64,000 bases of DNA from assembly GCF_000015565.1 (NCBI RefSeq), contig NC_008786.1, positions 1,984,001-2,048,000 on the forward strand, in the 5' to 3' direction. The position numbers were made by a program, and so were the translations under genes. Shown piece by piece: positions 1-64,000 of the stretch. Origin of the DNA: Verminephrobacter eiseniae EF01-2 (GTDB lineage Bacteria; Pseudomonadota; Gammaproteobacteria; Burkholderiales; Burkholderiaceae_C). The first letter of the stretch is position 1. Every line of letters starts with the position of its first letter. The notes beneath the pieces are model-generated. The model was not told the DNA's origin, searched no databases, and worked only from the letters and a program-made list of their open reading frames with translations.

Positions 1-1649
<1,649 letters not shown>

Positions 1650-1766
1650 CATAACTTTGTTGTCCCGCAATCTACGCAATCGGATTCCCCAACTGACCCC
1701 CTCGACCCTATGAATGCCGGCGCGCCTGTACCACCCCCTCCCTCAGGCCCGCCTCCACCCAGTTAC

Positions 1767-1880
1767 GCCTGATGACCATAGCAAGTTGGCCCCACTCCTT
1801 CCCATCCCGAACAGGACAGTGAAACGACTTCGCGCCGATGATAGTGCGGCTCCCCGTGTGAAAGTAGGTCATCGTCAGGC
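1767..1880 (+). rRNA. rrf: 5S ribosomal RNA
   Basis: A 114-base segment with pairing ends (GCCTGATGACC at the 5' end and GGTCATCGTCAGGC at the 3' end) and the typical internal CCCATCCCGAAC motif. It follows 23S after about 117 bases of spacer, as in standard proteobacterial rRNA operons. Ends are accurate to a few bases. Confidence 0.96.
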
Positions 1881-1904
1881 TCCCTTCTACCAACCAACCA
1901 ACAC

Positions 1905-1935
1905 CCCCCCAGTCATGATCCACTGGGGGGTTTTT
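1905..1935 (+). terminator. Rho-independent terminator of the rRNA operon
   Basis: A 9-bp perfect stem (CCCCCCAGT with ACTGGGGGG, 1905-1913 and 1922-1930) with an 8-base loop is followed directly by five T residues. It sits 25 bases after the 5S rRNA, so it ends the rRNA transcript. Confidence 0.9.
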
Positions 1936-1989
1936 GCATTTCGGCAGCACAATTGAATCCGGTTGTCTCAGGTGTGCCTGTACCGTATC

Positions 1990-2835
1990 TCAGGTGTATC
2001 TCTTGGCCCGCAAATTCTCCTTCATCCGCTGCAAAATCGGCGGCAACGAACTACCGATGCGCAAGGCCACGCAGGTGGCCAGCACGTCGATGATCAGCAG
2101 GTGCAGCAGCCGCGACACCATCGGACTGTAGCGGTCATATGCTTCCGGGTGGTCGGCCGCCAAGTGAATCTGGCAACTGCTGGCCAAGGGAGAGCCGCTG
2201 GCCGTGATGACAATGGTGGTGGCGCCATTTTTACGGGCAATTTCGGCGGCATCCATCAGGTCGCGCGTGCGGCCCGAGTTGGAGATGATGACCGCGCAGT
2301 CGCCCGGCCCGAGCAGTGTGGCGCTCATCACTTGGATATGACCGTCGCTGCTGGCGATCGACGTGATCCCCAGGCGGAAAAATTTGTGCTGCGCATCCTG
2401 CGCCACGATGCCCGAGTTGCCCACGCCGTAAAACTCGATACGCTTGCCGGTCTTCCAGGTGGCGGCAATGGCCTCGACGGCACGTTCGACGGCCGCCGTG
2501 CTGGCCGCGTTGCGGTAATGCAACAAGGCCGCCACGGCGTTGTCCACCACCTTCACGAGCACGTCGCCGGTTTTGTCGTCGGCATCCACGCTGCGGTGGA
2601 CGAAGGGTACGCCTTCGCTCACGCTGCCGGCGAGCTTGAGCTTGAAATCGGCCAGCCCGCCATAGCCCATGCTGCGGCAAAAGCGCACCACGGTCGGTTT
2701 GCTCACCTGCGCACGCTCGGCCAGCTCGCGTATCGGCTGCCGGGCAAAGGCGTGGGGGTCGGTCAGTACCAGTCTGGCCACGCGCTGTTCGGCAGGGGCC
2801 AGTGAGGGCAAGGAGGCGGTGATGCGGTCCAGCAT
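1990..2835 (-). CDS. hexR: HexR-like transcriptional regulator (RpiR/MurR family)
   Basis: 281 residues. An N-terminal RpiR-type helix-turn-helix (about residues 1-75; [20 protein letters not shown] is typical) is followed by a sugar-isomerase (SIS) domain at about 120-260 with [11 protein letters not shown] and [11 protein letters not shown] motifs that bind sugar phosphates. HexR proteins bind 2-keto-3-deoxy-6-phosphogluconate and control glucose, pentose and Entner-Doudoroff genes. The start MLDRI aligns with the family start; the frame stays open further upstream but would run into tal. It is divergent from tal with 82 bases between, and a near-consensus HexR box lies at 4089-4103. The symbol rests on family and context. 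Confidence 0.85.
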
Positions 2836-2863
2836 GTCAGCAAGGGTAAGAGGGGCCCAGCAA

Positions 2864-2879
2864 TGTAACCGGGTTTGCA
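2864..2879. promoter_or_regulatory. Possible HexR operator between hexR and tal
   Basis: The imperfect dyad TGTAACCGGGTTTGCA lies in the 82-base divergent intergenic region. Its half-sites resemble HexR half-sites (TGTAAT/ATTACA), but the spacer is 4 rather than 3 bases and several positions differ, so this is only a weak candidate for autoregulation and tal control. Confidence 0.3.
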
Positions 2880-2917
2880 CCCCACAGAGAACCGTTGCGC
2901 TGCGGAATAATGGCGGC

Positions 2918-3868
2918 ATGAACCAACTCGACGCCCTCAAACAGTTCACCACCGTGGTTGCCGATACCGGCGACTTCAAGCAACTGGCGCAATTCCAGCC
3001 CCAGGATGCCACCACCAACCCATCGCTGATTCTCAAAGCCGTGCAGCAGCCCGAGTACGCGCCATTGTTGCAAGACACCGTGGCGCGGTGCAAGGGGCGC
3101 ACCATGGATGACATCATCGACCGCCTGCTGGTGCGTTTCGGTTGCGAGATCCTGGCCATCATTCCCGGCCGCGTCTCTACCGAGGTGGATGCCCGTCTGA
3201 GCTTTGACACCTATGCCAGCATCACGCGCGCCGAGCGCATCATCGATCTATACCAGGCCGAGGGCATCGACATCGACCGTGTTCTGATCAAGATCGCCGC
3301 GACCTGGGAGGGCATCAAGGCGGCAGAAAAGCTCGAACAGCGCGGCATCCATACCAACCTCACATTGCTGTTCTCGTTCGCCCAGGCCGTGGCCTGCGGT
3401 CAGGCCAGGGTGCAATTGATCTCGCCCTTCGTCGGCCGCATTTATGACTGGCACAAAAAGCAGGCCGGCGCCCATTGGGACGAGGCGGCGGCGGCCGGCG
3501 CCAACGATCCGGGCGTGCGGTCGGTCACGCAAATCTACAACCACTACAAGCATTTCGGCATCGCCACCGAGGTGATGGGGGCGAGTTTCCGCAACCTGGG
3601 CCAGATCACGGCGCTGGCGGGCTGCGACTTGCTGACGATTGCGCCGGAACTGCTGGCCCGCTTGGTCGCCAGCGCTGCGCCGCTGCAGCCTGCACTCGAC
3701 GCCGAAGCGGCCAAAGGCATGGCGCTGCCCGCCGTCAACTACGACGAAGCAGGCTGGCGCTATGCGCTCAACGAAGACGCGATGGCCACGGAGAAGTTGG
3801 CCGAAGGCATACGCGCTTTCGCCGCAGATGCCGTGAAACTGGAGCAGCTGATCCTGGCCTCGGGGTGA
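2918..3868 (+). CDS. tal: Transaldolase
   Basis: 316 residues, the normal length of TalA/TalB-type transaldolases. It moves a dihydroxyacetone unit between sedoheptulose-7-phosphate and glyceraldehyde-3-phosphate in the non-oxidative pentose phosphate pathway (cytoplasm). The Schiff-base lysine is Lys125 in [13 protein letters not shown], and the family motifs [29 protein letters not shown] and ISPFVGRI are present. The start [14 protein letters not shown] matches the family; longer in-frame starts would overlap hexR. Divergent arrangement with hexR suggests shared control. A small GC hairpin without a T-run (3862-3876) overlaps the stop codon. Confidence 0.97.
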
Positions 3869-4088
3869 AACACCCCCATGCCGCCGGCGGCGCTTGCCGA
3901 TCAAGGGGTGCCCTGCGGCTTGGAGGAACGCCTGTGGCTTGGCAAAGCCCGTTCTGCCGCGTCCCTGGCGTGGACCAGGCCCGTTCCATGGGCCGTGGGT
4001 GGCGTGTCGCGCCACGGACACGGATGTGACACTTCCCCGTGGCTTGGATGCAACGCCCAGGGAAAGCCCTTAGCCAAGGATTCGAGGA

Positions 4089-4103
4089 TGTAATTAGATT
4101 ACC
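4089..4103 (+). promoter_or_regulatory. Near-consensus HexR box
   Basis: TGTAATTAGATTACC is a 15-base dyad that differs from the perfect palindrome TGTAAT-N3-ATTACA, the known HexR recognition pattern in proteobacteria, at only the last base. It lies 70 bases upstream of the sugar binding-protein pseudogene and its downstream porin gene, and hexR itself is about 1.3 kb away. Repression of the porin/transport operon by HexR is inferred. Confidence 0.75.
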
Positions 4104-4172
4104 AACCATTCTGCATGGCACCCGGTTGCATGGCGTGCCAAGGATTCAAAACAACACCGAGGAGGTAAGGGT

Positions 4173-4688
4173 ATGGGGAGAATGGCAATGATCACCGCAG
4201 CAGCAGACGGTTGGGCGGTGGCGCAATCTGCCAGCGCAGGGGTGATCGAGGTGGTGCTGCACGACGGGATATCGAGCGGCCAGGCCGGGTCGGCCGCCGA
4301 GCGCAAGATGGTCATGCAGTCCGGGGGCCACAGTTGGCGCGACCATGCCATGGCCGGTGGCGCCGGCAGCAGCACCGTGACGCAGCCCAAGAGCCGCGCG
4401 ATCCCGGGCAACCCGCCTGCCACAGCCCGGGCCCAGGGCCCGGCGATTCAGGAATGGGCCATGCTGGCCAACCTACCCGATGGCTGCGACAAACTCTCCG
4501 GCAAGGACTTTGCCGAGACCGCAAGAGCGGCCGTTTGCTGCCCGGCGTGGCCCATGGCATGGCCCCGAAGGGCACCATCAAGAATTGTCGCCAGCCAATC
4601 CTGGAATGACGACATGGTCAGCATTGCTGACACCATGAAGAAGGTCGCGCGCGCCGCGGAAACCGAATCAACCACCACAAGGAGATAG
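4173..4688 (+). pseudogene. Decayed glucose-type ABC transporter substrate-binding protein gene
   Basis: The frame opens with a good ribosome site (GGAGG at 4161-4165) and ATG at 4173. Residues about 22-97 still resemble the N-terminal half of glucose/mannose ABC binding proteins of the GtsA type: GHSWRDHAMAGGAGSS, KSRAIPGNPP and KGPAIQEW-like segments in the right order. The text then jumps to the family's C-terminal end (DGCDKLSGKDFAETA). After that LLPGVAHGMAPKGTIK is read in another frame (about 4530-4590), and WNDDMVSIADTMKKVA returns in the first frame. So roughly the middle two thirds is deleted and at least two frameshifts are present. Family proteins have about 415 residues; 171 codons remain. 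Permease and ATPase genes that normally follow are missing. Confidence 0.8.
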
Positions 4689-4690
4689 CC

Positions 4691-5878
4691 ATGAAGATGA
4701 GAAAAAACCGATTGACGGCATTGGCTTTGGCCGTCGTATGCAGCAGTGGCGCGATGGCGCTGGATGTTGCCGGCCTTGAATTGAGCGGCTATTCCCGTGC
4801 GGGCCCGGTGTTCAACCAGTCCGACGGCATCAAGGGCGGCCTCACCCTGGGGGGGGATTTGCAGAAATACCGCCTGGGCAATGAGGGTGACATCGGTATC
4901 GAAGTCGGCTTGACGCGCAATTTCGATACCGATGGCATCAAGTGGAGCGCGAACTACATGCCCAGCAAGTGGGGCAGTGGCGACATCGGCACCGAGCAGG
5001 CCTATGTGGAGATGAGCGGACTGTCGTTCTCCCCCGAGGCCAAATTCTGGATCGGCCAGCGTCGCCTGCGTATCGAGGATGTGCATATCGTTGACTACTT
5101 CCTGATGAACTACGGCGACTACCAGGGTGCCGGTGTGACCGCCATTCCGCTGGGCGGGGCCAAACTCGGCGTCGGGATATTCAGCGGCGACCGGTTTGGC
5201 AACAGTCTGCCCGACAACGTGAAGGCGTACCGCGTCAATGCCGACATCTCGGAGATCGCGACCAATCCGGGTGGCAAGCTGCGGGTGCTGGTCACGGCCG
5301 TCAGCGGTAGCGGTCAGGTCGGTGGCGGTTCGGGTTCGGGCATCTCGCTGCTGCACAACCAGGCCGACCTCGGGATGAAGGGTCTGAGCAACTCACTGTT
5401 CCTGCAGACCTCCCGTGGCCATGCCCGCATCGATGGCGAGTTCGAGTCCATCGACGGCAAGAGCGCCGGCAAGACGGCCACGCGCATTGCCGATTCGATC
5501 AACTGGCAAAGCGGTCCTTTCAGTGGTCAGGCGCTGGTCGCCTACCAGACCGGCAAGGTCGACCGCACCAACGTCACGACCAAGGATTTCACGCTGGGCG
5601 GACGCGGTGCGTATGCGTTCACGAAGAACGTCAAGGCCCTGGCCGAGCTGTCGACCACGACGCGCAAGGGTGCCGGGCCTGACCAGCGCCTGAACAAGCT
5701 CACACTGGCCGGTGCCCTGGCCTTGTCGGAAGACTTCTGGTCACGCCCCGAACTGCGCCTGTATGTGACCAAGGCCAACTGGAACCAAGCCGCTGCCATC
5801 GCGAATGCGGGCAGCTTTGGTGCCAATGGCAAGACCTCGCGCACGCTGGTGGGCGTGCAGTACGAGGTCTGGTGGTAG
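4691..5878 (+). CDS. LamB/maltoporin-type carbohydrate porin
   Basis: 395 residues. A signal peptide (residues 1-23, cleaved after SSGAMA) precedes an outer-membrane beta-barrel ending in the typical aromatic terminus (VGVQYEVWW). The text follows maltoporins: ELSGYSRAGP near the mature N-terminus, RLGNEGD, KFWIGQRRLRIEDVHIVDYF and a C-terminal barrel. It should pass sugars through the outer membrane. The gene starts just after the decayed sugar binding-protein gene, so it was the porin of a glucose ABC operon and lies under the same HexR box. AAGGAG at 4679-4684 is a ribosome site for ATG 4691. No frame damage is seen, so the porin outlived its transporter. Confidence 0.85.
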   Translation: MKMRKNRLTALALAVVCSSGAMALDVAGLELSGYSRAGPVFNQSDGIKGGLTLGGDLQKYRLGNEGDIGIEVGLTRNFDTDGIKWSANYMPSKWGSGDIGTEQAYVEMSGLSFSPEAKFWIGQRRLRIEDVHIVDYFLMNYGDYQGAGVTAIPLGGAKLGVGIFSGDRFGNSLPDNVKAYRVNADISEIATNPGGKLRVLVTAVSGSGQVGGGSGSGISLLHNQADLGMKGLSNSLFLQTSRGHARIDGEFESIDGKSAGKTATRIADSINWQSGPFSGQALVAYQTGKVDRTNVTTKDFTLGGRGAYAFTKNVKALAELSTTTRKGAGPDQRLNKLTLAGALALSEDFWSRPELRLYVTKANWNQAAAIANAGSFGANGKTSRTLVGVQYEVWW

Positions 5879-6500
5879 AGGATTCCACTTCGGCCACCCA
5901 CCTGCGCTGTATCGGCCCGGGGCCGTGCATGCATGTCGAGGCCGGACATGGAATGAGCGAGTGAGTCCGAGGTTGCTTTGTTCTTGGGGGCACTTTGCGT
6001 GCCCCCATTTTTTCGACAGGCAGGTCGCAGAAATCGCCGCAGCCATGAAGAATTTTGTGCAAGCCTGGCTGCTGCCCAGGCTGTCGTGATGCCGGCCGTG
6101 CCGGGCTTTTGCCTTCATCCCCCGCGTATACGTGACGCATGGCCCCAGCAGAGGTCATGGTGCCGGGCGCGCACGTCGCCGTGATGAAAGGCGGCATGGT
6201 GCCCGGTGCGGCATGCCCGAGGAAATCCACCATCGCCTGGCCAACACCGAGGCGGCCAGCGCCATCGGCGCGCCGACGATGCGCCTGCTGCGCCCCGATG
6301 CATATATCTGCGCGCAGCCTGGCGACGAGGCCGGCCCGGCCATCGAACCCGCCAACGCGCACTGGCTGGATGCCGACAGCGAAAATCGCTCGGCTTGAGG
6401 AAGACCGGCCGCAGACCGGCATTCTCATTGCTATTGAACGTATAGCGTATGACGAAGTAAGATCGTGCCCCATAGGCCGGTTTGGCCCATGGAATCAGCG
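5879..6500 (+). other. Intergenic stretch with a possible monooxygenase remnant
   Basis: No intact gene is supported here. One frame (6213-6398) reads EAASAIGAPTMRLLRPDAYICA before a stop. The LLRPDAYICA part resembles the C-terminal end of FAD-dependent aromatic-ring hydroxylases, where a VRPDxYVA motif is common, so this could be a leftover gene tail. The similarity is short and uncertain. The other frames show no recognisable domains. Confidence 0.3.
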
Positions 6501-7514
6501 ATGAACCCACTGCGCCTGTTGGCCGACATCGGCGGCACCAATATCCGCCTGGCCTGGCAAGACCAGCCCGGCGGCCCGTTGCATGACACCCGCGTGTTGC
6601 CCTGCGCCAACTACCCCACGGTGGCGGCCGCCATCACCGCCTATCTGGCCGAGCAGGGTCTGGCCACCCCGCGCGAGGCGGCCTTGGGCATGGCCAACCC
6701 GGTGACTGGCGATGCGGTGCGCATGACCAACCACAGTTGGAGTTTTTCGCAGCGTGCGTTGCGCGCGCAACTGGGCCTGCAGCGGCTGCTGGTGCTCAAC
6801 GACTTCACCGCGCTGGCGCTGGCGCTGCCCTTGCTCAGGCCCGAACAACTGCGCCAAGTCGGCGGCGGCGCGGCGGTGGCCGGCAGCGCGGTCGTGCTGA
6901 TCGGGCCGGGCACGGGGCTGGGGGTGTCGGGCCTGGTGTTTCCGCCCGGCTCCCACGGCGGCGTGCCGCTGTCCGGCGAGGGCGGGCATGTGAGCCTGGC
7001 CGCACAGACGCAGCAGGAGTTTGACGTGCTGCGCATCCTGCAAGCGCGGTACGGCCATGCCTCCGCCGAGCGCGCCGTGTGCGGTGCCGGGCTGGTCGAT
7101 CTGTACCAGGCTTTGCGCCAATTGGCTCCATCGAACCCGTCAGGCCCATCAGGAGGTCCATCGGGCCCGTTGGGCGCGAGCGACCCGAGCACGGCCGCGC
7201 AGGTCACCGAGCGGGCATTGCAAGGCAGCGACCCCATTGCCTTGCAGGCGCTGGAGATGTTCTGCGGCTTTCTCGGCAGCGTGGCCGGCAACCTGGCGCT
7301 GACGCTGGGCGCACATGGCGGGGTCTACATCGGCGGCGGCATGGTGCCGCGCCTGGGGACATGGTTTGATCGCTCGACCTTTCGCCCCCGCTTTGAGGCC
7401 AAGGGGCGCTTTCAGACCTACCTGGCCGCGATTCCATGCTGGATCATCGACCCCGGCGCCACGCCCGCGCTGCATGGCGCAGCGCGGGCGCTGGATATCG
7501 CGGGCAGTGCGTAA
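6501..7514 (+). CDS. glk: Glucokinase
   Basis: 337 residues. It phosphorylates glucose with ATP in the cytoplasm. The N-terminal phosphate-binding motif LLADIGGTNIRLAW, the GPGTGLGVSGL motif, SGEGGHVSL and the C-terminal GGVYIGGG and GAHGGVYI segments fit the bacterial Glk family (E. coli 321 residues). A Ser/Pro/Gly-rich insert (SNPSGPSGGPSGPLGASDPS) at about residues 212-231 explains the extra length. ATG 6501 is preferred because LRLLADIGGTN then starts at the usual distance; ATGs at 6465 and 6489 are alternatives. With tal and hexR it keeps the glucose pathway linked to this locus. Confidence 0.93.
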   Translation: MNPLRLLADIGGTNIRLAWQDQPGGPLHDTRVLPCANYPTVAAAITAYLAEQGLATPREAALGMANPVTGDAVRMTNHSWSFSQRALRAQLGLQRLLVLNDFTALALALPLLRPEQLRQVGGGAAVAGSAVVLIGPGTGLGVSGLVFPPGSHGGVPLSGEGGHVSLAAQTQQEFDVLRILQARYGHASAERAVCGAGLVDLYQALRQLAPSNPSGPSGGPSGPLGASDPSTAAQVTERALQGSDPIALQALEMFCGFLGSVAGNLALTLGAHGGVYIGGGMVPRLGTWFDRSTFRPRFEAKGRFQTYLAAIPCWIIDPGATPALHGAARALDIAGSA

Positions 7515-7547
7515 GCGCCGGTCTGCGGCGGCTGTCAGAGGGCGGCA

Positions 7548-8705
7548 TCAGCGCCGCACGTTGCGCTGTGGCCGGGGGCGCACGCCGGGATTGACGTGCA
7601 ATTCCACCAGTCGATCCCCGCGCTGCACCTGAAAGACCGAGTCCGTGCCGGGCTTGAGTGCCGCCACGGCGCTGAGCAACTCGGGCGCGCTGACCACGCT
7701 CTTGCCATCGACGCGCAGCACCACATCGCCCGGGCGCATGCCGGCCTGGGCTGCGGGGCCATTCTGCGCGACACCAATGACGATCACGCCCCTGGTGGTC
7801 TTCTTCACGCCAAAGGCTTCGGCCAGTTCGGGCGACAGCACACTGGGCTCCACGCCAATCCAGCCCCGCGTGACCTTGCCATCCCTGACGATGCTGTCGA
7901 GCACCAGCCGGGCCGTGGACACCGGGATCGCAAAGCCTATCCCCATGCTGCCGCCCGAGCGCGAATAGATCGCGGTGTTGATGCCCAACAGATTGCCGCT
8001 CACATCGACCAGCGCGCCGCCCGAATTGCCGGGGTTGATGGCCGCGTCGGTCTGAATGAAGTTCTCGAAGGTGTTGATACCCAACTGGTTGCGGCCCAGC
8101 GCACTGACGATGCCGCTGGTCACGGTCTGGCCCACGCCGAACGGATTGCCAATGGCCAGCACCCGGTCGCCCACATCGAGCGTATCGGAGTTGCCCAGCA
8201 CGATCACGGGCAGTTTGTCCAGCGCGACCTTCAGGATCGCCAGGTCGGTGTCGGGATCGGTGCCGATCACGCGGGCACGGGCGCGGCGGCCATCGGTCAA
8301 TGTGACCTCGATCTCGTCGGCCCCCTCGACCACATGGTTGTTGGTGAGGATATAGCCATCCGGACTGACGATCACGCCGCTGCCCAGCCCGACCTGCGAC
8401 TGGCTGCCCTGTCCGCCCTGGTCGCCAAAGAAGAACTGGAACCACGGGTCGTTGCTGCGCAAACTCCGCACTTCCTTGCTGGTATTGATGCTGACCACCG
8501 CCGGCGCCGCCCGGTGCGCTGCCGCGCTGAAGCTGCCGTTCGCCGGCTGCGCGCCGGGCGTGGCCGGCGCCTGCAGCAAGGCAACGCCGGCTGCGGAGCG
8601 CGTACCGCCCCGGCCCAGCCATTCGGGCTGCAACGTGGCGACGACGAAATAGGCCGCAACGAACACCGTCACGGCCTGGGAAAACAACAGCCAGAGTCGT
8701 TTCAT
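7548..8705 (-). CDS. HtrA/DegS-like periplasmic serine protease (S1C)
   Basis: 385 residues. One N-terminal hydrophobic segment (about 5-24) serves as a signal anchor, followed by a trypsin-like domain with the catalytic triad His124 (TNNHVVEG), Asp154 (DTDLAIL) and Ser228 (NPGNSGG), and a single PDZ domain (about 285-375). The uncleaved-looking anchor and single PDZ resemble DegS-type proteases, which act in the periplasm on misfolded or regulatory proteins, rather than two-PDZ DegP. The start MKRLWLLF places the anchor at the N-terminus; an upstream in-frame start adds only nine residues. It is convergent with glk (33 bases between stops) and divergent from the NIF3-like gene. Confidence 0.88.
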   Translation of the reverse strand: MKRLWLLFSQAVTVFVAAYFVVATLQPEWLGRGGTRSAAGVALLQAPATPGAQPANGSFSAAAHRAAPAVVSINTSKEVRSLRSNDPWFQFFFGDQGGQGSQSQVGLGSGVIVSPDGYILTNNHVVEGADEIEVTLTDGRRARARVIGTDPDTDLAILKVALDKLPVIVLGNSDTLDVGDRVLAIGNPFGVGQTVTSGIVSALGRNQLGINTFENFIQTDAAINPGNSGGALVDVSGNLLGINTAIYSRSGGSMGIGFAIPVSTARLVLDSIVRDGKVTRGWIGVEPSVLSPELAEAFGVKKTTRGVIVIGVAQNGPAAQAGMRPGDVVLRVDGKSVVSAPELLSAVAALKPGTDSVFQVQRGDRLVELHVNPGVRPRPQRNVRR

Positions 8706-8821
8706 GAAATATCTGCACCGATGGTGGGCCATGGGAGGAGGCGTCTGCCCCCGATCTCAGGGCCGCATTGTCCCCCAATGCGCGCCCGCCGGTCACCAGC
8801 GACAAGCGCGACAATAGCCGC

Positions 8822-9580
8822 ATGCCGATCTCCCGCCCCCGACTTCTGCAAGCCTTTGACAGCCTGCTGCAGCCCGAGCGCTTCAAGGACTACGGCCCCA
8901 ACGGCCTGCAGGTCGAAGGCCGGGCCGAGATTGCACGCATCGTCAGCGGCGTGAGCGCCAGCCGCGCGCTGATCGAAGCGGCCATCGCCGCGCAGGCCGA
9001 TGCCATCTTCGTGCACCACGGCCTGTTCTGGCGCGGACAAGACGGCCGCGTGACCGGCTGGCTCAAGCAGCGGCTGCAATTGCTGCTGGCGCATGACATC
9101 AACCTGTTCGCCTACCACCTGCCGCTGGACGCCCATGCCGAGTGGGGCAACAACGCCCAACTCGGCCGGGTGCTCGGCTTGACAGCGGATGCGCGCTTTG
9201 GCGAGCAAGACCTGGGCTTTGCGGCAAGCGCCACCTTTGCCAGCGGCCAAGCCCTGGCAGACCATGTGGCGCAGGCCCTGGGGCGCGCGGTGACGCTGGT
9301 GCAGCCCGACGCAGCGGCGCAGCGCCCCATCCGTCGCGTGGCCTGGTGCACCGGGGGCGCGCAGGGTTACTTCGAGTCGGCCATTGCGGCCGGCGCCGAT
9401 GCCTTCATCACCGGCGAAATCTCGGAACCCCAGGCCCATCTGGTGCGCGAGTTGGGCGTGGTCTTCATCGCTGCCGGGCACCACGCCACCGAGCGCTATG
9501 GCGCACCGGCCGTGGCCGCGCAGGTAGCCGCCCAATGGGGCCTGGACCACCGGTTCATCGAGATCGACAACCCGGCCTGA
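8822..9580 (+). CDS. NIF3-like dinuclear metal centre protein
   Basis: 252 residues, the length of YbgI-type NIF3 proteins. Metal-binding motifs are present: FVHHGLFW near residue 60-67, AYHLPLDAH near 97-105, and the C-terminal FIAAGHHATERYG. GTP cyclohydrolase-like functions have been suggested for the family, but the physiological role is unclear. ATG 8822 starts the family sequence (MPISRPRLLQAFD). The IS1182-type element begins immediately at the stop codon, so the gene is intact but has lost its original downstream neighbour. Confidence 0.9.
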   Translation: MPISRPRLLQAFDSLLQPERFKDYGPNGLQVEGRAEIARIVSGVSASRALIEAAIAAQADAIFVHHGLFWRGQDGRVTGWLKQRLQLLLAHDINLFAYHLPLDAHAEWGNNAQLGRVLGLTADARFGEQDLGFAASATFASGQALADHVAQALGRAVTLVQPDAAAQRPIRRVAWCTGGAQGYFESAIAAGADAFITGEISEPQAHLVRELGVVFIAAGHHATERYGAPAVAAQVAAQWGLDHRFIEIDNPA

Positions 9581-9597
9581 GAGTCTGAGAGTTTTTC
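9581..9597 (+). repeat. Left terminal inverted repeat of the IS
   Basis: GAGTCTGAGAGTTTTTC, matching the inverted right end at 15 of 17 bases. It starts directly after the TGA stop of the NIF3-like gene. Confidence 0.75.
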
Positions 9598-9751
9598 GAT
9601 TTTCAGAAGGTGGACGGCTGCCCTACGCCAGCCATGGCGGCGTGTTCGCGGCGCGAGTGAGGTAGCCACAGTGCGGCGGGTACGTTGGCTTTGAGCGTTG
9701 CAGGTCGCTCACCATGGCCTTGCGGCGCATTGATCCTGGCGCGCAGGGCCC

Positions 9752-11206
9752 TCAAGTCAGCGCTGCCGCACCTGCGCACGCACCTGTGCCCCAGCCGATG
9801 AGCTGCGGCGCCAGCGCCACCGTCCTCATCAGGTTGTGTGCCAGGGCATACCACCAGGCAATGCACTTGACCTTGGCCAGTCCGCGCACGGGCATGCGCA
9901 GCAGGCCGCGGTTGCGCGCCTGCGCGTTCACGCATTCGGCCGTGGCCGCCCGATCCTTGTAGATCTCGCGGGCCTCATCGGTGCTCATGCGCTGGCGCCA
10001 CTGCGCCACGGCTGTGCTGTCGCCGGCCTTGGGTTGGAACTGGCTGCCCGGTGCGGGCGGCTGCTGCTCGTCGTCCTGGCCTTGGTTCTTTCCCTTGGGT
10101 GCCCTGGCTTGGGGCACCGGCGCATAGACCTCGGTCTTGTCGGCCACCGCGTCCAGTTGGCCGTGCGCTGGCAAGCCGCCGTCGACCAGCCATTGTTCGG
10201 CCGCCTTGCCCACGCGCTGGTGCACTTGTTGGACCATGGGCGCCAACTGGGCCATGTCGCTGCCGGCGGTGACGGTGTCCACGCCCACGATCACCTGGCT
10301 GGCGCAGTCGGTGGCCAGTTGCACGTTGTAGGCCGGGCGCCAGCCGCCGTCGGCCATCTTCATGTTGCTGGCATCGGCATCTGTCGTGCTGGCACGCGCC
10401 TTGTCGATCGGCCGGCCATTGCGCTGCTTGATTGCCTCCAACTCGGGCAGCCGCGCCAGTGCCGCGGCCAGTTGCTGCTCGCGCAGCTCGGCTGCCCGCA
10501 GCCTGGCCGCCTGTGCCCGTCGCTCGGCCTGCCCCGGGTTCTCGCGGGCTTGCTCCTTGAGCGAGTGCACCATCTCGGTGGCCTTGGCATGGTGCTCCTT
10601 GAGCGTGCCCTTGCGCCGGAACGAGGCCGCCCCGGCGCTGGCGCGTACCCGCATGCCGTCTTGCGCCACGCGCACCAGCCGGATCACCCCGACGGCAGCC
10701 AGCGCGGCCACGTTGTGGCTGAGCAGGCGGTCCATCAGCGCCTCGTTGCCCACCCGAAAGTCATTGAGCGCGTGGTAGTTCACCGACACACCACCACAGA
10801 TCCAGCGGTACGCGTCGTGGCTTTGGCTCAACCGGGCGACCTCGCGCCCGCTGCCGACGCCATCCAGCGTGGCGTACAGCCACAGCGAGAACAGGATGCG
10901 TGGATCAATGGCCCGGCGCCCAGGCGCCGAACCTCGGGCCCGGATGGCATCGAACAGCACGCTCAGATCCTGCTGCTCCACGTAGCGCCACACCAGTCGG
11001 GCCCGATGGTCTGCAGGCAGCAGCGAATCCAGGTCGGATGCGCGCAGCTCCACTTGCAAACGGTTGGGCTCCTGCACGCGTGCCGGGGCACTGGCTGGCG
11101 GTGCGCTACAAGGGTGCATTGGCGCGCCAGCACTCGCTGCTGGCACATCCATGCCTTCGAACATGGCCTGATCCTGGGGCATCGCGGAGCGCTGGCTTGA
11201 CGTCAT
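9752..11206 (-). CDS. IS1182-family transposase
   Basis: 484 residues from ATG 11206; GTG 11233 would add nine. It has the IS1182 layout: an N-terminal DUF772 region (HRARLVWRYVEQQDLS, DPRILFSLWLYATLDG, SVNYHALNDFRVG) and a DDE domain. Candidate catalytic residues are Asp in VAQDGMRVRASAG, Asp in WLVDGGLPAHGQ and Glu in ATAECVNAQARNRGL. The family signature NMKMADGGWRPAYNVQLATD is present between them. A coiled stretch rich in Ala, Arg and Glu follows the first Asp. The frame is unbroken, so the element may be active. Confidence 0.93.
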   Translation of the reverse strand: MTSSQRSAMPQDQAMFEGMDVPAASAGAPMHPCSAPPASAPARVQEPNRLQVELRASDLDSLLPADHRARLVWRYVEQQDLSVLFDAIRARGSAPGRRAIDPRILFSLWLYATLDGVGSGREVARLSQSHDAYRWICGGVSVNYHALNDFRVGNEALMDRLLSHNVAALAAVGVIRLVRVAQDGMRVRASAGAASFRRKGTLKEHHAKATEMVHSLKEQARENPGQAERRAQAARLRAAELREQQLAAALARLPELEAIKQRNGRPIDKARASTTDADASNMKMADGGWRPAYNVQLATDCASQVIVGVDTVTAGSDMAQLAPMVQQVHQRVGKAAEQWLVDGGLPAHGQLDAVADKTEVYAPVPQARAPKGKNQGQDDEQQPPAPGSQFQPKAGDSTAVAQWRQRMSTDEAREIYKDRAATAECVNAQARNRGLLRMPVRGLAKVKCIAWWYALAHNLMRTVALAPQLIGWGTGACAGAAALT

Positions 11207-11243
11207 ACCTTGCCCAAGCCAGTCTCGGGCCACTTCCCAACGG

Positions 11244-11582
11244 TCAGCGGGGAAAAACTCTCAAGCTCTGAGCCGGCAGTGGCCGGCGCCTCGATCGCGT
11301 CCGGCAGTGGCCGGCGTCTTGCCCCCGTCCGGCAGTGGCCGGCACCTCGACCTCGTCGAACCAGAGACCAAAGGCATGCAACCCGCACAGGGCCTGCGCC
11401 CGCCAACGGGTAGCGCGCGCAATGCGCAACCAGGCGCCGGCACCGTCAATGCGCATCTGCCATGCGCGACCGTATTTTTCCCGATGCACCCCCCGGGGTT
11501 CAAGTTGGTGCAACTGTTTGCGCCGGAGGGTGGCGGGCAGGGTTGCCTGGCGCGCGGCAAGAACCCGGCGGTTTGTCGTCAC
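11244..11582 (-). CDS. Hypothetical protein, probably truncated, coupled to rlmJ
   Basis: The 112-codon frame starts with GTG overlapping the rlmJ stop (GTGA), which suggests translational coupling. Roughly the first 79 residues (HREKYGRAWQMRIDGAGAW, HAFGLWFDEVE) look like ordinary coding sequence. The remainder runs through the 28-bp repeats (repeated GHCR and RRRPLP) and ends inside the IS terminal repeat, so the native C-terminus has been lost or the gene is broken. I do not recognise the family. It could be noncoding; the overlap and the change in character at the repeat boundary are the only support. Confidence 0.35.
   Translation of the reverse strand: MTTNRRVLAARQATLPATLRRKQLHQLEPRGVHREKYGRAWQMRIDGAGAWLRIARATRWRAQALCGLHAFGLWFDEVEVPATAGRGQDAGHCRTRSRRRPLPAQSLRVFPR
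11252..11268 (-). repeat. Right terminal inverted repeat of the IS
   Basis: On the minus strand GAGCTTGAGAGTTTTTC. It pairs with the left end at 9581-9597 with two mismatches (positions 4 and 5). Confidence 0.75.
11273..11356 (+). repeat. Three 28-bp tandem repeats with palindromic core
   Basis: Units at 11273-11300, 11301-11328 and 11329-11356. Each begins with CCGGCAGTGGCCGGC, a near-palindrome, and then varies in its last 13 bases. They start four bases after the IS end. They are contiguous without spacers, so this is not a CRISPR. Their GC-rich dyads could form small hairpins. Confidence 0.85.
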
Positions 11583-12460
11583 CCCGCTGATTCGAGCGTG
11601 TGCGTGGCGTGTCTGTCCTGCGCCAGCAACTGCACCATCTGCGGCAGCGCGGGGGTCAGCGCCGCCTTCAGCGTGAACGGCGGGTTGATCAGAAACATGC
11701 CGCTGGCTGGCAGGCCGGGGCGCTTGAGGCTACCGGCTGCCGTGCGTTGGCCCGATTTGACGGTCAGCGTGGCATGCAGCCAGCTCTTGCCGGCTTTGCT
11801 GGCCAACGTTTTCAGGCGCCGGGGCAGTTCATGCGCTTCGGGGCGCCCGATGATGGGGTACCAGAACATGTAGCAGCCGGTGGCAAAGCGCTTGAGCGAG
11901 TCCGTGGCCAAGTCCAGCACCTTGCCATAGTCGCTTTTGATTTCATAGCTTGGATCGCACAGCAGCAAAGCGCGGCGCTGGGGCGGTGGTAGAAATTTCC
12001 GGATGCCCTGAAAACCGTCCTCGTGGAATACGGCCACTTGGCGGCCCGCTTGCAACTGGGCCACATGGCCGGCCAAGGCCCGCAGGTCGGTCGGGTGCCA
12101 CTCGAATAGCTTGAGCTTGTCACTTTCGCGCAGCAGCCGCTGCGTGATGCAGGGCGAGCCGGGATAGACCCGCAACCGGCGGCCCTGGTTGAAGGCGCCG
12201 ACCATGTCCACATAGGCTTGCAGGGCCGGGGCCAGCGCGCTGCCCGGCGCAGCAAACAGGCGCACCACGCCGTCTGCGGCCTCGCCACTGGTGCGGGCAT
12301 AGTCCCCGTCAAGCCGGTACAGGCCCGCGCCGGCATGGCTGTCGAGCACGGTCAGCGCCGCATCCTTGTCGGTGAGGTATTGCAGGGTGGCGATCAACAC
12401 CGTGTGCTTGAACACATCGGCATGGTTGCCTGCGTGGAAGGCGTGGCGATAACTGAACAT
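11579..12460 (-). CDS. rlmJ: 23S rRNA (adenine2030-N6)-methyltransferase RlmJ
   Basis: 293 residues. The N-terminus MFSYRHAFHAGNHADVFKH is the RlmJ/ComJ signature, followed by the Rossmann methyltransferase fold with DSHAGAGLY near residue 43-51 (SAM binding) and LLCDPSYEIKSDY (about 160-172), whose DPSY motif is the N6-adenine methyltransferase (D/N)PP(Y/F)-type catalytic motif. It methylates A2030 of 23S rRNA; E. coli RlmJ was formerly YhiR. ATG 12460 is set by the conserved N-terminus; upstream in-frame codons are not conserved. The stop overlaps the GTG of a short downstream frame. Confidence 0.95.
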   Translation of the reverse strand: MFSYRHAFHAGNHADVFKHTVLIATLQYLTDKDAALTVLDSHAGAGLYRLDGDYARTSGEAADGVVRLFAAPGSALAPALQAYVDMVGAFNQGRRLRVYPGSPCITQRLLRESDKLKLFEWHPTDLRALAGHVAQLQAGRQVAVFHEDGFQGIRKFLPPPQRRALLLCDPSYEIKSDYGKVLDLATDSLKRFATGCYMFWYPIIGRPEAHELPRRLKTLASKAGKSWLHATLTVKSGQRTAAGSLKRPGLPASGMFLINPPFTLKAALTPALPQMVQLLAQDRHATHTLESAG

Positions 12461-12512
12461 GCGCCGATGGTAACGATTGCGCCAACGGCGGCGCCTTGCG
12501 TGCCGGCACAGC

Positions 12513-12573
12513 GCGCAGGCGCTCAATGATCTTGCGCAGGCGCTCGATGATCTGCGCAGGCGCTCTTGTGATG
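12513..12573 (+). repeat. Three ~20-bp tandem repeats upstream of rlmJ
   Basis: GCGCAGGCGCTC followed by AATGATCTT, GATGATCT and TTGTGATG at 12513-12533, 12534-12553 and 12554-12573. They fill much of the gap between rlmJ and the TetR gene. No function is evident. Confidence 0.75.
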
Positions 12574-12604
12574 TGGCGTGCGCAAACGCCCGGTGCCCCC
12601 GCGC

Positions 12605-13237
12605 TCAGCGCGCTACCAGGCCATCGAAACAGGTGCGCAGCACCAGTTCCACGATTTCCGCGTCCGAATACTGGCCGCCCTCCTTGAGCAGGCACAGCGC
12701 CGGGTCGCAGGCCCGCGCGTACAAGGTGTACTGCACCACCACCAACGGCAGGCCAGGGTCGATCAGGCCCTGGGCCTGGGCCTCGGTGATCCAGGCGCCG
12801 ATCTGCTCACTGAGCGCCCGCAGGCCGGCGCGATAGTCCTGGTTGGCCATCAACACCGCACGCAAACCCGAATGGCGACCGGGCAGCAGCGGCATTTGGT
12901 TGCCCAGCAACTGCTCGAGCGACCAGCGCAGCAACGCGTGGAGCTTTTCCAGCGCAGGGGTTTGCGCCGGCAGGCTGGCCAGATAGGTTTGCACGCGCCC
13001 GAGCATCTGCACCATGGCGGCGGTGCACAGCGCTTCCTTGCTGCCAAAGTGCTTGTACAGGCTGGCTTTGGCAATGCCCACGGCATTGGCGACATCGTCC
13101 ATGGTCATCAGGTCGAACGCCTTTTCGCCCAGCAGACGGCAGGCCGACGCCAGGATCGCCGCCTCACGCGCCTGGTACATCTGCGCCTTGAACGAAACTT
13201 TGGGTGGCACCGTGAGCATGGCTGGCATTTTATGCAT
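12605..13237 (-). CDS. TetR-family transcriptional regulator
   Basis: 210 residues. An N-terminal TetR helix-turn-helix (about 22-66: LMTMDDVANAVGIAKASLYK then HFGSKEAL) is followed by a divergent ligand-binding C-terminal domain. It lies at the far 3' side of the fatty-acid/acyl-CoA operon on the same strand and probably senses an acyl-CoA or similar ligand, as many TetR regulators beside acyl-CoA dehydrogenases do; that is an inference. ATG 13237 is chosen because GGGAG lies ten bases upstream; ATGs at 13228 and 13219 are alternatives. Confidence 0.85.
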   Translation of the reverse strand: MHKMPAMLTVPPKVSFKAQMYQAREAAILASACRLLGEKAFDLMTMDDVANAVGIAKASLYKHFGSKEALCTAAMVQMLGRVQTYLASLPAQTPALEKLHALLRWSLEQLLGNQMPLLPGRHSGLRAVLMANQDYRAGLRALSEQIGAWITEAQAQGLIDPGLPLVVVQYTLYARACDPALCLLKEGGQYSDAEIVELVLRTCFDGLVAR

Positions 13238-13364
13238 GGCGCGCAATCTCCCGCAGGCCGCGCCGCGCCGCAAACCGGCGCCCGGCGGCGCCGGCACTGC
13301 CTGGTGGGCGCTGGTGTGACAGGGTATACGCTGGCGCCATCAAAACGCTTCCGGTGCCAGGCTA

Positions 13365-13523
13365 GTGTCGCGTCACCGATCAGATGTCGTAGGCTGCGCG
13401 CAGCCATCGGAGCGCAGCGCAAGGCGCATCGCTTGCCAATACCGAGCGTATTGGCAAGCGATGCAACGCCGCGATGCGCTTCGATGGCCAGCGCGGACCG
13501 ACAGATGATCGGTGACGCGACAC
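13365..13523. repeat. MITE-like long imperfect palindrome
   Basis: A 159-bp element whose two arms pair along most of their length. The outer 18 bases are perfect (GTGTCGCGTCACCGATCA at 13365-13382, inverted at 13506-13523). The centre is a perfect 17-bp stem GCATCGCTTGCCAATAC with loop CGAGC and its complement (13426-13464). Between them the arms pair imperfectly. It carries no gene of its own, but its sequence supplies the last 47 codons and stop of the acyl-CoA dehydrogenase gene. No clear target duplication is visible. Confidence 0.85.
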
Positions 13524-15071
13524 CAGGGCCTGGGCATGCGCGGCCAATGCGGGCACGGCAAGGGCGCGCCCGATGCTGGCCTGGATGCGCCCGGCCAGCA
13601 GTTGCAGGCCGCGCCCGCCGTCCATCCGCAGTTTGCGGCCCAGCAGGTCCATGGCCTGCATGCCGTGCGTGCCTTCGTGGATCATGTTCAGGCGGTTGTC
13701 GCGCCAGTACTGCTCCACCGGGAAGTCGCGCGTGTAGCCGTAGCCGCCATGGATCTGTATGGCCAGCGAGTTCGCCTCCAGGCACCACTCGCTGGGCCAG
13801 CTTTTGGCGATCGGTGTCAACAGTTCCAGCAGCATGCGGGCTTCATCGGCGGCGCCAGCGTCAGCGGTGCGCATGTCATCGACCAGGCGCGCGCAGTACA
13901 GGTCCAGCGCCAGCGCGCCTTCGCCATAGGATTTTTGCGCCAGCAGCATGCGCTTGACATCGGCATGCTCGATGATGCGCACCGGGGGTTGGGCCGCGTC
14001 CTTGGCCAGGGCGCCGCCGGCGCCGTCTGGCTGGCTTGGCACGGGCCGACCCTGGGGCCGGTTGCGGGCGTAGTCCAGGCTGGCGTAGTAACCGGCCAGT
14101 CCCAGCATCGTGGCCGCCATGCCCACGCCAATGCGCGCCTCGTTCATCATGTGGAACATGCAGTGCAGGCCCCGGCCCGCCTGGCCCACCAGGTAGCCGA
14201 TGGCGCCCGCCTGGCCCTGCACCGGGTATTTGCCTTCGCCAAAGTTGAGCAGCGTGTTGCTGGTGCCGCGCCAGCCCAGCTTGTGGTTCAGGCCCGCCAG
14301 CGCCACATCGTTGCGCACGCCGGTCAGTTGCCCCTCGGTGTCCACCAGTTTCTTGGGCACGATGAACAGCGACAGGCCCTTGGTGCCGGCAAGCAGTTGG
14401 CCGTCGGCCCCGGGAATCTTGGCCAGCACCAGGTGGATGATGTTCTCGGTCAGTTCATGCTCGCCGGCCGAGATCCACATCTTGTGGCCCTCGATGCGAT
14501 AGCGCGGGCCCAGCGGGTCGCTGGCAAAGTCCGCGCCATCGGGCACGGCCCGGGTCGTCACATCGCCGAGCGAGGAGCCTGCCTGCGGCTCGGACAAGCA
14601 CATGGTGCCCGAGAAGCGGCCGGAAAACCCGTTGTGCGCGAACACCGTCTGCTGCCGCCGGGTGCCGTGCACCATCAGCAGGTTGGCGTTGCCGACCGTC
14701 AGCAGGCCCGAGCCTATGCTGACCGAGGCGATGGCGAAAAAGCTGTTCGCCGCCGCAACGACCGTGCAGGGCAGTTGCATGCCGCCTATCGAATAGTCCT
14801 GCGCGGCGCTGAGCATGCCCGATGCGGCATAGGCGCGGTGCGCATCGTGCGTGCACTGGGGCAGTATCACGCGCTCGCCGTCGAAGTACGGCTCCTGGCT
14901 ATCGACGGTGCGGTTGAAGGGCGCGTATTTCTCGCGGGCCATGCGCTCGCAACTGTCGAGCACGGCATCGAAGGTCTCGCGCGAGTGCTCGGCAAAGCGG
15001 CTGTGCCTGGTCAGCGTTGGCACCTGCAGCCACTGGTACAGCAGGAAATCGATGGCCGGGCGCAGGCTCAT
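13380..15071 (-). CDS. Acyl-CoA dehydrogenase with C-terminus replaced by a palindrome
   Basis: 563 residues from ATG 15071. It belongs to the long acyl-CoA dehydrogenases (about 595 residues with a C-terminal helical extension), which oxidise acyl-CoA with FAD and pass electrons to ETF. Seen: YDFxGGM-type start region, MCLSEPQAGSSLGDV (FAD/substrate loop), KMWISAGEHELTENI, MNEARIGVGM, AIQIHGGYGYTRDFPVEQ and IHEGTHGMQAMDLLGRK. Residues 1-516 look native. Residues 517-563 (starting VSRHRSSVG) are encoded by the MITE-like palindrome, so about 80 family residues are missing. The gene may be impaired. It lies 5 bases after the thiolase gene in the operon. Confidence 0.88.
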   Translation of the reverse strand: MSLRPAIDFLLYQWLQVPTLTRHSRFAEHSRETFDAVLDSCERMAREKYAPFNRTVDSQEPYFDGERVILPQCTHDAHRAYAASGMLSAAQDYSIGGMQLPCTVVAAANSFFAIASVSIGSGLLTVGNANLLMVHGTRRQQTVFAHNGFSGRFSGTMCLSEPQAGSSLGDVTTRAVPDGADFASDPLGPRYRIEGHKMWISAGEHELTENIIHLVLAKIPGADGQLLAGTKGLSLFIVPKKLVDTEGQLTGVRNDVALAGLNHKLGWRGTSNTLLNFGEGKYPVQGQAGAIGYLVGQAGRGLHCMFHMMNEARIGVGMAATMLGLAGYYASLDYARNRPQGRPVPSQPDGAGGALAKDAAQPPVRIIEHADVKRMLLAQKSYGEGALALDLYCARLVDDMRTADAGAADEARMLLELLTPIAKSWPSEWCLEANSLAIQIHGGYGYTRDFPVEQYWRDNRLNMIHEGTHGMQAMDLLGRKLRMDGGRGLQLLAGRIQASIGRALAVPALAAHAQALVSRHRSSVGPRWPSKRIAALHRLPIRSVLASDAPCAALRWLRAAYDI

Positions 15072-15076
15072 GGTGT

Positions 15077-16252
15077 TTACAGCACCTCGAAGACGCCGGC
15101 AGCACCCATGCCGCCGCCTATGCACATGGTCACGCACACGCGGCGGGCGCCACGGCGTTTGCCTTCGATCAGCGCGTGGCCGGTCAGGCGCTGGCCCGAC
15201 ACGCCATAGGGGTGGCCCACGGCAATGGCGCCGCCGTTGACGTTCAGTTGCTGCGCGGGAATGCCCAGCCTGTCGCGGCAGTAGATCACCTGCACGGCAA
15301 AGGCTTCGTTCAGTTCCCACAGGTCGATGTCGCTGACCGCAAGGCCGAGTTTGTCGAGCACCTTGGGCACGGCGAACACCGGGCCGATGCCCATTTCATC
15401 AGGCTCGCAGCCGGCCACCGCAAAGCCCAGGAAGCGGCCCAGGGGTTGCAGGCCCTTTTTGCTGGCGTAGTCCTCGCTGGTCAGCACGCAGGCGCCGGCG
15501 CCATCGGAGAACTGGCTGGCGTTGCCGGCAGAAACCAGCCCCCCGGGCAGCGCCGGGCGCAGGCCGCTGATGACTTCCACCGTGGTGCCTTCGCGCGTGC
15601 CTTCGTCCCGGCTGACCGTCACCTGCCGGGTGATCAGGCCCAAGGTCTTGTCGGTCACGCCGGTGGTCACGGTGATGGGGGCGATTTCGGCATCGAACCG
15701 GCCGGCGGCCTGGGCTGCGCAGGCTTTTTGCTGGCTGGCGGCGCCATATTCGTCCATGGCCTGGCGGCCGATGCCGTAGCGCTTGGCGACCTGCTCGGCG
15801 GTCTGCAACATGCTCCAGTAGATCTCGGGCTTTTGCCGGGTCAGGGCCGGGTCCCGCAGCATGTGCTGGTTCATTTCCTGCTGCACGCAGGAGATGCTTT
15901 CCACACCGCCGGCGACGAACACCTCGGCCTCGCCGCTGATGATGCGCTGGGCCGCCAGCGCAATGGTTTGCAGGCCGGAGGAGCAAAAACGGTTCACGGT
16001 CATGCCCGCCGTGGTGATCGGCAGGCCGGCCCTGAGCGCGCATTGGCGCGCGATGTTGCTGCCGGTTGCGCCTTCGGGGTTGGCGCAACCCATGATCACG
16101 TCTTCGACCTCGGCCGCCTCGATGCCGGCGCGCGCTACCGCATGTTGCACGGCATGGCCTCCGAGCGTGGCGCCATGGGTCATGTTGAAGGAACCCTTCC
16201 AACTCTTGGTCAGCGGGGTGCGGGCGGTGGAAACAATCACGGCGCGGGTCAT
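15077..16252 (-). CDS. Acetyl-CoA acyltransferase (thiolase)
   Basis: 391 residues. Thiolase cleaves 3-ketoacyl-CoA with CoA to give acetyl-CoA and a shortened acyl-CoA. Catalytic Cys90 is in [12 protein letters not shown], the histidine is in VGHPYGVSG (about residue 347) and the second cysteine is in CIGGGMG near the C-terminus. NEAFAVQ is also present. It is the FadA-type partner of the FadJ-like gene just upstream in the same operon, and the acyl-CoA dehydrogenase gene follows it. Start [12 protein letters not shown] is the family start. Confidence 0.95.
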
Positions 16253-16339
16253 GGGGAAATCCTTTCAGGGGTGGAACGCAGCGCCGCCGGGGCGGTTGCG
16301 TGGTGATTCAGTGGCAGGCCAGCGGCAGGCTCGGCCCGT

Positions 16340-18439
16340 TCAGTTGAAGGTTTTGCCTTGCGCCGCCAATCGGGCCAGCAATGGGGCGGGCTGCCAGAAC
16401 GCCGCGTCATCGTGCGGGTTGCGGGCAAAGCGGCCCATGGCCTGCACCACGTTGAACAAGCCCAGTTCGCTGGCGTAGCGCATCGGGCCGCCACGGTGCA
16501 TCGGAAAACCATAACCCGTGATGTAGACCATGTCGATATCGCCGGACTTGCTGGCGATGCCGTCTTCCAGAATGCGCGCGCCTTCGTTGACCAGCGCGAA
16601 CACCAGGCGCTGCACGATCTCTTCGTCGGCAATCTTGCGCGGCGTGATGCCCAATTGCTGGCGATGCTCTTCGATCATCCGGTGGACCAGCGCGCTCGCA
16701 ATCGCGTCGCGCTTGCCGGCCTGGTAGTCGTACCAGCCGGCTGCGGTCTTCTGGCCGAAGCGGCCCAGCTCGCAGAGCTTGTCCGACGTGCGGCTGTACT
16801 TCATCTCGGCACGCTCGACGGCGCGGCGCTTGCGGATGGCCCAGCCGATGTCGTTGCCGGCCAGGTCGCCCATGCGAAATGGCCCCATCGCAAAGCCGAA
16901 CTTCTCGATCGCCTTGTCCACCTGTTCGGGCGTGCAGCCTTCGTCGAGCAGAAAACCGGCCTGGCGGCTGTACTGCTCGATCATGCGGTTGCCGATGAAA
17001 CCATCGCACACACCGGCGACCACGGCGGTCTTCCTGATCTTCTTGGCGATGGCCATCACGGTGGCCAGCACATCCTTGGCGGTGGCCTTGCCGCGCACCA
17101 CTTCCAGCAGCTTCATCACGTTGGCGGGGCTGAAGAAATGCATGCCGACCACGTCCTGCGGGCGCCCGGTGAAGGTGGCTATCTTGTCGATGTCGAGCGT
17201 GGAGGTGTTGGACGCCAAAATCGCGCCCGGCTTCATCTGCGCGTCGAGTTGCCGGAACACCGATTCCTTGACGCCCAAGTCCTCGAACACCGCTTCGATC
17301 ACCAGATCGGCGTCCCGGATGTCGGCATAGTCCAGCGTGGTGGACAGCAGGGCCATGCGCTGCTGGTATTTGTCCTGCGTGAGCTTGCCCTTTTTGACCT
17401 GGGCTTCGTAGTTCTTGCCGATGGTGGCCAGGCCGCGCTCCAGCGCTTGCGGCTTCATCTCCAGAATCTTGACCGGCAGGCCCGCGTTCAGGAAGTTCAT
17501 CGCGATGCCGCCACCCATGGTGCCAGCGCCGATCACGGCCACGGCCCGGATGTCGCGCCGGGGGGTGTCGGAGGGCACGTCCGGGATCTTCGAGGCTGCG
17601 CGCTCGGCCATGAACAGATGGCGCAGCGCGCGCGACTCGGGGGTCTGCATCAGCTTCATGAAAATCGCGCGCTCGATCTGCATGCCATCGGCAAACGGGC
17701 CCCGGGTGGCGGCCTCGACCGCGTCCACGCACAGCGCCGGCGCCGGGAAATTCCGGGACATGCCCTTGACCATGTTGCGCGCGAACTGAAAGTAAGCCTG
17801 GCCCTCGGGATGCCGGCAGGGCAGGTTGCGCACCAGCGGCAGCGGGCGCGCGGCGGCCACGCCCTGCGCGAAAGCCAGCGCCTCGGCAGCCAGCGCCTGG
17901 GCCGATGTCGACAGCTTGTCGAGCAGTTTCTGGCCGGGCAGCGCGCCTATCATTTCGCTGTTGACCGACTCGCCGCTGACGATCAGGTTGAGCGCGGCCT
18001 CCACGCCGAGCGCGCGCGGCAGCCGCTGCGTGCCGCCCGCGCCAGGGATCAGGCCCAGTTTGACTTCAGGCAGCGCAATGCGGCAGCTCGGCGCCGCAAT
18101 GCGGTAGTGGCAACCCAGCGCCAACTCCAGACCGCCACCCATGGCCACGCTGTGCAGCGCGGCCACCACCGGTTTGCTGGAGTTTTCGATCACCGCGATC
18201 ACCGACAGCAGGTGCGGCTCTTGCGCGGATTTGTCTGTGCCGAATTCGTTGATGTCGGCGCCACCGGAGAAGGCGCTGCCGGCGCCGGTGATGACGATGG
18301 CGCTCACGGCCGCGTCGGCATCGGCCCGCAGCAGGCCGTCGACAAGGCCCTGGCGGGTGGCCAGCCCCAGTCCGTTGACGGGGGGGTTGGCCATGGTGAT
18401 CACGGCGACGCTGCCGTGGACTTGGTAATCAGCGCTCAT
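16340..18439 (-). CDS. Bifunctional enoyl-CoA hydratase/3-hydroxyacyl-CoA dehydrogenase
   Basis: 699 residues, two domains. The N-terminal crotonase domain (about 1-185) has AFSGGADINEF, GGGLELALGCHYRIA and EVKLGLIPGAGGTQRLP. The NAD-binding 3-hydroxyacyl-CoA dehydrogenase starts near residue 300 with VIGAGTMGGGIAMNFL and contains ASNTSTLDID, GMHFFSPANVMKLLEVV and GFIGNRMIEQYSRQ. It carries out hydration and NAD-dependent oxidation in beta-oxidation, like FadJ or peroxisomal multifunctional enzyme. Its neighbours supply the dehydrogenase and thiolase steps. About 87 bases separate it from the thiolase. Confidence 0.94.
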   Translation of the reverse strand: MSADYQVHGSVAVITMANPPVNGLGLATRQGLVDGLLRADADAAVSAIVITGAGSAFSGGADINEFGTDKSAQEPHLLSVIAVIENSSKPVVAALHSVAMGGGLELALGCHYRIAAPSCRIALPEVKLGLIPGAGGTQRLPRALGVEAALNLIVSGESVNSEMIGALPGQKLLDKLSTSAQALAAEALAFAQGVAAARPLPLVRNLPCRHPEGQAYFQFARNMVKGMSRNFPAPALCVDAVEAATRGPFADGMQIERAIFMKLMQTPESRALRHLFMAERAASKIPDVPSDTPRRDIRAVAVIGAGTMGGGIAMNFLNAGLPVKILEMKPQALERGLATIGKNYEAQVKKGKLTQDKYQQRMALLSTTLDYADIRDADLVIEAVFEDLGVKESVFRQLDAQMKPGAILASNTSTLDIDKIATFTGRPQDVVGMHFFSPANVMKLLEVVRGKATAKDVLATVMAIAKKIRKTAVVAGVCDGFIGNRMIEQYSRQAGFLLDEGCTPEQVDKAIEKFGFAMGPFRMGDLAGNDIGWAIRKRRAVERAEMKYSRTSDKLCELGRFGQKTAAGWYDYQAGKRDAIASALVHRMIEEHRQQLGITPRKIADEEIVQRLVFALVNEGARILEDGIASKSGDIDMVYITGYGFPMHRGGPMRYASELGLFNVVQAMGRFARNPHDDAAFWQPAPLLARLAAQGKTFN

Positions 18440-18541
18440 GCTGTGCTTCCTTGTAGAGTGAAAAAGAACGGGCGTGCGTTTTTATTGTAGAGACTTCGGC
18501 CGACTGTGCCGGTGTCGGTGGGTGGCCAATGGAACGAACTG

Positions 18542-19249
18542 TCAGACCTCCAGCCATTCCTTGCGGATATCGTTGTCGGCCCGCAGGCTATCGGGCGTGC
18601 CCTGGAACACGATGGCGCCATGGCCCATGACCAATGCCCGGTCAGAAATCTTCATCGCGATGGTGAGCTTTTGCTCGATCAGCAGCACCGAGATGCCCCG
18701 GGCCTTGATGGTTTGCAGGTACTGCCCCACCAGTTCCACGATCTTCGGCGCCAGGCCCTCGGTCGGCTCGTCGATGATGATCAGGTCCGGGTCGCCCATC
18801 AGCGTGCGGCACAGCGTGAGCATCTGCTGCTCGCCGCCCGACATCACGCCGGCCTCGGTGTGCTGGCGCTCCTTGAGCAGCGGAAACATCCGGTACATGT
18901 CGTCGAATGACCAGCGGCTGCCCTTGCCTGCCGCCTTGCCATTGCCCTTTTGGCCGAGCAGCAGGTTTTGCTGCACCGTGAGGTTGGGGAATACGTCGCG
19001 GCTTTCCGGCACATAGCCCAGCCCCAGGTGGGCAATCTCGTAAGCCTTCTTGCCGGCGAGCGCCTGCCCCTTCCAGTGCAGCGCTCCCTCCCAGTGGACC
19101 AGGCCCATGATGGCCTTGGCAGTGGTGGAGCGGCCCGAGCCGTTGCGCCCCAGCAGGGCCACGATCTCGCCGGGCGCCACGTCGAAGCTCACGCCATGCA
19201 GCACATGGCTCTTGCCGTAGTAGGCATGCAGGTTGTCGATGGTCAGCAT
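18542..19249 (-). CDS. livF: Branched-chain/acyl ABC transporter ATPase, LivF type
   Basis: 235 residues, the normal LivF length. It energises the inner-membrane transporter with LivG. Walker A reads GRNGSGRST, so the catalytic lysine is replaced by Arg40. The signature motif is MSGGEQQML and Walker B is LIIIDEPTEGLAP followed by a typical H-loop region. The last gene before the FadJ-like gene, it starts after a 3-base gap behind livG. The Arg is encoded by CGC and is not a frame error. Some LivF-like proteins carry Arg here, so activity is not excluded. Confidence 0.93.
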   Translation of the reverse strand: MLTIDNLHAYYGKSHVLHGVSFDVAPGEIVALLGRNGSGRSTTAKAIMGLVHWEGALHWKGQALAGKKAYEIAHLGLGYVPESRDVFPNLTVQQNLLLGQKGNGKAAGKGSRWSFDDMYRMFPLLKERQHTEAGVMSGGEQQMLTLCRTLMGDPDLIIIDEPTEGLAPKIVELVGQYLQTIKARGISVLLIEQKLTIAMKISDRALVMGHGAIVFQGTPDSLRADNDIRKEWLEV

Positions 19250-19252
19250 GGG

Positions 19253-20062
19253 TCAATGTGCTCCCGGCAGGTCGTCGGCGACCGTGCCCAGATAGGCTTG
19301 TTGCACCTGCGGGTTGGCGCGCACTTTCTCCGGGCGGTCGAAAGCGATCACCTCGCCGTAGACCACCACCGCAATCTTGTCGGCCAGGCCAAACACCACG
19401 CCCATGTCGTGCTCCACCGTGAGCAGGGTACGGCCCTCGGTGACCTGCCTGATCAGGCCAATGAAGTGCGTGGTTTCGGTCTTGCTCATGCCGGCCGTAG
19501 GCTCGTCGAGCAAGATCACGCTGGCACCTCCGGCGATGGTGATGCCGATCTCCAGCGCGCGCTGCTCGGCGTAAGTCAGGTTCAGCGCCAGCGTGTCGCG
19601 CTTGTGGTCGAGCGCGATCAGCGCCATCAGTTCCCGGGTGCGCTCATTGGCATCGTGCAGTTGCGACAGGAAGCGCCAAAAGCTGTACCGGTAGCCCATG
19701 CTCCAAAGCACGCCGCAGCGCAGGTTCTCGAACACGCTCAGCTTGGGAAAGATGTTCGTGATCTGAAAGCTGCGCGACAACCCCCGGCGGTTGATCTCAT
19801 ATGGCGCCAGCCCGTTGATGCGCTGGCCGTTCAGCAGCACATCGCCACTGCTGGGCACGAAGCGCCCGCTGATCAGGTTGAACAGCGTGGACTTGCCCGC
19901 GCCGTTGGGGCCGATGATGGCCACCCGCTCGCCGGGTGCGACCGCCAAATTGGCGCCACGGATGATTTCAGTCCTGCCGAAGCTCTTGCGCAGGTCGCGC
20001 AGTTCCAGCGCCGGGCCGGCGTCGTTCGCCCCCATGGCCGGCGCCTGATTACTTGTTCGCAT
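19253..20062 (-). CDS. livG: Branched-chain/acyl ABC transporter ATPase, LivG type
   Basis: 269 residues from ATG 20062. A canonical ABC ATPase with Walker A GPNGAGKST, Walker B VILLDEPTAGMSKTE and the ABC signature LTYAEQRALEIG, where the usual LSxGQ is LTYAEQ as in many LivG proteins. The start overlaps livM by 14 bases, which suggests coupling and supports this start over a longer upstream one (which would add 20 residues of livM shadow). It pairs with LivF to drive the permeases. Confidence 0.93.
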   Translation of the reverse strand: MRTSNQAPAMGANDAGPALELRDLRKSFGRTEIIRGANLAVAPGERVAIIGPNGAGKSTLFNLISGRFVPSSGDVLLNGQRINGLAPYEINRRGLSRSFQITNIFPKLSVFENLRCGVLWSMGYRYSFWRFLSQLHDANERTRELMALIALDHKRDTLALNLTYAEQRALEIGITIAGGASVILLDEPTAGMSKTETTHFIGLIRQVTEGRTLLTVEHDMGVVFGLADKIAVVVYGEVIAFDRPEKVRANPQVQQAYLGTVADDLPGAH

Positions 20063-21344
20063 GTTCGATTTCTTCCTGAATCCGGCTCCAGCGGCGCACA
20101 AACCGGCGGCGGCACAGTTCAAACAGACCGAAGCCCGTGACCATCACCAGGCCGGCGCCGGCCCAACTGCCCGCGCCGTTGGCGTTCAGCGCTGTCCCCA
20201 GGAAGCTCAGCACCGGCCCGAGCGCAGCGTTGAGCTGCAAGTGGTAGGCCATCTCCACCATGCAGGCCATGCCCGTCACACCCACCAAGGCCGTGCCGCC
20301 CAACCCCAGGTACGCGGGCCACAGTTGGCGCAGCTTGCCAAACCTGGCCAGCCGCAGGTTCATCATGATCAGGCTGGCCACGCCGCCGGGCGCATACATC
20401 ACCATGAACAGGAACACCAGGCCCAGATACAGCGGCCAAGCCTTGGTCAGTTCGGCCAGCAGCACCGAGGCCAGCACCAGCAGCACCGCGCCGATGATGG
20501 GGCCGAAAAAGAACGTGGCCCCGCCCAGGAAGGTGAACAACAGGTAGCCCCCGGAGCGCACGATGCTCAAGCTGTCGGCGCCGGTGATGATCTCGAAGTT
20601 GATCGTGGTCAGGCCGCCGCCGATGCCGGCGAAAAAGCCCGCGATGATGAACGCGAAGTAGCGCACCCGCTGCGTGTCGTAGCCGATGAATTCGACACGC
20701 TCGGGGTTGTCGCGCACGGCGTTCAGAATGCGGCCCAGCGGCGTGCCGGTGAACGCAAACATCGCCGCAGTGCAGACAAAGCAGTAGGCGGCAATCAGGT
20801 AATACACCTCGATCGCCGGCCCGAAGCTCCAGCCCAGGAACGGCTGGCCGTACACCCGGTCGGTGGTGATGCCGCCCTCGCCGCCGAAGAACTCGGGCAG
20901 CATCAGCGCCATCGAGGCCACCAGTTCGCCCACGCCCATCGTGATCATCGCAAACGTGGTGCCCGCCTTCTTGGTGGTGACAAAGCCCAGCAAGACCGCA
21001 AACGAGGCCCCGGCCAGACCGCCCACCAGCGGAATCAGCACCAGCGGAATCTGCCAACTGCCCTTGCCGGCCAGGTTCATCGCGTGGATCGCAATGAACG
21101 AGCCCAGGCCGGTATAGACCGCATGGCCGAAGCTGAGCATCCCCCCCTGCCCGAGCAACATGTTGTAGCTCAGACAGATGATGATCATGTAGCCGATCTG
21201 CGAGAGCATGGTCAGCGCCAGACCGCTGCGCAACAGCATCGGCGCGACGAGCAGCGTGATGGCAAACAGGGTCCAGACGATCAGGCGCCCCCGGTTCCAG
21301 GGCTTGGAGCGGAGCATGGCATTCGGGACAGCGGAATTCATCAC
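20049..21344 (-). CDS. livM: Branched-chain/acyl ABC transporter permease, LivM type
   Basis: 431 residues, longer than the usual 320-360 for LivM. About ten membrane segments are visible. The coupling-helix region GTPLGRILNAVRDNPERVE and the motif YNMLLGQGGMLSFGHAVYTG are typical for LivM/LivH permeases. The extra C-terminal part (after LARFGKLRQLW, about residues 330-431) adds two further hydrophobic stretches (ALVGVTGMACMVEMAY, GSWAGAGLVMVTGFGLF). Forms the inner-membrane channel with LivH. Confidence 0.92.
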   Translation of the reverse strand: MMNSAVPNAMLRSKPWNRGRLIVWTLFAITLLVAPMLLRSGLALTMLSQIGYMIIICLSYNMLLGQGGMLSFGHAVYTGLGSFIAIHAMNLAGKGSWQIPLVLIPLVGGLAGASFAVLLGFVTTKKAGTTFAMITMGVGELVASMALMLPEFFGGEGGITTDRVYGQPFLGWSFGPAIEVYYLIAAYCFVCTAAMFAFTGTPLGRILNAVRDNPERVEFIGYDTQRVRYFAFIIAGFFAGIGGGLTTINFEIITGADSLSIVRSGGYLLFTFLGGATFFFGPIIGAVLLVLASVLLAELTKAWPLYLGLVFLFMVMYAPGGVASLIMMNLRLARFGKLRQLWPAYLGLGGTALVGVTGMACMVEMAYHLQLNAALGPVLSFLGTALNANGAGSWAGAGLVMVTGFGLFELCRRRFVRRWSRIQEEIEHANK

Positions 21345-21517
21345 ATCAGTTTTCCATCACACGACGCGCCAGCCACGGCGCATGAAACGGGCATGGCCCC
21401 AGACCGGGAACGCAGCGCCGCCGGTGGCGCCGGGCGATAGCCGAACGGGCCGCCCTTCGGGATGCAGGCGACGCAGACGCGACACGGGCACGACACAGGG
21501 GGCAGGGTGTCACTTTT

Positions 21518-22471
21518 TCAACTCACGCGCGTGCCCAGCAAGCCCTTGGGGCGAAAGATCAGGATCAGCACCAGAAACAGATACGGCAGGATTGGCGCCA
21601 CCTGGGAGATCGTCAGTTTGAGCACCGGGTAGCCAAAGCTCTGCTCGGTCACCGCCAGGCCCACAGCCGCGAAGACGCTGATCAGCGAATAGTCCAGCGC
21701 CACCGCAAAGGTCTGCACCAGCCCGATCAGCAGCGACGCCAGAAAAGCCCCGGGCAGCGAGCCCATGCCCCCCACCACGACCACCACGAAGACAATGGAG
21801 CCGACCGAGGCCGCCATCGCCGGCTCGGTGACGTAGGTGTTGCCACCGATCACGCCGGCCAGCGCGGCCAGCGCCGCGCCACCGCCGAACACCAGCATGA
21901 AGACCCGTGGCACGTTGTGGCCCAGCGCCTCGACCATCTCTGGGTATTTGAGCGCCGCCTGTATCACCAGGCCAATGCGCGTGCGCGTCAGCAGCAACCA
22001 TACCGAGGCCAGCATCAGCAAGGCCACCAGCATCACGAACGAGCGCGACCGGGGAAACTGCGTGCCGTACAGCGTGAACAGCGGGCCTTCCAGCCACCCG
22101 GGCAGCCCATAGGGCACGGTGGAACGGCCCCACACCAGTTGCACCACTTCAAGGATCAGGTACGACAGGCCAAAGGTCACCAGCAGTTCCGGCACATGTC
22201 CGAATGGATGCACCCGGCGCAGGCAATAGCGCTCGAACGCGGCGCCCAGCGCAAAGACGAGCAGGGGCGCGATCACCAGCGCCAGCCCAAAGCCCAGCAG
22301 CCCGGAGATGGTGAACGCGAAATAAGCGCCCAGCATGTAAAAGCTGGCATGGGCAAAGTTGAGCACGCCCATCATGCTGAAGATCAGCGTGATGCCGGAA
22401 CTGAGCATGAACAGCAGCAGCCCGTAGCTGATGCCGTTCAACAAGGAGGTCACGAAGAATTCGGCATTCAT
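21518..22471 (-). CDS. livH: Branched-chain/acyl ABC transporter permease, LivH type
   Basis: 317 residues from ATG 22471. Multiple membrane helices; family motifs SGITLIFSMMGVLNFAHASFY near the N-terminus and TRTRIGLVIQAALKYPEMVE (the ATPase contact loop) in the middle. The C-terminus IFRPKGLLGTRVS is typical for LivH. It precedes livM with a 173-base gap. The start MNAEFFVTSLLNG matches family length; an upstream start would add 25 non-family residues. Confidence 0.93.
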   Translation of the reverse strand: MNAEFFVTSLLNGISYGLLLFMLSSGITLIFSMMGVLNFAHASFYMLGAYFAFTISGLLGFGLALVIAPLLVFALGAAFERYCLRRVHPFGHVPELLVTFGLSYLILEVVQLVWGRSTVPYGLPGWLEGPLFTLYGTQFPRSRSFVMLVALLMLASVWLLLTRTRIGLVIQAALKYPEMVEALGHNVPRVFMLVFGGGAALAALAGVIGGNTYVTEPAMAASVGSIVFVVVVVGGMGSLPGAFLASLLIGLVQTFAVALDYSLISVFAAVGLAVTEQSFGYPVLKLTISQVAPILPYLFLVLILIFRPKGLLGTRVS

Positions 22472-22552
22472 TGGAATTTTTCGTTGCAGGGGGTCAAAAA
22501 AAGCCCGTGTCGTTCGGGCCTGCAGGCGTTGCCAGGGCGTCGACACGGACGG

Positions 22553-23791
22553 TCATGTCGGCCGCTTCATCTGGCACGAGGTGGGCGTGCTGGCCACATA
22601 GGGCGCGTAGTACTTCACCGGGATGAAGGCGTAGCCGGTGTTTTCATAGTCGATGGGGAACTTGCCACCGGCCTTGTCCCACTTCGAGATGAACAGCCCT
22701 TGCTGGATCTGGTGGTCGGCCTTGCGCATCTCGACCTCGCCGTTGAAGCTGTTGAATTTCATTCCTTCGAGCACGGCGGCCACTTTCACGGGGTCGGTCG
22801 AGCCGGTTCTGGCAAAGCCTTCCGCGAGCATGGCGAACACATGGTAGATGGCACTGGTGGTCATGTCGCCGGCGAACTTTTTCTTGTAGCCGAGAACCAG
22901 TTTGTTGATCTCGCCCGGCAGGTTCAGGTGCCCGTAATTGACGGTGTAGACCCGCCCCGCCGCAGTGGCGCCCAGCGCAGTGGGGCTGCCCACGCTCGCC
23001 GCGTAGTAGGTGTAGAAGGCGACATGGTTCAGGCCCGCATCATTGGCCGCCTTGATCAGCAGCGCCAAGTCCGAGCCCCAGTTGCCGGTGATCACGGTGT
23101 CGGCGCCGGATTGCTTGATCTTCGCGATATAGGGCGCAAAGTCGCGCACCTGCGCCAGCGGGTGCAGGTCGTCGCCGACGAACTGCACGTCCGGGCGCTT
23201 GTTCTTCATCATCTCTTTGGCGAACTTCGAGACTTGCTGGCCATGCGAGTAGTTCTGGTTGATCAGGTAGATCTTTTGGATTCCGGGCATGTCCTTCATG
23301 TACGTGGTCAGCGCCTCCATCTTCATCGAGGTGTCGGCATCCAGACGGAAATGCCAGTAGCTGCACCGGCTGTTGGTCAGGTCCGGGTCCACGGCCGCGT
23401 AGTTCAGGTACAGGACTTCCTTGCCGGGATTGCGCGCGTTGTGCTTTTCCAGCGCGTCGATGATGGCCAGCGCCGGGCCGGAGCCGTTGCCCTGCACCAC
23501 GTAGCGCATCCCCTGGTCGATGGCCGAGCGCAAAGCGCTGGTGGTCTCTTGCGGGCTGAGCTTGTTGTCTACGGCGATGATTTCAAATTTGACGCCGGCA
23601 GCATTCTTCTTGTTGAAAAACTCTTCCGCCATGAACTGGTAGCTCTGGAGCTGGTTGGTTCCCGTCGCCGCCATCAGACCCGACAACGGGTCGATCCAGG
23701 CAATTTTCACTGTCTGGCCTTTTTGCGCGGAGACCCCGCAGGCGCTTGCCAAGATGATCGAGGCCGCTACAGCCTTGATGGCCCGTTGCAT
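22553..23791 (-). CDS. Branched-chain/acyl ABC transporter binding protein, copy 1 (LivK type)
   Basis: 412 residues. Signal peptide about residues 1-22 (cleaved after GVSA), then a type-1 periplasmic binding fold (Peripla_BP_6). The text IAWIDPLSGLMAATGTNQLQ is the typical N-terminal ligand-binding start. It is the periplasmic capture protein for the LivHMGF transporter. It is a close paralogue of the gene at 23975-25210: residues about 57-270 are nearly identical while the following 60 residues differ more. Ligand unknown; genes around it suggest an acyl, dicarboxylate or aromatic acid rather than leucine. Confidence 0.92.
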   Translation of the reverse strand: MQRAIKAVAASIILASACGVSAQKGQTVKIAWIDPLSGLMAATGTNQLQSYQFMAEEFFNKKNAAGVKFEIIAVDNKLSPQETTSALRSAIDQGMRYVVQGNGSGPALAIIDALEKHNARNPGKEVLYLNYAAVDPDLTNSRCSYWHFRLDADTSMKMEALTTYMKDMPGIQKIYLINQNYSHGQQVSKFAKEMMKNKRPDVQFVGDDLHPLAQVRDFAPYIAKIKQSGADTVITGNWGSDLALLIKAANDAGLNHVAFYTYYAASVGSPTALGATAAGRVYTVNYGHLNLPGEINKLVLGYKKKFAGDMTTSAIYHVFAMLAEGFARTGSTDPVKVAAVLEGMKFNSFNGEVEMRKADHQIQQGLFISKWDKAGGKFPIDYENTGYAFIPVKYYAPYVASTPTSCQMKRPT

Positions 23792-23974
23792 AGGGTGTCT
23801 CCTCGTTACAAAGCCCCGTAGCCTAGCGGGTTGCCATGGGGCCAGGATCAGGGTTTACCCTTGCTCATTTCCGCCTTTGGGCGCCGCGCAAACGCCAGGC
23901 CCAGGGCTTGGCGCTCACTGGGGTGCCTTCGCCTTCGGCGACGGCATGAGCGCTTTCGGGCGGCCGCGCGGCGC

Positions 23975-25210
23975 TCACGGCCGCTTCATTTGGCACGAGG
24001 TGGGCGTGCTGGCCACATAGGGCTCGAAGTACTGCACCGGGATGAAGGTGTAGCCGGTTTTTTCAGCATCGATAGGGAACTTGCCGCCGGCCTTGTCCCA
24101 CTTCGAGATGAACAGCCCTTGCTGGAGTTGGTGGTCGGTCTTGCGCATCTCGACCTCACCGTTGAAGCTGTTGAATTTCAGACCTTCGAGCGCTGCGGCC
24201 ACCTTCACGGGGTCGGTCGAGCGGGCTTTGGCAAAGCCTGCGGCGAGCAGCGAGTAGGCGTGGTAGACCGAGGGCGTGAACATGTCTTCGCCGAACTTCT
24301 TTTCGAAGTCGACAACGATCTTGTTGATCTCGCCCGGCAGATTGGGGTGGGCATACGCCACCATGTACACCCGTCCCGCAGCGGCGGCGCCGATCGCCGT
24401 GGGTCCGCCGATGACGGAGGCGTAGTAGGTGTAGAAGGCGACATGGTTCAAGCCGGCATCGTTGGCCGCCTTGATCAGCAGCGCCAGGTCCGGGCCCCAG
24501 TTGCCGGTGATCACGGTGTCGGCGCCGGACTGCTTGATCTTCGCGATATAGGGCGCAAAGTCGCGTACCTGCGCCAGCGGGTGCAGGTCGTCGCCGACGA
24601 ATTGCACGTCCGGGCGCTTGCGCCGCATCATCTCCTTGGCGAACTTCGAGACTTGGTGGCCATGCGAGTAGTTCTGGTTGATCAGGTAGATCTTCTTGAT
24701 TCCGGGCATGTCCTTCATGTACGTGGTCAGCGCCTCCATCTTCATCGAGGTGTCGGCATCCAGACGGAAATGCCAGTAACTGCACCGGCTGTTGGTCAGA
24801 TCCGGGTCCACGGCCGCGTGGTTCAGGTACAGGACTTCCTTGCCGGGATTGCGCGCGTTGTGCTTTTCCAGCGCGTCGATGATGGCCAAGGCCGGACCGG
24901 AGCCGTTGCCCTGTATCACATAGCGCACCCCCTGGTCGATGACCGAGCGCAAAGCGCTGGTGGTCTCTTGCGGGCTGAGCTTGTTGTCGATGGCGATGAT
25001 TTCAAATTTGACGCCAGCGGCATTCTTCTTGTTGAAGAACTCTTCGGCAACGAACTGAAAGCTCTTGAGCTGGTTCGTTCCGACCGACGCCATCAGGCCC
25101 GACAGCGGGTCGATCCAGGCCACTTTCACCGTCTCGCCTTTTTGCGCAGAGGCCCCGCAGGCGCCCGCCAGGATGACCGAGGCCGCTGCAAACTTGAGGG
25201 CACATTTCAT
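23975..25210 (-). CDS. Branched-chain/acyl ABC transporter binding protein, copy 2 (LivK type)
   Basis: 411 residues from ATG 25210 (the longer upstream frame lacks a signal peptide). Signal peptide MKCALKFAAASVILAGACGA, then the same fold and text as copy 1, including LYLNHAAVDPDLTNSRCSYW and SGADTVITGNWGPDLALL. Both end STPTSCQMKRP. The pair looks like a recent tandem duplication. Differences concentrate in about residues 275-330 (SVIGGPTAIGAAAAGR here), where one ligand-facing edge could differ. Confidence 0.92.
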   Translation of the reverse strand: MKCALKFAAASVILAGACGASAQKGETVKVAWIDPLSGLMASVGTNQLKSFQFVAEEFFNKKNAAGVKFEIIAIDNKLSPQETTSALRSVIDQGVRYVIQGNGSGPALAIIDALEKHNARNPGKEVLYLNHAAVDPDLTNSRCSYWHFRLDADTSMKMEALTTYMKDMPGIKKIYLINQNYSHGHQVSKFAKEMMRRKRPDVQFVGDDLHPLAQVRDFAPYIAKIKQSGADTVITGNWGPDLALLIKAANDAGLNHVAFYTYYASVIGGPTAIGAAAAGRVYMVAYAHPNLPGEINKIVVDFEKKFGEDMFTPSVYHAYSLLAAGFAKARSTDPVKVAAALEGLKFNSFNGEVEMRKTDHQLQQGLFISKWDKAGGKFPIDAEKTGYTFIPVQYFEPYVASTPTSCQMKRP

Positions 25211-25333
25211 TGCGTAACTCCTTGTAGACAAGTGCCCCGCAGCGTAGCGTGTTTGCACCGGACGCTGCCCAGGGATTGCCCCTACGAGGTGGCGCAATGC
25301 CCATTCCCGTCGCCTGCGGCCTGGCAACGCCGG

Positions 25334-26977
25334 TTACAGGCTCGGCAGTTGGTAGCCTTTGAGCTGCTCGCGCAGTTTGGTCTTGAGCATCTTGCCGGTG
25401 GCGCCCAGCGGGATGGCTTCGACGAACACCACGTCATCGGGGATTTGCCACTTGGCGACCTTGCCCTCGTAGAACGCCAGCATCTCCTCGCGCGTGAGCT
25501 GCGCGCCGGGGCGTTTGACCACGGCCACGATGGGGCGCTCGTCCCACTTGGGGTGCGGCATGCCCACGCAGGCGGCCATGGCGACGGCGGGGTGCGCCAT
25601 GGCCAGGTTTTCGATCGCGATCGAGCTGATCCACTCGCCCCCGGACTTGATCACGTCCTTGCTGCGGTCGGTGATCTGCATGAAGCCGTCGGCGTCTATG
25701 GTGGCCACATCCCCGGTCGGGAACCAGCGCCGGCCTTGTTCGTCCTCGATGAGCGGGTCGCCCCCCTCGCCCTTGAAGTAGCCGTTCACGATCCATGGGC
25801 CACGGACCAGCAGGTCCCCGTAGGTCTTGCCATCCCAGGGCAGTTCCTTGCCATCGCCGTCCACGATCTTCAGGTCGACGCCGTAGATCGCGCGGCCCTG
25901 TTTTTGCAGGAGCTTCATCTGCTCGTCTTTGGGGTACGCAAGGTGCTTGCTCTTCAGGGTGCACAGCGTGCCCAGCGGGCTCATCTCGGTCATGCCCCAG
26001 GCGTGCAGCACCTCGACGCCATAGTCTTCCTTGAAGGTGTGGATCATCGCCGGCGGGCATGCCGAGCCGCCAATCACGGTGCGCCGCAATGTCGAGAACC
26101 GGAGCCCCGCAGGCTTCATGTGGCCGAGCATCATCTGCCAGACGGTGGGCACGCCGGCGGCGTAGTTGACCTGTTCGGCCTCGATCAGTTCGTAGATCGA
26201 CTTGCCATCCATCGCCGGCCCGGGAAACACCAGCTTGCAGCCCATCAGCGCCGCCGAGTACGGAATGCCCCAGGCATTGACATGGAACATCGGCACCACG
26301 GGCAGCACCGAGTCGCGCGCCGACAAGCACATCACGTCGGGCAAGGCCGCTGCGTAGGCATGCAGCGTGGTCGAGCGGTGGCTGTAGAGGGCGGCCTTGG
26401 GGTTGCCCGTGGTGCCGCTGGTGTAGCACATGCTGGAGGCCGAGTTCTCGTCGAACCGGGGCCATGCATAGTCCGGCGACTGCGCGCCGATCCAGTCCTC
26501 ATAGCTCAAAAGGCCAGGGATGCCGGAGTCTGCCGGCAGCCGGTCTGCGTTGCACAAGGCCACCCAATGCTTGACGCCAGGGCATTTGGCATGCACGGCC
26601 TGCACCAGGGGCAAAAAGCTCAGGTCAAAGCACAGCAACTGGTCTTCGGCATGGTTCATGATCCAGGCGATCTGCTCGGGATGCAGGCGCGGGTTGATGG
26701 TGTGCAGAACGCGGCCCGAGCCACTGACGCCGAAGTACATCTCCATGTGGCGGTAGCCGTTCCAGGCCAGGGTGGCGACCCTGTCGCTGAACAGCAGCCC
26801 GAGCTTGTCGAGCGCATTGGCCAGGCGCCGGGCACGCAGGCCAAGCTCGCGGTAGTTGTAGCGATGGATGTCCCCCTCGACCCGACGGGAAACGATCTCG
26901 GTGTCGCCATGGTGGCGTTCGGCAAACTCGATCATCGATGAGATCAGCAATGGTTGATCTTGTATCAGGCCCAGCAT
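25334..26977 (-). CDS. Fatty acyl-CoA / AMP-dependent ligase
   Basis: 547 residues from ATG 26977, preceded by AAGGAG nine bases upstream. It activates a carboxylate with ATP to acyl-AMP and then to acyl-CoA. Adenylation motif [16 protein letters not shown], the A5 motif [11 protein letters not shown]7 [16 protein letters not shown]8 [16 protein letters not shown] and catalytic Lys in [12 protein letters not shown] are all present. The C-terminal domain is complete. It is the first gene of the minus-strand operon, so it activates the substrate imported by the Liv transporter for beta-oxidation. Confidence 0.93.
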
Positions 26978-27146
26978 GGAAGTGCTCCTTGGACGGGTTG
27001 CAAAAGAGGTTATGAAAAGAAGCGGGCATGGTAGCGCGCTGGCGCCCATTTCCACAGATCCCCCAATGCCGGTGTGCCCGTTCGATGGGCGCGCGCAGAT
27101 GGCCCTGCCAGCGCCAGGGCCTGTGCGGTACGAGACAATCGGGGCC

Positions 27147-28643
27147 ATGAACCTGCCCACAGCCACAGCCACAGCCACAGTCAGCGACAGCAGCGCCGGT
27201 GCCGATACCGGTTTGGCATGGCAGCATGGTTTTGCTGCCCTGGGGGCCGACTTTTTCACCGAACTGCGCCCCAGCCCGCTGCCCGCTGCGCACTGGGTCG
27301 GCCGCAGCAGCGCCGTGGCCCGGCTGCTCGGCCTCGATGCGGCCTGGCTGCACAGCGACGCGGCCCTGCAAGCCTTCACCGGCAACGGCCCGCTGGCTGG
27401 TGCACGCCCTTTGGCCAGCGTCTACGGCGGCCACCAGTTCGGCGTATGGGCCGGGCAACTGGGCGACGGCCGCGCAATCATGCTGGGCGAGACCGCCGCG
27501 GGCTGGGAAATCCAGCTCAAGGGCGCAGGTCGCACGCCCTACTCGCGCATGGGCGACGGGCGCGCAGTGCTGCGCTCGAGCATCCGTGAATTCCTGTGCA
27601 GTGAAGCCATGCACGGCCTGGGCATTCCGACGACGCGCGCGCTGTGCATCACCGGCTCGCCGGCCCCGGTGCGGCGCGAAGAGACCGAGACGGCCGCCGT
27701 GGTCACGCGCGTGGCGCCCAGTTTTGTGCGCTTCGGCCATTTCGAGCATTTTTGCGCCCAACGCCAGACGCCGCAGTTGCAAGCCCTGGCCGACTACGTC
27801 ATCGCCCGCTACTACCCGCAATGCCGCGCCGGCGCTGCCAACCCGTATGCCGCCCTGTTGCAGGCCGTCAGCGAACGCACGGCCAGGCTCATGGCCCAGT
27901 GGCAGGCGGTGGGCTTTTGCCATGGGGTGATGAACACCGACAACATGAGCATCCTGGGCCTGACCATGGACTATGGCCCGTTCCAGTTTCTCGACGCCTT
28001 CATCCCCGAGCATCGCTGCAATCACAGCGACACCCAGGGCCGCTATGCCTATCAGCGCCAGCCCGATGTGGCGTACTGGAACCTGCTGTGCCTGGCGCAG
28101 GCCCTGTTGCCGCTGATCGGCGAGCGGGACGGCGCCCTGGCTGCGCTGGCATCCTACCCCGGCGTCTTTTCCGCCGAGTTCATGGCCGGCATGCGCGCCA
28201 AGCTGGGCCTGTTGCAGGCGCGTGACGGCGATGCCGCGTTGATCGATGGCGTCCTCATGCTGCTGGCGCGCCATCGGGTCGACTACACCATCTTCTGGCG
28301 CCGCCTGTCGCAGGCCGTGGGCTGCGGCGATTTCGAGCCGGTGCGCGCGCTGTTTGCACAGCGCGCGGATGCGGAGCGCTGGTTGCTATTGTTTTCAGAG
28401 CATACGACGCATATGGATCACGCGCAGATGGCCGGCATGATGCTCAAGACCAACCCTAAATTCGTGCTCCGCAACCATCTGGGCGAACAAGCCATCCGCG
28501 CCGCGCAGCAGGGCGACTTTGGCGCCATCGAAACCCTTTTGCGGCTGCTCGAGCGCCCCTTCGACGAGCACCCGGGGCATGATGCCTACGCCGCCTTTCC
28601 GCCCGACTGGGCCGCCACCATCGCCATCAGTTGCTCATCATGA
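27147..28643 (+). CDS. selO: Protein adenylyltransferase SelO (YdiU)
   Basis: 498 residues, the typical size of SelO/YdiU. This pseudokinase-fold enzyme transfers AMP from ATP to protein hydroxyl groups. [59 protein letters not shown] and [20 protein letters not shown] (the active-site DNF-like loop, here DNM) are the family motifs. Many SelO proteins end with a CxxU/CxxC tail; here the C-terminus is ISCSS with a single cysteine. An ACAGCC hexanucleotide repeat (27159-27182) encodes TATATAT-like residues after the start. Its stop overlaps the msrB start (ATGA). Confidence 0.93.
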
Positions 28644-29053
28644 ATGCCCCCGTCCAGAAAACCGACGCCCAGTGGCAAGCCATCCTGCACGCCAAGGGCG
28701 CCGAGCCGATGGCCTTGCAGGTAACGCGCCATGCCGCCACCGAGCGCCCCTTTACCGGCAAGTACCAAGCCCACTGGGCCGATGGCAGCTACCACTGCAT
28801 CTGCTGCGGCGCCAAGCTGTTCGACTCGGACAGCAAATTCGACGCCGGCTGCGGCTGGCCGAGCTTTTGCCAAGCCATCCCGGGCGCGATCACCCGCATC
28901 GCAGACCGCAGCCACGGCATGCTGCGCACGGAAACGGTATGTGCACAATGCGGGGCGCATCTGGGCCATGTCTTCGATGATGGCCCGGCCCCCGGCGGCT
29001 TGCGCTATTGCATGAACTCGGCTGCGCTGGACTTTGAATCCGGCAAGGCATAA
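28640..29053 (+). CDS. msrB: Peptide methionine (R)-S-oxide reductase MsrB
   Basis: 137 residues, typical MsrB. It reduces methionine-R-sulfoxide in proteins. Two zinc-binding CxxC pairs (CICC and CAQC), the [10 protein letters not shown] motif and the C-terminal [11 protein letters not shown] with the catalytic Cys are present. ATG 28640 overlaps the selO stop, supporting co-translation. SelO-MsrB adjacency links oxidative stress repair with SelO. Confidence 0.95.
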
Positions 29054-29096
29054 AAAACCGAAGGCCCCGCGTCTCCATTGCGACCCATCCCTCCCC

Positions 29097-29633
29097 ATGA
29101 AAATCCTGCTCGACTTCCTGCCCATCGTGCTGTTCTTCGGGAGCTACAAGCTCTACGGCATCTATGTGGCCACGGCCGTGCTGATGGCCGCCACGGCGCT
29201 GCAGATGGCGCTGATCTACGCCATCGACCGGCGCCTGCAAACCATGCACAAGGTCACGCTGGCGCTGATCTTGTCGTTTGGTGCGCTGACGCTGGCGCTG
29301 CAAGATGACCGCTTCATCAAGTGGAAACCGACGGTGCTTTATGGCGCCATGTCCGTCGCACTGGCGCTGACCCTGTGGGCCCTGAAGAAAAACTTCCTGA
29401 AACTGCTGCTGGGCAGCCAACTGGCCTTGCCGGACATGGTGTGGTTGCGTCTGAATTGGGCCTGGATCGCTTATTGCGCCTTCATGTCGGCCATCAACGC
29501 CTACGTGGTGCTGCACTGGAGCACCGATGCCTGGGTGGACTTCAAACTCTGGGGCTATGTCTTCCCGCTGGTCTTTCTGATCGGCCAGGGTCTTTATATT
29601 GCGCCGCACCTGAAAAACCAGGGGCGCACATGA
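29097..29633 (+). CDS. yciB: Inner membrane septation protein YciB (IspZ family)
   Basis: 178 residues with five or so membrane segments and the family start [20 protein letters not shown]. Members help cell-envelope integrity and septation. [15 protein letters not shown] near the C-terminus is the conserved end. The ATG at 29097 is the family start. Its stop overlaps bolA (ATGA at 29630-29633), so the two are translationally coupled. Confidence 0.93.
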
Positions 29634-29890
29634 CCGGCACGGCACAACGAATCCACCAGCGCCTGCTGGAGCGGCTGGTGCCCACCCGGCTGCAAGTGCT
29701 CGACGAAAGTGCCGCCCATGCAGGCCATGCCGGAGCCAACGACACCGGCCAGGGCAGCCATATCCGGGTGCGCATCGCGTCACCTCTTTTTACAGGGCGC
29801 TCCCGGCTGGCGCAGCACCGCCTTGTGTATGATGCGCTGCAAGAATTCATGGGCCAAGGCGTCCACGCCCTGGCCATTGAAGTTCTTTGA
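29630..29890 (+). CDS. bolA: BolA family protein
   Basis: 86 residues. The BolA fold helps iron-sulfur cofactor handling with monothiol glutaredoxins and stress-related regulation. The family centre [16 protein letters not shown] and end [10 protein letters not shown] are present. A His/Ala/Gly-rich stretch (residues 28-42) lies in the loop. Starts in the stop of yciB, before ppiC. Confidence 0.88.
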
Positions 29891-29972
29891 GCCGACCTCT
29901 TTCTCCTTACCTCACCTCATCATCCCGTCATCCGGTTGCCTGCCGGCGACTGCCTCATCTTTTGGACTTCGC

Positions 29973-30758
29973 ATGAAGAAACAGCTCCTGTCCGGCCTGA
30001 TCGCCGCAGCCCTGCTGGGCCTGGCCGCCCCGCCCGTTTCCGCCCAGAACATCGCCATCGTCAATGGCAAGCCCGTGCCCAAGGAGCGCGCCGACATGCT
30101 CCGGCAGCAGTTGGAACGCTCGGGCCGCCCCGTGACGCCAGAGATAGAAAAGCAGATCAACGCCGAAGTCATCGACCGTGAAGTCCTCGTACAGGCAGCG
30201 CTCGAGCGTGGCCTGGAAGGCTCGGCAGACTACAAGAACCAAATGGAACTGGCCCGCGAGGCGATTTTGATCAACGCGCTGTTCGCCGATTTCCGCAAGG
30301 CCAACCCCGTGACCGACGCCGAAACCCAGGCCGAATACGACAAGTTCGTTGCCGCCAACAACGGCAAGGAATACAAGGCCAGCCACATCCTGGTGGACAA
30401 GGAGGCCGACGCCAAGGCCATCATCGCGGCCATCAAAAAGGGCGCCAAGTTCGAGGACATTGCCAAGAAGCAGTCCAAGGACCCGGGCTCCGGCGCCAAG
30501 GGTGGTGACCTGGGCTGGGCCAGCCCGGCAAGCTATGTGAGCGAATTCACCGAGGCCCTGATCAAGCTGGACCAAGGCAAGATGACCGATGCCCCGGTCA
30601 AGAGCCAGTTTGGCTGGCATGTGATCCGCCTGGACGATATGCGCCCGATCCAATTGCCCAAGCTCGAAGATGTCAAGCCCCAGGTAGCCCAGCAATTGCT
30701 GCAGCAAAAGCAGGCCAAATACCAGGAAGAGCTGCGCGCCAAGGCCAAGATCGAGTAA
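29973..30758 (+). CDS. Periplasmic peptidyl-prolyl cis-trans isomerase (PpiC/parvulin type)
   Basis: 261 residues. Signal peptide about 1-24 (ending PPVSA|QN), an N-terminal helical chaperone arm (about 30-130), and a parvulin domain (about 135-230: YKASHILVDKEADAKAI, FEDIAKKQSKDPGSGAKGGDLGW, PVKSQFGWHVIRLDD). It speeds prolyl isomerisation of secreted proteins. The Lys-rich C-terminal tail is normal. The start MKKQLLSG is set by the signal peptide; the longer frame would overlap bolA. Confidence 0.92.
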   Translation: MKKQLLSGLIAAALLGLAAPPVSAQNIAIVNGKPVPKERADMLRQQLERSGRPVTPEIEKQINAEVIDREVLVQAALERGLEGSADYKNQMELAREAILINALFADFRKANPVTDAETQAEYDKFVAANNGKEYKASHILVDKEADAKAIIAAIKKGAKFEDIAKKQSKDPGSGAKGGDLGWASPASYVSEFTEALIKLDQGKMTDAPVKSQFGWHVIRLDDMRPIQLPKLEDVKPQVAQQLLQQKQAKYQEELRAKAKIE

Positions 30759-30964
30759 GTGGAGTTCAGCGGGCGCTTGCCGAAAACGCGCGCGACCTGA
30801 TGGGCGGCCTGTTCGACCGGCCCATGTCCGAAGCGACGATCGAGGGCGTCAGCGCTCAGGCCGCCGAGTTGCTGGCCCCACTGTCCCACGGCCTTCAGGG
30901 CTTGGCGCTTGCAGCCGCGCTTTGGTGGATGGGCCGGGGTGCGGGTCTTGTGACAAAAGGACAA

Positions 30965-31001
30965 GAAAAAAGGCCTTGCGGCAAACGCGCCGCAAGGCCT
31001 T
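30965..31001 (-). terminator. Rho-independent terminator of the tRNA-Pro gene
   Basis: Minus-strand transcript: 13-bp perfect stem (AAGGCCTTGCGGC pairing across GCGTTT) followed by a T-run (A residues at 30965-30970 on the plus strand). It starts 8 bases past the CCA end of tRNA-Pro. Confidence 0.88.
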
Positions 31002-31008
31002 CAGACGT

Positions 31009-31085
31009 TGGTCGGAGCGGCGGGATTCGAACTCGCGACCCCCTGCTCCCAAAGCAGATGCGCTACCAGGCTGCGCTACGCTCCG
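31009..31085 (-). tRNA. proT: tRNA-Pro (anticodon TGG)
   Basis: 77 bases. On the minus strand CGGAGCGTAGCGCAGCCTGG begins the acceptor and D arm; the anticodon loop reads CTTTGGGAG, so anticodon TGG; the T loop GTTCGAATCC is present, and the acceptor ends CGCTCCG plus A and encoded CCA. All arms pair. Confidence 0.96.
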
Positions 31086-31245
31086 ATGGCCTGCATTCTA
31101 CACCCTGATCTGCCAAGCCCCTGCTTTCTGGCGCAGTGTCCGTTTGGTGATTTTTCATGGCGACTCAGACAGTGCCGTCACAAGATTGCAGCCCCCAATT
31201 GGGGCTATCTCCATGGGCAGTGGCGCGCTTGGTTGGTGGCGCGGC

Positions 31246-31490
31246 GTGCGTTACAAAATGCCTGTCATCACTGCCTGGTCTACGCCCGGCGCAGTCCTGC
31301 TGATCGGGTCACTGCCTGAACCAGGCTCATGGGTGCATATCTGGTGGCAGGCACCATGGTTCTATTGCTTGGCATCACAGGCGTATTCGACGCCTTCATC
31401 AAAAAAATTCCACAGGGCATCAGTGCGGGTCTGCTGGCTGGAGTGCTGCTCAATTTTGGTTGGGGGGTGTTGGCAGACGCATCGATGCAT
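31246..31490 (+). pseudogene. benE-like benzoate/H+ symporter remnant
   Basis: Two adjacent frames together read the BenE family text. One (31246-31326) gives RYKMPVITAWSTPGAVLLI, a conserved BenE motif. The next frame from 31329 gives MGAYLVAGTMVLLLGITGVF followed by FIKKIPQGISAGLLAGVLLNFG, another family segment. A single-base frameshift near 31320-31328 separates them, and the N-terminal and C-terminal parts of the roughly 390-residue protein are absent. It is a dead fragment of a benzoate-type transporter. Confidence 0.8.
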
Positions 31491-31537
31491 GGCGCACACT
31501 CTCAACTTTCATCATCGTCCACACCGGAGCTTGCACC

Positions 31538-31972
31538 ATGAAAAGCAGTTTGCGCCTTCCGTACTACGAACTTTCACCACAGCTATTGCAAGGGTTGCGT
31601 CAAATCAAGGTCGATCTGGAGGCCAGTCCCCTGGGTCTGCCATTGATCGAACTTGTCTATCTGCGCGTCGCGCAGATCAACGGTTGTTCGTATTGCCTGA
31701 ATATGCACACCAAAACCTTGCGTGAGCGCAATGAGACGGATCGTCGTCTGGCCGAACTGGCCGGCTGGCGCGTCAGTTCCCAGTTCAGCCAGCGCGAGAA
31801 GTCGGCATTGGAGTGGGCCGAATCGCTGACCCATGTGGCCGATACCCATGCCCCGGACGAAGCCTTCTTCCCGCTGAAGGAGCATTTCAGCGATCAGGAA
31901 ATTTCCGATCTGACCTTCGCCATCGCGCTGATGAATGCAATGACCCGCCTTGCCATTGGCATGCGCCAGTAA
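31538..31972 (+). CDS. Carboxymuconolactone decarboxylase (AhpD-like) family protein
   Basis: 144 residues. The AhpD-type motif NGCSYCLNMHTK holds the paired Cys50 and Cys53 with His57, the usual peroxidase or thiol-redox centre in this family. Length and text match CMD-domain alkylhydroperoxidase-like proteins (YRIHGK-type members). Exact substrate unknown. The start MKSSLRLPYY is 47 bases after the benE remnant. Confidence 0.88.
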   Translation: MKSSLRLPYYELSPQLLQGLRQIKVDLEASPLGLPLIELVYLRVAQINGCSYCLNMHTKTLRERNETDRRLAELAGWRVSSQFSQREKSALEWAESLTHVADTHAPDEAFFPLKEHFSDQEISDLTFAIALMNAMTRLAIGMRQ

Positions 31973-32244
31973 GCACTGGGCTTGCCCGCATCGGGCTTCG
32001 ACGGCGCGACAAAAACGGGATGGTCGTGGGCTGTATCTGGTGGCGGCATATCCATGGACTGAAAGCAAAATATCCGCATCCATGCCCCTTCAGGTCGTGC
32101 CGGCATGCCGCGCTGGCGTTGGCGCAAACGGTGCCGACTGCGCGCGGTGCACCGGGGCCCCGCTGGCGCCAATGCCGTGCAGCGGTGCGCTTGCCACCCT
32201 CCTTCATCCTTTCATCCTCCCCCATTCCCCGCCCCGACCGGTGG

Positions 32245-33357
32245 TCAGGCTCGCGCATTGCCCAGCACCGGCGCGACGCCGAGCCGGCCCGGCCGCACGC
32301 CGGCCATGGCCACCGGGTAGCGCGCCAGCGGGAGCCTTTGGCCGGCCTCGGCCTCGAACTTGTCGCGCTGCGCAAACTGCGGCAGGGCGGCCAGCTCTGA
32401 CGGCCCGATCACGGGTGCTGCGGGGATGTCGTGCTTTTGCAGCAAGGTGAAAACCTCGTTCAGGTCACGCTCGGCCAAGACTTCGGCGATGCGGGCATTG
32501 ATGGCGCCGGCCATGGCCTTGCGCGCCGGCATCTGGCGCAAGGCCGCAGTGGCGTAGGGCGCAAGGTCCAGCGCCTGGCACAGCCGCGCCCAGAAATGGT
32601 CTTCGAGCGCGGCGATGGAAAGATGCCGACCGTCGCGGCAGGCGAAGGCGCCATAGGCGGGCTTGACCAGCGTGGCCTGGCGCTGCTCCGCCAGTGTGTG
32701 CGCGCCGGCCTCGCGGTATGCGGCCAGGCGCGGATTCATCCAGTGCAGCGCGCAGTCTGCCAGCGCCACATCGAGGTGCTGGCCGGCGCCGGTGTGCTGG
32801 CGTTGGTACAGCGCGGCGAGCGTCGATGACAGCGCATACATCGCGCTGCACAGGTCTGCCAGCGGCAGGCCGAAGCTCTGCGCAGGCCCGCCGCCGGGGG
32901 TGCCTGACACCGCCAGCACGCCGGCGGCGGCCAGGTAGTTGATGTCGTGGCCCGGCAGGTCGGCCCAAGGCCCTTGCTGCCCGTAGCCGCTGAGCGAGAC
33001 GTAGATCAGGCGCGGAAATTCGGCGCGCACCCGGGCCGCGTCCAGCCCCAGCCGTGCCATCACGCCGGGCCGGTAGGACTCGACCAGCACATCGGCCTGG
33101 CCGATCAGTGCGCGCACTCGGGCGCGTTGCGCCTCGTCCTTCAGGTCGGCCAGCAGGCTTTGCTTGCCACGGTGGAGCGCATCGAACAGGCCCGGGCCCA
33201 TGCGCCGCAGGTTGTCGCCGCCGGGCGGGCGTTCGATCTTGATGACGCGCGCGCCGAGTTCGGCCAGGTTTTGCGTGAAAAACGGGCCGGGCAGCAGTTC
33301 ACTGAAATCGATGACGGTGATGTCGGCCAGCGGTGGCGGCGCGGTGCCGGCCGTCAT
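32245..33357 (-). CDS. CaiB/BaiF-type CoA transferase (family III)
   Basis: 370 residues. Family III CoA transferases and alpha-methylacyl-CoA racemases exchange CoA between acids or epimerise acyl-CoAs. VIDFSELLPGPFFTQNLAELG is the conserved start; ADVLVESYRPGVMARLGLD and the Asp138 of PGHDINYLA (catalytic Asp in the family) are present. ATGA overlaps the preceding gene (33354-33357), so it is operonic with the ADP-forming ligase. Racemase versus transferase cannot be told from sequence here. Confidence 0.9.
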   Translation of the reverse strand: MTAGTAPPPLADITVIDFSELLPGPFFTQNLAELGARVIKIERPPGGDNLRRMGPGLFDALHRGKQSLLADLKDEAQRARVRALIGQADVLVESYRPGVMARLGLDAARVRAEFPRLIYVSLSGYGQQGPWADLPGHDINYLAAAGVLAVSGTPGGGPAQSFGLPLADLCSAMYALSSTLAALYQRQHTGAGQHLDVALADCALHWMNPRLAAYREAGAHTLAEQRQATLVKPAYGAFACRDGRHLSIAALEDHFWARLCQALDLAPYATAALRQMPARKAMAGAINARIAEVLAERDLNEVFTLLQKHDIPAAPVIGPSELAALPQFAQRDKFEAEAGQRLPLARYPVAMAGVRPGRLGVAPVLGNARA

Positions 33358-35486
33358 GCGGCGGCTCCGGTGCGCTCGATGATCAGCGCGTCCAGCGGTA
33401 TTGCGCCCTGGCCTTTGGCGCCGACCCAGACCGGGTTCAGTTCCAATTCTTCGATGCGGTCTGCGTGGCGCAGCACGAAGTCGGAGATGCGCACCAGCAG
33501 TTCTTCGAGCGCGGCGATGTCGGCGGGCGGCTGGCCGCGTGCGCCGCCGAGCAGCGCGCGCACCGTGTGCACCATGGCCGCCGCATCGCGCGCGGCGATC
33601 GGCAGCAGGCGGCGCGTGACGTGGCGCAGAAGCTCGACGTAGATGCCGCCAAGGCCGAAGGTCAGCACATGGCCGAACACCGGGTCGCGCGTCACGCCGA
33701 TCATCAGCTCGACACTGCCGGGCGCGGCCATTTTCTCGATCAGCAGGCCGGCGATGCGCGCGCCGGGTTGCCGCGCCGTGACGGTGCTCATGATCGTGTG
33801 CCAGGCCGCTTGCAACTGCGCGGCATCGCGCAGGCCGACTTGCACGCCGCCGATGTCGGACTTGTGCGCGATGTCCGCGCTGACGATCTTGGCAACCACC
33901 GGGTAGCCGATGCGCCCGGCGTGCGCGAGCGCTTCGTCGGCGCTCTTGGCGAGCGCGTTCGGCATCAGCCTGACACCGGCCTGTTGCAGCATTTGCTTGG
34001 CCTGTGCTTCACCGAGGCTGCGCGTTGCGCCGCCATCGTGCGATCGCTGGCCGGGCTGCGCGAGCGGGCGCTGGAGCGCTCCGACGTCGGGGTTGGCGCG
34101 CCGGTGGCGCCCGTATTCCACCCAGCGCCTGATGGCCGATACCGCCTTGCCCACCGAGCGCGGCGGCGCAAAGCCTGCGGCGACGAGCCGCTGGTAGCCT
34201 TCGCCGAGCCGGTCGCTCATCCAGATCGGCACGATGGGCGCGGCGCAGCCCTGTTGCGCGTGGATGATGCAATCGGCCATGCGCGTGGTGCTTGCGCCGT
34301 AGTCCAGGGCGATGGGCACGATGGTCAGGCCCAGGTTGGCATCGCTGGCCACGCGGCCCAGCGTGGTCTCGACCACGCTCTGGTCGCTGAGCACCATGGC
34401 GGTGGTATCGACCGGGTTGCCGATGGCGGCGTAGTCCGGCAGCCGGGCGCGCAGCAGCGCCGTGGTCTCGGGCGTGAAGGCCGCGAGCCTGAGTCCGGCG
34501 GCGCCGACGGCGTCTGCGGTGAGCGCCGCCGTGCCGCCCGATGAGCAGTAGATGCCCAGCGCCTCCCGGGCGCCGGGCATGGCGCGCGCGAACAGCCACG
34601 CGGTGTCTGCCAGTTCGTCGATGTCGTCGACCTCGACCACGCCGAACTGCCGAAAGATGGCGCTGTTGACCTGCGCCGAGCCGGTCAGCGCGGCGGTGTG
34701 CGACTGCGCCGCGCGCCGGCCGTATTCCGACTTGCCGACCTTGAGCACGATCACCGGCTTGCCGTTGGCCGCCGCGCGCTGCACGGCGGCGACGAATTTC
34801 GGGCCGTCCTTGATGCCTTCGAGCAAGCTGACGATGACCCGGATGTCGGGCGCATCGGCCATGTAGTGGATGAAATCGGCCACCTGCAGGTCGACCTCGT
34901 TGCCGGTCGATGCCCACAAGCCGATGCCGATGCCGCGCTCCATCGCCTGCATCACGTTGCGCCCGAGTCCGCCGCCCTGCGTCGCCAGGCCAATCGGGCC
35001 TTTGACGAGGTCATGCGGGAATGAGGGCGAGAAGGTCAGGCCCAGGCGCTGGTTGACGTTGGTCAGGCCCGGGCAGTTCGGGCCGTACAGGCGCAGGCCG
35101 CTGCGCGCGGCGATCTCTTGCAGGCGCTGCTCTTGGCGCCGGCCCTGGTCGCCGGCCTCGCCAAAGCCCGAGCTCAGGATGACCGCGAAGGCCACGCCGC
35201 GCGCTGCGCAGTCCTCGATCACCGCGAGCACGCCGCTGGCGGGCACGGCAACCACCACCACATCGGGCGTGGCCGGCAGCGCCGCGACGCTGGGCCAGCA
35301 GCGCTGGCCGCGCAGTTCGGGCCGGCTCGGGTTGACCAGATACAGCGGGCCGGCCAGTTCGGAATGCGTGAGCAGGTTGGTGAGCGTGCGTTCGCCGATG
35401 CTGCCCGCGCGCTCGGATGCGCCGACGAGGGCGATCGAGCGCGGATGGATCAGGCGCGCCAGGTCGGCCGGGCGGTGGTGCTCCAT
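33354..35486 (-). CDS. ADP-forming acyl-CoA synthetase-like protein (ATP-grasp)
   Basis: 710 residues. An N-terminal CoA-binding Rossmann part (ALVGASERAGSIG), two succinyl-CoA ligase-like domains with the phosphohistidine loop SHTAALTGSAQVN, and a C-terminal ATP-grasp domain (about 480-700: AGVRLMPNALAKSADEAL, GYPVVAKIVSADIAHKSDIGGV, HVLTFGLGGIYVELL). It would make acyl-CoA from acid, CoA and ATP or run in reverse. It sits between the CaiB-like and acyl-CoA dehydrogenase genes. Confidence 0.9.
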   Translation of the reverse strand: MEHHRPADLARLIHPRSIALVGASERAGSIGERTLTNLLTHSELAGPLYLVNPSRPELRGQRCWPSVAALPATPDVVVVAVPASGVLAVIEDCAARGVAFAVILSSGFGEAGDQGRRQEQRLQEIAARSGLRLYGPNCPGLTNVNQRLGLTFSPSFPHDLVKGPIGLATQGGGLGRNVMQAMERGIGIGLWASTGNEVDLQVADFIHYMADAPDIRVIVSLLEGIKDGPKFVAAVQRAAANGKPVIVLKVGKSEYGRRAAQSHTAALTGSAQVNSAIFRQFGVVEVDDIDELADTAWLFARAMPGAREALGIYCSSGGTAALTADAVGAAGLRLAAFTPETTALLRARLPDYAAIGNPVDTTAMVLSDQSVVETTLGRVASDANLGLTIVPIALDYGASTTRMADCIIHAQQGCAAPIVPIWMSDRLGEGYQRLVAAGFAPPRSVGKAVSAIRRWVEYGRHRRANPDVGALQRPLAQPGQRSHDGGATRSLGEAQAKQMLQQAGVRLMPNALAKSADEALAHAGRIGYPVVAKIVSADIAHKSDIGGVQVGLRDAAQLQAAWHTIMSTVTARQPGARIAGLLIEKMAAPGSVELMIGVTRDPVFGHVLTFGLGGIYVELLRHVTRRLLPIAARDAAAMVHTVRALLGGARGQPPADIAALEELLVRISDFVLRHADRIEELELNPVWVGAKGQGAIPLDALIIERTGAAA

Positions 35487-35511
35487 GGGGGTGTTCCTTG
35501 GGTGTTCCTTT

Positions 35512-36657
35512 TCAGGCGATGGCCGAGATGCCGAGGATCTCGCGCCCGACGATCAGCGTCTGGACTTCGGTCGTGCCCTCGGGGATGGTGCCGCCGCGCG
35601 TGTCGCGGAAGATGCGCTCGATCGGGTAATCGCTCGCGTAGCCCAGGCCGCCGTGCACCTGCAGCGCCATGCTCGCCACCTCGTGCGCGGCCTCGGTGGC
35701 GTAGAGCTTGGCGATGCAGGAGGCCATGCGCGCGTCCTGCGTGCCGAGCGCTGCCGCAGCGCGCAGGCCCAGCGCCCGCGCGGCTTGCACGCGCACCGTC
35801 ATGTCGACGATGAGCTTTTGCACCAGTTGGAAGCTGCCGATCGGCCGGCCGAACTGGCTGCGGGTGCGCGCGTAGTCGATGGACAGGTCCAGCGCCGCCT
35901 GCGCCGCGCCGACCGCGCCCATCGCGATGTTGACGCGCGCGCCGTCCAGCCCCGCCAGCATGCGCTTGAGCGCGCCGCCCTCGGCGCCGAGCAGGTTGGC
36001 GCGCGGCACTTTCACCTGGTCGAAGCCGAGCTCGGCGGTGCCGGTGCTGCGCAGCACCATGGTGTCTACGCGGCGCATCTCGTAGGGCGAGACGGCGCGC
36101 TCGACCAGGAAGGTGGACAACTGGCCCTGGCAGTCGGGGCTGAAGGTGCGCGCGACCACGATGCCGAAGTCGGCAAACGCGCCGTTGCTGATCCAGAGCT
36201 TGCGGCCGTTGAGCACGTAGTGGTCGCCCTGGAGATCGGCGCGGGTCTGGACCTGCGCGATGTTCGAGCCTGTGCCCGGCTCGCTGATGGCGGTAAAGCA
36301 GCGGCGCTGCGAGGCCAGCAGCGGCTGGAGGAAGCGCTCCTTTTGCTCGGGCGTGCCCTCGGCGGCGATTTTGTGGATCGAGCCGTTCGTGATGTTGAGC
36401 ATGGTGCGCAGCGACAGCCAGGCGTAGCCGGCCTCCTCCATCAGCATGGCCCAGGTGAGCGAGTCCAGGTCCATGCCGCCTTCGGCCTGCGGCAACCTGC
36501 CGCCGATGTAGCCGAACTGCGCCAGTTCCTCGAGGAGCTCGAACGGAAAGCTCTTGTCGGCGTCATGCCTGGCGACCAGCGGCGCGACCTGGCTTTTCAT
36601 GAAGCGTCGGATGTTCTCGCGCAGCAGCGTCTGCTCGGCGTCGGGGGTGAAATTCAT
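35512..36657 (-). CDS. Acyl-CoA dehydrogenase
   Basis: 381 residues, the standard acyl-CoA dehydrogenase length. Seen: AISEPGTGSNIAQVQTRA (substrate/FAD), KLWISNGAFADF, RTRSQFGRPIGSFQLVQ (FAD loop), ALQVHGGLGYASDYPIERIF and GTIPEGTTEVQTLIV, whose EGTTE carries the usual catalytic glutamate region. Electrons go to ETF. It is the second gene of the minus-strand half of this divergent cluster, next after iclR. Confidence 0.94.
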   Translation of the reverse strand: MNFTPDAEQTLLRENIRRFMKSQVAPLVARHDADKSFPFELLEELAQFGYIGGRLPQAEGGMDLDSLTWAMLMEEAGYAWLSLRTMLNITNGSIHKIAAEGTPEQKERFLQPLLASQRRCFTAISEPGTGSNIAQVQTRADLQGDHYVLNGRKLWISNGAFADFGIVVARTFSPDCQGQLSTFLVERAVSPYEMRRVDTMVLRSTGTAELGFDQVKVPRANLLGAEGGALKRMLAGLDGARVNIAMGAVGAAQAALDLSIDYARTRSQFGRPIGSFQLVQKLIVDMTVRVQAARALGLRAAAALGTQDARMASCIAKLYATEAAHEVASMALQVHGGLGYASDYPIERIFRDTRGGTIPEGTTEVQTLIVGREILGISAIA

Positions 36658-36699
36658 CGGGCTGCCTCCTGGGGGTGGATGGAAAAAATGGCCTGCGCG

Positions 36700-37464
36700 C
36701 TATGCGGCGCCAGGCTCGCTGCCGCTGCGCGGACGAAAGACCAGCGCCTGCACCTCCTGCAACGCAGCCAGCAGGGCTTGGCGCTGCGGGCGCAGGCGGT
36801 CGGTGGGGCCGGCCACCGAAAGCGCCAGCGGCGCGCCGCCCGCATGGCCCGCGACCGCCAGCGCCGACAGGCCGTCGCCGCCCTCGTTCTCGACCCAGAT
36901 CCAGCCCTGCGTGCGCGCCTGCGCCACCTGCGCTTGCAGCGCGGCCAAGTCGACGATGCTGCCTTCGGCAATCTTGCGCAGCGGCTTGAGCCGCAACTGG
37001 CGCGCCGCCTCCTCGGGCGTGCCGAGCGCGAGGATGGCCTTGCCGAGCGCCGACACATGCAGGCTCAGCTTGTCGCCGACGTTCTGCATGTAGCGCAGCG
37101 GATGCCGCCCTGCGGTGAACGCCAGCACCTTGACCACGCCGGCTTCGATGCGGCCGCACAGCCCTGTCTCGCCGGTCTTGTCGCGCAGCAGTTCGGCCGC
37201 TTCCGAGGCCACCGCGTAGAGCGGATCGCTGGCAGAAATCTCCCGGGCCACCGACAGCAGCCGGGCCGTCGGATAAAAGCGCCGGCTGCGCGCGGTGCGC
37301 AGCAGATAGCCAAGCTCGTGCAGCGTGTGCAGCAGGTCTGAACAACTGCTTTCGGGCAGGTCCAGCAGCCGCGCCAGGTCGGCGTTGGATAGCTCGCGCT
37401 TTTCCCGGGCGAATAGTTCGAGCAAAGACATGGTGCGGGCGGCAGCAGGGACGATGATGGGCAT
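36700..37464 (-). CDS. IclR-family transcriptional regulator
   Basis: 254 residues from ATG 37464, with GGAG five bases upstream. N-terminal IclR winged helix (about 8-65: LLELFAREKRELSNADLARL, SSCSDLLHTLHELGYL) and a C-terminal effector-binding domain (about 80-245: GVVKVLAFTAGRHPLRY, LHVSALGKAILA, GWIWVENEGGDGLSALAVA). It is transcribed away from the Bug-type gene, sharing 190 bases that hold repeated TCCGGTATNTCGT-like motifs, so it probably controls both arms. Confidence 0.92.
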   Translation of the reverse strand: MPIIVPAAARTMSLLELFAREKRELSNADLARLLDLPESSCSDLLHTLHELGYLLRTARSRRFYPTARLLSVAREISASDPLYAVASEAAELLRDKTGETGLCGRIEAGVVKVLAFTAGRHPLRYMQNVGDKLSLHVSALGKAILALGTPEEAARQLRLKPLRKIAEGSIVDLAALQAQVAQARTQGWIWVENEGGDGLSALAVAGHAGGAPLALSVAGPTDRLRPQRQALLAALQEVQALVFRPRSGSEPGAA

Positions 37465-37471
37465 TTTTACT

Positions 37472-37504
37472 CCGATATTTCGTAGACAAACACGAATATA
37501 CCGG
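37472..37504. promoter_or_regulatory. Inverted-repeat operator candidate upstream of iclR
   Basis: CCGATATTTCG (37472-37482) and CGAATATACCGG (37493-37504) are near-perfect inverted copies separated by 10 bases. A third copy, TCCGGTATGTCGTAGAA, lies at 37611-37627 just before the Bug gene, and GACATACC at 37571-37578 is an inverted half-copy of it. The repeated motif in a divergent promoter region fits IclR-type binding. Confidence 0.55.
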
Positions 37505-37570
37505 ATCAAACGCCAGGTGTGTTCTTTCTTGATGATGCAGTGTTTGGCGTGATGTGGCGAACGTCATTGG

Positions 37571-37627
37571 GACATACCCTATTGATTCTCAACGAAATAC
37601 AGAAATACATTCCGGTATGTCGTAGAA
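37571..37627. promoter_or_regulatory. Second operator candidate upstream of the Bug gene
   Basis: GACATACC (37571-37578) and, inverted, TCCGGTATGTCG (37611-37622) form a spaced dyad. The right copy ends about 30 bases before the Bug start codon, where a regulator could block or help its promoter. Confidence 0.45.
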
Positions 37628-37654
37628 ATTGTAAACAACCATCTGGAGACCTGC

Positions 37655-38635
37655 ATGGACAAGTTCTGCAAGAAAGCGCTGGCCGGGCTGTGGGTGGTGG
37701 CTGCTTTGGCGCCCGCAGATGCGGCCGGGCAGACCTGGCCAACGCGGCCGATCAGCTTCGTCGTGCCGTTCACGCCCGGCGGCATCACCGACAGCAATTC
37801 GCGGCTGCTGGCCAAAATCCTGAGCGACAAGCTCGGCCAGCCGGTGGTGGTCGAGAACCGGCCAGGCGCCGGCGGCTCGATTGGCGTGGAAGCGGCCGTG
37901 CGCCAGCCGCCCGACGGCTACACGATGATCTACGGCACCTCGGGCACGCAGGCGGCCAACCTCGCGCTGTACAAGAACATCCGCTACGACCCGGTCAAGG
38001 ACTTCGTGCCGGTGCACGCGCTGTCGGCAACGCCGCTGGTGCTGGTGGTCCACCCTGAGCGGCCATTCAAGACCGTGCCCGCACTGATCGCCTACGCCAA
38101 GGCCCACCCCGGCCAACTGAACTTCGGCTCGGCCGGCGCCGGCACTGGCACGCACCTGTCGGCCGAACTATTCCAGGCGACCACCGGCATCCGCATGACC
38201 CATGTGCCCTACAAGGGCAGCAGCCCGGCACTGACCGACCTGATGGCCGGCAACCTCGACCTGATGTTCGACTACGCCGCCGTCGTGCTGCCCTTCGTGC
38301 AGGCCGGCAAGCTGCGGCCGCTGGCCGTGACCAGCAAGACCCGGCTGGCGGCCATGCCCGACGTTCCGGGCGTGGGCGAACTAGGGCTGCCCAAGGCCGA
38401 GGTCAGCGCCTGGAGCGCCGTGTTCCTGCCGGCCCAGACCCCGCCCGGCATCGCCAAACGCCTGGGCGACGCGATTGCGCAGGCCATTGCCGACCCCGAG
38501 ATGCTGCAAGCGACCGAGAAGTTCGGCAGCCTGCCCCTGAAGGACCTGCGCGACGCCAGGCTCGGCGAGTTCGTCAAGACCGAGATGGTGCGCTGGCGCG
38601 AACTGGTTCAGGCCTCCGGCGCCAAGCTGGAATGA
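37655..38635 (+). CDS. Bug-type tripartite tricarboxylate transporter binding protein
   Basis: 326 residues. Signal peptide about 1-24 then a Bug/TctC domain: WPTRPISFVVPFTPGGITDS, VVVENRPGAGGSIGVEAAV, GQLNFGSAGAGTGTHLSAEL and RMTHVPYKGSSPALTDLMAG are the family landmarks. Periplasmic solute receptor for carboxylic acids. No TctA/TctB membrane partners are seen nearby, which is common for orphan Bug proteins of this group. Its stop overlaps the next ATG (ATGA). Confidence 0.95.
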   Translation: MDKFCKKALAGLWVVAALAPADAAGQTWPTRPISFVVPFTPGGITDSNSRLLAKILSDKLGQPVVVENRPGAGGSIGVEAAVRQPPDGYTMIYGTSGTQAANLALYKNIRYDPVKDFVPVHALSATPLVLVVHPERPFKTVPALIAYAKAHPGQLNFGSAGAGTGTHLSAELFQATTGIRMTHVPYKGSSPALTDLMAGNLDLMFDYAAVVLPFVQAGKLRPLAVTSKTRLAAMPDVPGVGELGLPKAEVSAWSAVFLPAQTPPGIAKRLGDAIAQAIADPEMLQATEKFGSLPLKDLRDARLGEFVKTEMVRWRELVQASGAKLE

Positions 38636-39132
38636 GCGGCCCTTTCCATCCTGTCCACCTTCACCCTGTCCACCCTGTCGCCATGACCCATGACCCTGCT
38701 GCGATGACCCGAGACCTGAGCACACTGCCGGCGCAGCGGCCGTCGCTGTACCGCTTGGCCGCCGACGGCCGCTCGCTGGACTTTCTGTTCGCGCAATGCC
38801 CGGCCTGCCAGGCCCTGAGCTTTCCGGCGAACGCGCCTGGCTGCATGCACTGCGGCCAGGCCATCGACGCCAGCGCGCAGGTGCTGCGGCCCGGCGGCGG
38901 CACGCTGCTCGAATATGTGACGCTGCATCTGGCGCTGGCCCCGGGCCTGCCCGTCCCGGGCATCGTGGGCGACATCCGCATTGCCGATCGAGTGGTGCAG
39001 CAGGGCCTGATTGCGGTCGATGACGAAAGCCGGCTGCACCCCGGCATGGCGCTGCGCGCACGGGCGCAGCCGCTGGCTTCGGGCGACGGCTATGGATGCG
39101 TGTTCGTTCCAGATCGGCAGGCCGCGCAATGA
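38632..39132 (+). CDS. DUF35/ChsH2-type zinc-ribbon OB-fold protein
   Basis: 166 residues. A rubredoxin-like zinc ribbon (CPAC and CMHC pairs, about residues 56-74) precedes an OB-fold (GTLLEYVTLHLAL, PGIVGDIRIADRV). Such proteins partner thiolase-like enzymes in lipid and aromatic degradation; here the thiolase gene follows with an ATGA overlap. ATG 38632 overlaps the Bug stop; ATGs at 38683 and 38704 would trim a low-complexity HPVHLHPVHPV leader and may be the true start. Confidence 0.85.
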   Translation: MSGPFHPVHLHPVHPVAMTHDPAAMTRDLSTLPAQRPSLYRLAADGRSLDFLFAQCPACQALSFPANAPGCMHCGQAIDASAQVLRPGGGTLLEYVTLHLALAPGLPVPGIVGDIRIADRVVQQGLIAVDDESRLHPGMALRARAQPLASGDGYGCVFVPDRQAAQ

Positions 39133-40382
39133 GCCATTGGATCGACGGCAACGGCGGCGTCTACGTTGCCGGCATCGGCCTGCACCGCTACCAGTTCCCG
39201 ACGCAAACGCCCTACACCCACCTGGGCCTGACGGCGGTGCGCGCAGCGCTGGCAGACGCCGGGCTGGCCTGGCAGCAGGTGCAAAGCGCCTACATCGGCA
39301 CCACCTCGATCGGCATGGCCGCAGGCCCGGTGATGCTGCGCCACCTCGGCGCTGGCGGCCTGGCGGTCATGCAGGTCGAGAACGCCTCGGCCTCGGGCTC
39401 CTTCGCCTTTCGCCAAGCCTGCATCGAAGTCACGCATGGCATCAGCGACGTGGTGCTGGCGCTGGGCGTGGACAAGCATGGCGACGGCCGCCGCGCAGCG
39501 AACAAGGACGGGCTGGAACATCTGAGCGACAGCGCCACCATCCCGGCGGTCAAGTTCGCGCTGATGGCGCGCAGCTACCTGCGCGAGCGCGGCGCCGGCG
39601 CCGAGGCCATGGCCCGGGTGGCGGTCAAGAACCACGGCAACGCAGCGCGCAACCCGTATGCGCAGTTGCGCAAGCCGCGCACGCTGGAGCAGGTGCTGGC
39701 CGCCACCAAGGTGGTGGGCGACCTGACGGTGCCGCAATGCTGCCCGCGCGGCGAAGGCGCAGCGGCGGTGCTGCTGGTCTCGGGCCATGCGCTCGGGCGC
39801 CTGGGCCTGGAGCGAAAACGCTGCGTGCGCGTGCGCGCCTCGTGCGCCAACAGCGAGCGTCATCAGCACCCCGAGCGCAGCGAGGGCCATCAGTGTCCCG
39901 AGCGCAGCGAGCGTCATCAGCCCCCCGAGCGCAGCCAGGGTCATCAGCATCCCGAGCGCAGCGCACCGGGCGCCCCCCGCCATGGCGCCAGCGCGATCGA
40001 ACTGGTGCGCAGCAGCGCCCAGGCGGCGCTCGAACAGGCCGGCATCGCGGCCACGCAACTCGATCTGCTCGAACTGCATGACGCCTTCTCGGTGGAAGAA
40101 CTGCTCTACAGCGAAGCCATTGGCCTGTGCGCACCCGGCGAAGGCCCGGCCTACCTCGAACGCGGCGACTCGCAGATAGGAGGGCGCTGCGCGATCAACG
40201 CCTCGGGCGGACTGCTCGGCATGGGTCACCCGCTCGGGCCGACAGGCATCGGGCAGATCGTCGAAATCACCCGGCAACTGCGCGGCGCCGCCGAGGGCCG
40301 CCAGCACCCGGGCGCACGCTGGGGCATGGCCCACATGATCGGCTTGGGCGCGGTGGCCATAGCGCATGTGCTATCGGCCTGA
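39129..40382 (+). CDS. SCP2-type thiolase with a tandem-repeat insert
   Basis: 417 residues. It belongs to the lipid-transfer/SCP2 thiolase group, which acts with DUF35 proteins. VENASASGSFAFRQACIEV near residue 85-105, DLLELHDAFSVEELLYSEA, GGRCAINASGGLLGMGHPLG and TGIGQIVEI are the family motifs, the last stretch holding the usual His. Four in-frame 27-base repeats (residues 242-277) insert nine-residue units of the type SERHQHPER in a loop before the C-terminal domain. The rest of the protein is intact. Confidence 0.88.
   Translation: MSHWIDGNGGVYVAGIGLHRYQFPTQTPYTHLGLTAVRAALADAGLAWQQVQSAYIGTTSIGMAAGPVMLRHLGAGGLAVMQVENASASGSFAFRQACIEVTHGISDVVLALGVDKHGDGRRAANKDGLEHLSDSATIPAVKFALMARSYLRERGAGAEAMARVAVKNHGNAARNPYAQLRKPRTLEQVLAATKVVGDLTVPQCCPRGEGAAAVLLVSGHALGRLGLERKRCVRVRASCANSERHQHPERSEGHQCPERSERHQPPERSQGHQHPERSAPGAPRHGASAIELVRSSAQAALEQAGIAATQLDLLELHDAFSVEELLYSEAIGLCAPGEGPAYLERGDSQIGGRCAINASGGLLGMGHPLGPTGIGQIVEITRQLRGAAEGRQHPGARWGMAHMIGLGAVAIAHVLSA
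39852..39959 (+). repeat. Four 27-bp in-frame tandem repeats inside the thiolase gene
   Basis: Units at 39852-39878, 39879-39905, 39906-39932 and 39933-39959, each encoding nine residues of the pattern S(E/Q)(R/G)HQxPER. They differ at a few bases and keep the frame, so they expand the loop without breaking the gene. Confidence 0.9.
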
Positions 40383-40407
40383 GCCAACACAGGAAGGAAC
40401 GACCCCG

Positions 40408-41214
40408 ATGAGCGCAGCCCCTGCGGCGCTGGCCAGCGTGCTGTACGAACGGCGCGAGAACGTTGCCATCGTCACGCTCAACCGCCCCGGGCGCATGAAC
40501 ACGCTCGGCGGCTCGATGAAGCCCGACCTTGCGCGCGCCTTCTTCGAGTACGCCCGCGCTGACGAGCGCGTGCGCGCGGTGCTCATCACCGGCAGCGGCG
40601 AGCGCGCCTTTTGCGCCGGCGCCGACATCAAGGAACGCGCCGACCAGCAGACCACGGGCAGCGACTACTTCGTCGCGCAAAAGGCCACGCACGAGTTGCT
40701 GCGCAACATCGAAGAGTTCGAGAAACCAGTGGTCGCCGCGATCAACGGCGTGGCGCTCGGCGGCGGGCTGGAGGTCGCGCTGTGCTGCGACATCCGCCTC
40801 GCCTGCGACAGTGCGCGCTTCGGACTGCCCGAGGTCAAACTCGGCGTGATTCCCGCCGCCGGCGGCACGCAGCGCCTGCCGCGCCTGATCGGCCAGGCGC
40901 GGGCCAAGGAACTGATCCTCACCGCAGACCTGATCGACGCCGACACCGCGCTGCGCTACGGCATCGTCAGCCGCGTGCTGCCGCAGGCCGAACTGATGCC
41001 CGCCGCCATCGCGTTCGCGCAGCGCATCGCCGAACACCCGCCGCTGGCGGTCAGATTCGCCAAGCGCGCCATCAACCGCGGCTTGCAGACCGACCTCGAC
41101 TCGGGCCTGGAATACGAGCGCTATGCGGCCGCGATGGTCATCGACAGCGCAGACCGCAAGGAGGGCATGCGGGCCTTCGTCGAAAAGCGCAAGCCGGTGT
41201 TCACCGGGCGCTGA
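40408..41214 (+). CDS. Enoyl-CoA hydratase
   Basis: 268 residues. Crotonase fold: AFCAGADIKERA (oxyanion hole), NGVALGGGLEVALCCDIRLA and PEVKLGVIPAAGGTQRLPRL (catalytic Glu region) are all present. It hydrates enoyl-CoA. AGGAAGGAA lies 8 bases before the start. It follows the thiolase after 25 bases, so it is part of the plus-strand arm with the SDR gene. Confidence 0.95.
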   Translation: MSAAPAALASVLYERRENVAIVTLNRPGRMNTLGGSMKPDLARAFFEYARADERVRAVLITGSGERAFCAGADIKERADQQTTGSDYFVAQKATHELLRNIEEFEKPVVAAINGVALGGGLEVALCCDIRLACDSARFGLPEVKLGVIPAAGGTQRLPRLIGQARAKELILTADLIDADTALRYGIVSRVLPQAELMPAAIAFAQRIAEHPPLAVRFAKRAINRGLQTDLDSGLEYERYAAAMVIDSADRKEGMRAFVEKRKPVFTGR

Positions 41215-41258
41215 GCGCCGGCCCTGTTTTTTTTCAACGAACATCCAGGCAGACAAGC

Positions 41259-42074
41259 ATGAAACTCGGATTGGAAGGCCAGGTCGCGCTCGTGACCGGC
41301 GGCGGCCAGGGCGTGGGCCGTCAAATCTGCATCGAACTGGCGACCGAAGGCGCGCGCGTCATCGTCAACGACCTGTTCGCGCAACGCGCCGAGGCCGTCG
41401 CCAAAGAAATCACCGCCGCCGGCGGACAGGCGCTGGCAGCACCGGCCGACATCACGCACAGCCCACAGGTGCAGGCCATGGTCGCCCGGGGCAGCGCGCA
41501 TTTCGATGCGCCGGTGACGGTGCTGGTGAACAACGCCGGCATCATCCCCGAGCGCCGCGAAAAAGGCGGGCGCACGCCAGCCTTTCTCGACATGCCGACG
41601 GCGGACTGGGCCAAGATCGTCGACCTGAACCTCTACGGCACGATGAACTGCTGCCACAGCGTGCTGCCGGGCATGGTCGAGCGCAACGGCGGCCGCATCA
41701 TCAACATCATCTCGGAAGCCGGCCGCATCGGCGAAGCCAACATGGCCGTGTACTCCGGCGCCAAGGCCGCGATGGCAGGCTTTGGCAGGGCCTTGGCGCG
41801 CGAGCATGGGCGGCACGCGATCACCGTGAATTCGGTAGCGCTCGGCGCGGTGTCCCACGCCGGCATCAAGGACGGGCCGCTGGCCCTCCACGCCAGCGCA
41901 GACAACGACGAACGGCTGGGCAAGATGCTCAAGGTCTACCCCATCGCCCAAGGTGCCGGACGGCTCGCGCGGCCCGAAGACATCTCCGCACTGGTCGCCT
42001 TTCTCGCGTCCGGGCGCGCCCTGTTCATCACCGGCCAGACGATAGGGGCCTCGGGCGGGTTTGCGATGCCGTAG
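41259..42074 (+). CDS. Short-chain dehydrogenase/reductase
   Basis: 271 residues. TGGGQGVG (residues 13-20) binds the nicotinamide cofactor; NNAG, the catalytic Ser in NIISEAG, and Tyr165/Lys169 in VYSGAKAAM complete the SDR set. Probably a 3-hydroxyacyl-CoA or alcohol dehydrogenase for the pathway. It is the last gene before the AT-richer two-gene module. Confidence 0.95.
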   Translation: MKLGLEGQVALVTGGGQGVGRQICIELATEGARVIVNDLFAQRAEAVAKEITAAGGQALAAPADITHSPQVQAMVARGSAHFDAPVTVLVNNAGIIPERREKGGRTPAFLDMPTADWAKIVDLNLYGTMNCCHSVLPGMVERNGGRIINIISEAGRIGEANMAVYSGAKAAMAGFGRALAREHGRHAITVNSVALGAVSHAGIKDGPLALHASADNDERLGKMLKVYPIAQGAGRLARPEDISALVAFLASGRALFITGQTIGASGGFAMP

Positions 42075-42127
42075 TGGGCTGGGCGCGTGCCCTGGTCATT
42101 GACTGGCCATGGAGCGAAGTTCAAGGC

Positions 42128-42173
42128 TCAATGAGAGCCGACAGCCATGATGTAATACCACAAACAATCGGAG
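42128..42173 (+). promoter_or_regulatory. Possible promoter and ribosome site of the giant ATPase gene
   Basis: TGATGTAAT (42148-42156) is an extended -10 element with a weak TCAATG -35 17 bases before it (42128-42133). GGAG (42170-42173) then lies seven bases before a TTG start at 42181. An in-frame TGA at 42148-42150 rules out a longer N-terminus. Confidence 0.35.
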
Positions 42174-42180
42174 AAGAGCA

Positions 42181-45100
42181 TTGCGCATTGAATCGTTTCC
42201 AAAACATCTTGGTGTCTATGGCTTGCCTGCCTCTTTGCTGGACCGGGAAGACCACACGGTTGCTGTGATTGCCTTGATGCGGCGAAAAGCCTGCCTCAAC
42301 CGGGAAATTCGTCATGCAATTAAGTACGAAATGCAAATTCCGGCGGAGTGGCGAGCGCGAGTAGCCGGACGACTGTCGAAATTCGACGAGCGGATACTGG
42401 CTTGCAATCTGAGTCCGGCCGTGCGTTTTCGTACCTTTTGGTCTTGCAGCGGGATGTTTTTGAGTGGGGACGGCAAATGGCCGGTAGGCACAAAGGCATA
42501 TGCAATGGCACTCGACGTTCAACTGCTCGCCGCGTACAACCCGGACTGGATGCACCTCGGATATGACGAAACTGCAATGTCCGCATCGTGCCCGCAGTGG
42601 CGCGGCATTCGGGAGCGGATTCAACGCCTGACCAATCGACCGAAAGAGCAAGTTTCTTTTGGCGTATTCATGTTGTGGCCCAAAGTCCTGGCAGACTTGG
42701 CAGCCTGGGACGCACGGGAGCAGGAGCAACGTCTGATCCTCGCGCGAGTCGTCTTCTCACTGTCTTCCGTTGGTGCCACAGATTGGTTTATCAAAGAGGC
42801 TTTGACGCGCTGCCCCGCATTGCAAGAAGAGTTGGGCGATCTGGTGCATCCGTCTGAGATCGGGAAGGTGCCGAGCATGGATAGAGAAGAACCTCTCGTG
42901 CCCGTTGTCAACGCTGCTGCAACCGCTTGCCAAGAGTGGCGCGCGAGTTGGGATGTGCTGCTCGAAAGGCTTGAGTGCCTCACGGAACGGCTAAAGCAGC
43001 CGAGCCTCGAAGGCGTCACGGCGCTGGAGCAACTTTGCGGTGAGCTGGGTGTTGCGGTGCAACAAATGCCTTCTCAAGATGTTGTGGAAAGGGCCAGGCT
43101 TGAAGCCGCAGTCAAGGTCTTGGCAGACCATTGCCGCAGTTTGAGCCAAGAGCCTGTACTCGACGGTCTCGTCGATGAACTCGTCGGGAAAGTTCCGGCG
43201 CGCTGGCAGTTGGCACAGCAAGAGTGCACTGACGCCAAAGCGCTGGCTGCATTGGCCGACGATGCCGAACGCGCCATGTCCCAGACGATCGATTGCGCGG
43301 AGCGTCTTCGACAGGCATGGCAAGAACGAACAGACTTGGAGAAAGCAGTTGACCAAGCCAGTGCCGCCATCACATCCGCCAAGCCTTTTGCAGAGCGTCG
43401 AGTGTTGGAACTAAGGAGGCAAGAGAGTTATCGCCTGCTTGCGGATGCAGAGGCTGCGGTGTCCGGACTTGAGGCTGATTTGCTGGCCAGCGCGTCCCCG
43501 TTTGAGAAGTCCTTCGACCGTTCATCGAACTATCAAAGCGGACAATTGCTTCAGCAGGATGGGCAAACAAACGCTGTCTTGCCCGAGATTGAGGCAAAAC
43601 AGCCCGTCGTGGAACCAGTCCCCGCAGAAATTGACGCCCAGCCCAAGGCGCAAACGCAAAGCGCGTGTTGTGAGCTTGTGCTCGAGCAGCACACTGCGCC
43701 ACTGCAAGCTACGCCACCGATTGCAGCGCCGCCTGTGATGGCGCCTGCATCAGAGCCATCGGTGGCAGCGCCGAACAATGTCGTCGACGTCAAGGTGCCC
43801 ACGCCTGTGCTTCCAGCGGAGTTTGAAACAAATGTCGATGACAACCTCTACTCGGTCGAGGCGGGAGAGTTGTGCAAACCGATTTGGACTCTGCTTGGCT
43901 CACATCAGTTGGGTCTTGCGTATCAATTCACCAAAGCGATTGCAGAACAGAAGCCGACCCTCAGAGTGCCGCCGCCGGCGCTATTGGCTGCTGTCACGCT
44001 GGCCAAAGAGCTCGCACTGCCAGACGGTGCCATCAGGGAAGCCCTGACGAACCATTTGAACGAACTCACGTCCGACATGTTTGTTCAGGACGGACCGTAT
44101 GCTTGGCATACGGCGCTGAACCTTCTGCTGGTCGCTGCGACGTTGCGTCCGATGGTGCTTGCTCCCGGCGTAGGTGCAACGACGGCAGCGGGATACCTGC
44201 GCCTATCCAACTATCCTGCGCTGTATCGGTTGGTCGTCGAAATCAAAGAGTTCAGCGAGAGGCTGCAGGGATTCCGGATTGAACCGGCGGCGCTCAAGGC
44301 CGCTCGCTCCGAAGCGGGAATGCGCGAGGAATTGGCGCACCTGCAACGAGGTGCGACCGAGTGGTTGGGCGAGCATGCTCCGGCGATGACGATGAAGTTC
44401 GCTGCGGCCACAAACGTGTGGCGGCATTGGACGAAGCCACAGGGGGTGCTGCACCAGCTTGTTTCAATTGTTGCGGCCAACAGGTCTACCGACTTGCAAC
44501 ACGCCAAGTCTCTGGTCATGAAGCTATCTGATCCGAACGAATTCTCGCGCCTGGTGCGAGAGACGGACCGCAAAATACTTCGCCGAATCAGGGGAGAAGA
44601 CATTCACTCTGGCGCGCTTGACCAACTCCAGCGCAGCGTTGCCGAAGCGCGCACCTACGCCCGCAAGTGGATCATTTTGGCCGAATCCGAAGGGCAAAGC
44701 GGCAACAGGCTGCGCGAATTGCTCCACGAGGTTAGGCAGACGCTGAGCAAGGCGGCTTCAAGCGTTGACGTCGAACTGGCCAACGGAGATCCCGACGAGT
44801 GGGGCCTCGTCGCGGCGGCGCGATCCGTGGTGTCGTCGCAGTTCAAGGCAATGCGCAATCTGTTCGACCCTGCGGCCGAGTTGCTCCCCGCAGAGCCCAC
44901 TGCGGCCGAAGCGCTCGCACGTGCGGTATTGCTCGTTCCTTGCTTGCACCTGCACGAACGATGGGAACTCAGGACGGAGCTTGCGCAGGTGGTGTCTGCC
45001 ATTGCGCAATGGTCTGCTTTCCCCGGAACTTTGGAAGATGCTTTCCGGGCACGCTTGGAAAGCGGTGACCTTTTCGGTGCCGAACTCATCGTGCAAAAGT

Positions 45101-48100
45101 ACCCGGACTTCGAGGCCGCAGAGCGATGGCGTGTGGAACTCAAGCGCATGCGAGAGTCTTGGAGAAATGATCTCAACCGCCGCATTGCCGAGGCCCGGCG
45201 AGACATGGAGGTAGGTCGGGCATATGGCTATTTGAATGACCAAGACCTTGGTCATTTCGAGACGGAACTCAGGCGCTGCCAAGATCGTGCCGAGCAGGGC
45301 CAGTTCGATGTGGCCCTTGCGGCTGTTGACGATGCTCGCAAGGCATTGGCGGAACATCGTGCCAAGCGCACGCAACAGGTTCAACGAGCGCTATCGGAAA
45401 TCAACCGAACCGCCGAGAGTGCGCCAGGCATCGATGAGGTCGAGCGTGTACTTCGTGATGGCGATGTCGCTACTGCCCATGAGCTATTGCAGCGATTGGT
45501 GGAGGGCAAGCCCGTTTGGCCGGAAGAACATGCGCTGGTTGACGGGTTCAAGGAATTCTTCCCGCACACTTTGCAAACCCTGGATGCGTGGTTGGATGCG
45601 AATTCACCCCGCAGCGTCATTGAAGGAGCCATGCGCAGTGGTCAAAAGCTCGGTGCGTTGGATTTTGACCCCCTGGGAACTGCACAGCGTGAGCATGCGG
45701 TCAAGCTGTTTGGCTTGTGGTCTGAGATCAAATCGAAAAAGCGTGTCGATGCCGGGAAGCTCGAATCGCTGTTTAGCGGGCTCGGGTTTCAGTTCAAGCG
45801 AATTCAGGTGGTCACCGAACGGCCGAGTGCGCGCGAAGAAGTCTGGAGCCTGGAGTTGGAGCCGATGAACGACCGCGCGGTGTGTCCGGTGCCGCACTTC
45901 GGTTCCATGGCCAAGGGGCGCTATCGCGTGATTTGTGTCTGGGAGCAACTTGCCGACGAGGATATCCTCCAACTCGTGGGCGACCCGACGCTTCAGAAAC
46001 CAACTATCGTCCTGCACTTCACCCGGATAAAAGAACGCAGGCGCAGGGAACTCGCGCGGATTGCCAAGACCAGTCGCAAAGCGTTCCTGCTCGTCGACGA
46101 ATTGATGCTGATCTATCTTTTGGCGCAGTCGACGTCAAAGGTCTCGGGCCTGTTTCAACTGGCACTACCGTTCGCATACTCAACGCCGTATGACGCTACA
46201 GCCGGTTTGGTTCCCCCCGAAATGTTCTATGGCCGAAGCGCCGAGCTTGATGCGGTCAAGGGGATCAACGGTCGCTGCTTCATTTACGGTGGTCGTCAGT
46301 TGGGCAAGACAGCGCTGTTACGTCGTGCGGAGCAGTCGTTCCACGCACCGGACGCGGGGCGATTCTCGCGCTGGGTAGACCTGCGCGCCGAGGGGATCGG
46401 CGTCAGTCGTCAAGCCGAAGAGATTTGGGTTTGTCTTGCCGAGCAACTCAAGCTCATCAAGGTACTGGAGGCGGTTGTCCCGATTCCGAGTCCCTCACGC
46501 AAAGGAAGCATCGACACCATCATTCAGGAGATCAGACACTTTCTTGGGCAAGATGACGACAGGCGCATCCTGCTGTTACTTGACGAAGCCGACCGATTTT
46601 TCGAGCAGGATGGCAAAAAGGACTTCGCCGAGACCCGCCGCCTCAAGCAACTGATGGACGAAACGTCCAGGCATTTCAAGGTCGTCTTTGCCGGACTGCA
46701 CAACGTGCTGCGGATGACCGAGCGAGCGAACCATCCGCTCGCTCACTTCGGCGAGCCCATCAAGGTCGGACCGCTGGTAGATGAAGACGAAGTCAAGGAA
46801 GCTGAGGAATTGGTGCGCCGCCCCATGGCAGCCGCAGGGTTCGAGTTCGAGTCACGAAACCTGGTCATTCGGATCCTGGCACAAACGAACTACTACCCAA
46901 GCCTCATACAATTTTATTGCTCGCGCCTTTTGGGGCACATGCAGTCGAGGCTGGCATCGGCACGACACCCACCAGGGCCACGCTACATCATCTCGGACAA
47001 GGACATCGAGTCGGTCTACTCAAGTGGAGAACTTCGCGATGAGATCCGCTCCAAATTCCGTCTGACATTACAGTTGGACCCACGCTATGAGGTGGTTGCC
47101 TACGCCCTGGCGTGGGCCACTTTGGAGGGCACTTACAAGCACGCAGACGGATTGAACTGGAAGAGCATCCGCGAGAAAGGTGCGCTGCACTGGTGGCCGG
47201 AAGGATTCCAGGACACAAGCGAGCGCGATTTCTGCGTGCTCCTTGATGAGATGGTTGAGCTTGGTGTGTTGAGCAGGGCGCGCGAAGGCTACTACACGTT
47301 GCGCAATCTGAATATCCTGTTGCTTTTGGGCAGTCGCGATGAAATAGAGGCGGTACTCGTCAAGGATAGAGAGCCATCAGTCGAATTCGAGCTGTCGTCC
47401 TTCCGTCCGTCCTTGAAATCATCAACCAACAGTCCGCAACGCAATCCGCTCACGTATCAGCAACTCGACAAGCTCATGCGGCGCGAGAACACAGTGACGG
47501 CCATCGCTGGAAGCCATGCGGGCGGCATCTCTGACGTGATCGAGGCTCTACGCGACTATGTTGGAGAGACTGCACAGGTGAAGGTGTTGGAGGACGATTG
47601 CCTGGACACCATGTCGTTCACGCACGCTCTCGACCGTGCACTCAAGGCTCGAGAAACTGAAGGAAACACGCTGGTGCTCGTTCCGGCTACGGTTGCGTGG
47701 AGTTCGGAATGGATTGAGGCTGGCCGCCAAAAGCTCAACTTGCTCAGAAGCCCAAGCAAGTTCGTGTCCCTTGTTTTCCTGGCGAACCCAGTGACTTTGT
47801 GGGGCGCAATGAGCGACAGGGCTACCTTTGCAGACATGCAAGTGCCGTGGATGTCTTTGTTGCCCTGGGCTGACGAGTTCGTCAAGCACTGGCTCACCGA
47901 GCAACAACTACCTTCGGAAAAGGAAACTCGCCAGCAAGTTCGGCAAGTGACCGGCTACTGGGCATCGGCTTTGCAGGATCTGGTGAGGAACTGCAATCAG
48001 GAAAGCGAACTCAAGCGTCGCATTGAATCCCATTTCATCGGCATGGGGCCTGACCAAATTGATGCATGGGCCAAGTCCTTCGGTTTTGTCGTTTGTGAGC

Positions 48101-48303
48101 CTCAACTTGTGCTTTGCAGACTGGCCGCATATTGTGAGCCGGTCACCGTAGCTGAGCTCGCTGAGCTCGCGGAGGTCTCTTTGGAGATTGTCGAGCGGTC
48201 CTTGAGGTGGGCAGACCTTCTCGGATTGGTCGTTCGTGGGGGTGGCGACTATTGGAGTCTGGACCCTTTCATCAGCGGACTGCTCAACAAACTGGAGAAC
48301 TGA
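42181..48303 (+). CDS. Giant STAND/AAA-like ATPase, first gene of a two-gene module
   Basis: 2040 residues from TTG 42181. I do not recognise a family for the whole protein. Residues 1-230 are unassigned; 240-450 are helical and coiled-coil-like; 455-555 are Pro/Ala/Gln-rich; 560-1330 look helical and repeat-like. An ATPase core begins with FYGRSAELDAV (1349-). Walker A is GGRQLGKT (1370-1377) and Walker B is RRILLLLDEADRFFE (Asp1468, Glu1469), followed by VVFAGLHNVLRMTERAN. Winged-helix text (about 1620-1700) follows. Residues 1757-1960 look like a second, degenerate P-loop fold (AGSHAGGISDVIEAL), ending in another winged helix. Its stop and the next ATG share one base (TGATG). Lower GC than neighbours suggests transfer. 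Confidence 0.85.
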   Translation: MRIESFPKHLGVYGLPASLLDREDHTVAVIALMRRKACLNREIRHAIKYEMQIPAEWRARVAGRLSKFDERILACNLSPAVRFRTFWSCSGMFLSGDGKWPVGTKAYAMALDVQLLAAYNPDWMHLGYDETAMSASCPQWRGIRERIQRLTNRPKEQVSFGVFMLWPKVLADLAAWDAREQEQRLILARVVFSLSSVGATDWFIKEALTRCPALQEELGDLVHPSEIGKVPSMDREEPLVPVVNAAATACQEWRASWDVLLERLECLTERLKQPSLEGVTALEQLCGELGVAVQQMPSQDVVERARLEAAVKVLADHCRSLSQEPVLDGLVDELVGKVPARWQLAQQECTDAKALAALADDAERAMSQTIDCAERLRQAWQERTDLEKAVDQASAAITSAKPFAERRVLELRRQESYRLLADAEAAVSGLEADLLASASPFEKSFDRSSNYQSGQLLQQDGQTNAVLPEIEAKQPVVEPVPAEIDAQPKAQTQSACCELVLEQHTAPLQATPPIAAPPVMAPASEPSVAAPNNVVDVKVPTPVLPAEFETNVDDNLYSVEAGELCKPIWTLLGSHQLGLAYQFTKAIAEQKPTLRVPPPALLAAVTLAKELALPDGAIREALTNHLNELTSDMFVQDGPYAWHTALNLLLVAATLRPMVLAPGVGATTAAGYLRLSNYPALYRLVVEIKEFSERLQGFRIEPAALKAARSEAGMREELAHLQRGATEWLGEHAPAMTMKFAAATNVWRHWTKPQGVLHQLVSIVAANRSTDLQHAKSLVMKLSDPNEFSRLVRETDRKILRRIRGEDIHSGALDQLQRSVAEARTYARKWIILAESEGQSGNRLRELLHEVRQTLSKAASSVDVELANGDPDEWGLVAAARSVVSSQFKAMRNLFDPAAELLPAEPTAAEALARAVLLVPCLHLHERWELRTELAQVVSAIAQWSAFPGTLEDAFRARLESGDLFGAELIVQKYPDFEAAERWRVELKRMRESWRNDLNRRIAEARRDMEVGRAYGYLNDQDLGHFETELRRCQDRAEQGQFDVALAAVDDARKALAEHRAKRTQQVQRALSEINRTAESAPGIDEVERVLRDGDVATAHELLQRLVEGKPVWPEEHALVDGFKEFFPHTLQTLDAWLDANSPRSVIEGAMRSGQKLGALDFDPLGTAQREHAVKLFGLWSEIKSKKRVDAGKLESLFSGLGFQFKRIQVVTERPSAREEVWSLELEPMNDRAVCPVPHFGSMAKGRYRVICVWEQLADEDILQLVGDPTLQKPTIVLHFTRIKERRRRELARIAKTSRKAFLLVDELMLIYLLAQSTSKVSGLFQLALPFAYSTPYDATAGLVPPEMFYGRSAELDAVKGINGRCFIYGGRQLGKTALLRRAEQSFHAPDAGRFSRWVDLRAEGIGVSRQAEEIWVCLAEQLKLIKVLEAVVPIPSPSRKGSIDTIIQEIRHFLGQDDDRRILLLLDEADRFFEQDGKKDFAETRRLKQLMDETSRHFKVVFAGLHNVLRMTERANHPLAHFGEPIKVGPLVDEDEVKEAEELVRRPMAAAGFEFESRNLVIRILAQTNYYPSLIQFYCSRLLGHMQSRLASARHPPGPRYIISDKDIESVYSSGELRDEIRSKFRLTLQLDPRYEVVAYALAWATLEGTYKHADGLNWKSIREKGALHWWPEGFQDTSERDFCVLLDEMVELGVLSRAREGYYTLRNLNILLLLGSRDEIEAVLVKDREPSVEFELSSFRPSLKSSTNSPQRNPLTYQQLDKLMRRENTVTAIAGSHAGGISDVIEALRDYVGETAQVKVLEDDCLDTMSFTHALDRALKARETEGNTLVLVPATVAWSSEWIEAGRQKLNLLRSPSKFVSLVFLANPVTLWGAMSDRATFADMQVPWMSLLPWADEFVKHWLTEQQLPSEKETRQQVRQVTGYWASALQDLVRNCNQESELKRRIESHFIGMGPDQIDAWAKSFGFVVCEPQLVLCRLAAYCEPVTVAELAELAEVSLEIVERSLRWADLLGLVVRGGGDYWSLDPFISGLLNKLEN

Positions 48304-49409
48304 TGCGTCTTTGGAGTCTTCCAGGTCCCAGCCACTTTCTTGACCAAGCGGTGGCTGCACTCAGGGATGGTTGCAGCTTACTTTTGCCGGTGCCTGCACA
48401 CGGTCTGAATGGCTTGCGAAAAGCGCTCGAAGATCGGCTGCACTTCGATGGCTGGAACGTGGCGCCCGTCGTCGAAGATGATGGTGGTGATCCAGTCGAG
48501 CAGATGTTTTCGGCGCTCGGACTCGATGACGGCAATCAAAGGCGAACGGTCGCGCTGCTTCGGCAAAGGCTCGATCCCGGGCAGGTTGTGCTCGTTGACA
48601 GGGTCCTGCCGTGCAGTTGGAGCGCTTGGAAGCAGTTCATCGGTGAATACGAAATCGCAAGCCGCAGCATTGGCATGTGTGAGCGCCCGCTCATCGTGCT
48701 GTTCACCGAAGGTGTCGCGCTTTTGGAGATGCCGCAAACAGCTGTTGCGCTACGTGCATTGGCGTGGAACAACGTGGTCGGCGAACTCGATGTCTTGCTG
48801 TTTGTGACTTCTTTGCTACGTAATGGCACAAGACCCGGCTACGAATTGCGACTCGTCGGACGAATGATTAGCCGCTTGGCGTTGTGGGATTTGGCTGTCG
48901 CCGCCTACCTCATCGAGCGCAATCCGGAGGATCTTTTTCACCCTGCGGTAGTGCTCAACGACGCTTTGCGCGAACTCGGGATGCCGGCCGGACTGGACAG
49001 GACATGGCAATCCGGTGGTTTGCAGTGCTTTGACGATGTGCAGTGCGCTCACCCCTTCTTGATTGTGCGGGAAGGCGATGCACAGCAAGAGCTGACGATG
49101 CGCCTGTGGGCGGCTCAAGCGACTGAGGTGCTTCCGGCGCTCGAGCTGCAACGTCGCAACCTCGTTCGCCTCATGCGGGGGTTGGTTGCAACACCGATAG
49201 ATGTGGCGGGCATCAGGTACTGCGACCTCAACGATATGGAGATTGGGCCACTGTCTTATGTGGCTCATAGGCAGGGCCTGAGTGACAACATCCAGCGGAC
49301 GGCGGAAAAGCTCAAGCGATTGCGCAACAAACTCGCGCATCTTGATGCGCTGGACGCGATCGATGTGTTTGACGAAAAGCTGTACCAGCACTCGACGACT
49401 GACGACTGA
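48303..49409 (+). CDS. HEPN-like protein with degenerate NTPase domain, second gene of the module
   Basis: 368 residues. Its N-terminal half (about 10-190) resembles the degenerate P-loop region of its partner: VAALRDGCSLLLPVPAHGLN and VVLVDRVLPCSWSAWKQF line up with AGSHAGGISD and LVLVPATVAWSSEWI. The C-terminal helical part ends with AEKLKRLRNKLAHLDALD. RNKLAH (Arg341 to His346) is the RX4H motif of HEPN ribonucleases; the Swt1-type HEPN group is the closest resemblance. RNase activity is inferred, not shown. Translational coupling to the ATPase suggests a shared complex or sensor/effector pair. Confidence 0.8.
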   Translation: MRLWSLPGPSHFLDQAVAALRDGCSLLLPVPAHGLNGLRKALEDRLHFDGWNVAPVVEDDGGDPVEQMFSALGLDDGNQRRTVALLRQRLDPGQVVLVDRVLPCSWSAWKQFIGEYEIASRSIGMCERPLIVLFTEGVALLEMPQTAVALRALAWNNVVGELDVLLFVTSLLRNGTRPGYELRLVGRMISRLALWDLAVAAYLIERNPEDLFHPAVVLNDALRELGMPAGLDRTWQSGGLQCFDDVQCAHPFLIVREGDAQQELTMRLWAAQATEVLPALELQRRNLVRLMRGLVATPIDVAGIRYCDLNDMEIGPLSYVAHRQGLSDNIQRTAEKLKRLRNKLAHLDALDAIDVFDEKLYQHSTTDD

Positions 49410-49422
49410 CGGCTGACGACGG
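49393..49422 (+). repeat. Short GACTGAC repeats at the end of the module
   Basis: CGACGACTGACGACTGACGG and CTGACGACGG run through the stop codon of the HEPN-like gene. Repetition of GAC/CTG blocks at this boundary could mark an old junction. Confidence 0.5.
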
Positions 49423-49714
49423 CAATGTCCAACGCCTGCCGGTGCCTGCACATGGGCTGCATCCGGAGCGATATGCATCTCGTGTGCGGATCGATCCTGA
49501 TCTCGTGGGTGGCCATTGGCGCTGACATCCGCGCCGGCCAGTTCGGCTCTGCATCGCGCTGGGCGATCTCCCGGTTGACGGCATTGGCGATGGCCTGCAC
49601 CCGATCCACCCCCGTTGGTTTGCCCTCGATGCGGGCCGGTCGCGCCTTGTGCGTTGCGTCTTGTGTGCCTTGTTCGTCCACGCCTTGGGCACCTCGTCGG
49701 GCAAGGCCGCTGCA
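49410..49714. other. Junction between the HEPN module and mxaD, no supported gene
   Basis: Minus-strand reading of 49450-49681 gives GVDRVQAIANAVNREIAQRD and MATHEIRIDPHT, which looks coding but matches nothing I recognise and runs into the repeats and the HEPN gene antisense. It may be a truncated gene next to the inserted module. Confidence 0.3.
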
Positions 49715-50302
49715 TCAGTTTTGCTTGTCTTCCAGTTTTTTCTTTGCCGCATGCAGTGCGGGCAGCATGAAGTCGCGCAGCGCTTGCACGGCGGCGGCGT
49801 CGTCCAGACCCGCTGCGGGCTCGTTGCCGGTGTCGGCGCGGTAGGCGCGCGCGCGCCATTCGAGTCGGCTGCCACTGCCGGCAGGCACGACCCGCAGCCG
49901 TGCCGAGTAGGAGCCGACCGGAAGCACCTTGGTGTCTATCGTCCGCCCCGAGCGGTAGGACATGCTCATTTCTGCCGGCAGGTGCTCGTCGAGTTCTTCG
50001 CTGACGCCGGCGCCTTGGTCGAAGGTCAGGCGCCGTTTCGAGCCGACGGCGTTGCCTTGGTCGGCCTCGCTGGCCTTCAGGCGCGGGTTCCAGCGCGCTA
50101 GCGATCCGAAGTCGCCGACCAGCGCCCACACCGCAGCGGGTGCGGCGGCGATTTCGACCGCTTCATCGATCTTTTGTGGCGTCGGCCCGTGCGCGTGCGC
50201 CGATGGCGCGGTCAGCACGGCCAATGCAAATGCCAGGGCCGGCAGTCCACGGTGGCTGCGGCGGTGTGCCGGGTGAGGGTGAGGGTGAGGCTGTGATTTC
50301 AT
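49715..50302 (-). CDS. mxaD: Methanol dehydrogenase accessory protein MxaD
   Basis: 195 residues. A signal peptide (to about residue 37, ending APSAHAHG) precedes an SRPBCC/START-like domain (IDEAVEIAAAPAAVWALVGD at the start, RVVPAGSGSRLEWRARAYRA). MxaD is a periplasmic protein that helps interaction of methanol dehydrogenase with cytochrome cL. It is the last gene of the mxa operon, 3 bases after mxaL. His-rich HPHPHPAHRRSH precedes the hydrophobic core of the signal. Confidence 0.85.
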   Translation of the reverse strand: MKSQPHPHPHPAHRRSHRGLPALAFALAVLTAPSAHAHGPTPQKIDEAVEIAAAPAAVWALVGDFGSLARWNPRLKASEADQGNAVGSKRRLTFDQGAGVSEELDEHLPAEMSMSYRSGRTIDTKVLPVGSYSARLRVVPAGSGSRLEWRARAYRADTGNEPAAGLDDAAAVQALRDFMLPALHAAKKKLEDKQN

Positions 50303-50305
50303 GCG

Positions 50306-51400
50306 TCAAAGGGGTGTGGGTCGGGAAAGGGTGGCAGGGGCGATGCGCCGGCCTGCGCCTGTGGCGCCCGGCAGGGGTTGGCGTTGCCGGCGCCATTCGG
50401 GCAGCAGGCCCGCCAGCAGTGCCAGCGCGCCGAGCAGCACCAAAGGGGCGTGCAGTTCGTGGCGCTGTGGCCGTGTGGCGCCGCCTGGCAGTCTTTGCAG
50501 CGCGGTGACCACGGTGCCGGCATCGCTGGCCGTATGGACTTGCAGCCCGGTGATTTCGGCGATGCGGGCGAGGACTTCGTCCCGGCGCCACGACAGGTGC
50601 TCGGTGCCCGCACTGGGCGGGCGCTGGGGTCGGTTGCGCAGGTCCTCTCCGGCGGCGGCCATGCGCTCTCTGTCCGGCGCAGGAATCGCGGGCTGGGCTC
50701 CCGGGGAGGCAAAGGCCGCTGCTTCTTCCTGCGTCCAGTAGCCAATGGTCTGGCCCTGGGCGCCGGTGCGCGGCACGGGCTGGGGTTGCAGGCCGCCGAC
50801 GCCGAACAGGGCCCCTGCCGGGGTGTTGGCCGATCGGTCAAAGCGTGGCTCTCTGCCGGGGAAGATCGGCGGCGCCTGGTGGCCGTCGGTGAACAAGGCC
50901 AGCGCGGTGCCGGGCCAGTGCTGCCGGATCTGCTCCAGCGCCGAGTAGGTGCCGTAAAAGATGTGGCTGTCGGCCGCCCATGCCATGCGCCAGTCGAGGT
51001 TGGTCAGCACATCGTCGAGCGCCGCGTAGTGCGCGCAGACTTCGACCGGCGCCATCAGCACCAGGGTTTTGCGTTCGGTGAACACGCCGACGCCGGCACT
51101 GTGGCCGCAGGGCAGTTCGCGCACCACGCGGCGCAGGAGTGCGCGTGTGTAGGCCAGGCGTGTGATGGGCGCGGCGTCTGCCGGCAAGTTGCCGTCCGGG
51201 GGTTGCCCGTGCATGTCGGCCACGTTCATGCTCTGCGTGATGTCGACGACCAACAAGGTGGTGCCGACGCGCGACGGCCAGGTGAAGCCGGGGCGCAGCA
51301 GTGCCAGCGCAAAGGCCAGCACGGCCAGGATGGCGAGCCACCAGCGTGCGCGATGGCGCAGGGCTGTTTTTGGCGTGGACGATGGCCGGGTGCCAGTCAT
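50306..51400 (-). CDS. mxaL: von Willebrand domain protein MxaL
   Basis: 364 residues from ATG 51400, one base after the mxaK stop (TGAGATG). A hydrophobic N-terminal segment (about 22-42) anchors a VWA domain with the MIDAS-like motif VVDITQSMNVADM and TALALFTDGHQAP. A second membrane segment near the C-terminus (ALVLLGALALLAGLL) follows. MxaL works with MxaC, K, A, S and R to insert calcium or assemble methanol dehydrogenase. Confidence 0.88.
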   Translation of the reverse strand: MTGTRPSSTPKTALRHRARWWLAILAVLAFALALLRPGFTWPSRVGTTLLVVDITQSMNVADMHGQPPDGNLPADAAPITRLAYTRALLRRVVRELPCGHSAGVGVFTERKTLVLMAPVEVCAHYAALDDVLTNLDWRMAWAADSHIFYGTYSALEQIRQHWPGTALALFTDGHQAPPIFPGREPRFDRSANTPAGALFGVGGLQPQPVPRTGAQGQTIGYWTQEEAAAFASPGAQPAIPAPDRERMAAAGEDLRNRPQRPPSAGTEHLSWRRDEVLARIAEITGLQVHTASDAGTVVTALQRLPGGATRPQRHELHAPLVLLGALALLAGLLPEWRRQRQPLPGATGAGRRIAPATLSRPTPL

Positions 51401-51401
51401 C

Positions 51402-51974
51402 TCAATGCATTCCGCGCGGCGGCCCGACCATTTCGGTCCAGGCGGCTTTGTCCTTGAGCAGGCGCTGCTGCGCCTCGTCGTCGAGGTCGCTGCCGGAGCG
51501 GCGCCAGTTGCGCACCTCCAGATCGGGCAGCACGCGCAATGCAAGCTCGAAGTTGTAGCGGGTGTTCCAGTCGTCGGGCTGTATCCGCAGCGCCCGGCGG
51601 TAGCCGGATTTGGCCAGTTGCAGCAGCGCCATCGCGCGTTCCGTGCTGCCTTCGTCGCGCGCGGCCTCGATGCCGCGGCGCAGGTACAGGTTGGCGACGT
51701 TGACCCGCACCGCCTGGCGCACGCTGTCGCTGCCCAGTGCTTGTGCGTCTGCGTAGGCGCTCAGCGCTTCGTCGAAGCGGCCCTGCCGCTCCAGCGCGAT
51801 GGCATGTGCCAGCAGCACCGGTGCCGGCGCGCCGGGCGCCGCAAGCCCCGCGCTCATCTGCTGGTTGGTCTGCGCCGCTTGCCAGGCGTCGAACGCGCGC
51901 GCGCCGGCCAGCGCTGCCGCGAGCAAGGCCGTGAGCAGGCACAGCCATGGCAGCCAGCGCCCTGCCAGCAGCAT
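51402..51974 (-). CDS. mxaK: MxaK, methanol dehydrogenase assembly protein
   Basis: 190 residues from ATG 51974. One membrane helix (about 4-26) then tetratricopeptide-like helices (ALSAYADAQALGSDSVRQAV, ERAMALLQLAKSGYRRALRI). Ends with LLKDKAAWTEMVGPPRGMH. The position between mxaC and mxaL fixes the name; the family is loosely conserved, so the exact start is less certain. Confidence 0.8.
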   Translation of the reverse strand: MLLAGRWLPWLCLLTALLAAALAGARAFDAWQAAQTNQQMSAGLAAPGAPAPVLLAHAIALERQGRFDEALSAYADAQALGSDSVRQAVRVNVANLYLRRGIEAARDEGSTERAMALLQLAKSGYRRALRIQPDDWNTRYNFELALRVLPDLEVRNWRRSGSDLDDEAQQRLLKDKAAWTEMVGPPRGMH

Positions 51975-51994
51975 GGGCCGCAGGCGTGCCGGGG

Positions 51995-52975
51995 TCAGCC
52001 GCGCTGCCAACGCTCTATCTCCAGGCTGCGCGCCAGCAGCAGCAGCAGCGCGCACGATAGCGCGATGGCATCGCACCACGGTGCCAAGTTGCGCCGTGGC
52101 TGCGCTTGCAGGTAGCGCAGCGGCAGGTTTTGCAGCCGCGAGACATCGCTGATCGCGGCCGCGAGGGCCTGCGGGTTGTCGGCCTCGTACAGCCGGTAGG
52201 GTGTGCCCAGGTCTTGGAAGAAGGTGTGGAGGTGGTATTCGGGCGCCACGTCGGCGCCGGCCTGCGGGTCGGGCGGACGGGTAGGGCTGTTGCTGCCGGG
52301 CGAGCGCAGGTACACCCAGTACAACTGGACGCGGTATTCCTCGAACAAGCGGCGCAGCTTGATTTGGGCACGCGGCTCGATCTGGGCTGCGCCGTCGGAC
52401 ACGAACAGGATCACGCGCGAACCGGTATGAGGCTGCTCGCCGAACTGCGCCAGCGCCAGCGCCAGGCCGGCCGCGACATTGGTCAGTCCGATGCCCGGCG
52501 TCGCTGCGGCGCGCAGCGCGGCGCGCACCGCTTCGTGGTCGGACGACAGGCCCAGCACCTGCATCGGCGCGGTGGAAAACAGGGTCAGGCCGAACAGGTC
52601 GAGCGGACGCTCTTTGACAAAGCCGTCGAGCAGCCGCGCTGCGGCCTCGCTCTTGGACTCCTCGCCGGCCTGGCGCGCGGCGGCAAAGCCGTCGGCCATG
52701 CTGGCGCTGCGGTCGAGCACGATGGCCAGGTGCGCGCCGGTGCCGGTGCGCTCGATCGGTAGTCCTTGCAGATAGCCGCCGGCCAGACTGAGCGCGGCGG
52801 CGGCGAGCGCCAGGCTGGCGGCGCAGCGCAGGCCCATGTCGACCCAGCGTGACGCCGCATCCACGGGCCAGGTGCCGACGCTGGCCCACATCACCCGTCG
52901 CTGGCCGTGCAGCCACCATGGCAGCACGGCCAAGGCCAGGCCATAGAGCCAGGCAGGATGCTCAAACTCGGGCAT
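51995..52975 (-). CDS. mxaC: von Willebrand domain protein MxaC
   Basis: 326 residues. Aerotolerance/BatA-like: two N-terminal membrane segments (WLYGLALAVLPWWLHG and around 50-70), then a VWA domain with MIDAS motif VLDRSASMADGFAAA and ILFVSDGAAQIEP, and a C-terminal membrane helix (ALSCALLLLLARSLEI). Needed with MxaA, K, L, S for an active calcium enzyme. ATG 52975 overlaps mxaA by 14 bases. Confidence 0.88.
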   Translation of the reverse strand: MPEFEHPAWLYGLALAVLPWWLHGQRRVMWASVGTWPVDAASRWVDMGLRCAASLALAAAALSLAGGYLQGLPIERTGTGAHLAIVLDRSASMADGFAAARQAGEESKSEAAARLLDGFVKERPLDLFGLTLFSTAPMQVLGLSSDHEAVRAALRAAATPGIGLTNVAAGLALALAQFGEQPHTGSRVILFVSDGAAQIEPRAQIKLRRLFEEYRVQLYWVYLRSPGSNSPTRPPDPQAGADVAPEYHLHTFFQDLGTPYRLYEADNPQALAAAISDVSRLQNLPLRYLQAQPRRNLAPWCDAIALSCALLLLLARSLEIERWQRG

Positions 52976-54053
52976 GCGCCCTCCGGCGGCCGGGCGAGCG
53001 GCTGAACTCGGCCGCCAGCCGAAACTCGCGCTGCGCCAAGCGGCGCAGCAGTGCGGCCAGGTCCTGCCGTGCCAGCCGCGTGGCGGGGGCGGCAGCCCCG
53101 GGGTCGAGGTAGAAGGCGCACTGCGACGCTGCGAATACCTCGCGCACCTGGCTGGCCAGAGGCGCCAGCCCGGGATGCGCGGCGAAGAAGGCGTCGAGCC
53201 GATCGGCAAACACCACTTCTGCGGCCGTCGCATCGAAGGCCCGGTGCCAGCAGCGCAGGTCGTCGGCGTCGGCTGGCAGCACCCCGCCCGCACCGGCGCG
53301 CGGGCGGGACTTCACGGTGCGCCAAGCCTGGGCGAAGGGCCGGGTGCTGCGCCGCAGCAGCCAGCGCCCGCTGCTCCAGGCCCAGCCGGCCAGCGCCAGC
53401 AGCGCCACGCCGAGCCAGATGCCGCTCTCGATCAGCCGGCTACGCACGTCCAGCCGGTTGGCTTGCCAACCCGGGCGCATGCTGTCGACCCAGCCGGCCC
53501 GGCGCTCCCACGGCACCAGCGGCGACAGCGATAGCCGGCTGGCCGGCAGCATCAGCCGGGTGATCTGCGCGCCCTTGCGCAGCCGCAGCGGGGTGGCTGG
53601 CAACGGCACGTCGGTGGTGTTGTGCACCGTTTTGAACAGTTGCCAAGTGACGGACAACCACCGGCAATTTGCGCAGACGCTGCCGGCCGGCTCGACGCTG
53701 TGGCCCCGCAGTTCCAGCGGGCCGTCTTCACGGGTGGGCGCTTGCAGCCCGTCGCGGTCGATCTCCCAGCCCGGCGGCCATTCGATCAGGGCACGGTAGA
53801 CGAGCAAGTCGCCCAGGTGGCGGGCGCTGTCGCGGGGCGGCTGCGTGCGCAGCAATCGCGGCATCGGCGCGCCATCGGGCGCTGCGGCCGCCGATGTGGT
53901 GGCTGACGTAGTGGCCGATGTGGCCGACATGGCCGATGTCGTGGCCGAAGCCGGGAGCGTGCCAAGCATCCAGGCCATCAGCATGGCCAGCGCGATGCCG
54001 CAGGCGCTCAGTGGCTCGTCAAACCGGCGGGGGGTCGACACAGGATGTCTCAT
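52962..54053 (-). CDS. mxaA: MxaA, methanol dehydrogenase calcium-insertion protein
   Basis: 363 residues. A signal/anchor segment (about 15-38) followed by an Ala/Thr/Ser-rich repeat (SATTSAMSATSATTSATTSA), a periplasmic domain with GSVCANCRWLSV and a membrane helix (about 210-232). A cytoplasmic C-terminal part continues to VRRRAHARV-type end. Named from its place between mxaS and mxaC and from its architecture; MxaA is known to help insert calcium. ATGA overlap with mxaS. Confidence 0.85.
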   Translation of the reverse strand: MRHPVSTPRRFDEPLSACGIALAMLMAWMLGTLPASATTSAMSATSATTSATTSAAAAPDGAPMPRLLRTQPPRDSARHLGDLLVYRALIEWPPGWEIDRDGLQAPTREDGPLELRGHSVEPAGSVCANCRWLSVTWQLFKTVHNTTDVPLPATPLRLRKGAQITRLMLPASRLSLSPLVPWERRAGWVDSMRPGWQANRLDVRSRLIESGIWLGVALLALAGWAWSSGRWLLRRSTRPFAQAWRTVKSRPRAGAGGVLPADADDLRCWHRAFDATAAEVVFADRLDAFFAAHPGLAPLASQVREVFAASQCAFYLDPGAAAPATRLARQDLAALLRRLAQREFRLAAEFSRSPGRRRAHARV

Positions 54054-54922
54054 GTGCCGCCCCGGGCCAGGAAATGCCGCGCCAGCGCTGCCAGGTTCAG
54101 CCCGTCTTGCGCCACCAGCAGCGAGGCGCCGTGGCGCCGCGCCATTTGCGCCGCGCCGGCATGGCGCGCCTGTTGCGCCGCAGCCAGGCGATCGGCCAAG
54201 CCCGGGTGCAGGAACACCAGCCGCTCGCGCGCGTTTTCCAGATCGGCCAGACGCACCAGCCCCCAGCGGGCTGGCGGCGCGCGCTCCAGGCTGTCGGCCA
54301 GCAGCACGACCACGACTTCGTGCTGCGCCAACTGCTTGAGCATTTTCTCGAACAGCGCCATGTCGAAGTAGAGGTCGGAGACCACGAACACCAGAGAGCG
54401 CTGCCGTGGCAGCCAGCGGGTCGCCTGCACCAGGCCCTGGGCGCTCGCTTCGCGTGCGGCGCCTTGTACGGCCAGGTCGCGCAGTTGCCGGGCGACATGC
54501 TCGCCGGCGTGGCGTGACAGCGTTGGCGGCAGCAGCAGTTCGCGCCGCACGGCGCCATCGCAGCCGATGAAGCCGAACGGGTCGCCGCGACGGAATGCGC
54601 CACGCGCCAGCGCCCGGGCAAAGCGGGCGGTGAGTTCGAAGCGCTCGACGCTGCCGGCAAAGCGCATCGAGCGCGACAGGTCGGCCAGCAATACCACCGG
54701 GATCCGGCTGCGCTGGCGAAACTCGCGCACCCAGGGCCGGCCAAACGGGTCGGCGACGCTGGCGCGCAGGTCGATGCGGCGCGCATCGCGCCCCACGGCA
54801 AGCGGCACCACGCCGCGAAACTCTTCGCCGCTACCGGCCACGCGGGAGCGGTGGCTGCCGGGGTGCACATCGGCGGCGCGCCAGCGGATGCGGTAGGCAA
54901 GCTCTTCGGCGGCGCGGGTCAT
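54050..54922 (-). CDS. mxaS: DUF58 protein MxaS
   Basis: 290 residues. Typical DUF58 text: IRWRAADVHPGSHRSRVAGS, RRIDLRASVADPFGRPWVRE and a VWA-like stretch VVLLADLSRSMRFAG. DUF58 proteins pair with MoxR ATPases; here MxaR is encoded immediately upstream with 30 bases between. Start MTRAAEELAYRIRW. Confidence 0.88.
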   Translation of the reverse strand: MTRAAEELAYRIRWRAADVHPGSHRSRVAGSGEEFRGVVPLAVGRDARRIDLRASVADPFGRPWVREFRQRSRIPVVLLADLSRSMRFAGSVERFELTARFARALARGAFRRGDPFGFIGCDGAVRRELLLPPTLSRHAGEHVARQLRDLAVQGAAREASAQGLVQATRWLPRQRSLVFVVSDLYFDMALFEKMLKQLAQHEVVVVLLADSLERAPPARWGLVRLADLENARERLVFLHPGLADRLAAAQQARHAGAAQMARRHGASLLVAQDGLNLAALARHFLARGGT

Positions 54923-54952
54923 GGAGCGCTCGATGGTGTCACGGCGCTGGCG

Positions 54953-55972
54953 TCACGGTGCGGCGACCCGGCGCAGTATCTCCGCCGCCAGGGGCCGTGC
55001 AATCTCGGCCCGCTGCGCCTCGTACACCGGCTGCAATGCCAAGCGGTGCGCGATGGTGTCGACGAACACCGTGCGCAGGTCTTCGGGCACGATCGCCGCG
55101 CGGCCCTCCAGCCAGGCATGCACACGCGCCGCGCGGACCAGCATCGCGACACCACGCGGGCCGGCGCCGGCCGCCATCAGTTCTTCGACTTCGATCTCGG
55201 GCAACAGCACGCCGTAGCGCGCCGGCTCTCGCGTGGCCAGCCACAGTTCCGTGCCGTAGTGGCGCAGGGCCGGGCTGGCGCTGATGGTGTGTTGCAGCGT
55301 CGATGCCAGCCCATCGAGTTGCGCCGGGTCGATCAGACCTTCGGGAACCGGCGATAGCAGCGCCTGCGTGTCGTGGAAGCGGGCATCGAACATCAGCGCT
55401 TCGAGGTGTGCCCGATCGGTGGGCGCTTCGATCAGGATCTCCATCAGAAAGCGGTCGCGCGACGCGGCCGGCAACTCGAAGGTTTCCTCGCGCTCGACCC
55501 GGTTGCGGTCGGCGAACACCGTCAGGTGGGCAAACTCGAATTCGCGGTTGAACGCCGCAATGGTGCGCTCGGCCATCAGCCGCAGCAGCAATGCGTGCAC
55601 CTGCGGGCGCGCACGGTTGATTTCGTTGAAGAAGAAGACCGAGAGTTTTTCGCCCTGCGCCAGCAGCGGCCCGGGCAGCACGCGGGGGCGGCCGTCGTCA
55701 CCGAGCTGGGTGTAGTAGATCAGGTCGCTGGGCATCAGGTCGATGGTGCCCTCGATGCGCTGGTAGCCGCCGCCGATGCCCCGCGCCAGCGCCTGTAGCA
55801 GCGTGGTCTTGCCGACGCCGACATCGCCTTCGAGCAGCACATGGCCCCGGGCGAACAGCGCGACGACCACGCTGCGCACGGGCTTGGGCATACCGACCAT
55901 CACGGCATTCAAGGCATTTTCGAGCGTGAGGGCGCGTTGCCGCCAGTCCGCGAGCAGGTTGTCGGAGGTCAT
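54953..55972 (-). CDS. mxaR: MoxR-type AAA ATPase MxaR
   Basis: 339 residues from ATG 55972, the usual MoxR size. Walker A is GDVGVGKT (residues 49-56); the Walker B line FFFNEINRARPQVHALLLRL has Asn in place of the usual Asp. The C-terminal MoxR lid includes ELMAAGAGPRGVAMLVRAAR. A chaperone-like ATPase that works with the VWA proteins MxaC, L and S in metal insertion. A start at 56038 would add 22 non-family residues; neither start has a strong ribosome site. Confidence 0.88.
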   Translation of the reverse strand: MTSDNLLADWRQRALTLENALNAVMVGMPKPVRSVVVALFARGHVLLEGDVGVGKTTLLQALARGIGGGYQRIEGTIDLMPSDLIYYTQLGDDGRPRVLPGPLLAQGEKLSVFFFNEINRARPQVHALLLRLMAERTIAAFNREFEFAHLTVFADRNRVEREETFELPAASRDRFLMEILIEAPTDRAHLEALMFDARFHDTQALLSPVPEGLIDPAQLDGLASTLQHTISASPALRHYGTELWLATREPARYGVLLPEIEVEELMAAGAGPRGVAMLVRAARVHAWLEGRAAIVPEDLRTVFVDTIAHRLALQPVYEAQRAEIARPLAAEILRRVAAP

Positions 55973-56230
55973 GGGGGAAAAGAAAGGGTGGCGCCAGGGG
56001 ACGAAGGGCTTTTGGGCAGCATTCAACCCAAGTCCCATACGCCATGTGCCATGTGCCCCTGGCTAGGGGCGTTTGCGGCTTTGCAAAACCGCGCGATGGC
56101 TGCGGCTATTGCCGGGCGTGCGCCTGGCATCCTTGCCGGCCCGGGCGCATGCCATCGCGGGGACTCGCTCAGCGTTCATCGATGAACGGCGGGGAGGTAC
56201 AGCTGTTGGGGCGTCTGGCGGGCGGCGTCT

Positions 56231-56506
56231 TCAGTTCACGTCGAACTTGAAGGTTCCCGTCGCACGCGCATTGGCCAAGCGCTTGGCGTTGCGCTCTTCC
56301 ATCGACTGGACGGCCTGCTGGTTCTTGTTCAACTCGGCAGGGTCGTGCTTGGGGTCGTACTTGCTGCCGGCCAGTTTGGCGGGATAGCCGGGTTTGGGTT
56401 CCCAGCAATCGCCGGCGGCCTTGCAGTTGGTGCCGTCGTAGGCTTGGGCGCCGGCACCGATGAACAGGGCTGCGGCGGCGATGGACAGGGCATGGTATGT
56501 CTTCAT
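56231..56506 (-). CDS. mxaI: Methanol dehydrogenase small subunit MxaI
   Basis: 91 residues. Signal peptide 1-22, then the mature MxaI signature YDGTNCKAAGDCWEPKPGYP with two cysteines (Cys28, Cys34) and a Lys-rich helix (KYDPKHDPAELNK, MEERNAKRLAN). This subunit exists only with calcium-type MxaF enzymes, not with XoxF. AAGGAGAC lies 6 bases before the start. Followed by a 258-base gap without a clear gene before mxaR. Confidence 0.95.
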   Translation of the reverse strand: MKTYHALSIAAAALFIGAGAQAYDGTNCKAAGDCWEPKPGYPAKLAGSKYDPKHDPAELNKNQQAVQSMEERNAKRLANARATGTFKFDVN

Positions 56507-56579
56507 GTGAGTCTCCTTGAGGGTCTGGGGTTGGGGTTGGTGATATGGCGTGGGCCGGGTCCGGTTCGGGCCCACTCCG

Positions 56580-57059
56580 CTATTTGGTCCATGCGGCCTT
56601 GGCCGGATCGCCCACATAGATGGAGCGCATCCAGGCCATGAGTTGCAGGATTTCGTCCTGCGTCAAGCGGCCGCGCTGGGGCCCCATGGAGCCGGCCAGT
56701 CCGCCGTAGACACTGGAGAACAAGCCGGCGTCGGTGTTGTTCTTCGGGTAGGTCCAGTAGTCGTCCGCCAAACCTGGCCCGAGTTTGCCCTCGGCCTTGT
56801 GGCCGTGGCAACCGGAGCAGGCGGTCGCGAACAACGACTCCCCTTTCTTGATCGCGGCGGCGTCCTTGTTGTAGGGGTTTTTGCCGGTCTCCTTGAATGC
56901 CTTGACGGCAGCCGTCTCGGTCTCCTTGAGCCCGCCGAAATTGAGCGGCGTGCCTTCGATCTGGTGGTAGAAACGCGGTGCTTGGGCCATGCCGTGCACG
57001 CTGAACTGGAGCGCACTCAGCGCGATGGGGATGGCGTAGAAGGCGCGACGGATCATCAT
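56580..57059 (-). CDS. mxaG: Cytochrome cL (MxaG)
   Basis: 159 residues. Signal peptide about 1-26, then a class I c-type cytochrome with heme site CSGCH (Cys81, Cys84, His85). EGTPLNFGGLKETETAAVKA and KNPYNKDAAAIKKGESLF are typical of cytochrome cL, the specific electron acceptor of methanol dehydrogenase. ATG 57059 overlaps the mxaJ stop (57056); ATG 57056 would be one residue shorter. Confidence 0.93.
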   Translation of the reverse strand: MMIRRAFYAIPIALSALQFSVHGMAQAPRFYHQIEGTPLNFGGLKETETAAVKAFKETGKNPYNKDAAAIKKGESLFATACSGCHGHKAEGKLGPGLADDYWTYPKNNTDAGLFSSVYGGLAGSMGPQRGRLTQDEILQLMAWMRSIYVGDPAKAAWTK

Positions 57060-57907
57060 TGGCGCACGACCCCTGCTGCTGCGGCCATGGGCGCGGTCTG
57101 TGGCGTGAGGGCGGTAATCCCCTCGCTGCCCAGGACTTGGTCGAAGACGGGTTGCAGGCGGGCCATGGCCGTTTCGATCTGCGATAGCAAAAGGGTGTTG
57201 CCCTTCTTCACGCCGATCGAGGTGTCGTAGCTGAAGATCACCCGCTCGCCGTCGCTGCGCCGCGCCTCGGGCACGACCACCGAGCGCAACGGCTCTTTGC
57301 TGGCCTTGACATAGCGCGCCACGGCCGGCGCCCAGGCCACTGCGACATCGATGCGGCCTTCGGCCAGGTCGCGCACCAGCTTTTCGACGTCGTAGCGCAC
57401 GAAGCGGTTGCGCATGGCCCTGTTGCCGCCCAGGGACATCAGGTAGGAAAAAGAGTCCGAGTAGCGCCCGATCTGGCGCAGCATGGTCTCGGCCGGCGTG
57501 CCGGGAATCACGCCGAGCTTGGCCGTCTTGAGCACCTCGCTGTTCCAGTCGCGCACGTCCGGCGCGTCCTTGGCCCGGGTGAGGAACACATAGCTGGAGC
57601 GGTAATAGGGACTGGTGGTTTGCAGCCGCGGGTCGCCGCTGTCGACGCCGAGCATCACATCGCACATGTCCTTGTCGATACCGTCACGCACGATGTAGCG
57701 CGGGTCGGCGAACGGCACCCGCTCCACCGCCATGCCCAGCGCGGCGCCGAGCTGCGCGGCCAATCGATCCTCGAAGCCGGCGCCGGTGGCCGTGCTGTAT
57801 GGCAGGTCATCGTCGGCGGCACAGACCCGCAACGTTGGCGCGGCTGTCGCCGCCGCTGCGGCGAGCAGCAGCGCCGCCGCAACACTGATGAAGCGCATCG
57901 GGTCCAT
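57056..57907 (-). CDS. mxaJ: MxaJ, periplasmic binding-protein-like
   Basis: 283 residues from ATG 57907 with GAGGTG six bases before it; a GTG at 57916 is an alternative. Signal peptide (LLLAAAAATAA), then an extracellular solute-binding fold (TLRVCAADDDLPYSTATGAG, DVEKLVRDLAEGRIDVAVAW). Works in maturation of methanol dehydrogenase; exact role unsettled. The tail is Ala-rich. Confidence 0.9.
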   Translation of the reverse strand: MDPMRFISVAAALLLAAAAATAAPTLRVCAADDDLPYSTATGAGFEDRLAAQLGAALGMAVERVPFADPRYIVRDGIDKDMCDVMLGVDSGDPRLQTTSPYYRSSYVFLTRAKDAPDVRDWNSEVLKTAKLGVIPGTPAETMLRQIGRYSDSFSYLMSLGGNRAMRNRFVRYDVEKLVRDLAEGRIDVAVAWAPAVARYVKASKEPLRSVVVPEARRSDGERVIFSYDTSIGVKKGNTLLLSQIETAMARLQPVFDQVLGSEGITALTPQTAPMAAAAGVVRQ

Positions 57908-57919
57908 GTCGCCCACCTC

Positions 57920-59782
57920 TTACAGCGAGAAGACCATCATGCCGCCACCCATCTTGGTGTACTTTTGCAGTTCCTTGAAGGCTCCCACCGCGCCCAGGCC
58001 GGCCGTCGGGTCGGTCAGGTCGAACACCAAGCCCACACCCGGCCAGCCACCGACGCCGTAGTAGATGGCGACATACTGCTTGCCCCGGTGCTCGTAGGTG
58101 ACCGGGTGGCCGATCACGCCCGACGGCAGCTTGAACTGCCACAGAAGATCGCCGGTGTCGGCGTCGCGGGCCTTGATGAACCCGTCGAGCGTGCCGTAGA
58201 AGACCAAGTCGCCGGCAGTGGTGGTGGTGCCACCCCAGACCGCGAACTTCTCATCCTTGGTCCACTTGAACTTCGACGTTTTGACATCGTAGGCCTTGAC
58301 CTGGCCCATATTGCCGTTGTTGCCCGGTGTGGCATACATGTTCAGCGTGGCGCCGACGAAGAACTGGCCCGCCCGGTAAGGCAGCATGAACGGCTCCCAG
58401 TCCATGCAGATCATGTTCGTGCCGAACATCATCAGCTCACGCTTCTTGTCGTAGGAGTCGTGGCCCTGGTTGTGGTAGCCCATCGCCGAGGGGCAGATGC
58501 CCTTGGCCTGGTGGTCCATGCGGGTGCTGTACTCGGGGTCGCGGATCGGCACCCCCTTCTTCATGTCGTAGCCCTTGAAGACATTGACCGTGGGGTCGAT
58601 CTTGTCGGCCCGCACGAGGTTGCCGCTCTCGCGGTTCAGCGTGTAGACGATGCCGTTGCGGTCGGGGTGGGTCAGCAATTTTTGCTTCTTGCCGTCCACC
58701 ACCTGCTCGGACAGGCCGATCCAGTTCACGCCGGCATAGTCCCATTCATCGTGCGGCGTCTTTTGGAAGGCGAACTTGGCTTTGCCGGTCTTTACGTCGC
58801 GGCTCCAGATCGACATGGTCCACTTGTTGTCGCCGGGGCGCATGGTCTCGTTCCACGGCGCGGGGTTGCCCGATCCGTAGAAAAGCTGCTTGAGCGACGG
58901 GTCGTAGGCGTACCAGCCCCAGTTGGTGCCGCCGCCGATCTTCCACGCATCGCCTTCCCAGGTGCTGGTGCCCAGGCCCTTTTGGCCATAGTGCGGGTTG
59001 GTGGCGTTGAAGTTGTCCGCCAGCAGCAAGTCGCTGTCGGGGCCGGTGGCATAGGCGCGCCAGACCTGCTCGCCATCCTTCATCCTGTAGGCGGTGACGT
59101 ACCCGCGCACGCCCAGTTCGGCACCGGAGGAGCCGATGATCACCAAGTCTTCCACCACCAGTGGCGCCTGCGTCAGCGTGGAGCCGACGCTCGGATCGGA
59201 GTTTTCCATCTCCCAGATGACCTTGCCCGTCTTGGCGTCCAATGCCACGACGCGGCCATCGAGTTGGGTCTTGAAAATCTTGCCGTCACCATAGGCCAGA
59301 CCGCGGTTGACCACATCGCAGCAGGCCACGGCGCGCACCGACGCATCCTGCTTTGGCTTGTGTTCCCAGAGAATCTTGTTCGGGTCGTTCAGGTCGATCG
59401 CGTAGGTGATGTTCGGGAAGGGCGTGTGCACGTACATGATGCCGCCGACCACCAGGGGCCCGCCTTCATGGCCATGCAGCACGCCGGTGGAAAAGGTCCA
59501 GGCGGCCTTCAAATCCTTGACGTTCTTGCGGTTGATCTGGGTCAGGCCGCTGTAGTGACTATGGTCGTAGTCCTTGCCCTGCTGGGCCCATTGCTTGTGG
59601 TCTTGCGCCAGCCGTATCAACTCGTCGTTGGCCAGCGCCGTCTGCGACAGTCCGGCGAGCATGCCGCCCGCCAGCATCAGCCGGAGGGCACATGCCACCG
59701 TGGCCAAGCGCGGCGACGCCGCATTGGCGTTGCCGGACAGACGCCCCTTTTGAGACGGATGTCCCTTTTGAAATGCTTTCAT
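57920..59782 (-). CDS. mxaF: PQQ-dependent methanol dehydrogenase large subunit MxaF
   Basis: 620 residues. Signal peptide to about residue 51 ([11 protein letters not shown]). The eight-bladed PQQ propeller contains the vicinal disulfide Cys154-Cys155 ([13 protein letters not shown]), the active-site [19 protein letters not shown] region and [15 protein letters not shown]. There the catalytic Asp348 is followed two places on by Ala350, where lanthanide XoxF enzymes have Asp. So this is the calcium MxaF type and MxaI is present. It oxidises methanol to formaldehyde in the periplasm and feeds cytochrome cL. First gene of the operon; AGGAGA six bases before ATG. Confidence 0.97.
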
Positions 59783-60222
59783 TGAAGTCTCCTGTGTTAT
59801 CCCGGGTTGATAGACAAACCGAATATTCTGAACACCGCTACGGTACCGGGGCGATGTGCCGGAGGTCTTGGAGCGCGTTCTCCGCCGACCCTTGCAATCA
59901 CCCGCTGTTTCAAACGGTGAACGAATCCTAGGAGCCTTCTTGGTCGCAGGACAGTGAAATTGTCCCGTTGGCTACGGGATAAACTCACGAGATGAATCCA
60001 AAAATGTAACTACTCAGCCACCAGACCCATGGCCCACGCCGATCCACCAAAACGGGTTCGAGCGCTGCGCCCCGCAAGGCCGGGGTGAGCGCACTGAAAC
60101 GCTGCTGGGCGCCCGGCTTGTGTGCCTGGCCGCCACCCCGAAAAGCGGGGCCGAACATACCTGTTTGCGCGTGTCTCCGTATGCAGCGCGCAAGGTGCGG
60201 GCGCGCGGCCATGAGCGCCGTG
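59783..60222 (-). other. Upstream region of mxaF, no gene seen
   Basis: 440 bases between mxaF and the AraC-type gene, both on the minus strand, so the mxa promoter should lie here. No frame looks coding. Two adjacent palindromes occur at 59949-59979. Confidence 0.6.
59949..59979. promoter_or_regulatory. Paired palindromes upstream of mxaF
   Basis: GGACA-N7-TGTCC (59949-59965) runs into TCCCGT-N5-ACGGGA (59963-59979). They lie about 170-200 bases before the mxaF start codon, a suitable place for an operator of the neighbouring AraC-type regulator. No experimental support. Confidence 0.4.
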
Positions 60223-61269
60223 TCAGCGGCCGGCGTCCGTCGCGGAGTTCAGGCGCTGCTGGAATTGGCCGGGTGATACGCCGACCACGCGCCGGAACGC
60301 GCGGCTGAAACTGGCCGGGTCGGTGAAGCCCAGGCCGAGCGCAACCTGCACCACCGTCGCTGCGGGGTCGGCCAGGAGTTCGCAGGCCCGCTCGAAGCGC
60401 ACCTTCTGCGAGAGGTCGCGGAACGTCAGGTTCTCCTTTTTCAGGTGGCGATCCACCGTGCGCGCCGACAAGTTGATGCGGCGCGCCAGGTCGTCCAGCG
60501 TGACCAGTTCGCCCAGGTCATCGCGCAGCATCATGCTCACGTAGTCGCCCCATCCGGGGTCGCCGGGCGGCGGCCTTTGCCCCAGTATCCCGCAGCGTTC
60601 GTCGACCTCTTTCACGACATGCGGGTCGGCCATGGGCAGGGCCTTGTCCAGCAGATCGGCGCCCATGACCACGCGAACTCCGCCCAGCCCCCGCTCTCCG
60701 AAGTGAAATCGCGCCGGTGCCAGCGCGCGGTAGCGGGCGATATGGGATGGCTCGGGCATGGACAGATGGATGTCGTAGACGGGCGTGTCCTGCCCGAAGG
60801 TCAGCCGCACCTGGTTGCCGTGCGAGGTGGCCATCACCTCATACATGAAGCGCAGAGTCTCCGGCGCAAAGCTGGTGACGGGCGTGTACACCGCCTCGCC
60901 GTGCGACCTGGTGCGGCGATACGTCATCGTGAACGTCTCGGTCATCAGGTGAAAGTGCCGGCTGACCATCCACATGACCTCATCGAAGTTGCGGCAACTC
61001 CACATGCCGTAGCCGAGCAGATCGTGCGAGTTCATCTTGATCAGGCTGCCCATCTCGAAGCCCAGATCGGTGCGTCCGGTGAGTTGGCGCGCAGACGCCA
61101 CGAAGGCTTCGATCTCGGCCGGCAGCAGCGGCATCTTGCGCCGATCGAAGCGTGTCTCCTCGAAACCTGCCTTGCGCAGCAACTGCGCCGTTTCGACGCC
61201 CTGCCGGCGCAGCGCGTCGAGCAGCAAGACGAAATAGCGCACCGGACTGCGCTTGGCGGGAGCCGTCAT
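60223..61269 (-). CDS. AraC-family regulator (Arabinose_bd type)
   Basis: 348 residues. An N-terminal domain of the AraC 'arabinose-binding' family (about 20-210: YFVLLLDALRRQGVETAQLL, FGYGMWSCRNFDEVMWMVSR-like text) and a C-terminal HTH_18 with two helix-turn-helices (LDDLARRINLSARTVDRHLK, VVQVALGLGFTDPASFSRAF). Lies directly upstream of mxaF in the same direction and is divergent from the carboxylase operon at 61486; it may control either. Confidence 0.88.
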   Translation of the reverse strand: MTAPAKRSPVRYFVLLLDALRRQGVETAQLLRKAGFEETRFDRRKMPLLPAEIEAFVASARQLTGRTDLGFEMGSLIKMNSHDLLGYGMWSCRNFDEVMWMVSRHFHLMTETFTMTYRRTRSHGEAVYTPVTSFAPETLRFMYEVMATSHGNQVRLTFGQDTPVYDIHLSMPEPSHIARYRALAPARFHFGERGLGGVRVVMGADLLDKALPMADPHVVKEVDERCGILGQRPPPGDPGWGDYVSMMLRDDLGELVTLDDLARRINLSARTVDRHLKKENLTFRDLSQKVRFERACELLADPAATVVQVALGLGFTDPASFSRAFRRVVGVSPGQFQQRLNSATDAGR

Positions 61270-61485
61270 GGGGTATCACCGGGGGTCAGGGTATTCACTC
61301 ATTTGGCGGGAATTGTCATGCCAGCGTCCGGTACGGCAATCGCGCGCATCGCGCGCCGTGCCAATGATCTCGCGTAGCGAACCAAGAGCCAACCGTGTCC
61401 GGCAAGCGAGCCGATGCTAGTCCCCGGACCGGTTTTCGTCTACCGAACTTGCCACAGGGGCATCGCCGACCTGCGCATCCCAACC

Positions 61486-63402
61486 ATGACACCAGAAACC
61501 CCCCGCTCCACGCTGATCTGCGTCGACAACGGTGGCACGCTCACCGACGCGATTGCGGTGCGCGGCGGCCGCTTTTTTCGCGCCAAGGCGATCACCACTG
61601 CGCACGATCTGAGCCAGTGCTTCATCGAGTCGATCGCCGCGCTGTCGCGCGAGATTTTCGGCGAGACCGCCATCGAGCGCCTGCTCCAGGAAACCGGGTC
61701 GATCCGCTACGCCACGACCCAGGGCACGAACGCCTTGGTGCAGGGCCGCGACAAAGGCCCACGGCTCGGGCTACTGCTGCCCGAGGGCATGGCCGCCACG
61801 GCGCTGCTGTCCACGCCGAATGAGCAGGCATTGTTCGCCGCATTGGTCGGCGAGCGGGTCGGCCATATCCGCGACGACGCCGACGACCTGGCCGTGATCG
61901 AGGCGGTCAATGCGCTGCTGCGCAAGGGCTGCAACCGCATGGTCTTGGCGCTCGACGGCAGGCAGTACGGGGCGCGCGAGCTCGCCTTCCGGCGCGTCTT
62001 CCTGCGCTGCTTTCCGCGCCACTTCCTCGGCGCCGTGCCCCTGCTGCTGGCGCACCAGTTGACGGACGACACCAGCGTCGGTCGCCGGACCTGGACGGCG
62101 TTGCTCAACGCCTTTTTGCATCCGACGATGGAGCATTTCCTGTACCACGCCGAAGGCGAACTGCGCCGCCACGGCGCGACGCGGCCGCTGATGATTTTTC
62201 GCAATGACGGCAATGCCAGCCGGGTGGCCAAGACCGTGGCATTGAAGACCTACAGCTGCGGCCCGCGCGCAGGCGTCGAAGGCGCTCGCGCCTACGCACG
62301 GGCCTATGGCGTTTCGCGCATCGTCAGCTTCGATGTCGGCGGCACCACCACGGACATCAGCATGGCCGGCGCCGAGGTCATCGATGAGATGGCGCACGGC
62401 CCGGTGGCAGGTGTGCAGACCTCCTTTGCGCTGTGCAACATCCTCAGTGCCGGCATCGGCGGCAGTTCCGTGCTCGGCTGGAGCGGCAATGGTTTCGAGG
62501 TGGGTCCGCAGAGCGTGGGTGCAGTCCCCGGCCCGGCCTGCTTCGGCCGTGGCGGCAAACGATTGACGATGACCGATGTCTACCTGCTCGGCGGCTGGTT
62601 CGATCCAGAGACATACTTTGCCGGCCGGCTGCCTATCGATCGCGCCCTTTCTGCGCAGGCGCTGCACGAGCATGTGTCTGGCCCGGCCAAACTGGAACAG
62701 GACGCCGCGTTGCTCGCACTGGACGACGCCTACCACCGGGCCATGGCCGACGCCATCGCGGCGCACACGGCGCCAGCGCGCGACACGCTGCTGATGGCCA
62801 TCGGTGGCGCCGGACCCATGAGCGCCTGCAGCGTCGGCCAGTTGCTCGGCGTCGACCGCGTGATCGTGCCACATGCAGCGGCCGTGTTCTGCGCCTACGG
62901 CATCGGATTTTCGGATGTGCGCTACCGCTACGAGGCCGTCGTCGGCGAGGATGTCCGGGCGACCTTCGAGGCGCTGATGCAGCGCGCGGGCCGCGACATG
63001 TATGCCGAAGGCTTCGAGCTCGGCGGCTGCAAACTGATGCGCTCGCTGATCGTCGACGGCCAGGCCGATGTGGCCGTCGATGGTGAGCACTGGCCCGACA
63101 CCATCCGGCCCGATACGCGCCTGCGCCTGGAGATCGTGCGCCCTCTGCAGTCGTTCCCGGTGGCCGAAATCCTTGCCGTCGACCCGCATCCGGCGACGAC
63201 CACGCGCAAGCGCAACTGCCTGCTGCCCGATGGACGGCGCCTCGATCTGCCGCTGTATGCGCCACAGGAGCTCCAACCCGGCGCGCAGGGCGACGGCCCC
63301 GCCTTGCTGGAGGACGCCTACACCACGGCGCGCGTGCTGCCGGGCTGGCGCTTTGAAATCACGGCCAATCGCGACATGCTGTTGCAGCGCAGTGCTCACT
63401 GA
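61486..63402 (+). CDS. Hydantoinase/acetone-carboxylase-like subunit (ApcA-like)
   Basis: 638 residues from ATG 61486. HyuA-type ASKHA ATPase: LICVDNGGTLTDAIAV (phosphate loop; D/N variant of GGTFTD), YATTQGTNALVQGRD, SFDVGGTTTDISMAG and LMAIGGAGPMSACSVG are visible. Followed by a small zinc-type subunit and a second HyuA-like subunit, the gene order of acetophenone carboxylase apcABC, which carboxylates ketones with ATP. Acetone carboxylase-like or hydantoinase function cannot be excluded. The N-loop reads NGGTLTD rather than GGTFTD. Confidence 0.75.
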   Translation: MTPETPRSTLICVDNGGTLTDAIAVRGGRFFRAKAITTAHDLSQCFIESIAALSREIFGETAIERLLQETGSIRYATTQGTNALVQGRDKGPRLGLLLPEGMAATALLSTPNEQALFAALVGERVGHIRDDADDLAVIEAVNALLRKGCNRMVLALDGRQYGARELAFRRVFLRCFPRHFLGAVPLLLAHQLTDDTSVGRRTWTALLNAFLHPTMEHFLYHAEGELRRHGATRPLMIFRNDGNASRVAKTVALKTYSCGPRAGVEGARAYARAYGVSRIVSFDVGGTTTDISMAGAEVIDEMAHGPVAGVQTSFALCNILSAGIGGSSVLGWSGNGFEVGPQSVGAVPGPACFGRGGKRLTMTDVYLLGGWFDPETYFAGRLPIDRALSAQALHEHVSGPAKLEQDAALLALDDAYHRAMADAIAAHTAPARDTLLMAIGGAGPMSACSVGQLLGVDRVIVPHAAAVFCAYGIGFSDVRYRYEAVVGEDVRATFEALMQRAGRDMYAEGFELGGCKLMRSLIVDGQADVAVDGEHWPDTIRPDTRLRLEIVRPLQSFPVAEILAVDPHPATTTRKRNCLLPDGRRLDLPLYAPQELQPGAQGDGPALLEDAYTTARVLPGWRFEITANRDMLLQRSAH

Positions 63403-63419
63403 AACCGAAAGGGCAAGCA

Positions 63420-63773
63420 ATGAAAATCAACATGACCGAGGCCCTGGCCATCGACATGGATCGGTGCGGCTGGGTCTGCCGCAAGTGCGGCCATGAGCAT
63501 GGGCCAGCCGAGCAAAATTACAAGCAGGGTCTGCTGGTGTATGCGCGCGATCCGCGCCAAGTGCATCAAGCCATCATCGACCCGCAGCAGTACGCCAAAA
63601 CCTTCGCGCCGCAGCCCGAATGGGTGCGCATCATCGAGTACTACTGCCCGCAGTGCGCGCTGCTCGTCGAGGCCGAGTACCTTCCGCCCGGCCATCCTCC
63701 GGTGCACGACATGCAATTCGACCTGGCAAGCTTGCGCGCGCTGGCCGCCCGCATCCAAGGGGCCGCGCAATGA
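63420..63773 (+). CDS. Acetone/acetophenone carboxylase gamma-like small subunit (ApcB-like)
   Basis: 117 residues. Two zinc pairs, CRKCG (about residues 20-24) and CPQC (about 76-79), around a small domain that ends HDMQFDLASLRALAARIQ, as in acetone carboxylase gamma and ApcB subunits. Eighteen bases separate it from the upstream subunit; its stop overlaps the next ATG (ATGA). Confidence 0.8.
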   Translation: MKINMTEALAIDMDRCGWVCRKCGHEHGPAEQNYKQGLLVYARDPRQVHQAIIDPQQYAKTFAPQPEWVRIIEYYCPQCALLVEAEYLPPGHPPVHDMQFDLASLRALAARIQGAAQ

Positions 63774-64000
63774 AGCGCGTCTCGGTCGATATCGGCGGCA
63801 CCTTCACCGACTGCTTTCTCGTCTGGAACGAGCGCAAGTTCGGCGGCAAGGCGCTGACCACGCACCACAACCTTGCCGTCGGGTTTCAGGAAGCACTCGG
63901 CAATGCGTTCGTGCAAGCCGGTGTGCCCGCAGACATGTCGCTGGCAGACCTCGATTCGATCCGCTATGCAACGACGCTTGGCACCAATGCGCTGATCGAG
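63770..64000 (+). CDS. Second HyuA-like carboxylase subunit (ApcC-like), cut by the window
   Basis: 77 codons visible; the gene continues beyond the window. The start MKRVSVDIGGTFTDCFLVW is the canonical HyuA N-terminus with an intact GGTFTD loop, and IRYATTLGTNALIE follows. Contrast with the altered loop of the first subunit. Confidence 0.85.
   Translation, partial: MKRVSVDIGGTFTDCFLVWNERKFGGKALTTHHNLAVGFQEALGNAFVQAGVPADMSLADLDSIRYATTLGTNALIE

Follow-up and report, generated by a model that had tools for sequence, protein, structure and literature searches.

Two overlapping genes on the forward strand of a 64,000-nucleotide stretch of the Verminephrobacter eiseniae EF01-2 genome, referred to here as the window, encode a giant protein and a smaller partner (Table 1). 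A sequence-only reading of this DNA, made without database searches, had described two open reading frames with one base in common, and both are present and intact, with the A of the giant's TGA stop codon (48301-48303) also being the first base of the partner's ATG. The TTG start of the giant is supported by the alignment of its N-terminus (GLPASL...IALM) with the starts of close homologues; a database copy of this protein (P0047) begins 91 residues further downstream. Since close homologues align along the giant, and the partner can be aligned across 88-100% of its length with 44 further proteins, we exclude the possibility that either is a chance ORF.

The low GC content noted from samples counted by eye was borne out when we recomputed them (45% and 51.7% within the pair, 70% in an adjacent gene). 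Both whole genes, at 57.6% and 57.8% GC, fall below the 64.9% of the window, and their GC3 is 0.65 in each case versus 0.89, 0.94, and 0.85 in the three other genes measured. An alignment of the left flank with five same-genus genomes ends at window position 42068. An empty insertion site was considered, but the right flank was also not found in the same-genus stretches compared, so this edge is a synteny break and not a shown insertion. Among genomes of the same family, the partner profile matched at least two of 399, and in a phylum sample at least one of 398, the genome of the window being counted both times. Rarity, atypical GC content, and the break in synteny on the left side are consistent with an acquired accessory module. 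Plasmid copies exist, and the flanks of the window pair do not, by eye, have the look of a defense neighborhood.

Table 1. Positions in the window of the two genes and of their predicted domains and motifs.
Feature	Residues	Position	Strand	Remarks
Giant ORF	2040 aa	42181-48303	+	TTG start, no internal stop
N-terminal module	1 to ~455 (boundary by eye)	42181..43545	+	confined to close homologues; distant relatives have other N-termini
Proline-rich low-complexity linker	~456-555	43546..43845	+	read from the sequence
Middle region	556-1000	43846..45180	+	common to relatives beyond the close clade (profile 'mid')
Active ORC/STAND-type ATPase with winged helix	1330-1729	46168..47367	+	
Walker A, GGRQLGKT	1370-1377 (K1376)	46288..46311	+	alignments
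Walker B, LLLLDE	1464-1469 (D1468, E1469)	46570..46587	+	alignments
Degenerate NB-ARC/CED-4-like domain with winged helix	1746-2040	47416..48300	+	
Partner ORF	368 aa	48303-49409	+	ATG start, one-base overlap with giant
Degenerate STAND/ORC-like domain	1-262	48303..49088	+	no Walker A
HEPN-like helical region	263-361	49089..49385	+	predicted helices, weak HEPN_Swt1
Codon of invariant acidic residue	E313	49239..49241	+	35/35 partners
RNKLAH, RX4H motif	R341...H346	49323..49340	+	R and H invariant, 45/45 and 35/35

Predicted domains of the giant and its partner

The giant is laid out as a variable N-terminal module, a helical middle, an active ORC/STAND ATPase, and a dead NB-ARC-like domain. The sequence-only reading had picked out one intact P-loop with a Walker B motif, and both GGRQLGKT and LLLLDE are invariant in a 28-row alignment of giants, with GK and DE still invariant across 13 diverse rows. 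Its further claim of winged helices and of a second, degenerate region resembling an NTPase agrees with the predicted model, whose fold matches are of ORC/STAND type with a winged helix for the active ATPase and CED-4/NLR-like for the region that follows. At the P-loop position of this latter domain the sequence is GSHAGGISD, which lacks GK[ST]. STAND proteins usually carry C-terminal sensor repeats; here the second, dead NB-ARC-like domain forms the C-terminus, and it is the N-terminus that varies.

Sequence searches with the giant matched only Pfam families below their cut-offs (AAA_22, AAA_16, ATPase_2, HTH_15, and others), with no Pfam match in the N-terminal module and none to DUF499/BrxC at E ≤ 1. 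We took as chance all of its non-AAA Pfam and NCBIfam matches, every one below cut-off, including NCBIfam matches to IS66 TnpA (E 0.003, in the low-complexity linker) and to PRK10518 (E 0.18). The giant sequence alone had no match in a sequence search of the PDB, and a profile of its core found only weak Cdc6/STAND and unrelated PDB sequences. Neither residues 1000-1950 of the giant nor the partner had a match in phage records.

In the partner, fold matches of the predicted structure place residues 1-262 with STAND/ORC proteins, including AVAST5 and EfAvs5 chains. A profile comparison of this dead domain with the dead NB-ARC-like domain of the giant fell short of significance (hhalign E 0.039 with a probability of 1.3%; E 0.14), and we therefore say only that the two have related folds, by separate matches. 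The region behind it has helices predicted with high confidence at residues 263-291, 314-323, and 328-345. The sequence-only reading described a gene ending in RNKLAH, the RX4H motif of HEPN proteins; the motif is present, but it lies near the end of the protein rather than at its terminus. R341 and H346 are invariant in all 45 homologues and in all 35 members of a divergent partner set, whose identity to the window partner goes down to 16% and in which E313, R341, and H346 are the only invariant residues. HEPN_Swt1 weakly matches 14 of these 35 at E ≤ 1 (best 6.2e-4), with no match for the window partner itself (P0001). The listed matches of the partner's predicted structure, which cover residues 1-262, are AAA/STAND proteins and include no HEPN structure. 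Against Pfam, NCBIfam, and PADLOC the partner gave a single weak match, to PRK00118 of NCBIfam (E 0.09), and its profile had no match in a sequence search of the PDB. We consider region 263-361 to be HEPN-like, with a putative RNase activity.

Pairing and N-terminal exchange among relatives

Through the giant core alone we found 18 loci, and in 13 of them, including both loci of an independent scan, a partner lies directly downstream of the giant and carries R-x3-[AS]-H. The sequence-only reading had proposed a check of whether the pair is conserved, and this holds for those 13, but not for the other five giants, which have no recognizable partner. The order of giant and partner is fixed, with an overlap of one base or a few bases across loci. 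Together with the fold matches, the invariance of R341 and H346, and the weak HEPN_Swt1 matches, this pairing supports the original description of a STAND/AAA-like ATPase with an RX4H HEPN-like partner. In two loci (L002 and L072) the frame of the partner is kept and that of the giant is broken, possibly through draft assembly errors; this would agree with a partner that does no harm before its activation.

The N-terminus of the giant is exchangeable. A profile of the N-terminal module matched the window giant, L003, L004, and L005 and no other giant tested (E ≤ 0.01), whereas the 'mid' profile also matches L008, L009, L010, L013, L014, L063, L068, and L069 and has no match in L007, L012, and L073. 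Six distant relatives (L011, L015, L030, L031, L070, and L074) instead have a complete or near-complete pPIWI-RE module with X, MID, and RNaseH domains; of these, L015 from Bradyrhizobium elkanii (E 2e-8) and L011 from Microvirga (E 2e-6) match the 'mid' profile, and L030, L031, L070, and L074 do not. In cyanobacterial L009, the N-terminus is a whole sigma-70 factor (regions 1.2-4). The window giant itself has no pPIWI-RE match, either in Pfam at E ≤ 1 or to the pPIWI-RE profile at E ≤ 0.01. A Y-REase gene is also present in the pPIWI-RE islands L007, L015, and L031. In L007, L011, L015, and L070 the partner has both the R-x4-H region and an AAA_33 (PNK/zeta-like) domain; we had considered that pPIWI-RE-linked partners have this kinase in place of the HEPN region, but the alignment puts it behind that region, as an addition.

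Proposed mechanism and alternatives

In our judgment, these two genes probably form a sensor-switch-effector module whose outcome is abortive infection or induced dormancy. The trigger, a phage or another invader, would be detected by the N-terminal module of the giant; in relatives, detection would fall to the sigma-70 factor or to the pPIWI-RE module, for which we presume guidance by nucleic acid. The signal would pass via the middle region to the single active ORC/STAND ATPase and change its nucleotide state, after which the dead NB-ARC-like domain of the giant and the dead STAND-like domain of the partner would assemble with the active ATPase, the two proteins thereby coming into contact. 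HEPN RNases act as dimers, and this ATP-driven assembly would bring the HEPN domains of partners together, whereupon the E313/R341/H346 site would cut RNA and shut the cell down. That the pair defends against phages is suggested mainly by the pPIWI-RE fusions of its relatives.

The kinase-bearing partners are the closest case for a different reading, in which the pair would be a non-defense machine of cellular RNA processing or stress response with a logic like that of Las1-Grc3, a HEPN nuclease with a polynucleotide kinase in the passages of PMC10942766 drawn on here. The likeness lies in the R-x4-H region and PNK-like kinase of those four partners; unlike Las1-Grc3, they are single chains, bacterial, and tied to a STAND giant, and the window partner has no kinase. 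Given the rarity of the pair, its atypical GC content, the plasmid copies, and the pPIWI-RE fusion of its relatives, we find this reading unlikely. Slightly less credible again is a toxin-antitoxin pair, with the partner as a constitutively active HEPN toxin that would be freed by loss or inactivation of its neutralizer, the giant. The short overlap and fixed gene order would suit it, and HEPN toxins are common in conflict systems, as stated in part of PMC3710099; against it stand the partner frames kept beside broken giants, the absence of a nucleotidyltransferase (MNT) domain from the giant's Pfam matches at E ≤ 1, and the build of the giant, whose 2040 residues, working ATPase, dead NB-ARC-like domain, and exchangeable front end in our judgment go far beyond what neutralization would need.

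A HEPN region without catalytic activity, used just for dimerization or RNA binding, is improbable; the output would then be another one, such as DNA cleavage by the pPIWI-RE/REase part of relatives. Some HEPN families are indeed motif-less and inactive (PMC3710099, in part), and the structure search did not confirm the fold of the region; yet having E313, R341, and H346 as the sole invariant residues is an active-site pattern, and Pfam shows no other nuclease domain in the window pair. We give very little credence to the giant being a transposition or replication ATPase of the TnsC, MuB, or ORC kind from a mobile element, with the partner as its subunit. ORC2, TnsC, and MuB chains are among its fold matches, but STAND and NLR/CED-4 proteins are in the same list at comparable Z, and among the neighbors looked at, unsystematically, an integrase lies directly downstream only in L063.

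Relation to known systems

The sequence-only reading could link the pair to no named system, and a PADLOC scan of the two proteins likewise returned no family at E ≤ 1. A wider view of our sensor-switch-effector reading, quite possible though put forward more tentatively, is that of an undescribed modular immune chassis, in which a conserved STAND giant and a dead-STAND-HEPN effector take different detectors, namely pPIWI-RE (a nucleic-acid-guided switch firing a HEPN RNase, in some cases with a PNK-like kinase), sigma-70, or, in the window, an uncharacterized domain. If so, a dead switch domain would be the carrier of the effector, and front ends unrelated to each other would be read out by a single ATPase chassis, which comes near to the logic of NLR immunity in animals and plants; in some lineages the kinase would act on the 5'-OH ends that the HEPN cut produces, and a sigma-70 front end would sense or hijack RNA polymerase. 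For pPIWI-RE, being joined to a STAND switch that has a HEPN-like partner offers a concrete, testable mechanism, in which PIWI-dependent recognition would lead to RNA cleavage and cell shutdown, not to DNA restriction alone.

Burroughs et al. 2013 (PMC3702460) described three-gene islands of pPIWI-RE. The pPIWI-RE module is fused to distant relatives of the giant, some of which adjoin Y-REase and Z genes, whereas the window giant has no such domain. The words ATPase, AAA, and HEPN do not occur in the main text of that paper, which thus has no account, in these terms, of the STAND fusion or the HEPN partner; nor is a module of giant and HEPN partner described in the portions of PMC3702460 and of the HEPN survey (PMC3710099) used here. 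A paper on EVE domains, considered as a source on PIWI-RE, proved irrelevant, its wording being 'Piwi-related'.

In AVAST/Avs and other bacterial STAND defense proteins, an ORC/STAND fold is accompanied by a sensor and an effector as distinct modules. The AVAST5 and EfAvs5 matches of the partner fold recall them, but here a second protein bears the effector, on a dead STAND domain of its own, the HEPN-like region is not in the giant's chain, the variable part is N-terminal, and neither protein matches an Avs/AVAST profile of PADLOC at E ≤ 1. In BREX, as part of PMC12839542 describes it, BrxB/BrxF are inactive STAND/ORC proteins beside the large ATPase BrxC. The pairing of a large STAND/ORC ATPase with a small, catalytically dead STAND/ORC protein is thus shared, whereas the dead protein of the present pair bears a HEPN-like effector, with no match to BrxC/DUF499 in Pfam (E ≤ 1) or to BREX in PADLOC. 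Abi2/Swt1 HEPN domains can be fused to DUF499 or STAND ATPases, according to part of Anantharaman et al. 2013 (PMC3710099), and the weak HEPN_Swt1 matches of the partner family and the link of HEPN to an ATPase are points of likeness. In contrast to the fusions covered in that part, the module described here has two genes, a dead STAND carrier domain, and a giant with an exchangeable N-terminus.

The gene pair in the window

Both open reading frames proposed by the sequence-only reading are present and share one base: a 2040-aa ATPase, here called the giant, followed by a 368-aa HEPN-like partner. Its suggestion of low GC content was likewise confirmed, with 57.6% in the giant and 57.8% in the partner against 64.9% in the window. 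GC at third codon positions is 0.65 in each of the two genes versus 0.89, 0.94, and 0.85 in three other window genes. The first residues read from the giant's TTG start are homologous to those of relatives, which supports this start over that of the database copy P0047 (1949 aa), which begins 91 residues downstream and skips window 42181-42453. Five of 39 other same-genus genomes searched contain the left flank along its length (76-80% identity), and in all five the alignment stops at window 42068, with different sequence beyond. The window holds two further GC dips, each a possible further island, and an operon downstream of the pair (see table).

Coordinates of the gene pair, features of relative loci, and side observations
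Feature	Location	Strand	Remark
Giant	window 42181-48303	+	active ORC/STAND ATPase, dead NB-ARC/CED-4-like domain
Partner	window 48303-49409	+	dead STAND/ORC-like domain, HEPN-like region (R341, H346)
HEPN-like partner, C-terminal AAA_33	L007:16092-17765		beside pPIWI-RE-linked giant
HEPN-like partner, C-terminal AAA_33	L011:15378-16994		beside pPIWI-RE-linked giant
HEPN-like partner, C-terminal AAA_33	L015:15292-16941		beside pPIWI-RE-linked giant
HEPN-like partner, C-terminal AAA_33	L070:12507-14084		beside pPIWI-RE-linked giant
Locus L072	G453:C2:14000-33000		giant frame in several pieces
Partner of L072	6809-8032	-	still open
Sigma-70-giant fusion	L009:9682-16551		one frame; N-terminal regions 1.2, 2, 3, 4 (complete sigma-70)
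DEAD helicase	L063:1267-6207		1646 aa, MZB (MrfA Zn-binding) domain
Protein with related ATPase core	L034:5892-12373	-	1631 aa
SRPBCC-like protein; VWA, DUF58-like, MoxR-like operon	window 49715-56038		by eye
GC dip	window 31000-32000		to 0.576; adjoins tRNA-Pro gene, 31009-31085
GC dip	window 1-2000		0.52-0.56 at window start

Conservation of the pairing and distribution

In a scan of genome contigs, the giant lies directly upstream of the partner at 4 of 4 loci with the one-base overlap seen in the window, a count biased by the loci having been reached via the partner; the L002 giant is split over two frames. Because of this bias, 18 loci were sampled through the giant core (its ATPase-containing part) alone, though these are not 18 independent events, since several are related (L007/L070 from Azospirillum, L014/L068 from Streptomyces). 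The expectation of a conserved pair held at 13 of the 18, where a partner carrying R-x3-[AS]-H lies directly downstream in every case, and failed at the other five: L009 (Brasilonema), L013 (Bosea), L014 and L068 (Streptomyces), and L063, where an integrase gene follows the giant. The profile behind this count was built from sequences including 11 of the 13 partners; the close-clade profile A1, which contains none of the 13, also matches these 11 (weakest L030, E 6e-9), and the partners outside the former profile match it at E 2.8e-45 (L073) and E 3e-51 (L074). Thirteen loci were taken from 27 plasmid records with a giant-core match. L071 was excluded because its giant breaks into several frames, and ATPase-only matches (e.g., L032-L034, L065-L067) were not classed as giants.

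The partner profile matches at least 1 of 398 genomes in a phylum sample and at least 2 of 399 in a family sample, and the giant core (E<=0.001) at least 12 of 399 in an order sample and at least 14 of 398 in the phylum sample, the window's own genome being counted throughout; these are lower bounds, since in most cases at most two or at most five candidates per genome were scored. Most giant-core matches in genomes extend over the ATPase core only, or less.

Exchange of N-terminal parts and a possible mechanism

All-against-all BLAST places the beginning of the region common to distant giants near residue 552 of the window giant. A profile of the window-type N-terminus matches the window, L003, L004, and L005, and none of the other giants tested. 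At L015 (Bradyrhizobium), L011 (Microvirga), L030, and L031, the last two from genomes of the window's own order, domains of the prokaryotic PIWI family pPIWI-RE are fused ahead of the giant, with Pfam recognizing X and RNaseH in all four and MID in three. The pPIWI-RE profile also matches the giants of L070 (Azospirillum oryzae) and contig L074; in L007 (Azospirillum ramasamyi) the arrangement is divided between two ORFs, and L072 carries a broken version. Upstream of L007, L015, and L031 is a gene with Y and REase domains, a known pPIWI-RE island partner, and the Z domain scores over its cut-off in L015 and under it in L031. Another front end, sigma-70, occurs on a Brasilonema octagenarum plasmid (L009), where no HEPN partner was found and a helicase gene comes next. 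No convincing Pfam domain was found in the N-terminal parts of the L008, L010, L012, L013, and L014 giants. R-x4-H is retained in the partners of L007, L011, L015, and L070, which also carry an additional AAA_33 (PNK/zeta-like) domain; the L030 and L031 partners lack that domain.

This anatomy fits a sensor-switch-effector arrangement, in which the variable N-terminal part would act as detector, the single live STAND domain as motor, the two dead NTPase-like domains in assembly, and the HEPN site, on the separate partner chain, as effector; activation would proceed through assembly, and RNA cleavage would lead to arrest. BREX (PMC12839542) offers a precedent, having the large STAND/ORC ATPase BrxC in one system with the small dead STAND protein BrxB. 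Were the partner instead a free toxin, its survival beside a broken giant would be harder to accommodate: at L002 and L072 the partner frame is intact although the giant frame is broken, a pattern that a latent effector fits better and that draft errors could mimic.

The earlier failure to link the pair to a named system agrees with PADLOC, which has no model for either protein. The module is not described in the portions consulted of PMC3702460, PMC3710099, PMC7641849, PMC10991935, and PMC12839542, in a search that left subscription papers and preprints mostly outside. Combining STAND sensors with HEPN effectors is a known theme; the dead-STAND carrier, the interchangeable pPIWI-RE/sigma-70 front ends, and the HEPN-kinase partners are undescribed as far as the literature was searched.

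Neighborhoods of the relative loci

Ten flanking ORFs selected from L002-L005 include a WYL protein (L002) and, at L004, an AAA_27/SMC-like protein with weak matches to LmuB and mad3, plus a response regulator that matches SduA weakly; the others have cytochrome, VWA, TonB receptor, NUDIX, DUF1330, or phosphoesterase domains, or no match. On the Salinibacter ruber plasmid pSR118 (L008), type I-E cas genes, including cas1/cas2, occur at a distance of about 10 kb from the pair. On a Methylocystis parvus plasmid (L012), helicase and PD-(D/E)XK genes are found around the pair, on both sides or on one side. Two PD-(D/E)XK/UvrD genes border it on one side and two STY4851-family/DEAD helicase genes on the other, surroundings that look like a defence cluster.

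At L063, the DEAD helicase gene overlaps the start of the partnerless giant by 13 bases. At L034, the gene for the 1631-aa protein is followed 3', with a 4-base overlap, by one for a 529-aa protein with no Pfam match at E<=0.01, and the two are possibly another two-gene system of the giant-partner kind.
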